Assembly: GCA_001247695.2 (NCBI GenBank)
Contig: LGRX02035108.1
Location: forward strand, 1 to 64,000
Source: Cymbomonas tetramitiformis
Lineage: Eukaryota > Chlorophyta > Pyramimonadophyceae > Pyramimonadales > Pyramimonadaceae
Length of the DNA: 64,000 nucleotides
Direction of reading: 5' to 3'
Shown here: positions 1 through 64,000 of the stretch, piece by piece
Numbering within the stretch: the stretch's first letter is position 1
Layout: the number at the start of each line of letters is the position of its first letter
Translations under genes and position numbers: made by a program
The notes under the pieces: generated by a model
What the model saw: only the letters and a program-made list of their open reading frames with translations
What the model was told of the DNA's origin: nothing
Database searches by the model: none

Positions 1-1
1 A

Positions 2-1774
2 GTTTCACCCTCGATCCTTCCCCCACAGAAGCGACAAGCTCGCCCTCCAGAGGACTCGCAGAATTGGCGTGTTCGCGCAGAGTACTCCTCGAAGTACGTC
101 GAGAAGTTTGGACCCTTCGACGTGGACGCCTGTTGTGACCTTGGCGGCCGTAACAGACAGGCGGATCGATTTTGGACAAACTGCCTTTCTGAGAAATGGA
201 GGGGTCTTCGGGTTTGGTGCAATCCCCCGTATAACTCCAAACACATCACTGTGGAGGCAATTCTGAACAAGTACATCGCGGAATGGAAGGCGGACCCGGA
301 GAACACCTCTGCGGTCTTTGTCCTGCCAGACCACCAGTCCAAGCTCCCCGCGTGGCGCATGCTATTCAGGAAGGCTAATATGCAGATCGTAGAGGTTGTC
401 CCTACTCACGACGACAAGGGCGAGCCTAATCAGTTCTTCGAGAACCCAGATGGGAAGGCTTTCGACCTCCGCTGGCCTGTATTGATAGTGCACGCCCCTC
501 CTGCCAAACCTCAGCCAGCACGCGTGAGACATCCGAGAACGACTCCCGCTGTGATAAGGACGGGTGAAGCGGCAGACTTCAGAGACACAATCTCCCAGCA
601 GTCAGACTCGAAGTTCCTGCGTGCACTGAAAGCAGAGTACACCCGAGAGGGGTCACTCCGTTCACTGCGAGAGAAAGTGAAAGCAGCGCCGCATCAATGC
701 CTGCAGGACTTCAGGCTGGTGGGTGAGGTAGTTTGGAGAACCGCAGCAGGAAGGTACCAGTTGGTGCTGGGGGAGGATTCTCCACTTCGGGAGGTAGTGA
801 TTCGTCATGCCCATGAGTCATTGTCCTCAGGTCACACTGGAAGAGACAAAACTCTGGAAAGAGTGCTGCGTCGTTTCTATTGGCGTGGTGCTGCAGAGGA
901 CGTAGGCACCTGGGTAGCGTCCTGCGCAGTGTGCCAATCAGTAAGACCGCGGGGAACTTACCCAGATGGGCTGCTGAATCCTCACAGCATCCCGAACAGA
1001 CCATGGCAAGATGTCGCAGTGGACTTCGTCACCGGCTTGCCAGTATCAGAGAGAGGTAACGGTGCCTTCGTGGCCTTCACGTGCAAGCTGACAAAGATGG
1101 TCCACGTCGTACCAATGAACTTCGGGGACAGCTCTGCGGGTGTAGTGGCCAGGATCTACTTTGACTCGGTGTGGCGCTTACATGGCGCACCTATGAAAAT
1201 CGTCTCTGACCGCGATCCGCGGTTTCAGGATGCCTTCTGGCAAGAACTCATGAGGCTAATGGGTGTAAAAGTGGCTCGCACTACGCCGTACAACCCTAGG
1301 TCTGACGGTCAGGCGGAACACAGCAACAGAGTTATTGAGGACATGCTCAGGTCCTTCGTAGACGCCAATGTGGAGGACTGGGACTTGTACACCACTAACG
1401 TGGAGTTTGCGATCAATGACTCCAGAAGTGAGTCTATTGGCTTCACACCATTTGAGCTGGTGTTTGGGTTCTCGCCGCTGTCACAGTTGGACCTTTTCCT
1501 AGAGGCCGCACAGTCCACCGCTGGGCGACGAACAGGGGGAGTAGGTACCGCACACGAAGTGGCCGCGAAATTTTCGTCGCAGCTGCAGGACGCTAGACAG
1601 CGGTTGGAGCTGGCTCAACAGCGACAGCGCGAGCAGTTTGATCGCAGGCACGGACAGCGGGAGTATGCTGTTGGAGATCTGGTCTGGATAGAAGCGAAAC
1701 ACCTTACAGAGAAGGTGATGGATCGCTCCATCTGTAGGAAGTTGACCAAGCGCTGGCAGGACCGGTTCCTGTGA
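2..1774 (+). CDS. Ty3 pol fragment: N6-adenine-MTase-like domain plus integrase
   Basis: The frame is open from base 2, so this is the C-terminal part of a longer polyprotein. Bases 60-500 encode a domain resembling phage-type DNA N6-adenine methyltransferases: a GPFDVDACCD stretch, then VWCNPPYNSK with the NPPY catalytic motif, then a VFVLPDHQ strand. Bases 800-950 give an integrase zinc-binding module (H-x3-H, then C-x2-C in SCAVCQS). Bases 1010-1450 give the integrase core, with acidic residues visible in DFVTGLP, SDRDPRF and GQAEHSN. The frame stops at 1774 inside the usual integrase tail. The reading resumes in another frame (about 1771-1935, motif RIHDVFAQHRLKPY), which points to a frameshift. 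Integrase identity is firm. The adenine-methyltransferase assignment rests on motif order and one good catalytic motif. Confidence 0.8.
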   Translation, partial: VSPSILPPQKRQARPPEDSQNWRVRAEYSSKYVEKFGPFDVDACCDLGGRNRQADRFWTNCLSEKWRGLRVWCNPPYNSKHITVEAILNKYIAEWKADPENTSAVFVLPDHQSKLPAWRMLFRKANMQIVEVVPTHDDKGEPNQFFENPDGKAFDLRWPVLIVHAPPAKPQPARVRHPRTTPAVIRTGEAADFRDTISQQSDSKFLRALKAEYTREGSLRSLREKVKAAPHQCLQDFRLVGEVVWRTAAGRYQLVLGEDSPLREVVIRHAHESLSSGHTGRDKTLERVLRRFYWRGAAEDVGTWVASCAVCQSVRPRGTYPDGLLNPHSIPNRPWQDVAVDFVTGLPVSERGNGAFVAFTCKLTKMVHVVPMNFGDSSAGVVARIYFDSVWRLHGAPMKIVSDRDPRFQDAFWQELMRLMGVKVARTTPYNPRSDGQAEHSNRVIEDMLRSFVDANVEDWDLYTTNVEFAINDSRSESIGFTPFELVFGFSPLSQLDLFLEAAQSTAGRRTGGVGTAHEVAAKFSSQLQDARQRLELAQQRQREQFDRRHGQREYAVGDLVWIEAKHLTEKVMDRSICRKLTKRWQDRFL

Positions 1775-1961
1775 CCGAACGCTTCTTCAGTGATATGCAG
1801 ATGACCATGCCAGAGGCCGACAGGGGAGCTCCAGTAGCCTACCGCCTACGCCTCCCTCCTCACTGGCGGATACACGACGTGTTCGCTCAACACCGCCTCA
1901 AACCGTACACCAGCGGTCAAGCGCTTTCGCCGCACGCGATCACCTAGCAGTACCTGAAGAG

Positions 1962-3059
1962 GTGGTAGTGGACGGTCAGAAGGAAGCACATGTTGAGCGC
2001 ATCCTTGCACGCCGAGTACGGTCTGTTCGAGGAAAAGAGGTGGAAGAATGGAAAGTTCGCTGGACTGGCTACTCCAAAGCTCATGACCAATGGAGGACGC
2101 GTGACAAACTCGAACGCGGAGGTCCACTTCAACAACTTCGTGAATTTGAACAAGCGAGACTGCGCATGGAAGCACAAGTTCGCGACGAAGCCACTCGGCG
2201 ACGTGAGCAACGTGGCCGTCACTCTGCTCAAGCTGGGATGACACTGGCTCACCTCATCACTAATCCCTGCGATGAGCTGGACCAGCTCGAACAGATGGAA
2301 CAGGATACCCCTCTGCCGTGGGAACGTCAAGAACGCACAGAGGATGGGTCGTTGGCAATGGTGACAGAGCTACTGGCGATCCAGACGGAAGCAACCCGCA
2401 TGCCCAGAATTCTTGTACTTTTCAGTGGTACCGGATCGGTGGAAAGAGAATTCCTAAATTGCTTCCCCTCCGCTTCCGTGGTGACCCTCGACTCCGAACA
2501 CATCTGGCATCCCACACACGTGCAAGACATCCTACAGTGGGACTACAAACAATACCCGCCGGGATTCTTTGATGGCGTTTGGGCCAGTCCCCCCTGCAGA
2601 CAGTACAGTCAAGCGCGCACCACTGGAGGACCCCCTGATCTTCCCCAGGCTGACAAAATCGTACGACGAGCATTGCAGATCATTGACTACTTGGAGCCAA
2701 AACATTGGTTCATGGAGAACCCCAGAGGTCGCTTCCCCAACGCGCTGCGGCTTCGCCCCATGATGCGTCAACTTCCTCCCCCGCTGGTGTGTACCTACTG
2801 CATGTACGGCACGCAGTACATGAAGCCCACCTGCATATGGACGAACTCAGCACCACCCACGCCCCTGCTACGCTGTACTGCTTCGACACCGTGTGCGTGC
2901 AGATGGGCAACCGGTGCTCATCCAGAGACTGCTCAGCTGGGACCTCATCCGCAGCAGACTGGAGCGGGCCAATCCGCGAGCGTATATCCCGTGCCAGCGC
3001 CCCTGCTGCGACAACTTTTCCGACATTTACGCCTCCGCAAGACTGAAGACCCGCTTTAG
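1962..3059 (+). CDS. Chromodomain fused to C5-cytosine DNA methyltransferase
   Basis: The first 70 residues form a chromodomain (HVERILARR, then WKVRWTGYS, then the acidic and basic tail). This domain steers integration of chromoviruses to marked chromatin. After a charged linker, residues from about 147 form a C5 DNA methyltransferase: SAM-binding motif FSGTGSVE, catalytic motif SPPCRQYS with the expected Pro-Cys, motif ENPRGR, a YGTQYMKPT strand, and a C-terminal VPAPLLRQLF helix like that of DCM-type enzymes. All main motifs sit in one frame, so this domain may still be intact even though the upstream integrase tail is frameshifted. Retrotransposon-borne cytosine methyltransferases are known from dinoflagellates and charophytes. 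The phage-like DCM type seen here, in the same polyprotein as an adenine-type domain, is unusual. Confidence 0.8.
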   Translation: MVVDGQKEAHVERILARRVRSVRGKEVEEWKVRWTGYSKAHDQWRTRDKLERGGPLQQLREFEQARLRMEAQVRDEATRRREQRGRHSAQAGMTLAHLITNPCDELDQLEQMEQDTPLPWERQERTEDGSLAMVTELLAIQTEATRMPRILVLFSGTGSVEREFLNCFPSASVVTLDSEHIWHPTHVQDILQWDYKQYPPGFFDGVWASPPCRQYSQARTTGGPPDLPQADKIVRRALQIIDYLEPKHWFMENPRGRFPNALRLRPMMRQLPPPLVCTYCMYGTQYMKPTCIWTNSAPPTPLLRCTASTPCACRWATGAHPETAQLGPHPQQTGAGQSASVYPVPAPLLRQLFRHLRLRKTEDPL

Positions 3060-3247
3060 ATTCCAAGCGGCACCCTCCTTCGTGAAAGTGGTGCCCTGGT
3101 AGCGGCAGGCAAGTTGTGCTCGAAGAGGAACCAGAGAACCTAAGAACTGGAAACAGAAAGGAACCAGAAAACCTAAGAACTGGAACTTAGATGGGTACCT
3201 TAGCGGAGTGATCCCAGGAGGTAGACCACTCCTAAGGGGGGGAGAGT

Positions 3248-4200
3248 TGTGCCCGGAGGCACAGCGTGAGCCGATATGCCTATGCGTCTATATGTGTGTC
3301 ATCGGGGGTAATCTGGGATTGGCACGATGACAGTGAAATTGGGCTTGAAATCACGATGAGAATGAATACCAGATGTCCGGGGTATGACAGTATGACACTA
3401 TGACACTATGATACTATGACACTATAGTAGTATGACAGTACTGTGGGGGGTGTCATCGTGGCACTCAGTCAGACCCTCGAAGAATGGTCAGATTCGCATC
3501 GGGGTTGAAAAGACAATGAAATCGAATATCAGATGTCGGGGCTATGACAGTATGACGGTATGACACTATGACAGTATGACAGTATGACAGTATGACAGTA
3601 CAGTAGTATGACAGTACTGTGGGGCAGTCATCGTGTCAGTCTGTCGACATAGCATCTGAATCGAGAATGACGAATCGGAATTAGAAATGAGATCGGATCG
3701 GGAATTGAACGTTGAGCCGAAGTGTGACATCGGCTCTCGAGTGGTTGACCCTGCAACCTGAGTGACGAGTGAATAAGTGGAGCACTTGAGAAGTGTTTAG
3801 CCTTCAGAACTCGGAACCGAATTATCGTTTGTACCTCAATCTGGCCCTGATCCAGTATATTATAAAATCCGAATTGTGTACCTTTGCACGTTCAATCAAA
3901 AACATATTTCCGAGCATCTGTCGTAGTGCCCCAGGCACACGGCTAACCCCACCGTGCCCAACTAGTTATACCCATTATAACGGTTATACTAGTTATACCA
4001 ATTATAAACGCAACAGCTTCAGCGAGCCACCAGGAAAGCAGATGCCGGCACACACGCCTGAAGGCGAGCCCTTCTGACTGCTGCCCTTACAGGGGCAAAT
4101 CTCACAGGCCCATTCCCTTTTGCGAGTCGAACCCCCGTGAAACACGCGATCAGTGTGGTGCCCCTCAGACAGCCCCTTCCTCACAATCAGTTATCCGCCC
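3248..4200 (+). repeat. Putative 3' LTR (right end unresolved)
   Basis: It starts with TGTGCCCGGAGG directly after a purine-rich tract, as expected for a 3' LTR. It contains a short-period minisatellite and no coding signal. I cannot identify a matching 5' LTR or a target-site duplication inside the window, so the right border is a guess. Confidence 0.45.
3380..3625. repeat. Minisatellite of TATGACAG-type units
   Basis: Two runs (about 3385-3445 and 3545-3620) repeat TATGACAGTATGACA-like units, with an intervening segment that also starts its own copy of TCGGGGTATGACAG. The pattern is an internal duplication within the putative LTR. Confidence 0.8.
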
Positions 4201-6149
4201 GATGACGCTTGTCACGCATTTAATTATACCCCAAAACACGCCAATGCGCTACAGTACGACTCGTCACGACAGCAGCACCCCAGCACAGCGACCACAGACG
4301 CCACCCACAGCGCTTCAGCCACCACGTTCCCCAAAACATCACAATCAGTCATTCAGCAGCACGACAGCCACGTCATCACGTACGACAGCAACTCCAAGGC
4401 CGAGTTATGTTCATTCGGACCTAGCTCTTGTTCATCAAAATGCTTTTCTCTCAAAACTCTCTCAAACAGGATGGCTCTCCACCGGGTGTCACATGAAGTC
4501 CACCGGACCGGGCTGAGCCCATCCACGGCCTTGCGAAGATCGAAGAATATCACAGGCACCACAGCATCTCAGCCGCGCCACGTAGACGAGATCTCCGGGT
4601 CGCCGCGCCGGCTCACAGCTGGCGCCAGCAACGCCGACGAGAACGACGCGAAGCGCTGCGCAGCGCCCCAAGCACGAAAGTGCACAACGACTCGCCACCG
4701 ACGCACCACAGATGACATCGCGTCACAACAACAGCTAGCTTCAAAATGTGGTACCTCAAGAGTCACCAACGGAATGTAGCATTTGGCGACAGTTCAAATG
4801 CGGGAACAGACCACTGATTGGAGGAGGCGAAGCATCGCGAACCGAAAGGTCGCCAAATGCCTCACTGCAGCTGTAGGAAATTAGCTTCTTAAGAGAAATA
4901 GAGACGCTTTTCAAACATTCTGCAGATAACTCCGAACCTTTCAAAATCATCTTGGCCGTGCGTAAGTTTGTATTGTATATATTTTCCGTCACTGAATTTA
5001 CAGCGACTCTGCAAATCCAGACGCACAAAGCCCCCACTTGAATCAGTCAGGGACAGTTTGCTAGGTGCGAGTTCCGTACGCGACGCATAGCATAAAGTCA
5101 GCGAACCCGAATTCGCAACCTCGCTCGCGCAGCCGTAACGCTTAAGCGTAAATTCACACCCGTACAACCGAAGGCGAATCCACAGCCCCGAGGACCGCAG
5201 CTCCACGCAGTCGAGGTAAGCCCAAGGCGCCGTACGGTATGTGAGAGCTTTCCATGTTTTCTCGCGAGGAACGGGCAGACGTGCAGGACTTTGCCATGCC
5301 TACGAGGAGCCTGGAGCACCTTTGAATTCACCTCGCAGCAATACACAGGCGCGCAAAAGTGTACCCTGAATTCATGTGTACGTGCGTGCGTTTGCGGTAT
5401 GTGTGCGTGCCGCAGCTCCGCGCTAACTTCGTTCACTAACGCCACTGCTGCCTTTCTCCTCCGTGTCCGCACGAAGACACCGTCTTCGCCGTTTACATCC
5501 ACTTTTCTTAGCCAAGTTCCCGAGGGAATTCTCAGGTGAGACGCGATATTTCGCACTCCCGTGAATTCCCATCTTGAGAGTGTTGAGAAGGTGTACGGTG
5601 ACGCCGAGACAGCCAGCAAATTTCCTTTCCAACTAGTCTGAATCCAGCGCAAATATGGAGATTCAGCACGCTCGGTTAAGCTTGGCCCCTCGCGTCGACG
5701 TCCCTACTCAACACCTTTGACGACCTTTCAGACGTCAAAGAGACGACCGCTCCTCTTTTCAGGCTGCTTTTTGCCGTTTCTAAGTGGGCATTCACACACT
5801 CTCCGGCCGTATGACTGCCGAGCGGATTCACCACGCTCGACCTCTGCCTGACCACCAAGCAACCTCGACTGCTGTCCGACTGGTTACTTCTACCGACGTG
5901 GCCTGAGCCTTCCCCTGTGACGTCAGTGCCGGCTGTGAGTTTCTGTTTTGGGCATCCCCACTCGGGCCGGTTGGCCCAACTCGGGCGCTGAATTCAACCG
6001 TTTCTGCCAGCCCGAGCAAGCTGTGAATTTGGTCTCCGCTGCCTGCTGACCCTCGACCCCCCTCAGAAGTTGAGCCCACTGATCCACTCGGCCCTCGCTG
6101 CTAAGTCAAGCTATCCTTGTCTGCTCTGGAGGGCTGGAAGTTTTCGAGC
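4200..6149. other. No gene recognised
   Basis: Several ORFs of 60-200 codons exist on both strands, but none has a motif, a biased composition typical of coding DNA, or an obvious splice structure. I see nothing I can name. The 3' end of the methyltransferase-like gene on the minus strand may extend into the right edge. Confidence 0.5.
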
Positions 6150-7893
6150 TCAAGCCGTTCCGTGCCGTTTTTCCTTGAGGATTCCCCACTGATCAGGCGC
6201 CTTTTCGTCAGGTTGCCAGTCAGGGCTTTTGGGGATGCACATAAAACCCTGCGCACTTTCGAGATTCTCATAGTAGGGCCTTTTCCGAAGATTCTGCCGA
6301 GTTTCCTGAACCTTCCACCTTCCGTATATACCTAAAATTTTTCCCCCGTAAACAACCCGCGCGCCCAAACTCCGCCAACCCGCACACCCGAGACCTCAGC
6401 AGCCTGGCCACCACGACGCCCGCCACGACCTTGCGCTGTTCATAATCGCGACAAGTCCCGTTGCGGTTCCCCTCCGTCACGATGTACCCCGGCATTGTCT
6501 TGTACACCTGTGATCCTTCCCCCCCTTTCCCTCCCTTTCAGAAACGTACCAAAAAAGCAAAAATAAAAGGGTGCCTTCAAAGCAACAAGTGTTACATTGA
6601 TCATACCGGATGCTTCAACGCCTTCCAGCCCGCCTCCAAAGCTCGAAGGGCTTCACTGTCGCCTAAGGCACACACAATGGTGTCTCCGTCCACCTTCCCC
6701 AGATCGGCGTATTTATGAACCTCAGACATGCCATCGTTGTTCGCGCACAGCTCGTCCACCTTGACTGCGAACGCATCCCAATCCACCTTCGTGTTGTACC
6801 CGGTCTTGCTCTCATGGCCCCACGGAACATCCGTGATGACCGCCGCCACACAAAACTTATCTTCCGCCGCGTTGTGCGTGATGACGTCCATGGCCCCGAG
6901 AGCTTCGCCCAAGTACAGCTGCAACAGCGGGATGCCTTGGGAGTTCATGGCAACCGATGTCAACACCAACAACTTCTCAGAATCGTCGTGTCCGTGTTGA
7001 TGGATTAACTCCAAAATGTACTCCACCTTCTCATCCTTCACCTTCGTGCCCCGCGTCGTCTTCTTGTTCTTCACCGGTACCACCTTCGGCACCTCCACGG
7101 ACACAATGTTGTGCACATGATGCCGTACACCAGGCTTCAACGCCTCCTCATTCATCTTCAAGAACTGCCCAATTTCAATGCTCTCCTTCACCGGTGCCTT
7201 CTGCTGCGTTCCATTTCGGAGCGTTCCGCCTGCCATCTTCCATTGTCGCAACCCTTCGTAGTCCGGGTTCCCTCGCGACACCCCGACCCAAGGCTTCATC
7301 CATTCCGCACAGGGGGCCGGGCCGTCCTCCATGTCATGCTCATCCTTCTGTTTCTGTTCATCCAACTCACGCCGCTCCTTGTCGCAAATCCAAGCCGCGT
7401 AAGCGGCATCCTCCTCCTCAAAGGCCTGTAACTCTTGACGCAGCTTCCCCATGCCCGCCCTCTTCTTACTTAGAGCCTGTTTCTGCTTCTTTCCTCTTGG
7501 GATATGTCGCCCCGCGTCCTCCCCCGCAAACCAATCCGCCACTTCCTGTCTCTTCCGCTTCCGATCTTCACGTGTTTCACGATCCTCCTCCGACTCCTTT
7601 TCAAAGTCAAACTTTGCTTCCTCCTCCTCATCGTCCTCCTCTTCCTCTTCGTTCTCCTCCTCATCCTTCTCCTCACCATCTTCCTCACCATCCGGTTCCT
7701 CACCATCTTCCTTACCCTTGTCTACCTCCTCACCCCCTTCGCCTTCCTCGTCATCAACATCCCCACCCGACGCACCTTCCTGCTTCTCTTCCTCTTCCTC
7801 GTCAACATCCCCACCCGTATCACCAGCAGCAACTTCCGCAAGGGTCTTGACGCCACTCTCCTGAGCCTCTGCAGCAATCTCCTCCCACGGCAA
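6150..7893 (-). CDS. Beta-class DNA methyltransferase-like gene, spliced, 5' and 3' ends unclear
   Basis: The main exon runs 7893 to 6607. It encodes a very acidic Glu/Asp tract, a basic KKQKQALSKKR patch, and a C-terminal module with ITDVPWG in the position of a DPPW/DPPY methyltransferase motif IV. It ends at donor GTATGA (intron 6606-6508, acceptor CACAG). The next exon (from 6507) continues in phase with VYKTMPGYIV and NRNGTCRDYEQ, like the segment after motif IV in bacterial ParB-linked methyltransferases. A further stretch to about 6150 (PYYENLESAQG) looks coding but needs another splice. I found no GSGTT-like motif I downstream, so the gene may be truncated. No ATG precedes the acidic region in frame: a stop from the fold-back element lies just upstream, so the true first exon is missing or is joined from the ParB-like gene. 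Confidence 0.6.
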
Positions 7894-7895
7894 AA

Positions 7896-9916
7896 GGTTA
7901 TTTCTAGATTAATTTTGGGGCGAAAACTAGATTAAGAATGACAGTGCCTTATTCTAGATTAATTTTGGGTGTGTCATGTCGCAGTCGCATGTCTTCCCGC
8001 TCGATTGTCATCACCACCAAATCACCACCACCAAACCGGACGCATGGTACTCTATTGTCTATATGGTAAAGCTAAACGTTATTGGACACGAAGTGGGAAC
8101 TGATTCCGCGCGATCGAGATGTCATCAGACCTGAGACAGGTCGTCATCGTCATTTCGCCGGATCCGGGGTGCCATGCCATGCCACCGCTGCGAGGTGCAC
8201 ATGGTAAAGCTGCGAACGGTCAAAGGCAAAGGGGAAGGCAAAGGGTTTAAGATTTAGCGGCAGTAGGAATAGTTTTCAGAAGCATATGAAAAGTATTCTA
8301 GTGCTTCTGAAAACTATTCCTACTTCTTCTATATCCTAAACCCTTTGCCTTGCCTTTTACTGCTGCACGCGACCGGCAAGCATCTTTGAAACTTCCGAGT
8401 TTCAAAGATGCGTTTTGTATTTTGGGTGCACCCTAAAATTACAAAACAGCCGAGCGCTTCCCGTTTGTGCGGGATATTCACATTTATTCCATGGCATATT
8501 TCATATGAAATATACACATAAGCACGAAGGCATCGGCCACGCATCTTTGAAACTAACGAGTTTCAAAGATGCGTTTTTGTCATTTGGGTGCGCATACCCA
8601 AATAACAAATCAGCCGAGCGCTTCCCGTTGGCGTGGGGTATCCAACGCTTGAATGTTGAATATTCATTATAATATGAGTTAGCATGCGAGGTTGCAAAGG
8701 CATCGGGACAGAATCTACGAAACTGTCCTATGCCTTTGCCTTTGGGTTTGGGTTCGAACGTACCCAAACCCAAAGATGGCAAACAGCCGAGGGCTTCCCG
8801 TGCGTCCTAGCGCACGAAACTTGGCAAAAATACTGCCAAGATACATATCTTTAAGTTACCTGAAGCTCAAGGCTTCAAGTTACTTGTGCGCGAAACGCGC
8901 AATTTATTTCTAAGGCAGATGTTTTGGGTTTGGGTTCGAACGTGACACCCAAACCCAAAGATGCCAAACAGCCGAGGGCTTCCCGTGCGTCCTAGAGCAC
9001 GAAACTTGGCACAAATACTGCCAAGATACATATCTTTAAGTTACTTGAAGCTCAAGGCTTCAAGTTACTTGTGCGCGAAACGCGCAATTTGTTTCTAAGG
9101 CAGATGTTTTGGGTTTGGGTTCGAACGTGACACCCAAAGATGCCAAACAGCCGAGGGCTTCCCGTGCGTCCTAGAGCACGAAGCTTGGCACAAATACTGC
9201 CAAGGGATATATCTTTAAGTTACCTGAAGCTCAAGGCTTCAAGTTACTTGTGCGCCCAACGCGCAATTTATTTCTAAGGCAGATGTTTTGGGTTCGGGTT
9301 TGGGTTCGAACCCAAACCCAAACCCAAAGATGCCAAGCAGCCGAGGGTTTCCCCTGCGTGTGCATGTGTGTTAATTAATTCATATGAATACATATGAATA
9401 TCCCGCACAAACGGGAAGCGCTCGGCTGTTTTGTAATTTTAGGGTGCACCCAAAATACAAAACGCATCTTTGAAACTCGGAAGTTTCAAAGATGCTTGCC
9501 GGTCGCGTGCAGCAGTAAAAGGCAAGGCAAAGGGTTTAGGATATAGAAGAAGTAGGAATAGTTTTCAGAAGCACTAGAATACTTTCCATATGCTTCTGAA
9601 AACTATTCCTACTGCCGCTAAATCTTAAACCCTTTGCCTTTCCCTTTGCCTTTGACCTTCCGTTCGCAGTTTTACCATGTGCACCTCGGAGCGGTGGCAC
9701 CTCGGATCCGGCGAAATGACGATGACGATGACGACCTGTCTCAGGTCTGATGACATCTCGATCGCGCGGAATCAGTTCCCACTTCGTGCCCAATAAGTAT
9801 AACGTTTACCCTCTATATGACATACGCGGACGACATGTAACGTGTCGTTTAATTCGAAAGTAGGAACTATCATTTTTAATCTAGTTTTCGCCCCAAAGTT
9901 AATCCGGAATAAACCC
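7896..9916. mobile_element. Fold-back element between the ParB-like and methyltransferase genes
   Basis: The ends are inverted repeats of about 50 bp (7896-7947 against 9863-9916, sharing TTTTGGGGCGAAAACTAG, with TTAA at each border). Further in, arms of about 400 bp (roughly 8078-8480 against 9390-9805) are near-perfect inverted copies and contain smaller hairpins such as GCATCTTTGAAAC and its complement. The centre holds a 182-bp tandem repeat. No transposase is present. A TTAA border would fit piggyBac- or Kolobok-type targeting, but the similarity runs a few bases beyond TTAA, so the exact ends are uncertain. The right arm overlaps the last codons and stop of the ParB-like gene. Confidence 0.75.
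8766..9312. repeat. Three 182-bp direct repeats inside the fold-back
   Basis: The units begin near 8766, 8948 and 9131 with CCAAACAGCCGAGGGCTTCC and end with GTTTGGGTTCGAACG. Each contains two self-complementary segments (TTGGCACAAATACTGCCAAG and GCGCGAAACGCGC). Degenerate relatives of the same unit occur at 35.8-36.4 kb. Confidence 0.85.
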
Positions 9917-12173
9917 CGAGCCCTCCTCCCACTCAACCAGCTCGTTGTGCTTCTTCAACAAGTCCTGCACGACTTTCGGTTCGACATCCCGGTTCAGGCG
10001 AGCCAAGTTACTTGTCTTGGAGCCAGTGGCGTCGAAGAAAGTACCATCGTGCCTATAAACAAAAGTTTAACACCCATCACCTTTCCGCATGAAAAAATAG
10101 TTCAAGGTTTTAACCAAACCGTGGTAGGTGGACTTACTTTCCGGCGCTCAAGTCCTCCAAGAACTTGGACGCCTCGTTCGATTTTTTCGCCTTCCCCTTG
10201 CCGCTTTGAAGCTCTAGCTGTGTGCGGACTTCTTGACGAAGCAGCACAAACGAGCACAAGTCCGTGAACGCGCGTGTGGTTCCGATGAAGCCCAGAGTCG
10301 CGCATTGCTTCTTCTTCTTGAGGTGGAGCTCGCCACTCTCGTCCTTCACGGAGAACTTGACGTTCTCGTTCACCTTGAGGAAAACCTGAGACATGTGTTT
10401 GTCTTTAGGCGGGATGGTTGAATATAACATAATAAAATAAAGTCCGGCATCGGCCGTACCTGATATCTCTGTGTCGGATTAAGACGCTGGAACTCCTTGT
10501 TGTCGTACAAGGAGTTGAAGCCGTAGGGGGAATCCTTCCCCAAAGCTTCGCAGTTCTCGCGAAGCAAGGCCTCCAGCCGCTCGTCGGGCCCGATCACCTT
10601 TTCGTGGATGTGGGCTATCCTCTTGAAGAACATCAACGAATATAAAGAAGGGTCGATGTGAGAGAATAAAACAACCAGCTTCCCTGGTTTGGCCACGGCC
10701 TTGTCAATGGAGGACATCAGCCATTTGAAGGAGGTGTAATCGTCGAAAAAAGTCTTTTTCTTGGACCCCTTCTCGTTCTGCACGATGCGTGAGAGTGCGA
10801 GGCATGTGACCTCCTCCTTCGTGATGTCCTCCGACACCACGATGACATTGCACTCCAGAAACCTTTTGTCCCGGGCCTCCAGTTTTTTCCCGCCTACCAC
10901 GGCGCCATCTTGGAAGGCACGAGTGAAAAACTCGTGCCTTCCATGTCCATCGATGGCGATGTAACTCTTACTGAAAACAGAAACAAACATAGCACGCCAT
11001 TAAATACGACAAAGAACACGGTTCCAGGTTTAGAGAAACTATTTATATTAAAAAATACAAGTTGTTGTTTACTCTAGCTAAAGCTACCACTGACTGTCCA
11101 ACATCCACTGAGGACATTGCTTCCTACGTCTTTTGGCATCACGCTCAGCTTTGTTTTTATTCTGCAAGCGCCTCTTTGCTACTGCTACATCCGGAACGTC
11201 GTACCAGCCACGAAACTTGCTGGAAACTACTAGCTCATTTTCTGAGCTTTCTTCATACAAAAACAACACTCGCTCCAACATGTCTTGTTCTTCCATCGAG
11301 CACGAGTCACACAGGGAGGCAGCAGACCTGCAGCATGCGAAGCAAATAAACAGCAAGAAAGTCACCATGCAAAACCAAGAAGAGCTCAAGCACTAACCTC
11401 TTTTGGATGAAGTTTAGAAAAGAGTTCATCGATGAACGCTTTTTAAAAAACACTGCTAAAAAAACAAGTGTTTTGACCGGTTTAAAGAAAAGCGTTCATC
11501 GATGAACTCTTTCTTTATTTTGTTGCTGAAGCTTGAGTTTTTTAAACTGTTTTTAAGAAAAGCGTTCATCGATGAGCGCTTTCCTTGCTTTCCCTATTTT
11601 TTTCCTGAGAAAAAAGCTGAATCACACAGAAATATCGCAGCTTTTGCAACTCCAAAGCGCAAAGTTTTAAGAAAAATACAAGGAAAACTAAGAAAAGCGC
11701 TCATCGATGGACGCTTTCTTAAAAACAGTTTAAAAAACTCAAGCTTCAGCAACAAAATAAAGAAAGCGTTCATCGATGAACACTTTTCTTTAAACCGGTC
11801 AAAACACTTGTTTCTTTAGCAGTGTTTTTTAAAAAGCGTTCATCGATGAACTCTTTTCTACACTTGTCTTCTCTTCCTTTTGTCAGCGCAGTTCTTGAAG
11901 AAGGTTTAGTGAAACTTACCCGTGGGCCTTCGGATCTTCTTTTTTTGCGCGGCGCCAGATCATCGTTTGGGAAAGGTCGATGCCGTTTTTCTCAACGGAC
12001 TTCTCCACGTTGAGACCGTTGTGGTTGTGGCCTCTTGGGTTGTCGCTGAAAGAGCAGTCGGCGAGTTTAAGCACCTTCTGCTCAACAAAGCGTTGCTCCA
12101 TGACGTCAGCGTATACCAATCTTTCGGTGTTGGCATCCCCGGACTTTTTTGTGCTTCCTTTCTTTGGAGGCAT
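9899..12173 (-). CDS. ParB-like protein, five exons, 468 aa
   Basis: Exons are 12173-11920, 11327-11088, 10970-10460, 10385-10138 and 10052-9899. All four introns are GT-AG (592, 117, 74 and 85 bp), the phases match at every joint, and the total is 1407 nt ending in TAA. Exon 1 holds a ParB box-I-like region: basic N terminus, then ADCSFSDNPRG with the NPR signature and a following helix ending NGIDLSQ. Exon 3 opens with YIAIDGHGRHEFF, matching the GHxR box of ParB/Srx-type nucleotide-binding folds. About 100 residues rich in Lys/Arg separate the two boxes, longer than in bacterial ParB. The C-terminal half has no motif I know. In bacteria and phages this fold partners with beta-class DNA methyltransferases, and the next gene on this strand is one. 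The family call is by motif only. Confidence 0.68.
11405..11868. mobile_element. Fold-back element filling intron 1 of the ParB-like gene
   Basis: The left and right halves are inverted copies (TAGAAAAGAGTTCATCGATG at one edge, its complement at the other). Six palindromes centred on CATCGATG (core GCGTTCATCGATGAACGC) lie symmetrically near 11431, 11502, 11570, 11707, 11775 and 11847. The element makes up most of the 592-bp intron and leaves short flanks with the splice sites. Confidence 0.8.
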
Positions 12174-12610
12174 GTTTGCTTGTTTCTTTTGACTTTAAAT
12201 CTTTGCGCTTTTTCTTTGGCGGCTTGAGTTCTTTACTAGCTCTCAACTGTCTTAAGGTTTTCTTCGACTTCTCTTTCCGACACACGTCGACTCCTTTGGT
12301 CAGTGTCGTTCTCGACTCGATATTTTTCGCCTCGATATTTTTTTCCCCCAAATTTTCAAAGCGTCTCCTCGAGTCGAATATTTTCAAGGTCTCGCCTCGA
12401 CTCGATTTTTTCCTTCGCCTTCTCTTTCCGACACAGCTAGACTCGTTTGGTCGGTGTCGTTCTCGACTCGACTCGCAAATTTCCCAGCCGTCGCCTCGAC
12501 TCGATTTTATTTTGGCGTCGCCACGACTAGAGTTTTTTAAGGCCTCCCCTCGACTCGACACTTTCTCTTTGGGAGTGCATTTTTTGTACCGACTTCCTAA
12601 GGCTAATGCC
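12174..12610. promoter_or_regulatory. Divergent intergenic region with CTCGACTCGA-rich duplications
   Basis: This lies between the start of the ParB-like gene (minus) and the next gene (plus), so it should hold both promoters. It contains two copies of a roughly 110-130 bp unit (around 12262 and 12418) with CTTCTCTTTCCGACACA and repeated CTCGACTCGA words. The repeated words are the only candidate regulatory sites I see. Confidence 0.45.
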
Positions 12611-13500
12611 ATGTCCACTCAATTTGTTACTTTTCGCTGCCTTGAAACCGGGGATGTCGTTCGTGAAATTCCCATTGTTTGGCATCTTGGAGACCCTTTT
12701 GTGACTAGCGACACACTTTGCAATGTTTTTAGTCTTGACAAGAAAGAAGATCTTTCCGTCACCTCCGAGTTCGATGACTCCGTCGCTTGCTCTTTGGACC
12801 TGTTTCCCGTTCACTCTGGCTTCTTGCACAATGTGTACGGTACTCCTACCGACGACAACATGCCAATATTGGTAAGCGACAGCGAAAGCGATGACAGCGA
12901 CGATGAAGAAGACATTGTTTACACCGGCGAGTGCAAGACTCCCCGGTTCTCACCAAACACGAAGCCCAAGCCCACGGAGTCCGTCGCTTCGACAAACCTT
13001 TCCAAGTCCGACTCGACTTCCAGTCGCGCCTCTTCTTTTAAGTGGCCCGCAGATTGCAAACGTGTGAACAAGGTCCCCTTCGACGTCGATGGCAATGTCA
13101 CTTTTGGTCACCACATGTCCTCACCTCTTCCTAAACCAACCGGGAAGGGCGGTTTACCGCTGAACAAACTTGACTTCCATGTCACGAACCGTTCTTGGGC
13201 CCACGCCTGCGCCACAACTTGGGCGGAGGTAACCCGACAAGATGCCGTCAAGGACTGCAACTCTCAGGTTCGACTTCAAAACTGCCTTGGAGAAAAACTT
13301 TGCAGGAATACGGAGTGCTCTTTCTTTAAAACCCACGACAAAGAGTTCGTTCAAAAAAGTTTTCAACGACGTGGCAAACGCTCCGCTTCTGCTTTCCTCG
13401 GAGTTGAGGTATTTTAATCCCAAGGTTTTCCCGTACCCTTTCACCACTTTTCCAATAAGACCTTACGCTTTTCTTTTCTTCTTTTAGACTGGAGAGGTGG
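12611..13500 (+). CDS. Acidic protein with Cys motif, divergent from the ParB-like gene; 3' truncated
   Basis: The ATG at 12611 opens 269 codons. The protein has an N-terminal structured segment, an acidic run (SDSESDDSDDEED), a Ser/Pro linker, then a Cys cluster (CLGEKLCRNTECSFF). A good donor (GTATTT after GAG at about 13408) and an acceptor with a long pyrimidine tract (CTTCTTTTAG at 13487) suggest splicing to TGEVVLVHES, after which a palindromic insertion cuts the reading. The Cys cluster resembles that of the next gene (CGGALSCENDACVVF), so the two may be paralogues, possibly DNA-binding parts of mobile-element proteins. I do not recognise the family. Confidence 0.45.
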
Positions 13501-13502
13501 TA

Positions 13503-13586
13503 TTGGTCCACGAAAGTCGTCCGTCCGTCCGTCCGTCCACTGTCCGTCCACTGTGGACGGACGGACGAACGACGTGGACCAAACAT
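13503..13586. repeat. Short palindromic insertion of CGTCC/GGACG units
   Basis: An imperfect inverted repeat runs from TTGGTCCACG to CGTGGACCAA with tandem CGTC units in each arm. It interrupts the likely second exon of the preceding gene. Confidence 0.7.
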
Positions 13587-13599
13587 TCTTAACATTCTA

Positions 13600-13948
13600 A
13601 GATTTCGCAAATTAGGGCGCCCATACTTAAGCCCATACTTAAGGAGTGCAACGCGTCGGCCCGCGTCGACGCCTACGTTTTCCAATACTTAAGAAAAATT
13701 AATTTTTTTCTTCATACTTAAGGAATATACACTAACTCCCCCCTCCCCCCCTAACCAGGGACTAATGGGGTATAACCCAGTCGTCTGCGAGTGGCAAACG
13801 TGCGTCAGAGACACGAACCTAACCACAGAGCTTGACAATCGTATACGATTGTCAAACGTGTTTCATATTTTTTTTCATATTTTTCTCATGCCTATATAGG
13901 GTATTATTTTCATAAAATAATTCATTTTTCATGGTACCTTAGGAAACC
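13600..13948 (+). promoter_or_regulatory. AT-rich upstream region of the following gene
   Basis: It holds repeated CCATACTTAAG words (13621-13730) and a small hairpin around 13690-13725. A GCCTATATAGGG segment at about 13890 could serve as a TATA element 50-60 bp before the ATG at 13949. No coding signal. Confidence 0.35.
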
Positions 13949-15150
13949 ATGCCGGCTTCCCTGCGATACGGTAATCATGCTTTGGATGTCCCGCATACCG
14001 TGCCAATATCTCTTCCGTTACTACAGGCCTTGTTTCCAACCCTTACCGACACCCCGATGCTTCTTCACCTGCGCAGCGCAGAAGACGTGCAACCTGTCGA
14101 ACTCGGTACCGTGTTCCCTGACGGAGCTGTCGTACTTGTGATCGGTGGTGTCAGTTCAACCCCCGGATCTAGTGACGTGAAGACCGGTTGTGTGAATGCT
14201 GAAACAGCCACACACGAATCTTCCCAAGCATCAGCTTCTCCGCCTCGCCCTGAAATAAAGCATGAAAATTTAGTTTTTGACTTAACCGAATCGCCTCCAC
14301 CGCCAAAAGAACCGTATGAATCTATGAAATCCTCCAGCGCTGGACAAGAACCAAAGCTCAAGCACAAGGTCAAATCGGAATATACAGCCTATGCCGGACC
14401 AGCTATTCCGATAGATTTTTCTCAGCATGTTGATTTGTCCCAAGACGTAGCGCCAGGTCAGCCTGGCGAGCTTGTCGATGAACTGCCAGTACCTCTCCTT
14501 CCGGGGGTAGTTTACAAGCCACGTGCTGGACATTTCTCTCCTTGGAGAGATTTCTTAAAATACGATCCGCAGACCTGGATGCGTTCTGGGAACAAAAGGC
14601 GTATCAGAGGCCGTCTTACTAGAACTACTCGATGTGGTGGGGCTTTATCCTGCGAGAACGATGCATGTGTAGTGTTTCGTAAAACGGGTGATCGTAACCG
14701 TTTCCAATTCACCGGTACCTTTAAGAACCGCAATCTGGCGTGCGCCCTTTGCAACGCTGCGCCTACTCATTCCGGCAATTGTCCGTTTGAAGTAACCATC
14801 CAAGAAGACTCCGATTGGAACATCCTCCAGCTGTCTACTAGCTCCCTTGGACACAACCATTCCGTGTTGTCCACCGACAACCCCAGCGTGGGTGAGCTAA
14901 AAGCAGCTAAGACTAGGGCTGAGGAGGTTCTAAACACCGGCGGAGTTCGAAACGTATGCCAGGTGAAAAGGACTTTACTCGCGGAAACCGTCTTTCCAAA
15001 AGACTCTTCTTTTGACCCTAGCCAGCTACCAGACATCGCGAGGAAAATGAACGTGATTGATAAGGCAGTGGACCAGAATCTCGTGCGAGGTCGTCGACAG
15101 GATGAGGGCATGCAAGCCGTTTCCCAATGGGCTGCTACTGTGCCTGTCAA
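13949..15150 (+). CDS. Zinc-motif protein, interrupted by a non-LTR element
   Basis: The ATG at 13949 follows an AT-rich leader. After an N-terminal domain of about 70 residues and a Pro/Ser/acidic linker, residues 200-320 contain two cysteine-histidine clusters: CGGALSCENDACVVF, then CALCNAAPTHSGNCPF followed by SLGHNHS. The spacing recalls the zinc-binding N-terminal domains (FLYWCH/WRKY-GCM1 type) of Mutator-like transposases. About 30 residues after the last recognisable helix the frame runs into antisense sequence of the adjoining element, so the C-terminal catalytic part is lost or displaced. I infer a broken mobile-element transposase or a domesticated relative. Confidence 0.5.
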
Positions 15151-15194
15151 AACTCCTCGGGCGTGCTCCCATCGAGGACACCGCTGCCAGGGAC

Positions 15195-16382
15195 TCACAC
15201 CAGCTCGGACTGATATCGCCGTCCTGCATTATGCAGTCCATGCTGATTTTTCGCCGGTGGCTGCCATTGCCCCTTGGTGGCAGTCATCCTTTCTTTTACT
15301 GGCTTTTGTATCGACTTCCTGTAGGCGTCGGCCGCCGCCCTATTGGTGATCCCCCATTTGCTAACCGCTTCATTGAAGTGGGTGGGCCAGTGTCCCCCTG
15401 GGCATGTTTTTTGGAAGTGCATCCATGCTTTGGTGGCCAGCAGGACCCATGTCCCACAGCTGTAGTGGTCCTGTGCGTTTTGGTTGCCTATGTTCATGAG
15501 TTCGACGGTTGTCTCCTTGCCTAGTGCCTTGGCCAGGTGTTCTGCCCAGGTGGTCATTTCGGCTATCAGTCTTTTGGTGTTGAGAAGGGTTGCCTTGGTT
15601 TTCCCACTCGAGGAGTCATATACCCACAGTTTCAGTTTGTTGTTTTCTTTGTCCGGGCCTGCTAATACCACTCTCCAGTGTTTGCCATCGCACACCGGTA
15701 TGCAGAAGCTTCTAGAGTCCTTGAGCATCTGTAGCGCTTTCGCTGTGTGTGGTTTGCTGTTGTCTCCTGGTTGGAGGGTTTCTCTCATCGTGGCTATTAC
15801 CAGGGGTGGCAATGGGTTGTCTTCGTACATTGCGTGGGCGTGTCTAATTTGGTGTGCGTTAAGCCTACCTTTCATTTCGAACAGCCCTTTCGTGGTTGTG
15901 TCGTACGGGTATGTTTCCGTGTGGGTTTGGCTCCCCCCGCCCATCATGTTTCGTTCCCGGTTTGCGGCTTGTCTTTTTACCCTTTGTTTTATCATCCTCA
16001 TTAGTCGTTTGTCCTTCGTTGGGGTGCCTTCCCTTATTGTGGTTACCGCATGCTCTGGTTTCCTCGTTCTGACAAGCATGGGTCTGCCATTACGGTTAAT
16101 CAGTGTGAGTAGTTTGTATCCGTAGGGTGGCTGGGGGTTCCATGTTGCTGCATTTTTTGCTGTTGTTCGCTTCCTTCTGTACCTGCGACTGCTCGTTCTC
16201 CCGTTGTGTTCATTTCGCCCCCCCTCTCTCTTGCGAGCCCGTGAAGTCCCTTCCTGTCTGAGCGTTACCACCAGCATGACGAGCAGCGGGGTTATGGTGA
16301 CCGCAATTTTTTGTATCCGTCCGGTCACTTCCCCTCGTGGCGAGTACGTGTTCGTGTAAAAAAAACTGTTGTGTTTCAGCAT
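15195..16382 (-). CDS. Ulp1-like (C48) cysteine protease domain, copy B
   Basis: The 395-codon frame has a basic N-terminal region (about residues 50-150) and then the protease fold. CDGKHWRVVLAG holds the catalytic His, LWVYDS the Asp, and QNAQDHYSCGTWV the Gln and nucleophilic Cys in the order and spacing of Ulp1/SENP enzymes. Such proteases cleave SUMO-type linkages and are often captured by eukaryotic transposons. All four catalytic positions are present, so the domain may be active. The first Met of the open frame lies in a low-complexity stretch, and the true N terminus probably joins the upstream frame near 16400-16600. Confidence 0.72.
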   Translation of the reverse strand: MLKHNSFFYTNTYSPRGEVTGRIQKIAVTITPLLVMLVVTLRQEGTSRARKREGGRNEHNGRTSSRRYRRKRTTAKNAATWNPQPPYGYKLLTLINRNGRPMLVRTRKPEHAVTTIREGTPTKDKRLMRMIKQRVKRQAANRERNMMGGGSQTHTETYPYDTTTKGLFEMKGRLNAHQIRHAHAMYEDNPLPPLVIATMRETLQPGDNSKPHTAKALQMLKDSRSFCIPVCDGKHWRVVLAGPDKENNKLKLWVYDSSSGKTKATLLNTKRLIAEMTTWAEHLAKALGKETTVELMNIGNQNAQDHYSCGTWVLLATKAWMHFQKTCPGGHWPTHFNEAVSKWGITNRAAADAYRKSIQKPVKERMTATKGQWQPPAKNQHGLHNAGRRYQSELV

Positions 16383-16627
16383 TTTTTTCGAAGTTCTTCA
16401 TTTTTACGTAGAGCATTTTAGGAATTCACTTGTGGTCGAGTGTTCCCGCACCTCTGCGTGCCCCCTATCCCTGTCTTTCCTGCTGAAGAGCATGGGAGTG
16501 CGTTCCATGGCCTTCAGCCATCTGGCCTTCGAGTCCTCCTTGATCCTGTCCAGAGGTCATGCAGTGTTCGCCGCATGGTACTCCGTGATCGTGATATCAG
16601 TAAGCCCTCGGTCCCGCCATGTTTGTC

Positions 16628-18815
16628 TCATGGCCCTTGCGGCCTCTGGGGTGCGGTCTTCCTTGGGAACCTCACTCCCCGCGTTCCCCCACCCTTGTCT
16701 GCGCGACATGCTCGGAATTTCCCATTTCCGCGTCGGGTGGGGGTCGAAGATCGCATGTCATACTGACTGGCGGTATCCATCGCGTTTTTAGCCGCTGCCA
16801 TGTCGGACACTGCATTCATCGTGTGGATCCCCGGGTTAGCCGGCCTGAGATTTCGCAGCGTGTGGTATTTACAGACTGTGCAGTACGTACTGCGTTGTAG
16901 GGCTTTCCCGATAACGTCCGCTGCCCCCTCCGGGTCCGGGCAGAATTTTTGCCAGCCCTCCGCGTTGGCAACAACTAGGATTCTCACTCCCCAGTTGCTG
17001 TAGTCCTTCTTCGTGACTCCTGATACTGTGGTGCCCCCCAGTGGTCTGGGGGAAGGAATGTGAAACTTTTCCTTGGGATTACTGTACTCCGAACTCATGT
17101 ATTCTGGTGTCCCCATATCTTCTGCAGTAGGCCTTGGCTGGTGTCCTCGTCCAGGCCGGGTAAATCCCCACCCCCAGTACCGGGGTTTTCGCCATGGTGG
17201 ACATCAGAGCCTCCTGGAGAGCTCTATCTAGGTCCGCCGCTGTGTACTCCGGGTTGAACTCAAAGGCACCCAGCTCCCCCCAGTGGGTGTCCCACGCAGA
17301 CCCTTTGGACCCGAAAATCTTGTCCCTGTCGAACTTGGAGCAGTATGTCACCGTGTGACTGTGAACGTTAAGCGGCGACGCGAATACCTCCGCCTGGATT
17401 CCAAAGGCCTCCTGGAGCGCCTGCATAATTTCTGGAGGGAGCGTCCAGTGATTCTGCAGTGCAGTTTTCTTGACCTCCTCCTCCTCTTCGCAGGAGTACC
17501 TTTTGAGTAGGAGGACTATCTCTGTGGCGAACCCGTGGACCGTGCCCAGCTGCGGCTCCCGCTCCTCGAAGGATCGCCGTCGCTCCTCTCCCGCCGGTGT
17601 GTGGATCTGATCTGTGCTGTCCGTGCCCGTTGCGGCCACATATCTGTCGTAGAGTCTGTCGAGTACCCCTTCTTTGAGAGCACCCACCATCTTGCCACGC
17701 TCGTCGTGTGCGAACACGTGGTGCCTGCCTTCTTCCGTCGTGAGCGTGCACCTGCCCGAGGGTGCGGCGTCCCAGTCTGGGTTGAAGGGCTCGGTGTCTA
17801 TGTTAAGCTTGATGACTCCCGGCCAGTAGTGGGCGTGCTTCGTAGGAGTCCCCGACAGTGGTTCCCGATCCGTGGGGCGCCGAGCCTGTTGATCTTCTCT
17901 CTCCCTGTTATGGAACGAGTCTGCCGCTCGCTCGGCCTGGCTCGGGTCCATCCCCTCTACTCCTCCGGTCAGCAGGGTGTCTTCCGCGACCCATGCCTCC
18001 CCTTGTGGGTGTACTGGCCCGAGCAGGTACTCCTTGCCTCCCCGGTGTGTCCTGACCGCCAGGATCGTGGTGCGCGCGGACGCCCTGACGGTCCGGGGCT
18101 CCGCACCCATTTCCGCAAGCGCTTCGGGGTCATGGGCAACCGTTGGGCCAGTGCCGACCGAGAGCTCCATGGTGTCAATCCTCCACCACCTGCTTCTGCT
18201 TCGGTAGTCGTTTATTGGAGGGTGTGTCGCCCAAACCACCTTTTCGCTGCTTACGAGGTGCGTGGTCATTAGCCTCACTGCATCTCTTGGGAACCCGCTT
18301 GTGGCTGCATGTCGGAATATCTCTCCCGTCCTGACGTCCCCTTTGGTCACTTGGGCGAGGACCCATTCCCCCAGCGTCACGACTTGCGTCGCGGTCTCCT
18401 TCCACGTCGTGCCTTTGCCGTCGTCCAGGCGAATCCCTGCCAGCGAGCGGGTTCCTGGTTCCCCCTGAGTCGCCTCACGTGGGGCTGCTCCTCGTGCGGG
18501 AGGGCCCGTTCTGGGTCCGTTCTCCTCTTTCGGGGGAATGTGTAGTGTCGGCCTGGTCCTTTTCGTGCCGACCCGCGGGTCCTCCGGGGCGCGCCCGAAG
18601 ATCCTTGGCACTACTCCGGCCTGGGTCTGCATATTCGGGTCATCCTCTCCGACCTGCACCTCGTGTGCCACCATTGGCCCCGCGCCGGCCACCGGGGTTT
18701 CGTCGCCTCCTTCCTCGAAGGAGATCGGGTCATGAGAGTCCCCCTCTCCGTGGAACACGTGGTGGCGTTCTCGTTGTTCCAGTTCTCCTATGCGCGCCAC
18801 GATTGGGCCCCGCAT
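16628..18815 (-). pseudogene. PCIF1-like methyltransferase domain in a non-LTR element, frameshifted
   Basis: The first frame (18815-17079) is 578 codons. Its N-terminal half is charged with no motif I know. From about residue 440 it reads EVFASPLNVHSH, then FGSKGSAWD, then GAFEFNPEYT, which lines up with the EAFASPLN, FGSLGSF and FEANPPF sequence of the PCIF1 (cap-adjacent m6A) methyltransferase family. The catalytic NPPF is NPEY here. A strand VLGVGIYPAW follows. The reading then shifts at about 17090 into a second frame (17116-16628) with KEKFHIPSPRPLGG and NWGVRILVVANAEG, matching the expected downstream strands. The altered motif and the frameshift argue against activity. Family assignment is by eye. 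Confidence 0.55.
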
Positions 18816-18824
18816 AGTTTCCCG

Positions 18825-19480
18825 CTACGCCTTGGAGGTCGCCGCCTCTCTGCCCTCAGGGGGTCCGTGCAGTCTGATCCAGGAATCCCATGTTGCCCCT
18901 GTGGCGGACCTGTTCCATTCCTGCCATTTGTCGACCATGTAGCACACCCAGACGCCACATTGGTATCCGTCTCGTTGGTGTGTGACCCCCATGTTGGCAA
19001 CCGTCATGGCAGTCGGCGGCCAGCCTGGCGGCCCTTCCAATTGTCTTAGCGCCGCCAAAAGGCGCTCGTCTCCCCCCCCATAGGGTCGTAGAGGTAGACC
19101 GAGACGCTGGAGTCTTCGTTCCTTCCGAAGAGGAGCACGTTCCAGTGGCTGCCGTCACAAGTCAAGACGAAGGGAAATCCCCCAGCACGGACTTTTTCCA
19201 TCGTGTTGCGCATCTGCGTGTTGTATTGGTCTGATTGCTCGAACGTGATTCCGTTGAGAGCGTCCGCGAGTTTTGTCTGGTGCATCGACACCCACAGTGG
19301 CCAGGTTTGTTGTACAGAGGCTGTGGGTTTCCACCTGTATGGAGCTGAGCCACGCCTCCCTGCCCCTGGTATCCGAAAAGACCCCTTCTGTCATGTGCCT
19401 GGGGAGGTCCTCTCGCCGGGGTTCAGGTCCACTTCTTCCTCCCCCCGTCATGAGCCTGTCTGCTGTGGAATAATCCGCTT
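18825..19480 (-). pseudogene. Ulp1-like protease domain, copy A, frameshifted
   Basis: CDGSHWNVLLFG and VYLYDPMGG (19046-19291 frame) supply the His and Asp of a Ulp1-type protease. HQRDGYQCGVWV (18825-19058 frame) supplies the Gln and Cys. The pieces are in different frames, with shifts near 19270 and 19060. The core resembles copy B at 15.2-16.4 kb, so the element carries two members of the family. Confidence 0.65.
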
Positions 19481-19726
19481 GGTTTTCCCTCATTGCCCTC
19501 CTACAGTCCGTCGCCTCCCTCTCAGCGAGTCTTGCTCCGGCTCTGGCTGCATGTCGCAGATCTGAGAGGGCTTTTTTGGCTTTGGATCGTGCGCCCTTGG
19601 AGTCCAGCACCATGATCCTCTCTCCGGGCTCATTAATCAGGGTGGTTCTGACTCCAATATCATAGCATTTAAAGGCGTCCTCGTGGTCCGCTTCATCTTT
19701 GGCACAATAGCCTGCCGCCAATTGTC

Positions 19727-21390
19727 TTAAGGCGTCCTGACCTGCATGGAGGTCGTGGGAGGGCCTCTTCTCCCCGCGTGCCACAGCGATCTCGGGCCCC
19801 ATTTGGATTGAGTGGGGTGGAAGCCCAATTCCCAGGCGGTTGGTTCCTCCTCGTTGACTGCCTGGGGCTCCACCACCCTTTGGAATCCCAGGGCGTTGTG
19901 GACCTCTTGAAGAGGTACAAACTGAGACTTGAGGGCACGGTTCCTCGGGTTGTCCCAGAATTGCGCGTCGTTGGGCTTGTCGGCAAGCGCCTCGCAGATA
20001 TATGGGTATAGCATGAGCATGAAGGTCCGCATGCGCCCTTGAAACCTGGCTGGGACTTTCGCTTTTGCCTCCCTGAGGCTGCACGCACGGGTGCCCCCCT
20101 GTGCCACATAGAATCCCTCCTCCACGTAAGGGAGTAGGGGCAGCAACGTGGTTAGGCTAAGCGGAATTTCCTCCTGGTCTTTTACTGCGTAGACCTTCAT
20201 GCTCACGTCCCCCGTGTCTTTGTCTACTACCGTCCTGTGTCTGCCTTCGAGCGCACTCGGGAAGGGCTTTCGAACCGCAGTTGCCAGCTTGGAGATAACT
20301 CCGTGTTGGGTGTTGATCAAATCCGCCAGCAGTGGCCCAGATCCGGTGAGCAGGACTTGGTGTTCACGCAACGCCGCGAGTTGCCTGGCGGTGCAGCGCC
20401 TGTCGAGGTCCCCAGCCCTGACTGTGCCTTCCATCTGTCCCTGCCTGCGGTTGTAGTGGTACCTGACTAGCCCCCTTGTGGTGGCGCTGAGTTGGGAGGT
20501 CTGTTTAACGTGAAAGGCCTCACTTTCTCTGAACACCTCCCTCGGCCTCTCCCGAAGGTCCTCTCTGGTGGCCGTGGCCATCTGTAGGGCGCTCGCCACG
20601 CTTTGTGCGTATGTGGCCAGTAGCGGCGTGTGTCCCAGCCCGTAGGAGGTTTTCGGGAGTGCTGTGTAGCAGTTCGCGGTGCCTCTCGACAGTCCGTTAA
20701 GGAGCTTGTACGCCCCACCAATAATCGCGTCCAGGTCCCCGACTTCCTTGGTAGAAAAAATCCCTAGAGGGAGGGCATACCTAAGCTGCCCTATGACTGC
20801 GGAGCGGAGGACCTCCTCCTGCTGCCCGCTCGTCAACGGGGAGTGGAGGAGTGCTTGGATCCTTTCCCTTGCCTGCAGAATAGAGGCTTGTTTCTGTGCG
20901 GTCCAGTCCCCCGAGAGGGCGACTTGCATCCCAAGGTACTTGTAGGGAGTGTCCGGGTGAAGGTATGGGAGCCCATGCCTGCCTACAGTGGGGGTGTGCA
21001 TGGTGATATCTGCGTACGTCTCCTCCGGGATCGGGGAGCCCTTTTCGTCTGTTCCCGTGATCCCGCATTTAGCTTTGTTGACTCGGAGTCCACTCCAGTT
21101 GGAGTAGAGCTCCAGCTTCCTGACCTGCGTCGCCAACTGTACCGCCGATTCAGTGACTAGGGCAAGGTCATCAACATATGCCGCCGAAGAAGTGCGAATT
21201 TGTTTATCCGAGTCCGTGAGGCGGTGTAAGTACCCCTTGTTGCCCGCTTTAACCCCTCTTCCGGTAAGTCGATGTTGACATTATGGTGTTGCCCGCCTTT
21301 TCTTGAATAACTCTCGTGTCCGTAGTCCAATTCGAACTTTAAAGATACCCCCGGAAACGTCTCGGCGAGGCGCATCGCGCCGCACCGTGC
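19727..21390 (-). pseudogene. Reverse transcriptase, C-terminal half and linker
   Basis: The catalytic motif SSAAYVDDLALV lies at about 21150-21190, followed by the thumb-like region (LRVNKAKCGI, then YKYLGMQVAL), as in non-LTR reverse transcriptases. Upstream, ETFPGVSLKF and NVNIDLPEEG continue in another frame to about 21390, where similarity and GC content end. The N-terminal motifs, any endonuclease and ORF1 are missing. Downstream of the thumb the frame continues for 300 residues and shifts near 19800 towards the Ulp1-like domain. Confidence 0.72.
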
Positions 21391-21627
21391 ATAATATATT
21401 GTTGTAAACATGCACAAAGCGTTTCGGTGTCAAGTTACGAATTGCGATTGTTACATATGCTCAACATATTCCCAACTATAAACCCTAATCTTGACCCTAA
21501 TGTCGGTTCCATAAACCCTATGAAGTTCATATTCTAGGTCCACGGTCAAAACGCGGGTTGTTACATCATTAGGGCTTGTATAGCTTAAATGTAACGAATT
21601 TGTATGTGTCGGTTTTCATTTAAAGTG
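21391..21627. other. AT-rich spacer, no gene
   Basis: AT-rich DNA with repeated AACCCTA-like words (about 21480-21520) but no coding frame. Confidence 0.5.
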
Positions 21628-21835
21628 AAATGACTCCACTATATAGTGACTTCCCTCCACTATATAGTGGAGTGACTCCACTATATAGTGACTTCCCTCC
21701 ACTATATAGTGGAGTGACTCCACTATATAGTGACTTCCCTCCACTATATAGTGGAGGGAAGTCACTATATGGTGGAGTCATTTCACTATATATATATATA
21801 TATAGTGGAGTCACTCCACTATATAGTGAAACCCA
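21628..21835. repeat. Array of CCACTATATAGTGG palindromes, itself inverted
   Basis: Units of ACTCCACTATATAGTGACTTCC repeat about six times, then turn into the opposite orientation near 21750. Every unit holds the self-complementary CACTATATAGTG, and the array is bounded by GTGAAATGACTCC and its complement. Confidence 0.85.
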
Positions 21836-22040
21836 CTAGGTTTTGTACAAAATCCACTAGCAAATGTACAGTGCCCCGTTATGCGTAAGAGGTGGTCATA
21901 TCTCCTGTCCGCATTTGTAGTGCTCATTGTGAATGTTGCATTTCACGCCGCCCTTATCTTTAAATCAAGACGGCTATCATTACCAATGCAGTTTTATGTA
22001 TACTCACGATAATCAACGATATAGACTACGGCATGAACAC

Positions 22041-23156
22041 TCAGTTGGGCGAGGGGGGGAGGTGTATAACCCCACCTGCGCAATCGACATGTTGGTCACC
22101 ATCTTCGTTATAATGACCACAAAGATTATTCCAGCCATCGGTGATGTTGTCCTCGCTGAGATCAGACCGATTATCTATCAGCCAGTCCTCATACAACTCC
22201 AACTCCGGTGGCACGAATCCATCGTCGCCAACAGTATGCAACTCGCGGTCACATTTTGATGCTTGGGCTCCACCAAAAGGCGCACTCAATGCGTGTGTGC
22301 GACAATGCGGAATGGTCCGAGAATTTAGAGAATGATGTTTGTAGAATTGAGACGTGAACATCTCGCGTACTACGTCCATTTGAGTGGTAAGAAACTGAGT
22401 TATGGTTGTAATATCTGGAATACTATGGAACACCGAGGCAATATGTGCAAGCAGATTGCTTATTCCTTTGAATGTTTGTGTGCCGCAGTGATAGCACCGC
22501 CCACAAGCACATTCGGTTTCGAAATTGGCATCCTCAATGTTATCAGGCCATTGTGCATAGAAAAAGCTTTTGCCGACCATGTCCGATTCTGATATATTAT
22601 ATGGAGAGCTCCTTGCAGACTCCTTGTAGGCGACATACAACTTTGCTCGTATATCCTTCCTTACACCTCGTGTTTTATGGTGAGAAGAGGCATCAAGGAT
22701 ATACATGCTCTGATCTGACGTGATGAAGTCAACAAAGTGTGTCAATGTGTGACGGGTGAACCGTTGACACGCGCGTTGTTCGACACGGACCTCCTCGCCA
22801 GCAAATGATTTCCTCCCGTGCAATACAGCGTTTTGGATGGCAGATTTATCTACTCTCACGTCCATCAATGCAACCACTCGATCACGTGGGACTGTCTCAA
22901 GTGTATACTCAGCCGTGGACGGTGATTGTGAGCATTCTCCACTTTGATCACGATGACAGCCCCATCGTTGATAACCTCGTGGACGGTGCACAACGCATAC
23001 TTTCGGTGTCGTCCTCTGATCACTTTGATTCATCACCTTAAGCACAAAGCATACATAATGTGTCAACATTTGATTATGTTGGTATCAAATTATATCGGTG
23101 GTTGTGCCGATGCGTGTCAGACAATACATACATACATACATACATACATACATACA

Positions 23157-23188
<32 letters not shown>

Positions 23189-23236
23189 CATATTCATATA
23201 CATATACACATACATATACATATGTATATACATACA

Positions 23237-23272
<36 letters not shown>

Positions 23273-24676
23273 TGATTAATATGTATGGAGACACCATAAC
23301 TAGGATACTAAAATGGTTGCTAGAATGTTGTTGACATGGGACATAATTGTATGTGATGATGGATCCTTGCACTCCTACATGACAAGAAGACAACATACAA
23401 GTAAGTTACCAACCTGGCTCAAGATGTGCATGGTGTGTTAGCTTAGCTGATAATTGAGCATACGTCACATCCATATTTGGTAATGCGGCCACTAATATTG
23501 ATAAGAGCTGACGTGCAATGCTCCGCTGACCCAATTGTGTGTGCGTTATGATAGAGTTTGCAAGCTCAGTGACCACAGGGTGGTCTAGTGCGTCGTTGGT
23601 AACCGAGGACGTCAAGATCTCTTTAAAAACAGCACTTCTCTCCGACAACAACTTGAGAGCGCCATCTGGATCAGATATGCCAGCTTTGAGTTTACGCAGA
23701 AGGCCAAAAACTAAAAGCTCGCTGATGCGGATAAGCCTGCGTTGAGACTGATACTCCATGCACGAAACATCACTAGCCTTTGCACCGACCGAGGACATCG
23801 ATGAAACTTTTGAAAGCTCTTTCATCTCGTCGTGATTGAGCAGCTGCATTCCCAACTGTTGAATGTCAAGTTTGGTTGTGCCACAGAGAATATCGTTAAC
23901 CAATTGTACACCATGTAACTGAGCGTCGATGATTTGTTGTTGCAATAGTTTGATCTGCTCCTCGGCTGTACAACAATGCAACACCACCACGCGTGCCACA
24001 TTCATATTAACACGCAAACACACGATGTATATAGTGTACGCGTACTATTCATCATTAGTGGCACAAAATGGATCGGATGGGCAGCGCACACAACATGAGC
24101 ATATATGTACAACACATGTTGCAATACGACTAGTATGAAGTGCCGATATAATGGATTGCGCCACCCAAAAAAGAATACATCACACCATCATCAGCGCGCG
24201 CGCGCGCACACACACACACATACTGAGATGGCCATCCACACTTGATACTAGACATAATAACTTTATGTTGGTAAAGAAAGGATGTGCGCACCGCCAGCTA
24301 AACGCGAGTCTAATGTTGTGCGCCGTCTCTTTGTTGTCCACTTTAACGGGGCTTCGACTTTACCAACTTCTCTACCATTCTCAACAACGGTCTCAGCTGA
24401 TGATGCGCGTCTCGCGGCATTGGCAGTAGTAGCTTTATTGTTTGATGCGGTCGAAGCGGAAGCGATCGCATCCTGCCCCCTCTGGTCACGCAACGTTGGC
24501 GCCTCGGGTTGAATGAGCGAGGTTGGCGCCCCACGAGGAAGCCGCCATTCGCTATACGCTTCTTGCTGGGCCAACAAGTGTGCGTTGCTGCATCCTGCGA
24601 GCTTAGAGGTGCAACGTGAACATCTATCACTTATCGCAAAATTCAAGACCGTGCACGCCTTTCTGCTTGTCGGCAT
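22041..24676 (-). CDS. Unrecognised multi-exon gene
   Basis: Three minus-strand segments look coding. The first, from an ATG at 24676 to about 24280, has Cys/His residues ([15 protein letters not shown]) and a basic end ([10 protein letters not shown]). The second, about 23970-23408, is a helical segment beginning [11 protein letters not shown] after a possible acceptor (TTGTACAG). The third, about 23036-22041, has [13 protein letters not shown], a [10 protein letters not shown] strand, a [10 protein letters not shown] zinc-type cluster and an acidic C terminus. The intron between the last two would contain a tetranucleotide repeat. Splice phases do not join cleanly with the sites I can see, so the model is approximate. 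I do not recognise the family. Confidence 0.4.
23125..23275. repeat. (TACA)n microsatellite
   Basis: About 150 bp of TACA repeats interrupted by TATACATATTCATA. It lies in the putative intron of the preceding gene. Confidence 0.95.
24193..24222. repeat. (CG)n(CA)n microsatellite
   Basis: Alternating GCGCGCGC followed directly by CACACACA, a potential Z-DNA former. Confidence 0.9.
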
Positions 24677-25222
24677 ACTATTCGCAAGTAGGCTCGTCAG
24701 CACGGTACCAAATAGGACGCATACTGCGAATGGTGAAATATGCGTTTGCAGCATCAACGTTCGGCTTTGCGACGAAATAAATTTCAAACGTCTCGCAAGC
24801 TGCTCGCAAAAGCATTTGTAAACTTCGCAAAGTAAAGCCGTGCACAGCGCTTCGAATTGAAATACTCGCCTTAGCATTACCTTAACAGTGTGCACTGCGC
24901 TAGTTTGCCCGCCAAAGTGATTTTATTTTTCGTATTATTATTCTTGAACTTGGGGGCGGTCTGAATGTTCCATTTGATCCATCCAATATCAAGCACAACC
25001 GGGTGGGGGGCGTTTACCTATTAATTTACGGCGTTATACCCCCATTATAACCTCCAGCATATCTGAGTCGTGGAAGTGGTCATATGTCGCTGCCTCCACC
25101 GTCATCCAATACCTGCAGGCCTCCCTGCTGTCCCGGTCCGGCAATGGTTGAGCGAGGGTGATATATTCCCCCACCCCCCCTCTCTGATGGGGGAGAGGGA
25201 ACAGGGAAAACCTCCATGGCGG

Positions 25223-26327
25223 TCAGCGTCCGTAGTTCCCGCTTCGCTGCCGAGAGGACCTGCTCCGCCCTGTCTGCAGAGTGCCAGTGTCGGCCCTCTG
25301 GCGGCCTGGCAACCAGCTCCAGTTCCCACTCTTGGAACTTGGTGATGTCAGCGGTGGAAGAGTATCTGCGTACCGTAACGGGGTGCCCAAGAACTCGTAA
25401 GGGAGCCCTAGCCGCAGTGCCCTATCTGCCTCGTCCGTTCTTGAGAAGACGACGATGGCGACGTCCAGCGCGGCCGCCCTGGCTTCCTCCCAGTGTGGCC
25501 TGCCCTTGCCGATGTAAACAATGTTACGGGCTCCCCCCTCAAGCACCACTCCCGCCGAGATGCTGTTGGCAACTTCCGCTACGCCCTGGCCCACCAGCCC
25601 GATGGACTGCAGGATGACCGTGCGGTCTGCCGGGAGCGAGTCCCGGTCTTGCTTCATAGGACACCTGTGCACGTCCCTGGCAACGCTGGCTTTGGGGGTG
25701 CCCACCGCCTCGTGCTTCCAGCGGTCTGCGTTGCCCCACGGGGGTGGCGCCAGAGGTACCGCCGGGGCACACCTCTCGTCCACCAGAGCGATGGCCGCGT
25801 GGAGCGGGTCTGTGAAGGTCGCCCTCAAGATGCCCTGCCACGGGGACGTGACGATGACGTCCCCCTTGGCAGGGCAGCGGCCTGTGTTCCAGAGTCGCTC
25901 CTGGAGCTCTGACAGGGGCAGCTGTTGGAACCTTCTGGTGTCCCCGTCACCTGTGTGAACCAGGCAGTTGTAATCCACAGCCGGGGGCACAGTCATGTTC
26001 CACAGGGTGTCGTACTGTCCCCCTGGCGCGCCTCCCGTGCCGAATATCGTGTGTAGCGGTTCCCCTGCCGGGTGTTCAAAAAGGTCCTGCGCTGTCAGGG
26101 CCCCCGCGGCGGTGGTCTGCCCTGGGTGCACCTGTCCCTGTAGTTTTTCCCCGGCGTCCGCGAGATGAGCCCAGAGCAGCCCTGCCTTAAGCAGCACCGG
26201 GGCCTGTGAGATGTACTCAACCACTTCCGCTGTCAGCGGGAACCGCCCCGTGGGCAGGGGCGCTGCTGGATGGGAAATGTTCCTGTGGTGGTGCGGTGTC
26301 TTGCCCCGAAGCCAGCCGCGGGTCCCG
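25223..26327 (-). pseudogene. Retroelement ORF piece, proximal to the CACTA insertion
   Basis: The frame is open from the insertion border at 26327 to 25223. It includes VVEYISQAPVLL, DVIVTSPWQGIL, VLEGGARNIVYIGKG and DVAIVVFSRTDEADRALRLG. The composition is that of real protein, but I recognise no domain. The insertion of the CACTA-like element interrupts it between codons, and the frame on the far side stays open for at least 40 codons after the 3-bp duplication is removed. Confidence 0.45.
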
Positions 26328-26343
26328 CACTCACAGAAAAATA

Positions 26344-26710
26344 AGGCCTCAGTTCACACTCAATTGAGTGTGAACTGAGGGCAAACTGAGGGTAAACTGA
26401 GTGCGAATCGAGGGTGATCTGAGTGCGATCTGAGTGCGAACTGAGTGCGAACTGAGTGCAGACTGAGTGCGAACTGAGGTGATCTGAGAGTGCGAACTGA
26501 GGGTGATCTGAGTGCGAACTGAGGGTGATCTGAGTGCGAACTGAGGGTGATCTGAGTGCGAACTGAGGGTGATCTGAGTGCGAACTGAGGATGATCTGAG
26601 TGCGAACTGAGCGACTCAGTTCATACTCAGCTTATACTCAGTTCATACTCAGCTTATACTCAGTTCATACTCAGCTTATACTCAGTTCATACTCAGCTTA
26701 TACTCAGCTT
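26344..26710. repeat. Left subterminal array of the CACTA-like element
   Basis: Repeats of GAGTGCGAACTGAGGGTGATCT, then GTTCATACTCAGCTTATACTC. The mirror array is at about 29385-29745. Confidence 0.85.
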
Positions 26711-27613
26711 ATTACACTGCATGAATTCGCGTATTCCCAATTCGCGAATTCCCAATTCGCGAATTCCTACATAATGAATACATATTTGTATATATGCATA
26801 TATATATCTCACATATTTGGCGAAATAAATACTAACCGTTGAGAAACCGCTACTACTAACCGTTTGAGTCAACAATGTTTTTAGTTGGTATGTTCGGATA
26901 AATCTTTGACCAGTCAACGTCTTATCAACTGATATTAACGTTGCGCCCACGCAAGAACCGACCACAAAAGCTGATGATTCATACTGCATTATTTCCTAGC
27001 CGTGTTATTCTTGCACAGCAAACCAAATGAAGTTTCAGATGCAGTGATACATAATAACTATACCGCATGCATGCGAGCATGCAATGGATGGGTAGACAGA
27101 CACCTAGGCACAAGGAATCGCACAACGCAAGGGAACACAATTCAGGCACACGTTGACAATATATATTTCTAATATTACACCTTTTAAAATATTACTCGAA
27201 ATGGTTTTGTGTTTTCTATTCTAGTGCTATTCTTTTGTTTTTGGCCAACCCTAATTGGCAGTATCACATTCATCAACCTGACAGCAACACTATCTATACG
27301 CATGCGACCTCAGCGACATGAGTACATCTCCAGCGGCATCAACGCAGTTGCTCGTTCCAGCGACATCTGCAGTTGCGCAACCCCGACCTAGTTAGCACAA
27401 AATGACATGCAGAACAGAAACGGACCTTATCATGGAAGGCAGCGATAACGCACACACATATAACAATATGAACAAACTCACCTGCGTGCATGGAAGCAGT
27501 GATGCTCTTGGTCGCTCCCACATGCGCGCTGCAGCCGAAATACACACTGCGTTGTTAGTATAAAAGGCATAAGGAATTATGCAACAGTATCACAGGAAAC
27601 TCAAAAACTCAGC

Positions 27614-27680
27614 GGGGTGAGTTGGCTTCGAACCAACAACTCACAGCCCGTTGGGCTGGAGAGATGCGCACTATCACCCC
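27614..27680 (-). tRNA. tRNA-like sequence, shortened D arm
   Basis: GGGGTGA pairs with TCACCCC (7-bp acceptor). A T arm GTTGG-TTCGAAG-CCAAC carries a perfect B box, and CAGC/GCTG forms an anticodon-type stem with AAC (Val) in the loop. The D-arm region is about five bases too short, and U33 is replaced by C. It is probably a tRNA-derived promoter or a decayed tRNA, not a working gene. Confidence 0.4.
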
Positions 27681-27839
27681 CTTCTAGGCATGCAATAAAC
27701 AACATGTGGACGCATGCATGCGAGCAAGCGCAACAAAACAGACACTCATACACACTACGAAAACCCTCACCGACAATAAAATGCGAGCTACTCGTGCAAA
27801 ATATAATCACAACATGAACAGCAACGAAAAATACAAGCA

Positions 27840-28260
27840 GACCAGTGCAGCATACTGCTTTGGGCTGGTCAGCGGTTGTCTTTGTGATGGCGGCTCGGAG
27901 TGGCTTCTATCTTCTATCTACACGTGAAGAGCTACAGCACCATGACACTGCATCTACAGGCTGCGAGCGATGAATTCTGGAATTCTGGATCGATCTTCGT
28001 GCCAGTAGCCTGTGCCAAGCTGCCGACCCATTTTTATTCGATCGGTATATTTGTTTTCATCTGACGGCTGACACTCCAGTGATAGACGATATCTAAATAT
28101 CGAATCGAAATATCATTCGACCATCACCAACCGCGGCCTGTAGCGAGTAGCCGTTCACGTGTAGATAGACACAAGATAGAAGTGAAGATAACATCTTCCA
28201 GACCATGAGAGGCTGTCACAAAAGTTATCTATCCCAGGCCGCCAACCGCAGCAGAGCAGT
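27840..28260. other. Unpaired centre of the CACTA-like palindrome
   Basis: This is the only part without a clear inverted partner on the other arm, although CTATCTACACGTGAA at about 27910 and its complement at about 28155 form one more nested pair. No ORF of note. Confidence 0.5.
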
Positions 28261-28433
28261 GTGAAGCACTGACCTGCTTATAGTGCTTTTTGTAGCCTTT
28301 CATTTTTGTCATTATCTGTTGCACGGGTAGCTCGTTTGCGAGGGTTGAGTGTTATTTGCGAGGGTATTATTTGCTGTGCTGGCTCGCATGCGTGCGTCTG
28401 CATGTTGCTTATTCTTTGTATATCTAGTGGAAA

Positions 28434-28502
28434 GGGGTGATATGTGTTGCATCTCGCCAGACCACCGGTCTAGGAGTTGTTGGTTCAAAGCCAACTCACC
28501 CC
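28434..28502 (+). tRNA. Second tRNA-like sequence, mirror of the first
   Basis: It has the same acceptor (GGGGTGA/TCACCCC) and T arm, but a diverged anticodon region (AGACCACCGGTCT) and TTCAAAG in the T loop. It faces the other copy across the centre of the CACTA-like palindrome. Confidence 0.4.
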
Positions 28503-29384
28503 GCTGAGATTTTGAGTTTCTTGTTTTATATGATGTGATGATGTGTATTTATTTTGTGCTAACAACGCCGTATGTATTTCGGCTGCAGCGCGCATGTGGG
28601 AGCGACCAAGAGCATCACTGCTTCCATGCACGCAGGTGAGTTTGTTCATATTGTTATATGTGTGTGCGTTGTCGCTGCCTTCCATGATAAGGTCCGTTTC
28701 TGTTCTGCATATCATTTTGTGCTAACTAGGTCGGGGTTGCGCAACTGCAGATGTCGCTGGAACGAGCAACTGCGTTGATGCCGCTGGAGATGTTCTCATG
28801 TCGCTGAGGTCGCATGCGTATAGATAGTGTTGCTGTCAGGTTGATGAATGTGATACTGCCAACTAGGGTTGGCCAAAAACAAAAGAATAGCACTAGAATA
28901 GAAAACACAAAACCATTTCGAGTAATATTTTAAAAGGTGTATTAGAAATATATATTGTCAACGTGTGCCTGAATTGTGTTCCCTTGCGTTGTGCGATTCC
29001 TTGTGCCTAGGTGTCTGTCTACCCATCCATTGCATGCTCGCATGCATGCGGTATAGTTATTATGTATCACTGCATCTGAAACTTCATTTGGTTTGCTGTG
29101 CAAGAATAACACGGCTAGGAAATAATGCAGTATGAATCATCAGCTTTTGTGGTCGGTTCTTGCGTGGGCGCAACGTTAATATCAGTTGATAAGACGTTGA
29201 CTGGTCAAAGATTTATCCGAACATACCAACTAAAAACATTGTTGACTCAAACGGTTAGTAGTAGCGGTTTCTCAACGGTTAGTATTTATTTCGCCAAATA
29301 TGTGAGATATATATATGCATATATACAAATATGTATTCATTATGTAGGAATTCGCGAATTGGGAATACGCGAATTCATGCAGTG

Positions 29385-29745
29385 TAATAAGCTGAGTATG
29401 AACTGAGTATAAGCTGAGTATGAACTGAGTATAAGCTGAGTATGAACTGAGTATAAGCTGAGTATGAACTGAGTCGCTCAGTTCGCACTCAGATCACCTC
29501 AGTTCGCACTCAGATCACCCTCAGTTCGCACTCAGATCACCCTCAGTTCGCACTCAGATCACCCTCAGTTCGCACTCAGATCACACCCTCAGTTCGCACT
29601 CAGATCACCCTCAGTTCGCACTCAGTTCGCACTCAGTTCGCACTCAGTTCGCACTCAGATCGCACTCAGATCACCCTCAATTCGCACTCAGTTTACCCTC
29701 AGTTTGCCCTCAGTTCACACTCAATTGAGTGTGAACTGAGGCCTT
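29385..29745. repeat. Right subterminal array of the CACTA-like element
   Basis: Complementary to the left array, with slightly different copy number (the left array has extra GATCTGAG units). Confidence 0.85.
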
Positions 29746-30553
29746 ATTTTTCTGTGAGTGCCGTTTCGCGAGGCCCGTTTCGACCTCCATTTCCTGTGGG
29801 TTGTGGTGGTAGTATGCTTCCCCACCCCCGTCCTCAAGCGTCTGGGCGACTGTTTCCCGCCTCGATGTCCCCTTCCAGGGGAGAGGCTCATAGCCCCTAG
29901 AGAAGGTGCGGAACCTCAACAGGGATGCCCCGTCAGTCAAAGTCTTTCTCGTGAGGAGCTCCCTGTCCGGGACTCTTGGGACCACTTCCTTTCCAGTGAA
30001 CAGTTCGTCCAAAATGACCTGTCGTCCCGAAATGCACGGCACCCTAACTACGGTGTTATTCCAGGGGGGGATGTATTCTACTGTCGCGTAGGTTCACCTG
30101 TCTCTCCCCCGTTCTTGGTGCCATGGGCCCTGGCTCGTCAGCATCTTGTCCGTCGATTGCTGGAGTTTCTTACTTCCACAGCAGACGCCATTGTGTGAGT
30201 GCTGGGATTTTGACCAGCCGAAGAGAGGAGGTGTTTTCGAATTTGAAACGTCCAGTTTGCGAGTCTCGCTGTATGTGCGCCGTGTGTAGAGGAGTGTCGC
30301 CTCCTGTCGTGTCTGTTCGTGTGGTGACCGACACCCCTGCTGTCACTCCCTGGTTCGCGAAGGGAGTATTGTGAGCCTGGGGCTCGGATCGGAGGGTCAG
30401 GTTCGGCATCGCAGACAACGCGGGTAGAATCCACGGTATCTCCTCGCCCTGTATGTGTTGTTCGGCACGGCAGTTTACCGAATCCGCGGTTAGGGTGTCG
30501 GGAATTTGAAACCCGCACTTCCGTATTACCCGGGTCCCTGGGTTTGCGGGCCG

Positions 30554-31609
30554 TTAGTGGTGCCCCCTTCTTGTGGGGTGAAGGCCTTGCCCGGCAGAGG
30601 CGGGTCCCGTCCCCACGTGCTGTGTGCTGGCGGGGGTGTCCGGGGCCCCATCTTCCCCGGCCGTTGCCCCCTGATTGTGGTCGCCCTCGGCGGTATTGTC
30701 GATTTCGCTGGTTTCATAGATTCGAGTGGTACCGGCGTGTTCTGCGTTACGCGTTACACCCGCGTACCCCTTGCCCGCGCCTGTTAAATCGTTGAATTGG
30801 GCGACATGCTCGCGCAAGGAGTGTTGCGTACAATTTGGTAATACATCCCGCAGATACCTCGCTATAGAGTTCATTTTTCTAAGACCCTGCATTTTTTCGC
30901 GGGGCTCCTGGAGGAATTCGTTAAAATTCGGAAGTTGCCAGTTCGGTCCGGGGGCTCCCCCTCCGCCTCCCCGCGGGCCGTAAAACCCTCTTGTGACTTT
31001 TAGTCGCGAGACATCCGTCACGGCGTCCCCCAGTGGTACCCCAGCGCCCTTTTTGCGCAGGGAGGAGTTAGAGTTCGCCCAGATTTTTGACAGTTTTTTA
31101 TGCTTCTGAACCGTACTTGTAACCAGCGTGTCCGCTGTAGTGGCCCGAATTACTTGAGTCCCTGTGTCCCTGACGGTATCATCTTTTTCACTCAGACCCC
31201 GCGGTTGGGTAACCCCAGACCGTGCTCTGGCAGGTGATATACTCATGTACCGGTCCTGCATGTCTGCTGCGCCGCCTGCTTGGGTGACACGCCCGTGTAG
31301 GCAGCTTTGCGTCCACCTGGGCAGTGCGCATATCAAACATCCCATCGAGGTGGGTCGTTGAACTAGGTCTCTTGATTCAACGCATCGCTCCCGGGGGGAT
31401 TCATTAACTGTCGAACAATGCCAGTTTGGCCCGGGGCACTCCCCGCCGGCCCCTTGTGGGTCGCACAGCCCCTCTGCGACGTCAAGCCGTCCGTCGCCTG
31501 CGACGTTGCCTTTCGGGGCCTTCCCACCTCCCCGTGCTGGCAGGGTGAGTTTGGAGGTCACCACGCCTCTCAACACGCCGTCGAACTGCCGGGTGGAGTT
31601 TGTGCTCAT
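30554..31609 (-). CDS. Retroelement ORF with an internal duplicated domain
   Basis: This 351-codon frame holds two related blocks: EGLCDPQGAGGECPGPNWHC followed by about 50 residues, and RGFYGPRGGGGGAPGPNWQL followed by a similar stretch (both end near a Leu-rich HGRVTQ or REHVAQ segment). The repeat suggests tandem duplication of a gag-like or nucleic-acid-binding unit. The rest is low in hydrophobics and rich in Gly, Ala and Thr. No enzyme motif. The start codon is not certain. Confidence 0.45.
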   Translation of the reverse strand: MSTNSTRQFDGVLRGVVTSKLTLPARGGGKAPKGNVAGDGRLDVAEGLCDPQGAGGECPGPNWHCSTVNESPRERCVESRDLVQRPTSMGCLICALPRWTQSCLHGRVTQAGGAADMQDRYMSISPARARSGVTQPRGLSEKDDTVRDTGTQVIRATTADTLVTSTVQKHKKLSKIWANSNSSLRKKGAGVPLGDAVTDVSRLKVTRGFYGPRGGGGGAPGPNWQLPNFNEFLQEPREKMQGLRKMNSIARYLRDVLPNCTQHSLREHVAQFNDLTGAGKGYAGVTRNAEHAGTTRIYETSEIDNTAEGDHNQGATAGEDGAPDTPASTQHVGTGPASAGQGLHPTRRGHH

Positions 31610-32129
31610 CTGGTCCCCCTTAGTGGTCCAAAGCGGGAGCTCATCCTCCTTGGGGGTGTTTGGTCTCTTGCTCCCCCGGTTGCCAGCCAGTGCTGCGTCA
31701 CTCTTTGTGCTTTCAGCATTCTGGCATTTGCACAGGTCGCCGGTTCTCAGGGGGGTGCCTTTTGCGGCGGTTGGACCGCATACCCGTCATGGGAGCTAAC
31801 TCTCCTGCCGGCGCTGACAGCTGCCCCGTTCGCCTCGCTTATCAAGTTTGCGTAGGAGGGGCATATGTATTTATTACTGCGGCGAAGGCCCCTTTCTCTT
31901 TGGTGGGCATTGTGGGCATGATTTATAATGCAGTCTTACCCCCCGAGGGGAGGGAAACCATTGCAATTAGTGACATTGGGGTCGACGGCTGTCCCTCGTC
32001 ACCCGGGGGAGTTAAGTCCGCCCCTGACCCCTCTTGCCCTCTTAGGGGTTCTGCTGTTGGGAACAGCGATTTTAGAAGGTTTCCGTTCGTCAACGGCAGG
32101 TGCCCGAGGCTTAGTGTTGACAGCCCATG

Positions 32130-32905
32130 CCCCTATCTGCAACCTGGGTTCTTCGCCGTTTCTCCGCAGGGGTCTGGCAACCGCTCCCCGTGACCTGGGG
32201 ACGCCCGTGCCAGTCCCCCTTCCGCGGGCCCTCTGTGGGGTCGGTCTTACTCCCAGCGTGCAGTCCCTCCTAAGAGGGGTTGTGTGGTCAATGTTGTCAG
32301 CCGGAGCAGTCGGTGGGCCCCTTGCCCCTGAAATGTCGGCACCGCCGATGTTTTCATTTGCCCACAGTAGGCCCCTTTCATATATGTGCAGGAGTGTCGG
32401 GCCGGTGGTGGGCAGACAAGGTGTGGTGATGGCTGCTTCCACTTGCAGACTGGTTCCTTTGCCGTTTCTCCACAGGGAGCTGGCAACTGCTCTCCGCGGT
32501 TCGGAGATGCACGCCCCAGCCCCCCTTTCGCGGGCCCTCTTAGGGGTCGGTCTTACTCCCAGTCTGCAAGCGAGCCTGGGGAGGTGCGATGCAGAGCGGT
32601 TATCTCCGCAAACGGGCTTCCTAGCAGTGTCCCGCACTCTCGAAGGGTCGGCTTTGTTCCCCTTGGCTTTCCCTCTCGATGGGAAGCTTCCGTCGGGCGA
32701 AGCGATGTAGCCGCGTGTCAGGTACACGGCAGGAAGTGAGCGGCACGTAACGGCGATGACAGTTGGCACCGCTTGTGGACTGGTTCCTTCGCCGTTTCTC
32801 CGCAGGGAGCTGGCAACTCCTCCCCGTGACCCGGGGATGCACGTTCCAGCCCCCCTTTCGCGGGACCTCTGTGGGGTCGGTCTTACTCCCAGTCCGCAAG
32901 CGTGC
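32130..32905. repeat. Three degenerate copies of a ~320-bp repeat
   Basis: The copies begin near 32140, 32450 and 32775 with CTGGTTCCTTCGCCGTTTCTC-like sequence and share TTTCGCGGGCCCTCT and GGTCGGTCTTACTCCCAG. They lie within the second retroelement. Confidence 0.75.
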
Positions 32906-33062
32906 TCTGTCCTACCCGCGGATAGAAGTTCACGGTACAAAATGCAGAAGTGCGATTGATAAATGTTACCACGGAGGGTCCACTCCTGCGAGTCAACAAA
33001 AGGTGAAAGGTTATTCAGAGAGACAACCAGGTTCAAGACCCAGAGTGGATGAGTCAGCCCGC

Positions 33063-33515
33063 CTACACAATACAGGATGATATCAGCCAGTCCCTCAGGG
33101 ACGCCGGAAGTTCCGGATCCATGACCACGTCCCCGATGTCCGGGGGCGGAGGGCTGTGTACTTTGGCGGACTCCTTCGCTCTGATTTGCAGGAATACGCG
33201 GCGGACGTCCTCCCTGAAAGGGCAGGTGAGCTGTCGTTGAAAGTCCACCTCCTCCTCCGACGGCCTGCCGAGCGTACAGGGGCGCTCCACCTGCTGCCCC
33301 CCCCCGGTGTACCACCTGCGTAGGGCCACCTGTTTCCGGAGGATGTGCCCCCGCGGAAGGGACCTCCCCAGGCGCACAAGGTGGTACTCCGGGGGGAGGA
33401 GCAACGCCCAGTCCTGCGACAGGATGCTTTTGAGCTGCGGTGAGGACCGGATAGCCCGCCCCCACGGGGTGTTCGCCGACCCTGCCAGTCCAACCAGCCG
33501 CTTCTGAAAAGACCC
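33063..33515 (-). pseudogene. Retroelement ORF piece between the two insertions
   Basis: From the fold-back border at 33515 the frame reads FQKRLVGLAGS-like sequence, then LLPPEYHLVRLGRSLP, EEEVDFQRQLTCPFRED and DVVMDPELPASLRDWL. It is coding-like with no recognised domain, and it connects across the fold-back with the piece at 34584-35240. Confidence 0.45.
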
Positions 33516-34583
33516 CAGTGGCTAGTACCCGACGGTCCTTCCTGAAGGACTAAACTGAAATCTAGTCCTTGGTGAAGGACTAGCGCGGCGGAAATTTTTA
33601 GACGCTCTAGCCGATGGTGGTGACCCTGGTACCGTTCAGGTATCATCTATATGACCCAAATCAAGTCCCTTTGCCCGCCATTGATTAGGGGACCACGTAT
33701 ATTGATGTCGTTGGATGCACAAGTGGCATGTACCCCACATATTTCTAGTCAATCCAAGAAAACTGGTGAGCTGATTTCAGTAACTGATTTTCATGATTTT
33801 TTTGGGAGATCTCTACGTGCCAGATAGGTGCCGCAAGTGGTAATATTGCACAAGTATAGCCTACCCAATGATAGGTTGGCGTGGCGGCGAGTTGGGATTA
33901 TGTCATTGGTCGCTATATGGCTACTGCTCGGTGGTACTTGTCATATTTATATCAGCAGGAACTGCTTAAGTATGGGGCCACATTGCCCAAATTACAGCTT
34001 TGCATGACCCATATCATGTGGTCTATGAGACATATTACCAAAAGTGAGCATAGTGATGCATAGATATGACTTCAAACTATACCTCGGTAATTTCTAGGGA
34101 TTTCCCCAACCATTAGGGTGCGTGTTATTGAATATTTTGCTCGAATTTTGGGTCGAAAAATGTCACAATTCAGCATTTTCGTCTTAGTGGTGTTGTTTAC
34201 CATGCGCCGAGAGCATAATATATCGTCATTATAAGCCATTTACGGTTATGAACCTTTACATTGGGTCATAAACTTGATGTGTGGGTGGTGGTACACCACC
34301 CCCTATCCATCTAATGGGCCATTATTGACGATACCGCGGCTAGTTCTTCCTGAAGGACTAGTGAAATTAATTAAATTTACAACAAAATATACCCTAAAAC
34401 TGCGGCTCGATTAGGCGTACCAAATCATGGAAATACGTGTTCCTATTATGATAGGCACCTTGCCCGGGTCCCAAATGATTTTTCCAAGCACAGGGTTGAG
34501 GTCTAGGGCCCAATATTCAAGGAGTTTTGTGCATTTCCGCCTAGTCCTTTGGAAAGGACTAAAATGTCGGGTACTAGCCACCG
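33516..34583. mobile_element. Fold-back element with AGTCCTT motifs, ~1.07 kb
   Basis: The ends are inverted repeats sharing GTGGCTAGTACCCGAC, each followed by a small hairpin of the type AGTCCTTCCTGAAGGACT. Two further such hairpins lie near 33575 and 34350. The interior is AT-rich and non-coding, unlike the GC-rich host element. I could not resolve a target duplication, so the superfamily is open; the CAGTGG start resembles hAT ends. Confidence 0.7.
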
Positions 34584-35470
34584 GGAGGCCCCTCCGAAGG
34601 TCTACGTCGAGATGCCTGGCCATGACCCCCCTTAGGGCTCGGACCCGGACCTTGTGGCCGTCCAGGTCCCTTTCCCTGCAGAAGTATTGTAGCCCCAACC
34701 CCTGCACGATATCGGCCAGGGTGGCTGCAGCCTCCAGTTCCTGCATGTTTGAGGGCAGCGTCGAAATGGCCTCCTTCCTGCGGATATGACCCCTCCAGCG
34801 GGTCACCGCCACAAGGGTGGCCGCCGGCCACCTTGCTGCTTTCCTGTGGAGGGCACCGCGCTTCCTCAGGATAGCGAGGAAGGAAACGACTGTGGTGGTC
34901 ACGGTCCACGACGTCCAAGATGTCCCTGTCGGCCGCGTCACCCGCGCCGCCGTCCGCTCCACCGTGAACCTGCGCCTTTGGCTCCGATGCCTCCTGTGCA
35001 GCGGGAGGGTGCTGGACTCTATGGTCCTGCTTAGGTGTCGCGTGTACGACCCTTGCTGTGTCCCCCAAAATGTCGCCGCGAGCCTCATACGGCAGGCCCA
35101 TATTTGGGACCCCACCGCCGTCCGGATGGAGCCTGCGTGGACATACAATGTTCTCCAGTCGTCTGGGCCCCTTCGCTCTCCCCAGCTCGGACCCGTGAAC
35201 GGGGATGCCGAACCCCCAAATGGGGGACTGTGGCAGCAACGGCAGAATACTGCCTGGTCGGGCGTTGTGCCCAGTGTAGCGGTCTTCCCTAGCTGATGGC
35301 CACGACCTGCCTGAGTTCGCTGCCCGGGGCCGCTTCCTGCTCCCGGAGCAAGTTCTCGCAGATGCCTGGGCTCTCGTCCCATACCTTCCCCGGATGCAGC
35401 TGCCTTCCTGGGATGGTTCCCTTGAGCGCTTTCCTGTCGTTCGCGTTTTCGAAGGCGGCCATCTTTACCT
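34584..35470 (-). pseudogene. Retroelement ORF piece, N-terminal side
   Basis: An ATG near 35465 starts MAAFENANDRKALKGTIPG, after a possible acceptor (CCAACGCAG). After a frame change near 35290 the reading continues as WRTLYVHAGSIRTAVG, FTVERTAARVTRPTG, TLADIVQGLGLQYFCRER and VRVRALRGVMARHLDVD up to the fold-back border. It is arginine-rich and coding-like, with no family recognised. Confidence 0.45.
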
Positions 35471-35689
35471 GCGTTGGAAACGGGAAAGGGAGTGTACGGG
35501 CGGAGAGAGAGCTGTCCTGCGGAAGGGGAAGAGGGTTTGTAGTTAGTGTCCCGTCTGATAGAACTAAGACAGGAAGGTGTCGGGTGAGTGGGTCGGGTCG
35601 CGCGCTGTGTCGGCCCTCGCTGGGCTCTTTCGGCTCCTCCGGTACTTCCCCTGCATGATTTTTCAAAAAGAAATGTCCACCCTCGCACA

Positions 35690-36790
35690 CAATACTACGT
35701 AATTTACAAATAAAATTATTATTGTCAGGAAAAAACGATTTTTTGTCCGTTGGGGTGCATCGCTCGTCCTCGATCTTTAGCGGCTTCCCGTGAGTTCCAG
35801 CGCACGTAACTTTGCAAAAAATATTGCTAAGATGTATATATTTCATATTTCTGAAGTGCAAGGTTTGCGATAGTTTGTGCGCGAAGTTAACATATTATTT
35901 CTTTGACCCAGATTTATGAGTTTGAATGTCACGCTAAATTCTATGCCAAAGAAATAGTTATACCATTTTGCGCACAGACTTTCTTAGACCATACCAAAGA
36001 TAAATATCTTGGCAATATTCTACGCAGTTACGTGTGCTAGAACGCACAGGAAGCCGTTTGCTGTTTAGCATGTATTGGGTTTGGAAACATTCGAACCCAA
36101 GCCCAATAGATCTGTCAAAGAAATGAATTGATGGTTTTGCCAACAAGTTATCTCAGGCCTTGAGCTTCTGAAAACTACAAGATATATATCTTGTAAATAT
36201 GTGTGCATAGTTTCGCGCGCTATAACGCACGTGAAGTATTTTTTAGTTTGGCATTGGCATTGGCAAACCCTTGGAAACCCAAACCTGCCTCATGATGTGC
36301 AGCACGCGTTTTGCGCATAGCTCACATCAGAGGTTGTGCGTTTGAGGGTGCACCAATATTGCTGTTCGCAATACTTTTGCCAAGCATCGTGCGCTAGAAC
36401 GCACGAGAACCCCTCCGCTGTTTGAATTTTTATGCGATGTGCATGAAAGTTATAAGGGCCTATCAGCTTAGCTCGCAGTCGCGACTGCAAACTGAGCTGA
36501 TGCGGCCACGCATCGGCTCAATCAAGAGCTCCAAAAATTCCTAGGAGTCTGAATGATATATCTATGTGCGTTACGAACGTCGGGAAAATGTTTTCCTAAT
36601 CTAATTTACTCGCAAACAGTGTGGGATATACGTGCAGCGAAGCCTTAATTTAATATTCGCGGCCGTGAATTTAATATTCACGGCCGTGTGTTAAAAATGA
36701 CTAGAGCTCTAAGGGGGCTCGCATGCATGGTGACATGTGACATTTAATATATTCCCGAATTACATCATTTTTTTTCTATTCCCCATTTTG
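35690..36790. repeat. Degenerate relatives of the 182-bp repeat, both orientations
   Basis: Segments at about 35785-35930 (plus), 35960-36110 (inverted) and 36180-36430 carry decayed forms of CGGCTTCCCGTG, TTGCTAAGATGTATAT, TTGTGCGCGAAG and GGGTTTGG, matching the tandem repeat at 8.8-9.3 kb. No gene was seen. Confidence 0.6.
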
Positions 36791-36792
36791 GG

Positions 36793-39700
36793 TTAATCTA
36801 TTCCCGCATAAGTACCCTTCCCCCTGCATTCCTTCCCAGGAGCTTGCCGTGATCGCGATAACATACTAGGCAGGATGCTAAGGTGAGCATCACTGATGCA
36901 GGATCGGGCCAGAGTGCCAATCAGGTCGTCCAACGTGTTCATCTGGCCTGTCAGCACCTTCTGGTTCAATAGACCTTGGGCTGATCCCTCCACTCTATCG
37001 ATGATGATCAGGCGCATCTCTTCAGGAGCGGTGGTGACAGTGGCCTTGCTTCCCTCGTCGTTCTCACTCATCTTCTTCGTGGCCAGCGCCCTTCTCATCA
37101 CCTGCGGCTCCTTAAAGTAATCCTGCAGCTCCCTCATCAAACGCTTCAGAGGTTGCAGCAAATAACTTGATTATTGCTCACCAGTCGTCTGGTCCAAGGG
37201 GCACGTGTACGTGGCGATGCGCTCTCTTAGCTTCCGCAGTGTGTTCAGGAGTCTGTCTTCTGCCTCTAATCCCTTCAACCTCACTTGCTCCATCCGTGCT
37301 GGATCAGGTTCTGACCGAGATGGATGTCCACGTCCCTGCTCTGGCGCATCTCTGTAAGGAAACGGGTCTGGGTCTGGAGAGGGCTGCGGTTGCGGTTGCG
37401 GCTGCGGCTGTGGCTGCGGTGTCGTCACCTCGGGAATAGGGATGAGTGGCAGCTGAGCTAAAGCGCCTATCCAGGGGGGCTTAGTACACTCCTGACATAG
37501 AGGTACTTGCACGCAGGTCCTGCTGGATCCTAACATGACGTCCCAGATCAATCCAGAAGTACGGTAACTTGGACCTGTCCCGAGACTGGAGATTGCAGTA
37601 GACGACCGCATCGGCTGCACCATGCACCTTCGGGTACCGCATGGCCTGTGTTGCCTATGAGCTGCATCACTGGACTGGGCAGGGTCTCGCGAACTCTATT
37701 ACTCTTCGCGTGCCCGTAACTCACAGCTAAGTTGGAGTACCTCGCTGCAATAGTGGTAGCTTCCTCCACTCCAGAGTTGTGCACCCACACGTGATCCCTG
37801 ATGCTCTGCTCCACAGTGATAGGGACTGGGGGGTATCTCCACTCCTCCAAAGCTACCGCCTGGTTCACAGCTGCTTCCAAACTGAAAGGTTGCACTGAGG
37901 ACATCGAACCCGACGCTTCTCCTCCTGCCCCTGAGGTTTGCGCTGTGCTGGTACCCCTGGCCCCTGAGCGGTTGAGTACCGCCAACTGCCACGCGTCCTC
38001 TGAGCTCAGAGTCGGGTGCAAGACTTTCGTATGTTCGTACCATACTAAGTCTGAATCATCTGGTGAGGGAGGGTATCTTAGCAGAAGGTGTGGGTCATCC
38101 TTCTCATGTAACACTGACCTCTGTGTTGTCATCGACCATAGCTTCCCATCCCTCCTATTCCCAGCACATTTCCTCCCCTGCAGCCACCGCCTTCGCTATA
38201 GCCATCTGTCTCTCCTCAGGCAAGCACTCAAACGCCTGATATCTCAAGGCCTTATCCTTAAACAGGGTCTTCACTGCCATCTCTGGTGTCAGAGGGTGGC
38301 TCTTCTTTGTCGCTACAGCCTTCCCCTGCTCTTCAGCTGTGGCCTTACGTTGCTTCTTGGACTTCTTGGACTTCTTCTTTTTCTTCTTGAGTCTTCGTCG
38401 CCCTCTGCTCCGCTCTTCGCTGCCATCGCTGCTGCTGCGGTATCTGCGCTCTCGCTCTGGTGATACTGATTTCTCACTGAGCGAAGATTCGCTACTGCTG
38501 CTGCTGGGGTCGTCCTCCGAGAATCCTGGCTGAGCTGTCAGACTGTTACTGGGTGCTTTCGCCAGTGGTAGTGGCTGGTCTGACGAGGCTGAGGGAAGCA
38601 CAGCAAACCTGTTGCTCTGAGCAAGGTACTCATCTGACTCTCTCCAGGGCTCGTGCTCGTCCGAAGTTTATTCCCGCAAAGTATTTTACGGGTATTCCTC
38701 TCTCGTGCTTGAGCACCCCATGCCTCAACATACGTGCATACTCCTTCAAGCTCACCTGCCCCTCATATTCTGTAGGTTCTCCCCCGTAGCTGAATACAGC
38801 TTGACCTGGCCATGGCGGGTACGAGGTCCCTTCGTGAACCATCGTAAGAGGTTATCCCTCTCCTTCCCCGAAGCTATCACCAGCTGCAGTAGCCTGACTG
38901 AAGTACTCAGGGACTCAGCACTCTCTCCGCCGTGGTCACTCCATAAGGAGTTGGCATCCTCTGTCCACCGAAGCACCCTCACTTTCTGGTGTTTCCCCTT
39001 CATGCTGTAGATTCTACCAAGAACAGCCTGCTCGCTAAGCCACCCTGCGCCCTTCTGCTGCTGTCTGGATGGGGATCGAGACGGTGCTGGTGTCGGTGAT
39101 TCAGCTGCTGGTACTGAAGCTGGGTCACTGGTGGGTGCAACTAGTTCTGGTCCGTGAGCAGGCAAGTCCTCTGGCTGCAGCCCATGTTTCTCCCTCAGTT
39201 TCCTAACTGACAGTGCTCCTGCGCGCAGCTGTGAACCATGTGCATCTAGCGCAGATACGTACTAATCCAGGGCTAGCCAGGTCGCCTGACGACAACATTA
39301 TTGGCGCAGGGGGCTCACCGGGTTTCGGCAACTGGGGAAACACGTCAGAGTAAGCTAGTTGTTCCGGGGACGCACTAGCTGGCTGCATTATTGGGGACAC
39401 ATCTACTGGCTGCTCTGGAGAGGCGCTCACTGAAGAACTACTACTGGCTGCGGCTGCTGCCAGTCTGGCTTCTGTTCTTCGGTTCATCTTGGCCCTGAGC
39501 TCGTCCAGCCTCTTCCTCGTTGAGCTCGCTGTTGGTGATCTGATCGCTGGTGACCCAACTGCGCCTGGCGCTGTATCCACCAAAAATTGGCCAGGGCCTC
39601 CGGCGGCCCCTGTCGGTGTGGGGACTCGATCCCCCACATTTGGGCAAGATACTGCTGAACTGGCTTCCTCTGCTGCTGCTGCAGAAATTTGGCCAGGACC

Positions 39701-40135
39701 TCCGGCGGCTCCTGTCGGTGTGGGGAACCGATCCCCCACCTTTGGGCAAGACACCGCTGTGCTGCCCGCTCCCGCTGTCACCGCAGAAAATTGGCCAGGG
39801 CTCCGGCGGCCCCCCTCGTCGGGGTGGGGACCCGATCCCCCACATTTGGGCAAGCCGCTGCGCTGCCCCCTCCCGCTGTCACCGCAGAAAATTGGCCAGG
39901 ACCTCCGGCGGCCCCTGTCGGGATGGGGACCCGATCCCCCACATTTGGGCAAGACACCGCTGCGCTGCCCCCTCCCGCTGTCACCGCAGAAAATTGGCCA
40001 GGGCCTCCGGCGGCCCCTGTCGGGATGGGGACCCAATCCCCCACATTTGGGCAAGACGCCGCTGCGCTGCCCCCTCCCGCTGTCACCAAACGGAAGTAAC
40101 GAGGTTACGAGGGTACGAGGACCCGAGTTTGCCAT
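36793..40135 (-). pseudogene. Decayed gag-like coding region, multiple frames
   Basis: Successive minus-strand frames look coding but are offset: the repeat-bearing N-terminal part with KRLDELRAKMNRRTEARL (40135-39230), VRVLRWTEDANSLW and LLQLVIASGKERDNLLRWF (39165-38800), a Lys/Ser-rich part with RRRLKKKKKKSKKSKK (38601-38155), SLEAAVNQAVALEEWRYPP (38132-37550), a PQPQPQ repeat (about 37400) and LKRLMRELQDYFKEPQ (37161-36793). A few joints fit introns (for example GTGAGC after 38770); others need frameshifts. The order of a structured segment, a basic tract and a Pro-rich tail suggests a retroelement gag, but no protease, reverse transcriptase or zinc knuckle is present. Confidence 0.4.
39590..40090. 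repeat. 108-bp minisatellite, five copies, in frame
   Basis: Each unit encodes about 36 residues of the form CPNVGDRVPIPTGAAGGPGQ followed by FSAVTAGGGSAAVS on the minus strand. One copy lost bases and changes the frame. The outer copies are more diverged than the inner ones. Confidence 0.9.
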
Positions 40136-41194
40136 TTTTGGACATGCTTTTAAAGAGAGTAATTTTATGGCCCCACTGTGAAGTTTGCGTCATTACGATT
40201 GTCCTTTTGGGATGCACACTTGCCTCAATTCCAATGGTGGCTTTCATGAGTTTCTGAATGACACGTGAAACCAAAAAAAAACACAGTTTTTTTATCGTCT
40301 TTATTGATTCTTCCCGAGGCCTGCAGCAAGACACTTCGGATGCAGGGCGGTCGGTGGCTAGTACAATTACAGATTACATCATGTTCGTTGTTCCAACACA
40401 CTATGCTGGCCCATTCCATGGAAGAGTGATTTTCTAGCACCTTTGAAATATGGTGACTTACGTGCCCATTTTTTGGTTCCTGTGAAATATGATGTTTTAA
40501 GTTAACTTTTGTAGCACGTGTGAAGTCTGGTGGCTGTGTGGGTTTTTTTCATGTGTGAAATATGATGTTTCATGTGATTTTCTTGCGTGTGAAATAGGGC
40601 GGTTTACGTGCAGATTTTTGGGCACGTGTGAAATATTGTGTTTTGTGTGTACGTATGGTGGCTGAAGTGTTTTGTGTCGATTTTTTAATGTGGTTTTTTT
40701 GTTTCGATTTTTTGTAGGTGTGGAGAATGGTGTTTTGTGCAACCGTTCTCGGACCCGAAGACGCCCGCTGCTCGCTCCAGGAATCTCTTATGTTGGTCCT
40801 GGAGGGTGTGCTCCTTGAAGCTCCACAACAGACTGGACACGCTCGCCTGGTAATCGGAGACTGAGGGCGTACAGCTAGGAGTAATCATCGCCTCGACCAC
40901 AATGGCTTCCTGAAAGAGTTTCCGTACCAGGTTCGAGTAGTTTTCCAGCTGTGCAAGTAGGCCATCTTTATCAGTCGATTTAGTGTCGGTTGCAGATCGG
41001 GGGAATTTGCTCACGCTCTTGACCAGCTTCGACACCATTTCTTTGACCTTGTGCTCCTGGCGGACCTCGTCTGATGAGGCTCTCAAGTAGGTACCCTGGG
41101 GCACCGGGATGATCCCCGGTACAAACGGGGACGCTCCGGGAGAAAGGGTGAGATTTTATCTCCTATGGTGAGGGAATCGACCCAGTGGTGCTAA

Positions 41195-42608
41195 GGGCTG
41201 TTCCATTTATTGTCGCAAGGGGGGTTAGGACATGCCCCTTGACCCCCTCCCCCAGCGGACATCATCTTTGTTGACCCCACCCCCTCCGGACAAACTCGAC
41301 GGAGCACCCCACCCTCCCTCCGGACACATAAGTGGACCCTCCGGACACATCGGTTGGAAGCCCCTAGAGACATCGCGAGGAAGGGTTCATCCGGCGACTC
41401 CGTTCGATATCTTTTTTGTGGATCGACTTCCCCACCTTCTTGTAATAAGTCATAATATAACACAACACAACACATCGAATTAGAGCACACGTGCATGGCG
41501 AGACAGAGTTGAGCGACATGTTTACCATACCTCATATTTACTATCCATGTGTTTATATCATACCCCCCCCCCGCCCGCACACACACACACACGATTGGGA
41601 ATGATAACGATAGTCGATATTTGTTTCCAAATTGGAATCCGCATGCTTTAGTGCAAGTTGACTGAAATGGCGTGGTAAACCATAGTAATAAATGTAATGA
41701 TGGGACAAGCGATTTTATGCCACCTAGATCTATTGTCGTCGTCATGAACGTTTAGTACCCAATGTTTAATAATCAATTCAATACATTCTATGTCACCCTT
41801 CTCTTTTCCACAACAATTTGTGATACACGTTACCCGCGTTGTATCACAAGCCATTACTTCATATATTTAAAGATGACCACAAGTTCAGTTGACGACTTGC
41901 TATTGCTACGAGGGTCGCGATGCTACGAGGGTCGTGGTTGCGCTTAAATATTTTCTTTAACGAATCGTTCGTCAGGTTCATGAGCATATTTTTGTTGGGT
42001 GCGCGCTGCTCTAATAGATCTATTGAACTAGCGCCATCAATCTTCTCTTGAAACAAGTCGTCGCCAAGCGCGGCTAAAGTCCAGATACGCATGCGGAAAA
42101 CGCTAATGCCCACTTGTGACAGACCGAGCTCTTCCAGGTCCTCATCAGGGATGTGGCCTTTTAAAATGTCTGCTGTGAAGCCTTCTTCCGTGAAGGCAAC
42201 GACATGCCGGTGTAAAAGCCCACCGCCAAGCACGCTCTCGACTGTCAAGGGGAGCGACATTGTGTGGGATGAGCAAGAGATATTGAAAGAGATGAAAGAA
42301 TATCCCACAGCTAGTGGGAATAACACTCTATAGAAACACTCTGGAATATGGTCAAGTACACTCCCGCGTGCCATCCCATGTGCCAATTGTGAACGAGAAC
42401 CGATGTGTCGACATGACATGGCATGCACCCTCCGGACATCTTGGCGTGTCACCCTCCGGACACGCTGGATTCGCAGACCCCCCCCCAGCGGACAGCAGCA
42501 TCTCTTGCCCCCACCCACCCAGCGGACAGAAGCATCTCTCGACCCCACCCCCCAGCGGACAAAAAACGAAAATCCTAACCCCCCTTGCGACAATTAATGG
42601 AACAGCCC
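41195..42608. mobile_element. PIF/Harbinger-type element, 1414 bp, with cargo ORF
   Basis: The terminal inverted repeats begin GGGCTGTTCCATTTATTGTC (left) and match the complement at the right end, flanked by the 3-bp duplication TAA (41192-41194 and 42609-42611). A GGGCTGTT start and a TWA duplication are typical of Harbinger and Tourist-type elements. Subterminal regions repeat CCCCCAGCGGACA and CCCTCCGGACAC. No transposase is present. Confidence 0.85.
41859..42260 (-). CDS. SAM-like domain protein carried by the Harbinger-type element
   Basis: An ATG at 42260 opens 133 codons. Residues 25-60 read FTADILKGHIPDEDLEELGL followed by GISVFRMRIWTLA, the pattern of a SAM (sterile alpha motif) domain: two helices, a Leu-Gly turn, and a long last helix. 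SAM domains mediate protein or RNA binding. The C-terminal part has Asp/Asn-rich and basic segments. There is no transposase feature, so this looks like a captured host gene fragment or a second small ORF of the element. The frame is intact. Confidence 0.5.
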   Translation of the reverse strand: MSLPLTVESVLGGGLLHRHVVAFTEEGFTADILKGHIPDEDLEELGLSQVGISVFRMRIWTLAALGDDLFQEKIDGASSIDLLEQRAPNKNMLMNLTNDSLKKIFKRNHDPRSIATLVAIASRQLNLWSSLNI

Positions 42609-43899
42609 TAAGGATGGTTGTCTTGAGATTGGAGCGGGAGTGTGGTTTGGCGCTGGAGCGGGCTGTGTCGAGGAGGGGAGCGGTGCAGGAAGCGGTAGAG
42701 GTGTTGGGAAGGGCATGGGGGTAGGTGGTTGTGCGGCTGCCGCGCTCACACTTCTGTACCAGTCGGAGTTGCATATTTCAGACCAAGCTGCGAGGCCATC
42801 TTGGTCGAAATGCTGCGTATCCGATTCCCGGGCAGTAGGTGGTATCCACTCCCAGATCGGCTGTCCCATGCTCGATGACCGCACGTTCGTCGCAGAGGGG
42901 TCCCCCATTGCTAGGTCCATGGCAGCACTGTCCTTCATGAGGATCCATGTCTCCACACGAGGGTTGGTGAGTGGCAGGGGTGGATGATGCAGACGTCCTC
43001 CCATGCGAGCGTATGCCGTGAGAGGTGCCCCGAGCAAGTGCATGATTCGATTTGTACCCCAGCTCGACGACGTGCATCGTTTCCCATGGTAAGGTGACCC
43101 TCGCAGGGCCTCGTTCCTCCGACGGCTGGTGAACCCATAACGAGCCACCGTCGTGCGTCACCAACAGGGCTCGGACTTCAGGGTAATGAGGGTACGAGGG
43201 TTCCGGTTCTGGCTCCGGGGCGGGATCGCCAGGTGGATTTGAGGCCGAGTCACTGGGTGGATCAGGGGTCGGGTCACCGGGTGGATCCGGGGATGGATCT
43301 TCCGGATTGGGGTCCCTGGCTCCCGAGTCGGCCGATGGATGAGTTGATTCCAGATTAGCGGGGGTATCGCCGCTACCGTCCACCATGACTGTTTCCACTG
43401 ACTTTCGCCGACGCGTCACCATCATATTAGTAAGGTTTCCCGCAATGGTCCGGTCAGGGTCACCGTGGCTGGCTGACGAATCAGGCAAGATGGCTTCAGT
43501 GACGGTCGTGAGGGAAGTTGAAGTTGCGTCCACGTTCCGAGCTGTCCCGTGGTTCCTCACTAGAGCTCCTTGTGCACTGCTCTGGGGATCGCATGTGGTC
43601 GCCTGCTGTGCTGGTGCAGCCAGGGCGAGGGTGTCGCGATCAGGGGTCATTCCTCTGGCAACCATCGCCGGGATGTCGAGGGCCTGAACTGCCGCATTAA
43701 CTTCTCGTCGGATTTAGTCACTTCTGATACTTGAGTCGGAATCCGAGCCAGATCTGTGAGTAGCTCTTCGTCTGCGCTCTGCCCGTGCGCGCGTGCCGCG
43801 GCTGCCCCCAGATCCTGTGCTGGCATAGGCATCGGTGGAGCATTCATAGATTGTGGGATTGGGGGATTGGGGAATTGGGGGATTGAAAAAATCACAGGG

Positions 43900-44142
43900 T
43901 GAAAAACCAGAATTCAAGTTTCTAAAAAGTTGGAATTTTAATTTTTACCCTGTGAAACTATGGATACACAAAAATTTGAAACCTCAGTAAACGGTATTTG
44001 TGGCAAAAATATCAACAAAATTTTGGTTCCCGTTCCCCAAAGATTCATTTGAAATTGTGAATTTTAGAGCTGTAATTTTAGAAAATTTTGAGATTCCATA
44101 TTTCTTCCCTACCAATAAAACTATACCGTCAGCCGACTGTTT
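43900..44142. other. AT-rich spacer, no gene
   Basis: AT-rich, with no coding frame and no repeat apart from short A/T runs. Confidence 0.5.
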
Positions 44143-45600
44143 TCCTAAAACATTATTCTAATTAATAACTTCAAGTTTACTGGTAGTCTTTCGACTGTTT
44201 TCATAAATATTGAAAACCATGCGGGACACATTTCTATCAATTTGGTGTGACCACACTTGAGCACGCACAACACTTTACCGCTGCCACCGGTTTGACATTT
44301 TTCAGGTGTACTTTTACGTACCAATACTTTCACGGACGCAACACTTTCACGGACGGACACGCGCAACACTTTACCACAGCCGTGCACTTTTGCATTATTA
44401 TTGTAAACTTATGCAGACTAATAACTTCACGTTTCCTAGTAGACTCTTTGCCGGTTTGATTATTTTAGAAAACCATGCGGGACACATTTCTAACAATTTT
44501 GTGTGACCACACTTGAACACGCACAACACTTTACCGCTGCCACCGGTTTGACATTTCCCAGGTGTACTTTTACGTACCAATACTTTCACGGACGGACACG
44601 CGCAACACTTTACCACAGCCGTGCACTTTTGCATCATTATTGTAAACTTATGCAGACTAATAACTTCACGTTTCCTAGTAGACTCTTTGCCGGTTTGATT
44701 ATTTTAGAAAACCATGCGGGAAATATTTCTAACAATTTTGTGTGACCACACTTGAACACGCACAACACTTTACCGCTGCCACCGGTTTGACATTTTTCAG
44801 GTGTACTTTTACGTACCAATACTTTCACGGACGCAACACTTTCACGGACGGACACGCGCAACACTTTACCACAGCCGTGCACTTTTGCATTATTATTGTA
44901 AACTTATGCAGACTAATAACTTCACGTTTCCTCGTAGACTCTTTGCCGGTTTGATTATTTTAGAAAACCACGCGGGACTCATTTCTAAGAATTTTGTGTG
45001 ACCACACTTGAGCACGCACAACACTTTACCGCTGCCACCGGTTTGACATTTTTCAGGTGTACTTTTACGTACCAATACTTTCACGGACGCAACACTTTCA
45101 CGGACGGACACGCGCAACACTTTACCACAGCCGTGCACTTTTGCATTATTATTGTAAACTTATGCAGACTAATAACTTCACGTTTCCTAGCTAGTAGACT
45201 CTTTGCCGGTTTGATTATTTTATTAGAAAACCATGCGGGACACATTTCTAACAATTTGGTGTGACCACACTGGAACACGCACAACACTTTACCGCTGCCA
45301 CCGGTTTGACATTTTCCAGGTGTACTTTTATGTACCAATACTTTCACGGACGCAACACTTTCACGGACGGACACGCGCAACACTTTACCACAGCCGTGCA
45401 CTTTTGCATGTTATTATTGTAAACTTATGCAGACTAATTCCTTCACGTTTCCTAGTAGACTCTTTGGCGGTTTGATTATTTTAGAAAACTATGCGGGACA
45501 CACTGGACAATTTTGTGTGACCACACTTGAACACGCACAACACTTTACCGCTGCCGCCGGCTTACCATTATTCTTGTTTACTTTAACAGTCTGCTACATT
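44143..45600. repeat. Satellite of ~239/256-bp units
   Basis: The segment ACTTGAGCACGCACAACAC recurs at about 44255, 44512, 44751, 45007, 45270 and 45527. Units differ mainly by presence or absence of a 17-bp duplication (ACGCAACACTTTCACGG). The first and last units are partial. Confidence 0.95.
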
Positions 45601-45650
45601 CACGGGCCAAAATAGACAAATATACACACCAACAAACATATTTCACTAGC

Positions 45651-46000
45651 CTATTCCTCCTCTGACTTGGTAATCTCAGCAAGTGCCTGAGCAAGGTGGT
45701 ACACAGGCTCCCCGAAGAAGCTGGTGGTGCAACTCTCAATCCCAAAAAAGGCACGCTTGGCTCGGAGTGCTCCAACACCAGTTGAACCTGCCCCAAATAT
45801 TAACTTTAGTTAGCATTTGTCTTAAAAGGTAGGTGCTGCATAACGCATAAAACTAACCAAGTCTCGGGTCTTACCGGATCCCATTAACGGGACCAACTGG
45901 GTGGAACAAGGCGGGACCAGGCGGGACCCTGGGAGTCGGGACCAGTCGGCATTGTAGGTGTTTTTTCTTCTTAGAACTGTTCTGAACTTTCTGGGCTCTT
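45651..46000 (-). CDS. C-terminal part of a beta-class DNA methyltransferase, spliced
   Basis: The exon ending at 45875 (donor G|GTAAGA) joins the exon 45787-45651 (acceptor GGGGCAG|GT). Splicing restores PLMGSGSTGVGALRAKRAFF followed by GIE. This is the motif I (SAM-binding FxGSGTT, then R-x-GIE) found at the C-terminal end of N6-adenine/N4-cytosine methyltransferases of the DPPY-first class. The last exon then reads EPVYHLAQALAEI and stops at 45651. The first part upstream is uncertain because the frame runs into the palindrome array at 46 kb. The piece complements the gene at 6.1-7.9 kb, which has motif IV but no motif I, so both may come from the same element family. Confidence 0.6.
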
Positions 46001-46009
46001 GCAGGATGT

Positions 46010-46545
46010 TTTTTATTTCCGTCATTGATGACGAAAGCATCGCACAGGCAGAAAAATAATATGCAGATGAGCGCTCTTGAAACTAATATTTCTGTCATCG
46101 ATGACGGAAATATTTTATTTCATGTTTTCACAATTAAGCTCCTCACAGTGAGACGGTTGTTTTTTGTTTAACTTTTCCGTCATCGATGACGGTAAAGTTT
46201 TTTAGACACAAAAAGACCCTGAAGATTACCGTGTGCTAACTGTTTCCGTCATCGATGACGGAAATATTTTATTTTATGTTTTCACAATTAAGCTCCTTAC
46301 AGTGAGACGGTTGATTCTTGTTTAACTTTTCCGTCATCGATGACGGTAAAGTTATTTAGACACAAAAAGACCCTGAAGATTACCGTTTGCTAACTGTTTC
46401 CGTCATCGATGACGGAAAACTTTTCCAGAGATCCCGTGGAAGAGCGGCTGTGAACTCTGTCCGTCATCGATGACGGACTTTTTTTTAACAGTACAATTGA
46501 CAGGTGGCCTTTTTGCAGGTTGTATTTTTGTCATCGATGACGGAC
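46010..46545. repeat. Array of CCGTCATCGATGACGG palindromes
   Basis: Eight palindromes centred on CATCGATG lie near 46025, 46099, 46175, 46254, 46336, 46406, 46468 and 46534. Pairs of units share longer flanks (a 155-bp duplication around 46100-46410). They sit just upstream, on the minus strand, of the methyltransferase exons, probably in an intron. Confidence 0.85.
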
Positions 46546-46639
46546 CGTACTTTTCACAGAGTCTTTTGTACTTCGTAATTACCTTACTTCTCTTTGTACA
46601 TGTTCGGGTTGTTAAATTAAAGTTACTAGCCCAAAGTTT

Positions 46640-47050
46640 AAAGAGCTTTGCGCAAGCTTAATCCGCTTGACAATGTTTGAGGTTGTCTTTGCGCAAAGAT
46701 CTTTCCTTACAAGATTATCTTTGCGCAAGCTTCAACCAACGCTTACAATCTGCTCAAGCAAACTTTGCGACGCCGCAAGTCTGAAGAGCTTTAAAGGATC
46801 TTTGTGCAAGCTTATTCTGCTTGACAAAGTTCGAGGTTGTCTTTGCGCAAAGATCTTTCCTTAGAAGATCTTTGCGCAAGCTTCAATCAACGCTTACTTC
46901 CTCAAGGCAACTGTGCGCCGCCACAAAGTTTTAAGAGCTTTAAAGAGCTTTGCGCAAGCTTAATCCGCTCGACAATGTTTGAGGTTGTCTTCAATGCGCA
47001 AAGATCTTTCCTTACAAGATTATCTTTGCGCAAGCTTCAACCAACGCAAC
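46640..47050. repeat. Repeats of GCGCAAGCTT-containing units
   Basis: Three units of roughly 150 bp share TTGAGGTTGTCTTTGCGCAA and AAAGATCTTTCCTTA. They contain self-complementary TTGCGCAA and AAAGATCTTT. Confidence 0.8.
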
Positions 47051-48244
47051 TTAGGTGCACAATATTTAATATCATGAGGGATATGCGCGACGCACAGAAG
47101 GTGCACGATCATAAGCGACCGATGAACACGATGAATGAACTGACACGCACGCGACGCACAGAAGGTGCACAGTATTTAATTTCACGAGGGATATACGCGA
47201 CGCACAGAAGGTGCGCGATCATTAGTGATGCAGTCACCGCAAGCGATTCAGTATGACATGACGATGGATAGCTGCACGTGTAATGGTTGATTTTTAATTT
47301 TGCATTTTTCATTTCCCATTTTCCAGAATTCAGAATTCAGAATTCGAATTTTCTATTTTGTATTATACGATTTTAGCGGGGGGGGGTCGACGCCTGTAGG
47401 TCGACGTGTGTGTGTGTTGGGGGTGGGGGCAGGGGGGAGGGGGATATAAGTGAGGATGTCACGAGTCGACATAAGGGCGGCGCGGCGTGCATCACGCAAG
47501 GGGCGACTGCGGCGTACATCATGCGGAGGCTAGATGCCGGGAGAGCGACATGAAGGGGAAAGCGAAGGCAAACTAAGGCCTTCATACGATGCGTGTTCAT
47601 CGTCATCGCGTGGTGCATGTCTTTTTGTGGGAGATTTGGGGGCTCCCCTTTACCCCCCTTCCCACAATGTGTGGGGAAGGGGGCGGGGACCTAGGGTTGC
47701 GCCGCAGGCTTTGAATGATTTGGAACCGGACCAGATTACCTTACTTACTTACTTAATCAGCAGCGGCAGCAAAGCGCGAATCCCAACGGGCGACACAGAC
47801 GAACTTCCGATCTCACGATCGCCAGACGCTAACGATGACAGTGCGACTGCAGTCGCGTACATTTATCGCGACGCCACCCTCGCGTTGTGGCATGGCATGT
47901 TGGGATGCAAAAAGCGAAGTATTGTCGCGCACATGATCCTACGGTCAGATGGTCTAGTGGAGATCTCCTTTTGAGATCGATCCGCCTAGTATTCAAAATG
48001 CTCAGGCCATATCCTTGGCTCCGGCGCATGGTTGATTATCAATTATATTTTATATTTATACGACCATATTATTACATATTATTTATTTATTTATGATAAT
48101 AATACTATGTAGAATTGCAGCACCCGGAAAAGGCCGACGGTCGCAAAACTTCGGCGCATCGTGACATGGTAACAGAAAATACGATTCACACTACGATCAT
48201 GTCACGATCAGCGTGTCCGTGCCGCACGGACGCTAAACTCAAAA
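47050..48244. other. Spacer with G-rich tract, no firm gene
   Basis: It includes a short duplicated segment (GCGACGCACAGAAGGTGC, three times at 47087-47212) and a G-rich tract (47379-47452) that could form quadruplexes. A forward ORF of 146 codons (47534-47974) has no recognised motif. Confidence 0.4.
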
Positions 48245-48249
48245 TTAGC

Positions 48250-49130
48250 TCCAAATGATCGGTTGCGATCGCAATCGGTCGGGAGGCGATTTTTTTGTAA
48301 AATTATAGAGATGCGCCCTCGCTGGATAGGGCTTCAGCAAATCACGAAATAGAATTACACAGCGTGACATAAATGGTACTTGTATGATGGGCATCCCAGC
48401 ACGGTATAATAAGAACAGTCGTCGAAAAGTCTTATACCTGACTATATTGAGTTCCATTTCTTCTTCCTCCCTGATGTAAATCATCGTAACGCCGCTTGGG
48501 TGCACGTTGTTTATGCGGAACCCAATCAGACATTATAAATATACAGGCGACGAGTGCTACAGACAAGATGCTAAAAAGTGTGCCGCGATATATACCAGCG
48601 CGTATGGATGGCATAAGTATAATAAATAATTTCCAGAGGGTTAACAGTGCCAGTCACGTCTTGTTGGTATAAATATACACATAAACATGAAGACGTTATA
48701 CTGTAAAGTGAACACTGCTAAGTCCGGAGCTAATCGAGCTTGCACACGCACAGGTTCCGCTACGGTTTGCATAGCAACATTCTAGTTTCCGCCCGGTGAG
48801 ACGTATACCTGCGCGCGCATGTATGCAGGGGGAGTATAGTAGATACTATAGTATCTACTATACTCCCCCTGATGTATGCAAGGAGTTGTGGTGCAGAATG
48901 AGAGCAAAACACGGTTGATGTGAAACAAATACAGATGTGTCTACAGATGTGTCAATCTCACAAGCGTCAGCAACGCTCGCACTGATCATATAATTAAAAT
49001 CTGCGCGGATGAACGCTCGGACAGATCATATAATTAAATTCTGGAGGCGAGGATGAAAAAGTATTACCCTCAAACCCGTAAGAATGAATATCCGAGTCAT
49101 CATCGACATCTATATCCTTCGTGTATAAAT
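48250..49130 (-). repeat. Left terminal segment of the Penelope-like element
   Basis: Inverted relative to 53880-54662. It includes GCGCCCTCGCTGGATAGGGC and a long AT-rich tail. A second partial copy of its outer 80 bp follows at about 49195-49285 just before the ORF1 ATG. Confidence 0.85.
48826..48871. mobile_element. 46-bp perfectly palindromic insertion with 7-bp duplication
   Basis: It starts CAGGGGGAGTATAGTAGATA and ends with the exact complement. It is flanked by ATGTATG on both sides (48819-48825, 48872-48878). The two other copies of this terminal segment (near 54135 and 55120) lack it and show one copy of the target. CAGGG ends suggest hAT. Confidence 0.85.
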
Positions 49131-49282
49131 CGGGAGGCGATTTTAATGCCAGGTTTTTTCTCTCGAAAATCGCCAAACGAAGAAGCCGAAAGCGATTTTG
49201 TATAATTATAGAGATGCGCCCTCGCTGGATAGGGCTTCAGCAAATCACGAAATAGAATTATACAGCGTGACATAAATGGTAC

Positions 49283-51199
49283 ATGTACCCGTTTCAGGGC
49301 GCCCTTGAGGTGCGATGGACATATCATGAGAATCCGTCGCTAGCAAAAATCTTGACAAGAAACAAAAGGATCTCGTCTGATTTTGATTTTGACGTTTGGA
49401 AACGTGATTTGTTCGACAATGTCATGAATGCCGATTTCGATTGTCCATGCAAACACTATTTTGATGGGCTGGCATTCACTTGCCCGCGCACACATGACCA
49501 TGTGTGCACTAGTAATTTGGCCGGTTACTATCCAGATGGTGCTTTATTAGAACGTCTGAAGCTTGGTGCTAACTTTAGAGACATCGCCGATCCTTCCTTA
49601 CAAGCTGCATGCGATGCGCTTGAATTAGCACTGACTCGATTCGCTCGACAACACACATTTGACGATGATGTGTTGTTTCAACATACATCAATTTGGCGAC
49701 ATTTGGTTTTATACACATTTTCGAATACAGCATACTTTATACTCCATCGTCACGATCCTTCGGTTTTATATCGAAGATTGATGCCGCTATCTTCTGATAT
49801 TGATAAGTGCTTATTGGCGGATATGTCTAAAGATTTTTCATTCGTAGCTATTGACAAAGCGACTGCCAATTTGGCGCTTGTATGCAATAATTGGAGTAGA
49901 TATTTCATCGTGAAACATCTATCCGATTTTAACAAATATTTACGTGTATACGACGACTTGGATTCCATTATGATTTCATTAGCACAACGCATCACTTCCA
50001 TTATCTCGCCACATCACTGGTCACCGAACGTTACACTTTCGCTTCCTTACTTATATGCGATTCCTAAATTGCATAAGACACCTGTTATTGCAAGATTGAT
50101 CACAGCCGACGGATTTACGATCTTTGATATTCCTCAACGCATTATCACAACAGTCTTTAGACTTGTGTTGGACACTTTGAAGGAGTTTCATACCGCGGAG
50201 TTTCATCAAACAGGTGTCCGGAAATTTTGGTTGGTGGAGAACTCCTTAGAATTTATATTGTCCAGACCGAATCACATCCACCATTTAATGACTAGTGATA
50301 TCGACTCGATGTATCCAAATATGAGCAAGGATTTCATATACCAAGCCAATTGTGCGGAATTAGAGTTTGTCATGAATATTGTTGATGCAAGTGGATGTTA
50401 TGTCATATTACATGCAACGGATCGTACACGAGATTGTGCCACATGGCATTTTACTCCATGTGACATTCACAGTGGACAATATAATTTTCGGCACATTTCT
50501 GCCGTCTTAAGATTTATCTTAGACAATGTATATGTGACAGCAGGAGGAGCTGTTTTCAAGCAAATTAATGGGGTTCCAATCGGTAGTTATTCTGCCGGTA
50601 TAATCACGAACATTTCATTGGTGCATAAAGAAAAGAATTATGCCACAGCTCATCCTACTTCAAGTGAAATAAAATTTACCTTTAGGTATGCTGATGATTT
50701 TTGTATTATGAATCATCCGAACTTTCATGATATTTATAGGCAAATCTATCCAGCATATACTGGTGTGACGCTTCAACCTACATTGTTGACACCGGATGAA
50801 AACTCCATCGCTGTTGCGAATTATCTTGACGTGCATTTATACGTCACAAGATCCGGCGTGGTACACACCACAATTTTTGACAAACGCACTGCCTTGGGTT
50901 TTGAGGTTTATAAATTTCCTCATAGGTTCTCAAATTATGATGTGGATCAGATCCATCAAGTATTTTATGGTGAATTAGTGCGTGGCTACCGGATTTTCTC
51001 TCACTATCGAGAATTCGTGACATACGTGGCACATTTGGCTCGTTATTGTGTATCCGACAAATTATATGATGAATACAAGCTGATGAATCTTGCATATAAG
51101 TTTGCCTTTCGGTGTCCTGGTGAGCTCAATCATTTTGGATTTATACCAAGCGACATGTTTTGCAAAGATTTGTGTACTTCTATTTTGCACTTACTATAA
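49283..51199 (+). CDS. Penelope-like reverse transcriptase without GIY-YIG endonuclease
   Basis: The 638-residue frame is intact. Motifs in order: IDKATANLALV (about residue 190), PKLHKTPVIARLITA (about 260), SDIDSMYPNM (about 338), QINGVPIGSYSAG (about 425), and the catalytic FRYADDF (about 467). The PKLHK block and this order are typical of Penelope-like and telomerase-related reverse transcriptases. The protein ends soon after the thumb, with no GIY-YIG endonuclease. Endonuclease-less Penelope-like elements are known (Athena and Coprina groups) and tend to attach to telomeres. An extra 150-residue N-terminal region with Cys/His (DCPCKHYFDGLAFTC) is present. Start: first ATG, just after the inverted terminal copy. 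Confidence 0.8.
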   Translation: MYPFQGALEVRWTYHENPSLAKILTRNKRISSDFDFDVWKRDLFDNVMNADFDCPCKHYFDGLAFTCPRTHDHVCTSNLAGYYPDGALLERLKLGANFRDIADPSLQAACDALELALTRFARQHTFDDDVLFQHTSIWRHLVLYTFSNTAYFILHRHDPSVLYRRLMPLSSDIDKCLLADMSKDFSFVAIDKATANLALVCNNWSRYFIVKHLSDFNKYLRVYDDLDSIMISLAQRITSIISPHHWSPNVTLSLPYLYAIPKLHKTPVIARLITADGFTIFDIPQRIITTVFRLVLDTLKEFHTAEFHQTGVRKFWLVENSLEFILSRPNHIHHLMTSDIDSMYPNMSKDFIYQANCAELEFVMNIVDASGCYVILHATDRTRDCATWHFTPCDIHSGQYNFRHISAVLRFILDNVYVTAGGAVFKQINGVPIGSYSAGIITNISLVHKEKNYATAHPTSSEIKFTFRYADDFCIMNHPNFHDIYRQIYPAYTGVTLQPTLLTPDENSIAVANYLDVHLYVTRSGVVHTTIFDKRTALGFEVYKFPHRFSNYDVDQIHQVFYGELVRGYRIFSHYREFVTYVAHLARYCVSDKLYDEYKLMNLAYKFAFRCPGELNHFGFIPSDMFCKDLCTSILHLL

Positions 51200-51402
51200 A
51201 TACCTTTATATACATTGCAGTCGAGCTCATCAGGACCACATCAGCATCCAGGCGATCGTTCCAATATGCAGCTATCAGCTGCCCGAAACATGACACCGTC
51301 AGATCTTCGTGACACGGATGTGCAGTATGCAACTGGAGTATTATCGTCACGTCGCGTCGTGCACCCAACCCATCGTCACAACAGGTTACACACCTTCCAC
51401 CA

Positions 51403-53562
51403 ATGGAGAGATGGGCTAAACAATTTCAGGATCAGCAAGCTCTACTTGATACCCACGCTGTTTATATCGATGATGCTGGCTCAATCATGAAGAGTCACGA
51501 TATTGATGTCACATGTACAGATATAAATGCCAAACGGACGTCCTTCTGTTACCGAGATTTTTCCAAGAATATTATACATTCTGATGAGCAAAGAAAGCAA
51601 TATAAAGATACCTTACCCCCAGAGATGCTCCAGCTTATAAATGGGGGTTGCACCTTGGGGCAACACTGTGTGCATGCCTTTAGTGCACAGCCACGTGTTC
51701 ATGATCTCGGGCTCGACACTTTGATTCCGGTGTGCCCATTCGAGCAGAAGCATGGCAAATGTGGCACAAGAACTACTATTTGTGTGTTCAGCCACAAAAG
51801 CAAATCACAAGCAGAGGGTAAGAATGCACAGCTTACCTTATTGGCTGACAAAATTTCCGGTATACATCAAAGCTATCAAGAACAGAATCAGCAGATCCAG
51901 TCGATGACAGAGCACATTGCGACTCTTGAGAAACGGAACCACATTCTCGAAGAAATTCAACAGATTGTTTGCAAAACTGATGGGATCATCACGATGCTTC
52001 CTGCACCTACATTGGAGGTTATGATTCCTAATGTGTTGCTATTTTTATCAACAATGGCTAAAGGAATGAAATCGGCCAGGCCGATTGAGATATATTGTGT
52101 TTTACACGATTTCAGCATTACCAAGTTTTATGAGCATGCTACGACAGTTGGTTGTGTTGACGTACCAGTTTCCACTGCAACACCATTGGATTTGGCACCT
52201 GGTGAGAGTTCTGGCCGTTCATCCTGTGACCGTAGTATAACGTTTACTCCTGCAAATTATATCAATCATTTACCAAATCATTTTGCAGTTATACCCGATC
52301 TTGACATTGTGCTCAAAGATTCGACCTATGCGCATGTCATATGTGCTGACATTTCTCTTATTTCCAAGCCAGAGGAGATCACGGCCAGGATGTTGCCGTT
52401 TATTATCTTGCAAATATATGCACCTCCAGTAGAATTTATATCTTCTGTTGGAGTGAATGTTTCACAAGCACATGATAAGATGGGTATCTTCAGTGATCTT
52501 GATGGCATCAAGTTGCCAAGTATATTCTTGCCGAATCAGCATTCCATAATTGGTACATTTATTTCACACTTTTATGCGAATATGCACACTGATGCATCTT
52601 TCTTATGTACCGGTTTACAGTCGGGCGATACTTCAAGAGACACTTGGCCTTGTCAACCGATGCTTTCAACGACACCACGACTGACTCAGATGTCACAAAT
52701 GAGCTCAACAATATTTCCAACTTGCTTACCGCCGATGCAATCTGATTTAGTTTGCGGCCGATATGCTCATGCATACCATCCTGTCAATATGAATAATATT
52801 TTGAGCAACCGGTTTGCACGTCACATGCATCCTTCTTCGACCGGCTTCTCGGATGCACATGCATTTTTCAAATGGACAAATGACACACATAAGGACAATT
52901 TTCTTGTTACTCCGATACTTGGTAAGAATGCTAATAAATCCTTTGTGCACAGAATTTCGAGCACATATGGGAAGTCACATTGCATGTCCCCACTTGATGC
53001 ATGGGGGCTTCATTCCGACAATTCTAAGGGGATCGTAGCCGCATGTGTGAATTTATTCTTCGAGGAGTTTGGACCGTTCATCAACCGGAATGTTTCTTTG
53101 TTTTCACAATTTATTGACTATATCGTGAGACACCATACCGTCACGAAAGATTTTGATAGATTGTCGCCTCAATTTTGCTCACCTTATGATCGGGGGGCAT
53201 GCCCGGTGAAGAAGGTTACTTACCGTGTTAAGGACCCTTATCTTGCACCAAATGAGACACACCATCTATACTCGTTGTATACCGGCTTGCTCCAACGTGC
53301 ACATCAAACGAATATTGCCGATCCTTATTGTTGGACAGTTTGTGATACTTCATTCTCGGGGTGGTATGCACCGCGCATTCCGTGTGTCATTGAGAGACAT
53401 AGAGATCCCTTTGCTTTCCTCTTCTTTGTTTATGCCGTCCACAAGTTCATGGGTAATCGAGTATTTAATTACGAAATCGACCGAGTCAATGGGCATTTGC
53501 ATTACTACATTGGCAATATGTCTTGGGCTCCAAAAACTACCAATGCCGGCAAAGAGACATAA
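51403..53562 (+). CDS. Second ORF of the Penelope-like element, CCCH finger plus coiled coil
   Basis: The frame is open for 719 codons, with the first ATG 203 bp after ORF1. Around residues 110-130, CPFEQKHGKCGTRTTICVFS followed by H fits a CCCH-type zinc finger (C-x8-C-x6-C-x3-H), suggesting RNA binding. Residues 150-205 form a coiled coil (LADKISGIHQSYQEQNQQ). The remaining 500 residues look globular (for example FFEEFGPFINRNVSLF and WAPKTTNAG at the end) with no family I recognise. Its intactness next to an intact reverse transcriptase suggests recent mobility. Confidence 0.65.
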   Translation: MERWAKQFQDQQALLDTHAVYIDDAGSIMKSHDIDVTCTDINAKRTSFCYRDFSKNIIHSDEQRKQYKDTLPPEMLQLINGGCTLGQHCVHAFSAQPRVHDLGLDTLIPVCPFEQKHGKCGTRTTICVFSHKSKSQAEGKNAQLTLLADKISGIHQSYQEQNQQIQSMTEHIATLEKRNHILEEIQQIVCKTDGIITMLPAPTLEVMIPNVLLFLSTMAKGMKSARPIEIYCVLHDFSITKFYEHATTVGCVDVPVSTATPLDLAPGESSGRSSCDRSITFTPANYINHLPNHFAVIPDLDIVLKDSTYAHVICADISLISKPEEITARMLPFIILQIYAPPVEFISSVGVNVSQAHDKMGIFSDLDGIKLPSIFLPNQHSIIGTFISHFYANMHTDASFLCTGLQSGDTSRDTWPCQPMLSTTPRLTQMSQMSSTIFPTCLPPMQSDLVCGRYAHAYHPVNMNNILSNRFARHMHPSSTGFSDAHAFFKWTNDTHKDNFLVTPILGKNANKSFVHRISSTYGKSHCMSPLDAWGLHSDNSKGIVAACVNLFFEEFGPFINRNVSLFSQFIDYIVRHHTVTKDFDRLSPQFCSPYDRGACPVKKVTYRVKDPYLAPNETHHLYSLYTGLLQRAHQTNIADPYCWTVCDTSFSGWYAPRIPCVIERHRDPFAFLFFVYAVHKFMGNRVFNYEIDRVNGHLHYYIGNMSWAPKTTNAGKET

Positions 53563-53879
53563 CTATTTATGTAGGTTTCTTAGTATGGTAGACGTATAAT
53601 GGTGTCATCCGTCAACTCTTATATAACCACTTGCTTGTTGCTTGCAATTTACATGATTGGCATAATTTGTTCAAAGTATTTCAGTTCCATTTGCACATTT
53701 ATTAGTATCTTCTTCCTCTCCCTATACTCATTTCCTTCCTCATGAGTATCGATTGCATTTAGACAAGATGTATGCCATACATGGGTGCAGCAAATAGGTC
53801 CCTTATTGAAGGGGGTGGGAGAGGGGAAATACTAATATCCCCTGATTTACTAACAGGGTGGATATATTACATCATTTCA

Positions 53880-54662
53880 TTTTTGAGCATTTATACACGA
53901 AAGATATAGATGTCGATGATGACTCGGATATTCAGTCTTACGGGTTTGAGGGTAATACTTTTTCATCCTCGCCTCCAGATTTTAATTATATGATCTGTCC
54001 GAGCGTTCATCCGCGCAGATTTTAATCATATGATCAATCCGAGCGTTGCTGACGCTTGTGAGATTGACACATCTGTATTTGTTTCACATCGACCGTGTTT
54101 TGCTCTCATTCTGCACCACAACGCCTTGCATACAGGCACGCGCAGGTATACGTCTCACCGGGCGGAAACTATAATGTTGCTATGCAAACCGTAGCAGAAC
54201 CTGTGCGTGTGCAAGCTCGATTAGCTCCGGACTTAGCAGTGTTCACTTTACAGTATAACGTCTTCATGTTTATGTGTATATTTATACCAACAAGACGTGA
54301 CTGGCACTGTTAACCCTCTGGAAATTATTTATTATACTTATGCCATCCATACGTGCTGGTATATATCGCGGCACACTTTTTAGCATCTTGTCTGTGGCAC
54401 TCATCGCCTGTATATTTATAATGCCTGATTGGGTTCCGCATAAACAACGTGCACCCAAGCGGCGTTACGATGATTTACATCAGGGAGGAAGAAGAAATGG
54501 AACTCAATCAATATAGTCAGGTATAAGACTTTTCGACGACTGTTCTTATTATACCGTGCTGGGATGCCCATCATACAAGTACCATTTATGTCACGCTGTA
54601 TAATTCTATTTCGTGATTTGCTGAAGCCCTATCCAGCGAGGGCGCATCTCTATAATTATACA
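53880..54662 (+). repeat. Right terminal segment of the Penelope-like element
   Basis: Complement of the left segment. Immediately followed by its own inverted copy. Confidence 0.85.
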
Positions 54663-55830
54663 AAAACATAAATGGTACATGTATGATGGGCATCCCAGCA
54701 CGGTATAATAAGAACAGTCGTCGAAAAGTCTTATACCGGACTATATTGATTGAGTTCCATTTCTTCTTCCTCCCTGATGTAAATCATCGTAACGCCGCTT
54801 GGGTGCACGTTGTTTATGCGGAACCCAATCAGGCATTATAAATATACAGGCGATGAGTGCCACAGACAAGATGCTAAAAAGTGTGCCGCGATATATACCA
54901 GCACGTATGGATGGCATAAGTATAATAAATAATTTCCAGAGGGTTAACAGTGCCAGTCACGTCTTGTTGGTATAAATATACACATAAACATGAAGACGTT
55001 ATACTGTAAAGTGAACACTGCTAAGTCCGGAGCTAATCGAGCTTGCATACGCACAGGTTCTGCTACGGTTTGCATAGCAACATTATAGTTTCCGCCCGGT
55101 GAGACGTATACCTGCGCGTGCCTGTATGCAAGGCGTTGTGGTGCAGAATGAGAGCAAAACACGGTCGATGTGAAACAAATACAGATGTGTCAATCTCACA
55201 AGCGTCAGCAACGCTCGGATTGATCATATGATTAAAATCTGCGCGGATGAACGCTCGGACAGATCATATACTTAAAATCTGGAGGCGAGGATGAAAAAGT
55301 ATTACCCTCAAACCCGTAAGACTGAATATCCGAGTCATCATCGACATCTATATCTTTCGTGTATAAATGCTCAAAAATGAAATGATGTAATATATCCACC
55401 CTGTTAGTAAATCAGGGGATATTAGTATTTCCCCTCTCCCACCCCCTTCAATAAGGGACCTATTTGCTGCACCCACGTGCGGCATACATCTTGTCTAAAT
55501 GCAATCGATACTCATGAGGAAGGAAATGAGTATAGGGAGAGGAAGAAGATACTAATAAATGTGCAAATGGAACTGAAATACTTTGAACAAATTATGCCAA
55601 TCATGTAAATTGCAAGCAACAAGCAAGTGGTTATATAAGAGTTGACGGATGACACCATTATGCGTCTACCATACTAAGAAACCTACATAAATAGTTATGT
55701 CTCTTTGCCGGCATTGGTAGTCTTTGGAGCCCAAGACATATTGCCAATGTAGTAATGCAAATGCCCATTGACTCGGTCGATTTCGTAATTAAATACTCGA
55801 TTACCCATGAACTTGTGGACGGCATAAACA
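54663..55830 (-). repeat. Inverted 3' copy forming a tail-to-tail palindrome
   Basis: It runs back through the terminal segment and the 53.6-53.9 kb spacer into the last ~50 codons of ORF2 (about 55690-55830), then ends abruptly in unrelated DNA. Divergence from the other arm is only a few percent by eye. Confidence 0.85.
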
Positions 55831-56409
55831 AAGAAGCCGAAAGCGACGTGCCCGATAGGATTTTGTCACAAACAGGTACGTAGCGTGCTGTCTGCGACTG
55901 TTGTTGGCACGCTCGACACACGACTGTTGTTTGATGTGACAGCTTCGTGACAGCTTCGTGAGTCAGAACGTTATGCATTCGCATGCATATAGAAGCGTTT
56001 GCGCCAATATGAAAATAAAAATATTTAATACGCACTGAAGGTGCATATGTGTAATTGTATTATATTCATGAAAAATAGCGGACGGGTGTCACACAGTCGT
56101 ATCGCATTTTCCTTTTTGATTCTCAATTCTGCAATACCCGTGACACACGCGAGGCATGACCGCCTGCGCCTGCGCCTCGTCGTCGCGCGTTGCTGCTCCC
56201 ATAAGAGCAGCAACATATATCCCAGCAGCTGTGAAAAACTTTGAGAATTTGTTTTGGCACACCCAACCGCGGTAAGGTGTATGCAAAGGCGGTATATATG
56301 TAACATATATGCAAGCAGTGTGCTGTTGACTGCTGGATATCGTAACTGTACCAAACCAGGGTAAGGACTTTGCGACACCATATTATAAGAGAGAGAGCGA
56401 GAGAGGAGG

Positions 56410-57534
56410 ATGATGATTTTATCACGGGATGCGGTTATACTCTGGGTGTGCATAGTGGGCGCACACTTCGTGTTCAACTCATCGATGATTGCCGCCGCGA
56501 GTGACGACGACACCGAATGGTCACTTAGTAGCAGATTTGGCGGCGCTGGTGTGGGGAGGAGTCTACTACGTCGTCGCCGTTTAAACAACGGGCACGCTGA
56601 TAGAAATTGCCAGCCACACCTCTCCAAGCCGGAGATATGTCCGTGTTACCGGCCGCCAGCTGATGTAGCACCAAAGTCGTCGCACTGCGGCCAATTGTAC
56701 TGGATGCATATTCGTAAAGCTGGAGGCAGCGTTGTATCACGCGTAGCTGGAAACCAAAAATTCCGACGGGGTATATGGGGAGAATATCATATGTTTCCAT
56801 ATAAATGTCTTCAAGCGCCAGAGGCGAGTCGCACGCTTTTCTTAACGATGATGCGCGACCCAATCGCTCGTTGGGTGAGCGAGTTTGCCTACAAAGGCAT
56901 GCATACCAAGTACAATCTGACAACGAGCTCGTCAGAAGATGAAGTGCTCAGAGGAGTGAGGAAATGGTTATCGTGGAGCAAGCAGCAAAAGAAATTCAAC
57001 AGAGGCAAAACGTTCGTGCCGAATTGGTTGACAGCGATGTTTTCCGGCAGGTGTGATTGTAGAGCTTGGAATAAGGAAGCACTTAATGCGTCCGGCACTG
57101 CAATCTATCATCTCTTTTCGGGCTGTCCCATGAATGTAGAGCGTATTCGCGAGCAATGGAAAAACTCGCATCGCATTCATAATCGCGACTTATCCATTGC
57201 CAAATCGGTATTGGACCAGTTTCAAGGCGTACTGATCACCGAACTTTTCAAAAACCAATCGCTGAACAATGTGGCAATGCTCCAACACCAAGGGTTCAAT
57301 ATGTCGGGAATTTCTCAAGTTGGGGGTGTGACACGCCACGAATCAGCGAATGACGTGAAACGCTTTCAATATGTTATGATGAGCTTCCCCAGAGTTACTG
57401 CACTTATAGCTCACTACAGTCAAACAGATTTGTTGTTGTACAAATTCTGTGTCGATATATATTGCAAACGATTACTTGAAGTCGAGAACCGTCCACAAAA
57501 ACTCCCTGACGAATGCGTAGAACGTACTGAATAA
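56410..57534 (+). CDS. Golgi-type sulfotransferase, type II membrane protein
   Basis: The intronless 374-codon frame starts MMILSRDAVILWVCIVGAH, a single N-terminal signal-anchor, as in Golgi enzymes. HIRKAGGSVV (about residue 103) is the 5'-phosphosulfate-binding loop for PAPS, and MRDPIARWVSEFAY (about residue 145) is the 3'-phosphate-binding motif with the conserved Arg-Asp-Pro and Ser. The spacing is that of carbohydrate sulfotransferases (heparan-sulfate 2-O/6-O and related families). Several Cys and N-glycosylation sequons (NLT, NAS, NMS) fit a lumenal domain. It would sulfate a polysaccharide or glycoprotein. It is the most host-like gene in the window, although transfer with a mobile element cannot be excluded. 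Confidence 0.78.
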   Translation: MMILSRDAVILWVCIVGAHFVFNSSMIAAASDDDTEWSLSSRFGGAGVGRSLLRRRRLNNGHADRNCQPHLSKPEICPCYRPPADVAPKSSHCGQLYWMHIRKAGGSVVSRVAGNQKFRRGIWGEYHMFPYKCLQAPEASRTLFLTMMRDPIARWVSEFAYKGMHTKYNLTTSSSEDEVLRGVRKWLSWSKQQKKFNRGKTFVPNWLTAMFSGRCDCRAWNKEALNASGTAIYHLFSGCPMNVERIREQWKNSHRIHNRDLSIAKSVLDQFQGVLITELFKNQSLNNVAMLQHQGFNMSGISQVGGVTRHESANDVKRFQYVMMSFPRVTALIAHYSQTDLLLYKFCVDIYCKRLLEVENRPQKLPDECVERTE

Positions 57535-58104
57535 TGGACCATGCGCAGCGCTCGTTGTATATTGAACTGCTCGTGGTCAGTACGGATATTGTATAAAATA
57601 TACATCACACAAATGATGGGTACCTATGAAGTATTCTAGGTGTACATATTCTAGCGCAAACGTCTTACCGGGCAGATACAGTAACCGGCAAAAGGGGAGT
57701 CCTCGTCGCGACCTAGAATGATTTACAGGGTAAGTTGCATCCCAGTATATACACAATAACAATAAAATGCCATTTGGTATGCATACATACGGCGCGTGCG
57801 GCACCATTCACACCATGCAACATGTAAGGCTGCCACTTTACCGGTAAGCCAAAATTGGACTTGGTAATACCAGTAATTTTACCGGTAATTACTCTCATGG
57901 TATTACCAAAGTATTACCATATGCAATAAATCGCCTAAAATGTGGCATGGCTCACATAGGTCATCCCGAACATGTCCACTAGACTAATGTGACGCCTCTG
58001 AATGCAACTAGCATGAGCGACGTTCGAAAAACGTGATTAAAACAGAAGGTAATGCGAGGTAAAATATAACACACGCAGTTCCCAGAAGACACAAAAATGA
58101 GAAT

Positions 58105-58420
58105 GAAGGAGCACGTTGTGGCGTCCTATACGGCTCTAACATGTGAAAACGGACGTCACCATCTGATATGGCATGGTCGAAAATGGTTAGCGACATAGCC
58201 ACCTTCGTTGTCGGGATCCGGTCCGTGCATCCCGCTTTAGCGTGGGATAGCGAAACGCGGGTCTTTGGGGTTTGCATGGTGACGCGTAGAGCGCCTTGTG
58301 GCGTCCTATACGGCTCTAACATGTGAAAACGGACGTCACCATCGGATTTGGCATGGTCGAAAATGGTTAGCAGCATAGCCACCTTGTCGGGATCCGGTCC
58401 GTGCATCCCGCTTTAGCGGT
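58105..58420. repeat. Tandem duplication inside the hAT-type element
   Basis: The segment CTATACGGCTCTAACATGTG through CGTGCATCCCGCTTTAGCG occurs at 58123-58240 and 58303-58418. Confidence 0.9.
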
Positions 58421-59042
58421 TATTAACAGGTTGTGAGGTCAACACTTACCAGGATAACAACAACTGGTGACAATTACGAGTAATAAGAGATAAAGGAGAA
58501 AGAGGTAACAAATTAACAATGCCGAGTTAACCTCATATGCATAAGTAAGTAGCAATCAGTGACCTCGGATTATGCACACGATGTTAGAGTGTCATTTGGT
58601 AGATCTATATATTGACTATGATTGTAGTAATAACTAACAAGCAGGTGAGCAATCACTTTATATGAGAGGATATCATTGCAATGACTCGGACGTCCAACTC
58701 ATGCCAATGTTTGCTGAATTTTAGCTTTTATATATATGGTAAATGTCATATTACATTTAGGCTGAAAATGTAAACCGATCTAGCCATTTTTGCTGGCAAA
58801 TATAAAATAATGAGGTGCACATATGCATAGCTATTACAAGTACTGCATGTATGTGCCATTCATTTATTTTCGACACTTTTGCACCTTAGTTCAATTGAAT
58901 TTAAGAAATTACCGTACCTCTGGTGATAATGCCCAAAGAGTTACTCTGTCAAACACATCAAATAATAATATGGAAAAGTTATGCTACCCAACTAAGGATG
59001 TTACTGCCTAACTATTCACATTCACATGCGCTGCATCGCATA

Positions 59043-59474
59043 TCAATCTGACTCGATTTCTTTCATGCGCAAATACACCCAGGCGCCAGGCACAATATCT
59101 TCCGGTAGCACGGTAGGAGTATGATAAGAATCCAAAGATAGTTTTGAGCCTCGGACGCCTTCGTCCCACATTATGTCATAGTTGTGGCGAAGGCGCGTGG
59201 CACTATACCTCACTACTTTTCCAAGTTCCCACCCTCCACTCCAACACATCAAAACAAAGAGTTCATCGAGTGCGGCTCCGGTGAGTAGGGTAGCAGGCTT
59301 TGGCACAATTTCAAAGCCCTCTGGCACAAAAAAAGCCTGGGTGACCAATTCATCCTCGTCCTCTTCCACAAGTGCTGCAGACATTGCACCTGTGGCCTCA
59401 CCTGCAGGGAGGTCCTCATCGGAATGCGAGACAGCAGACGCAATTGCTTGTGGGGTCTCGTTACTTTCAGACAT
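59043..59474 (-). CDS. Cargo ORF of the hAT-type element, Tudor/chromo-like tail
   Basis: An ATG at 59474 opens 143 intact codons. The N-terminal half is acidic, with AFFVPEGFEIVPKP. The C-terminal half reads GGWELGKVVRYSATRLRHNY and then YDIMWDEG, with a final GAWVYLRM. This W-x-GKV, tyrosine-rich, MWDEG pattern resembles small Tudor- or chromo-like barrels and occurs as a recurrent add-on in mobile-element proteins. No catalytic residue is seen. It may help regulate the element, or be the last exon of a lost transposase. Confidence 0.45.
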   Translation of the reverse strand: MSESNETPQAIASAVSHSDEDLPAGEATGAMSAALVEEDEDELVTQAFFVPEGFEIVPKPATLLTGAALDELFVLMCWSGGWELGKVVRYSATRLRHNYDIMWDEGVRGSKLSLDSYHTPTVLPEDIVPGAWVYLRMKEIESD

Positions 59475-59986
59475 ACCTGCTCAACGAACATGCAGCCAAT
59501 GTGAAACGCCATACGGCAGCTTCCAAGCTTTATAGATAACCTGTTGCCCGCTTCGCGTTTCGTACTGCATATTCAAAATTTTAGGATTGCGCGCGAAATA
59601 TTTACTGGTTTAGTTGAAAATTCGGTTTCAGTTGTCGTGTTGTGCTGTGCTGTGGCCACGAGCACGTTCAGCAGGACGTCACTTTCAGGTTTCCTTGGAG
59701 ATGGGCGTGTCCTCTCGCAGTCCAGTCGAGTGGATGCCAAGCTTTGCCACAAATCATAGACATAGACATAATCGAAAATCGGCAACATCTGGATGGGCGA
59801 CTCCCGGTAAAATCGTGGTAAAATCGAGTAAAATCCGGGTAATACTCGGTGTCATATTACCATAATGTCATCTTACCGGTCCAGTGGTGGTAAAGGATAA
59901 ATGGGAACGGTATTACCAGTAATTTTACCGGTAAAACCGGTGGAAGTATTACCACCCGGATTTTACCCGGCAGCCTTAGCAACATG

Positions 59987-62134
59987 TTAGTTTTATAGCG
60001 CAATTCATCTACACTCGACGATATGTGATATTAAATCATCGCCAATGGCCCATTTGTACCCATATTATTGTCATGCGGAGTGTATGATGAATCGATGACA
60101 TTGTAAGGATACCTGAGTGACTCACATGAAACGTAAAGCCAGTAATGCGAGTCGTCAACACGTTTCGCACATACCGAGGGCGTTGGAACCCCTTCACGCA
60201 TGATGTATGTGTCCCGATGTTTTATGGGGCCTGCTGTATAGTGGAGGTATATACACGTACGTACGTATACACCCGGATCATATAGATCGTGCAAAAAAAC
60301 GTTACCGACATGCATACCTCGGCGAAACACGAGGACGCCGCTTGCATTAGGGGTGTGCATGGATAACGTATACGAGCATTGTTGCTTGTCTACGATAGTA
60401 CTAAGTCTAATCTACTCGATAGAATAATAATATGGCTCATTGGTTACGTAAGGTTACGATCCGAATATTGATAATGATGTAAGTTAAGAGAGTGGTTGTA
60501 TTGGCATCTCCGGCCTTATACAGATTGGTGCAATACTGCCCTTGAACAATCTAAAAAAATGGCGGACTCTCTCATATATCGGTGTGAAACATATGAAGTT
60601 CTCCATTCATGTGAAATATACGAAGGCATCTGTGCACGTGAACGTGTTTGCCGGGGATAGTTAGGGTTGCCATTTTGGTGCGCGGTGTCGCGCGTTCGTT
60701 CTTTCGACTCTCTAGACAACGTAGCGAACGCGACGCATTTTTTACTGCAGCTGGTGGGACGACGACGGCGCTGGTGCTTGGGAGACCTGGGGTGTACGAC
60801 TGGATCTGGTGGTATGGACTGGTGCGTCGAGGACGTCAAGAGCACGAACGCTGTCCACTTCTGCAGTCTCGGGAGCATGCCGGTGGTGAAGCACGGTGTA
60901 CTCCTGAAATTACTGAAGTGTTGTTGTTCCACTGCAGGTAATTAATTCGTGGCGTTTTTTACCTACTTGTGATTTTGTTGGTCTTTTATTTTTTCCGCTT
61001 CACCACTGGCAATTCTCGGCTTCCCTTGACGTGACGGCTGGCGTCAACGCGATGCGCTACGGTGAGGTGACGAAGGAATTGGAGTCCGCCAAATGAAGTA
61101 AGTATGCTAGGTTTCCCTGGAATTTCTTAAGGCTCAACTGAGAATGCTATGAAGCTGGCAGTATTCAAGGAGGACGAGCCGGGATTTGTGGAAGCACGAA
61201 CGATCGACACAGCGCGACTGAGGTGGCAGGCACACAGGAGGATCATAGTTAGCTAGTATGATCTGTGCCACGATTTGTGGTTGGTAGCACGTAAAAAATT
61301 ACTTTTCACGAGTATGAATTGAAGTGAGCTAGAGTTACGGAGATCTCTGCTTTGTGATCAATCAGAACGTTGTTCAGATGTACAAAATTTAAACATAGCC
61401 AGAAATCGAACGTCATTGAGCGGGGCTCACAACTTATTTGCAATGCCATAGCAATTGTGTTGACGAATATAATCGAAAACGTCGTCAATCACACAAGCGA
61501 GAGAATAAAAGCGGCAACCTCTCTAATTGCCCACAATACATCTCTATACGTCCGGGTTGGAGAAAGTTGAAAAGTAGTTTCGTTGGAGCGCTTGCAGATA
61601 ATTGACACCGACTGCATGCATATCAAAGGTAATAAGTCGTGTGTGTGCATGTGTGTGCATGTGTGTGATGCATGTGTGTGATGCATGTGTGTGATGCATG
61701 TGTGTGTATTTGTTTGTGTGGGTGGGTGCTATGTGTGTGTTCACTTTCCATTCATAATTCATGCTGGTAATACTTGCAGTATTGTATACGCGATGTGTAC
61801 GTGAAGTGATGAGCCGTCGTGGAGCATGCCATACTTTCTCCTTGACCTAATTCTTTGTACACAATGTTGTGAATCAAAACACCCTACATCGTCGATTCAT
61901 GCTTGTGAGTTGTGATGTAATGCATGATGATTTATTTACGAAGTGTGTGATTGGAATCTTGGAACGGTCCCGCCATATCGGTGCCTGCGTCATTATCTCA
62001 CTTATTCGCTTAGATGGTGGTGTATTAGTTTTGATTGGCATGCACGCTAGGTCGTTCACTTTATTATGAGTGTGTGTGTGTGTGTGTGTGCCCGCGCGCG
62101 TGTGTGTACATAGATTAACATATATACATATATG
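59987..62134. other. Sparse region; one possible exon
   Basis: A plus-strand frame at about 60667-60938 reads SLDNVANATHFLLQLV and ends at a good donor (CTGCAG|GTAATT), which might be an exon. It lacks an ATG and a recognised domain. Otherwise I see only microsatellites (GT/TGCATG runs at 61636-61722, (GT)n at 62069-62107). Confidence 0.3.
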
Positions 62135-62982
62135 TTACGGCATGAGCGCGACGCGTGCATATGCACGCCGATTTTGGCATGAGTGCCTGGCGCGGCTCTT
62201 GCCGGCTCTGGGCTGAAAGCATGAGCGCGCGTGCCGGCATGAGCGCCTTCCCCCCCTTGTAACTATAACCACCACCCTCGCCTATTCGCCAGGTTCCTAT
62301 TGACAAGTGCGGCGAGTGCGCAGACAGGCAAGAGTGCACTGCGTGGCAACCAGAGGTAAACATGGCAGTGGATCAATAACCCTCACACACATGAAAATTC
62401 CACACCCCCATACACACCCCTACACACCCCTCATCATGCCCCCGCGCCACCGCCTTTTACACCCCTACACCCCTCACCATGCCCCCGCGCCACCACTTCT
62501 TACACCGTCCCCATACACCCCCTACACCCGCCTCACCATGCCCCGCCACCCCCTCTTACACCCCCATACACACCCCTACACCCCCTCACCATTCCCCCGT
62601 CACCACCTCTTACACCCCCATACACACCACCTCTTACACACCGCGACAACCACCTACAACCCCACACAAACGGCCTAGGCTCGCTATAATCGGCGTGCTT
62701 ATATAATGATATATAATAAGTATGACAACGAATAGGTACAGCTACCATCAGGAATAAATTGCCACTCAAAATAGCAACAATCACCATCTTCTTTGAGATC
62801 GACCCCTCCTAATACTTAACCAGCAGTAGCAGCAGCAGCAGCAGCAGCAGCCGATATAAACAAAATAATCGGCGTGCTTATGCACGCGGCGTGCTTATGC
62901 TTTGAGACGATCGGCATGAGCGCGCCAGGCGCGCTCATGCCAAAATCGGCGTGCATATGCACGCGGCGCGCTCATGCCGTAA
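62135..62982. mobile_element. Inverted-repeat element with GCATGAGCGCG arms
   Basis: The ends start TTACGGCATGAGCGCG and pair with the right arm, which carries extra copies of GGCGTGCATATGCACGC. They lie inside TA-rich microsatellite DNA, so no target duplication can be assigned. The interior holds C-rich tandem repeats (CACCCCTACACCCC, 62390-62640) and a (GCA)n tract (62823-62850). Confidence 0.6.
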
Positions 62983-63134
62983 TATATATACATACATATG
63001 TGCATGCTACATGCAACATGCATATCGATTGTTAAAGTGGCAAGATTGTGTGTGCGCGCGTGCGCTTGCAGTCGCGAGTGTGTGAGAGTGTGTATATGAT
63101 GTATGATTGGATGCGTGTGCGAGTATGTACAGTA

Positions 63135-63653
63135 GGTCGCGGTCTATAAGAAATGGTATCTACAAGAAACCAGCCGCTAGTTTTCTCTCCAAAAGTTAGA
63201 AAAAACGGTAAGAAATCACCCGCTAAATTTTCCATGGGAGAGGTCTTGAAAATCCTCCGATTAAGAAAAAACTGACGCTAGACGGATTCATCAACCTAAT
63301 CAGTATATATGGTCCAAACATATAGGGTTTATTTATCAATCATATAGGGCTTATTTGACAGTTAACAGTGTTCATCCACCGCAGTAATCGTCCGCAATAC
63401 CATGCATGCCACGGGTGGCCGAATTACAAATGTGGAGAATAAAGTATCAGCCCGGCTCGGCAGATAAGAAATCAACGCTGAGATCCAACCTACCTGTCAT
63501 CTCATGTCGAAATTAAGAAAAACTTGACGCTATGCGTGACAAATATGGCATCCTCCAATAAGAAATTCACGACGCTAGAGACGAGAATCTGGGACCGTCA
63601 GATTAAGCGACCAGCGCTAGCGAAATTTTTACTTTTTCTTATAGACCGCGACT
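63135..63653. mobile_element. Mariner/Stowaway-like MITE, 519 bp
   Basis: The terminal repeats are GGTCGCGGTCTATAAGAAA and its near-complement, flanked by TA (63133-63134 and 63654-63655). The interior repeats AAGAAA followed by GACGCTAG four or five times (63180-63620), so the end motif is partly reiterated. Non-coding. Confidence 0.75.
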
Positions 63654-64000
63654 TATTGTATCTATGCGCGTGCATGAGTGCGACTTTTCCCTGGACCGAC
63701 TCCTTTGACACACTGTAGGCGCAGAAGATCGGTTGCACTATGTACCCACGCCGGGGATCAAAGGATTCAGCCATAATTGTATGTGTGTGTGTGTGTGTGA
63801 AAGAGAGTGGGCATGTGTATCACAGGTATGCAAAATGGGCATGTGCAACATCAACTCATGTATAGTGAACCTCCATCATTGTTCATATGATGTTCGCCCC
63901 CACCTAAGCAATTGCCACAAGCAGACTGACATCGCCATACATGTGTAGCAGAAGAGTAACTCTGCTACGAGGTTCATATATTGCTCGCTCAAATTTCAGC
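63654..64000. other. No gene recognised
   Basis: A short (GT)n tract at 63780-63800 and nothing else I can support. Confidence 0.5.

Follow-up and report, generated by a model that had tools for sequence, protein, structure and literature searches.

The two adjacent minus-strand genes that a sequence-only reading had made out in this DNA, one ParB-like and the next a DNA methyltransferase, are most likely, as far as comparison with related proteins can tell, the two halves of a single algal gene. On balance we consider it reasonably probable that this gene is cargo of a large DNA transposon belonging to a pyramimonadalean green alga, that it joins a ParB-like part through a linker to the front half of a beta-class methyltransferase, and that the copy found here is likely dead. 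In the corrected frame, which runs to at least 884 codons, the ParB-like part (381 aa) is followed by a very acidic linker and then by a C-terminal part (QLYLGEAL...VITDVPWG) that looks like the first half of a beta-class N4/N6 DNA methyltransferase. Coordinates are collected in Table 1; "the window" is the whole stretch of 64,000 nucleotides that was analysed.

Table 1. Features of the corrected gene and its surroundings, in positions of the window
Feature	Position	Strand	Support
Exon 1: start codon, NPR box (ParB box I-like)	11920..12173	-	Colinear with P0001 N-terminus; donor GTAAGT
Intron 1 (949 nt), holding the earlier "exon 2" and a foldback element	10971..11919	-	P0001 exon 1-exon 3 join; P0002 acceptor
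Exon 2 of the earlier reading, as rebuilt; no exon in the relative	11088..11327	-	Not in P0001; GC3 0.52
Palindromic foldback element in intron 1, arms 151 nt, 97% complementary	11410..11865	.	
Second coding exon, IDGHGRHEF box (ParB box II-like, GxxR type)	10460..10970	-	
Third coding exon of ParB-like part	10138..10385	-	
Fourth coding exon, 5′ piece, ending in first TGGGAGGAG (9923-9931)	9923..10052	-	
Inserted foldback element, 2,035 bp, similar inverted ends, splitting the exon	7888..9922	.	
Fourth coding exon, 3′ piece, from second TGGGAGGAG (7879-7887): acidic linker and methyltransferase-like part, ITDVPWG	6607..7887	-	Aligned with P0003, P0004
Possible next exon, beginning VYKTMPGYIV, end uncertain	6360..6507	-	Acceptor CACAG; in frame; covered by no relative
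CTCGACTCGA repeat cluster separating the two divergent genes	12311..12558	+	At most 1 mismatch
Divergent ORF from its ATG, Cys motif CLGEKLCRNTECSFF	12611..13417	+	No accepted Pfam match

We read one gene rather than two because in two relatives, P0001 and P0003, a single frame covers the sequence on either side of the join. The first of these, a protein predicted for Cymbomonas tetramitiformis (CYMTET_55958), is colinear with residues 1-479 of the corrected model across the insertion point, with 428 of 485 columns identical; at the interruption itself the window has VEWEE/IAAEAQESG and P0001 has VEWEE/TAVEAQESG. It continues past the end of the first of the two supposed genes into the linker of the second. 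P0003 (282 of 480 columns identical to the window gene) runs in a single frame from the ParB-like tail through the acidic linker to the ITDVPWG part, and a more distant relative, P0004, agrees at 153 of 392 columns. That the ParB-like and methyltransferase-like parts share one reading frame is a statement about their motifs, not about proven folds. The motifs themselves were where the sequence-only reading had placed them on the minus strand, NPR in the exon at 12173-11920, IDGHGRHEF in that at 10970-10460 and ITDVPWG in the ORF at 7908-6604.

The five-exon, 468-codon gene built on those motifs did not survive comparison with P0001, which reads PKAHG-KRYIAIDGHGRHEFF, a direct join of exon 1 to exon 3 that also stays in frame in the window; the intervening "exon 2" is therefore an intron in the relative. 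The match of P0002, a protein that appears to read through introns, starts at the same exon 3 acceptor. Third-position GC in the exon 2 stretch is 0.52, whereas the other ParB exons have 0.72, and we have rejected 11327-11088, our rebuilding of that exon, on both counts. The last seven residues before the proposed stop (GSGFIPD) fall within the inserted element, and the 468 codons are most likely the five rebuilt exons read on to a stop.

The element that splits the fourth coding exon is flanked on both sides by an exact TGGGAGGAG, a 9-bp duplication. Its two ends align as inverted copies of each other, it contains nested inverted repeats with arms of 277, 94 and 67 nt, and no such insert occurs in P0001 or P0003; comparison of the window with itself finds pieces related to its interior again at 35782-36424. 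The 9-bp duplication and the long inverted ends would suit a Mutator-like element. The window copy carries a later foldback element in its linker exon and yielded no AdoMet-binding motif, and is therefore most likely dead.

These observations bear on two other ways of reading the locus. The view that a ParB-like gene and a DNA methyltransferase gene simply lie next to each other draws on the fact that the frames are 2 kb apart in the window and that the first meets a stop codon. The 2-kb gap, however, is the element with its 9-bp duplication, and P0001 and P0003 cross the same point in one frame; unless both are wrong gene models, the two-gene reading has to be rejected, and we regard it as very improbable. 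The element might instead be spliced out as an introner, in which case the copy would still yield a full-length protein with an 11-residue insert. Introners that bear both splice sites and add codons have been described in Aureococcus (PMC9860276), and the sole GT-AG pair within 30 nt of both element ends does leave the frame open. Such an open pair is nevertheless also present in 863 of 2000 shuffled end pairs, so that it is no evidence for an introner and was rejected as such, and 2,035 bp far exceeds the median lengths of introner families, 30-654 nt, given in that paper. Splicing of this kind seems to us improbable, and we continue with a single gene, interrupted in the window.

At the 3′ end, the donor that closes the DVPWG exon falls at an invariant V in all three sequences (window ORF, P0003 and P0004), after which they diverge; the GT of this donor would supply the invariant V. 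The possible next exon, VYKTMPGYIV and what follows, has a coding look for about 150 nt, its GC3 being 0.80 over nt 1-90, 0.70 over nt 91-180 and 0.38 from nt 151. Alignments with phage proteins were rejected as support for this exon, 686 of 1000 shuffles scoring as high, and global hhalign matched the exon to the wrong end of the domain in the phage proteins. AdoMet-binding motif I (DPFxGSG-like) was not found in the window downstream of motif IV, nor was the pattern [DN]x[FLCM]xGxG found below position 7000 in minus-strand segments of at least 20 aa, and the best six-frame match in the window to the phage C-terminal profile had an E of 0.47. P0003 and P0004 end at the same intron, and the absence of motif I refers to the window copy, not to the family. 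Either the 3′ end has been lost in this copy or its exons have been missed.

The names given to the two parts come from comparison with phage proteins, either ParB-methyltransferase fusions or ParB-like, chosen among 610 matching records; 13 stretches were taken and 12 aligned (L002 was omitted for an internal stop), of which 11 served for the ParB half and 10 for the methyltransferase one. When the parts of the gene were set against the phage profiles with hhalign, NPR fell on NPR, DGHGR on DGHLR and DVPW on DPPY. Boxes I and II (GxxR) are present in ParB-type order and spacing according to a pattern that is post hoc, an earlier one having missed the window and found 4 of the 12 references. 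The spliced protein, P0001 and 9 of the 12 phage references all contain this two-box pattern, which shuffled six-frame segments would be expected to give 0.01 times per window; when the spliced protein is shuffled, the pattern appears in 1 of 20000 trials. Column-shuffled queries reached the ParB-like hhalign score once in 200 trials (2 in 300 for the sub-domain test), and none of 81 decoy pieces from the window's other ORFs, a set that leaves out the long ORF of the gene itself and one frame that overlaps exon 1, scored as high as the ParB-like part. The scores are modest all the same, and the ParB-like profile reached 23.3 on the phage methyltransferase half versus 21.9 on the phage ParB half.

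Motif IV of beta-class N4/N6 DNA methyltransferases has the form (D/N/S)PP(Y/F/W). At the corresponding position the window and P0003 have DVPW and P0004 has DLPW, so that the first P is replaced in all three. A pattern of the DVPWG type, expected 0.005 times per window, was found once, and 5 of the 12 references contain it. No column-shuffled query reached the score of this part (0 of 200, the best being 27.8 against 28.25; 0 of 300 in the sub-domain test). Decoys scored as high as the window's single sequence in 13 of 82 cases and as high as the three-row profile in 2 of 82; one of these two sits in ORF 1794-3056, for which Pfam gives a C5 DNA methylase match. When the phage methyltransferase HMM was run on the six frames of the window, the DVPWG ORF ranked 299th of 1047 rows (E 180), and the top row was the exon 1 ORF (E 0.092). 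The scores of the methyltransferase-like part are poor.

Profile libraries did not settle on either fold. Searches of Pfam, PHROGs and NCBIfam with an initial, wrongly spliced protein model or its two parts gave no ParB or methyltransferase match; nor did P0001-P0004 in Pfam, NCBIfam and PHROGs at E up to 10, the corrected gene pieces in Pfam, or P0001 as a sequence query against the PDB. Rfam gave nothing at gathering thresholds. AlphaFold models were unusable (mean pLDDT 46.1 for P0003 from a three-row alignment and 32.8 for P0001 from a two-row one), and Foldseek with the low-confidence P0003 model returned 179 matches, none at E 0.001 or better. Both fold names are our best reading and fall short of demonstration, that of the methyltransferase more so than that of ParB. 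Some relatives may have escaped notice, since the protein search that yielded P0003 and P0004 was limited to scoring the 7998 candidates with the most words in common. A search with a 975-aa model found none at E 0.001 among the 7975 candidates scored, none was seen in viral contigs (four queries) or genome contigs (one query), and phage tblastn gave nothing for P0003 and one chance match (E 3) for P0001.

The surroundings of the gene, in a window of 49.8% GC that is rich in repeats, include a divergent neighbour whose Cys motif pattern, CLGEKLCRNTECSFF, is common to a further ORF at 13943-15346, where it reads CGGALSCENDACVVF. Neither ORF has an accepted Pfam match, SAD_SRA falling below cut-off at E 0.044 for the ORF from 12611, and a continuation of that ORF was not found. 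To the eye, both could possibly resemble the N-termini of transposases. Between the divergent genes lie 9 of the 11 matches to CTCGACTCGA (at most one mismatch) in the window; five of the nine are exact, some overlap, and two are the same site on both strands. The whole-window expectation is 3.07 (sd 1.80), and none of 100 shuffles reaches 11. Given the divergent orientation and the intervening repeat cluster, it is plausible that the Cys-motif gene is a third component. The genome of Cymbomonas tetramitiformis is described as 51.4% GC with 68.3% interspersed repeats (PMC10675990), figures with which the GC and repeat content of the window agree.

Two further explanations turn on what kind of gene this is. 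It might be a host nuclear gene that was hit by a transposon, a reading that gains from our having identified no transposase domain beside the gene (Pfam) and no transposon ends around the gene pair (window self-comparison). Against it, the published class with this domain pair is transposon cargo (PMC12477816), the relatives are as diverged as the column counts above indicate, and the divergent Cys-motif gene and the repeat cluster look element-like; we think a host gene unlikely. It might also be a conserved algal protein of unrelated fold, in which the words NPR, GHGR and DVPW resemble ParB proteins and methyltransferases by chance. The want of any profile-library or PDB match, the modest or poor scores and the failure to find motif I all lean that way, but the motifs come in the order of the published domains and fall in register with the phage fusions, the scores are seldom reached by shuffles, and the same architecture has been reported independently for algal transposons (PMC12477816). 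Chance resemblance strikes us as rather unlikely, and we return to a ParB-methyltransferase cargo gene as the preferred reading.

If the gene is such cargo, we would expect its ParB-like part to use a nucleotide cofactor and to bind somewhere in the transposon that carries it, perhaps at the CTCGACTCGA cluster. The methyltransferase part could then mark the transposon DNA, and the mark might shield the transposon from host silencing or set its activity. It has been suggested that cargo genes of the ParB-methyltransferase type bind the transposons on which they reside and mark them (PMC12477816). A more specific version, in which the cluster is a parS-like loading site and the ParB-like part slides from it as a nucleotide-gated clamp carrying the methyltransferase, so that the transposon writes its own mark, seems to us decidedly doubtful. 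Should the general scheme be true, some mobile elements of eukaryotes would be acting on the epigenetic ground of their host with a tool of phage type, and the CTCGACTCGA cluster would be a concrete candidate binding site.

The box order of the window gene, N-P-R, D-G-x-x-R and D-P-P-Y in phage terms, is that of a "putative DNA methylase" of Wolbachia phage WO (L001:15672-16886). Unlike the window gene, the phage protein, at 404 aa, is without a long acidic linker, and it contains DPFSGSG, of which we found no counterpart in the window gene. Work by Iyer et al. from 2011 is said to concern the same ParB-methyltransferase class. A survey of the ParB-CTPase fold, which takes in eukaryotes as well, reports fusions to methyltransferases from phages and archaea (PMC12704722); the GxxR box of those proteins is present in the window gene, which has no detectable library match.

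The closest likeness is with the Sola1-1_Ec32 family of Ectocarpus, 21.5 kb in length, in which a gene for a 1104-aa protein with ParB-like and N4/N6 DNA methyltransferase domains lies opposite the transposase (PMC12477816). Likened by description rather than by sequence, the two share a fused architecture in an alga, and the window gene lies opposite its neighbour as the Ectocarpus gene lies opposite its transposase; the window copy differs in being interrupted and in that motif I was not found. The idea of an intron-bearing, eukaryotic ParB-methyltransferase on a mobile element therefore matches, in its broad lines, a class of algal transposon cargo already published (PMC12477816), and what falls away is the picture of two neighbouring genes, one fused gene taking its place, together with the claim that the system is new. 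Since such fusions are described in PMC12477816 and PMC12704722, we suggest that the window gene is best seen as an addition to this known class, an example from a pyramimonadalean green alga with a corrected gene structure.

The minus-strand group at 15195-21280 may be a retroelement with an adenine methyltransferase aboard. Its reverse-transcriptase ORF resembles Pfam RVT_1 at a score below the cut-off (E 1.7e-05), a separate ORF matches PCIF1_WW (E 1.4e-20), and a further one is Ulp1-protease-like, judged by eye; PCIF1 is an adenosine methyltransferase.

Self-comparison of the window yielded the repeats tabulated here. The ORFs at 49271-51196 and 51313-53559, for neither of which Pfam gave a polymerase match, are bracketed by an inverted repeat with arms near 540 nt in length (97%). 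Pieces within 35782-36424 have 73-86% likeness to the interior of the 2-kb foldback element, the insert that splits an exon of the ParB-methyltransferase-like gene, and on this likeness they are perhaps a second member of its family.

Coordinates of ORF groups and repeats in the window
Feature	Position	Strand	Remarks
Reverse-transcriptase, PCIF1_WW and Ulp1-protease-like ORFs	15195-21280	-	three same-direction ORFs
Two 1.4-kb copies	26327-29761		mutually inverted, 93.6% identity
Tandem direct repeats	44163-45584		period near 250 bp; 79-95% likeness between pairs
Two long ORFs between inverted repeats	48289-55844		palindrome adjoining
Long ORF, first of pair	49271-51196		reverse-transcriptase-like by eye
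Long ORF, second of pair	51313-53559
Palindrome, 2.4-kb	53413-55844		97.5%; adjoins the inverted-repeat-bracketed ORF pair

On the plus strand, the ORF at 1794-3056 has two Pfam matches above the cut-off, one to Chromo at E 2.6e-07, the other to C-5 DNA_methylase at E 2.7e-05, a combination that recalls the cytosine-methyltransferase retrotransposons of PMC5890265.
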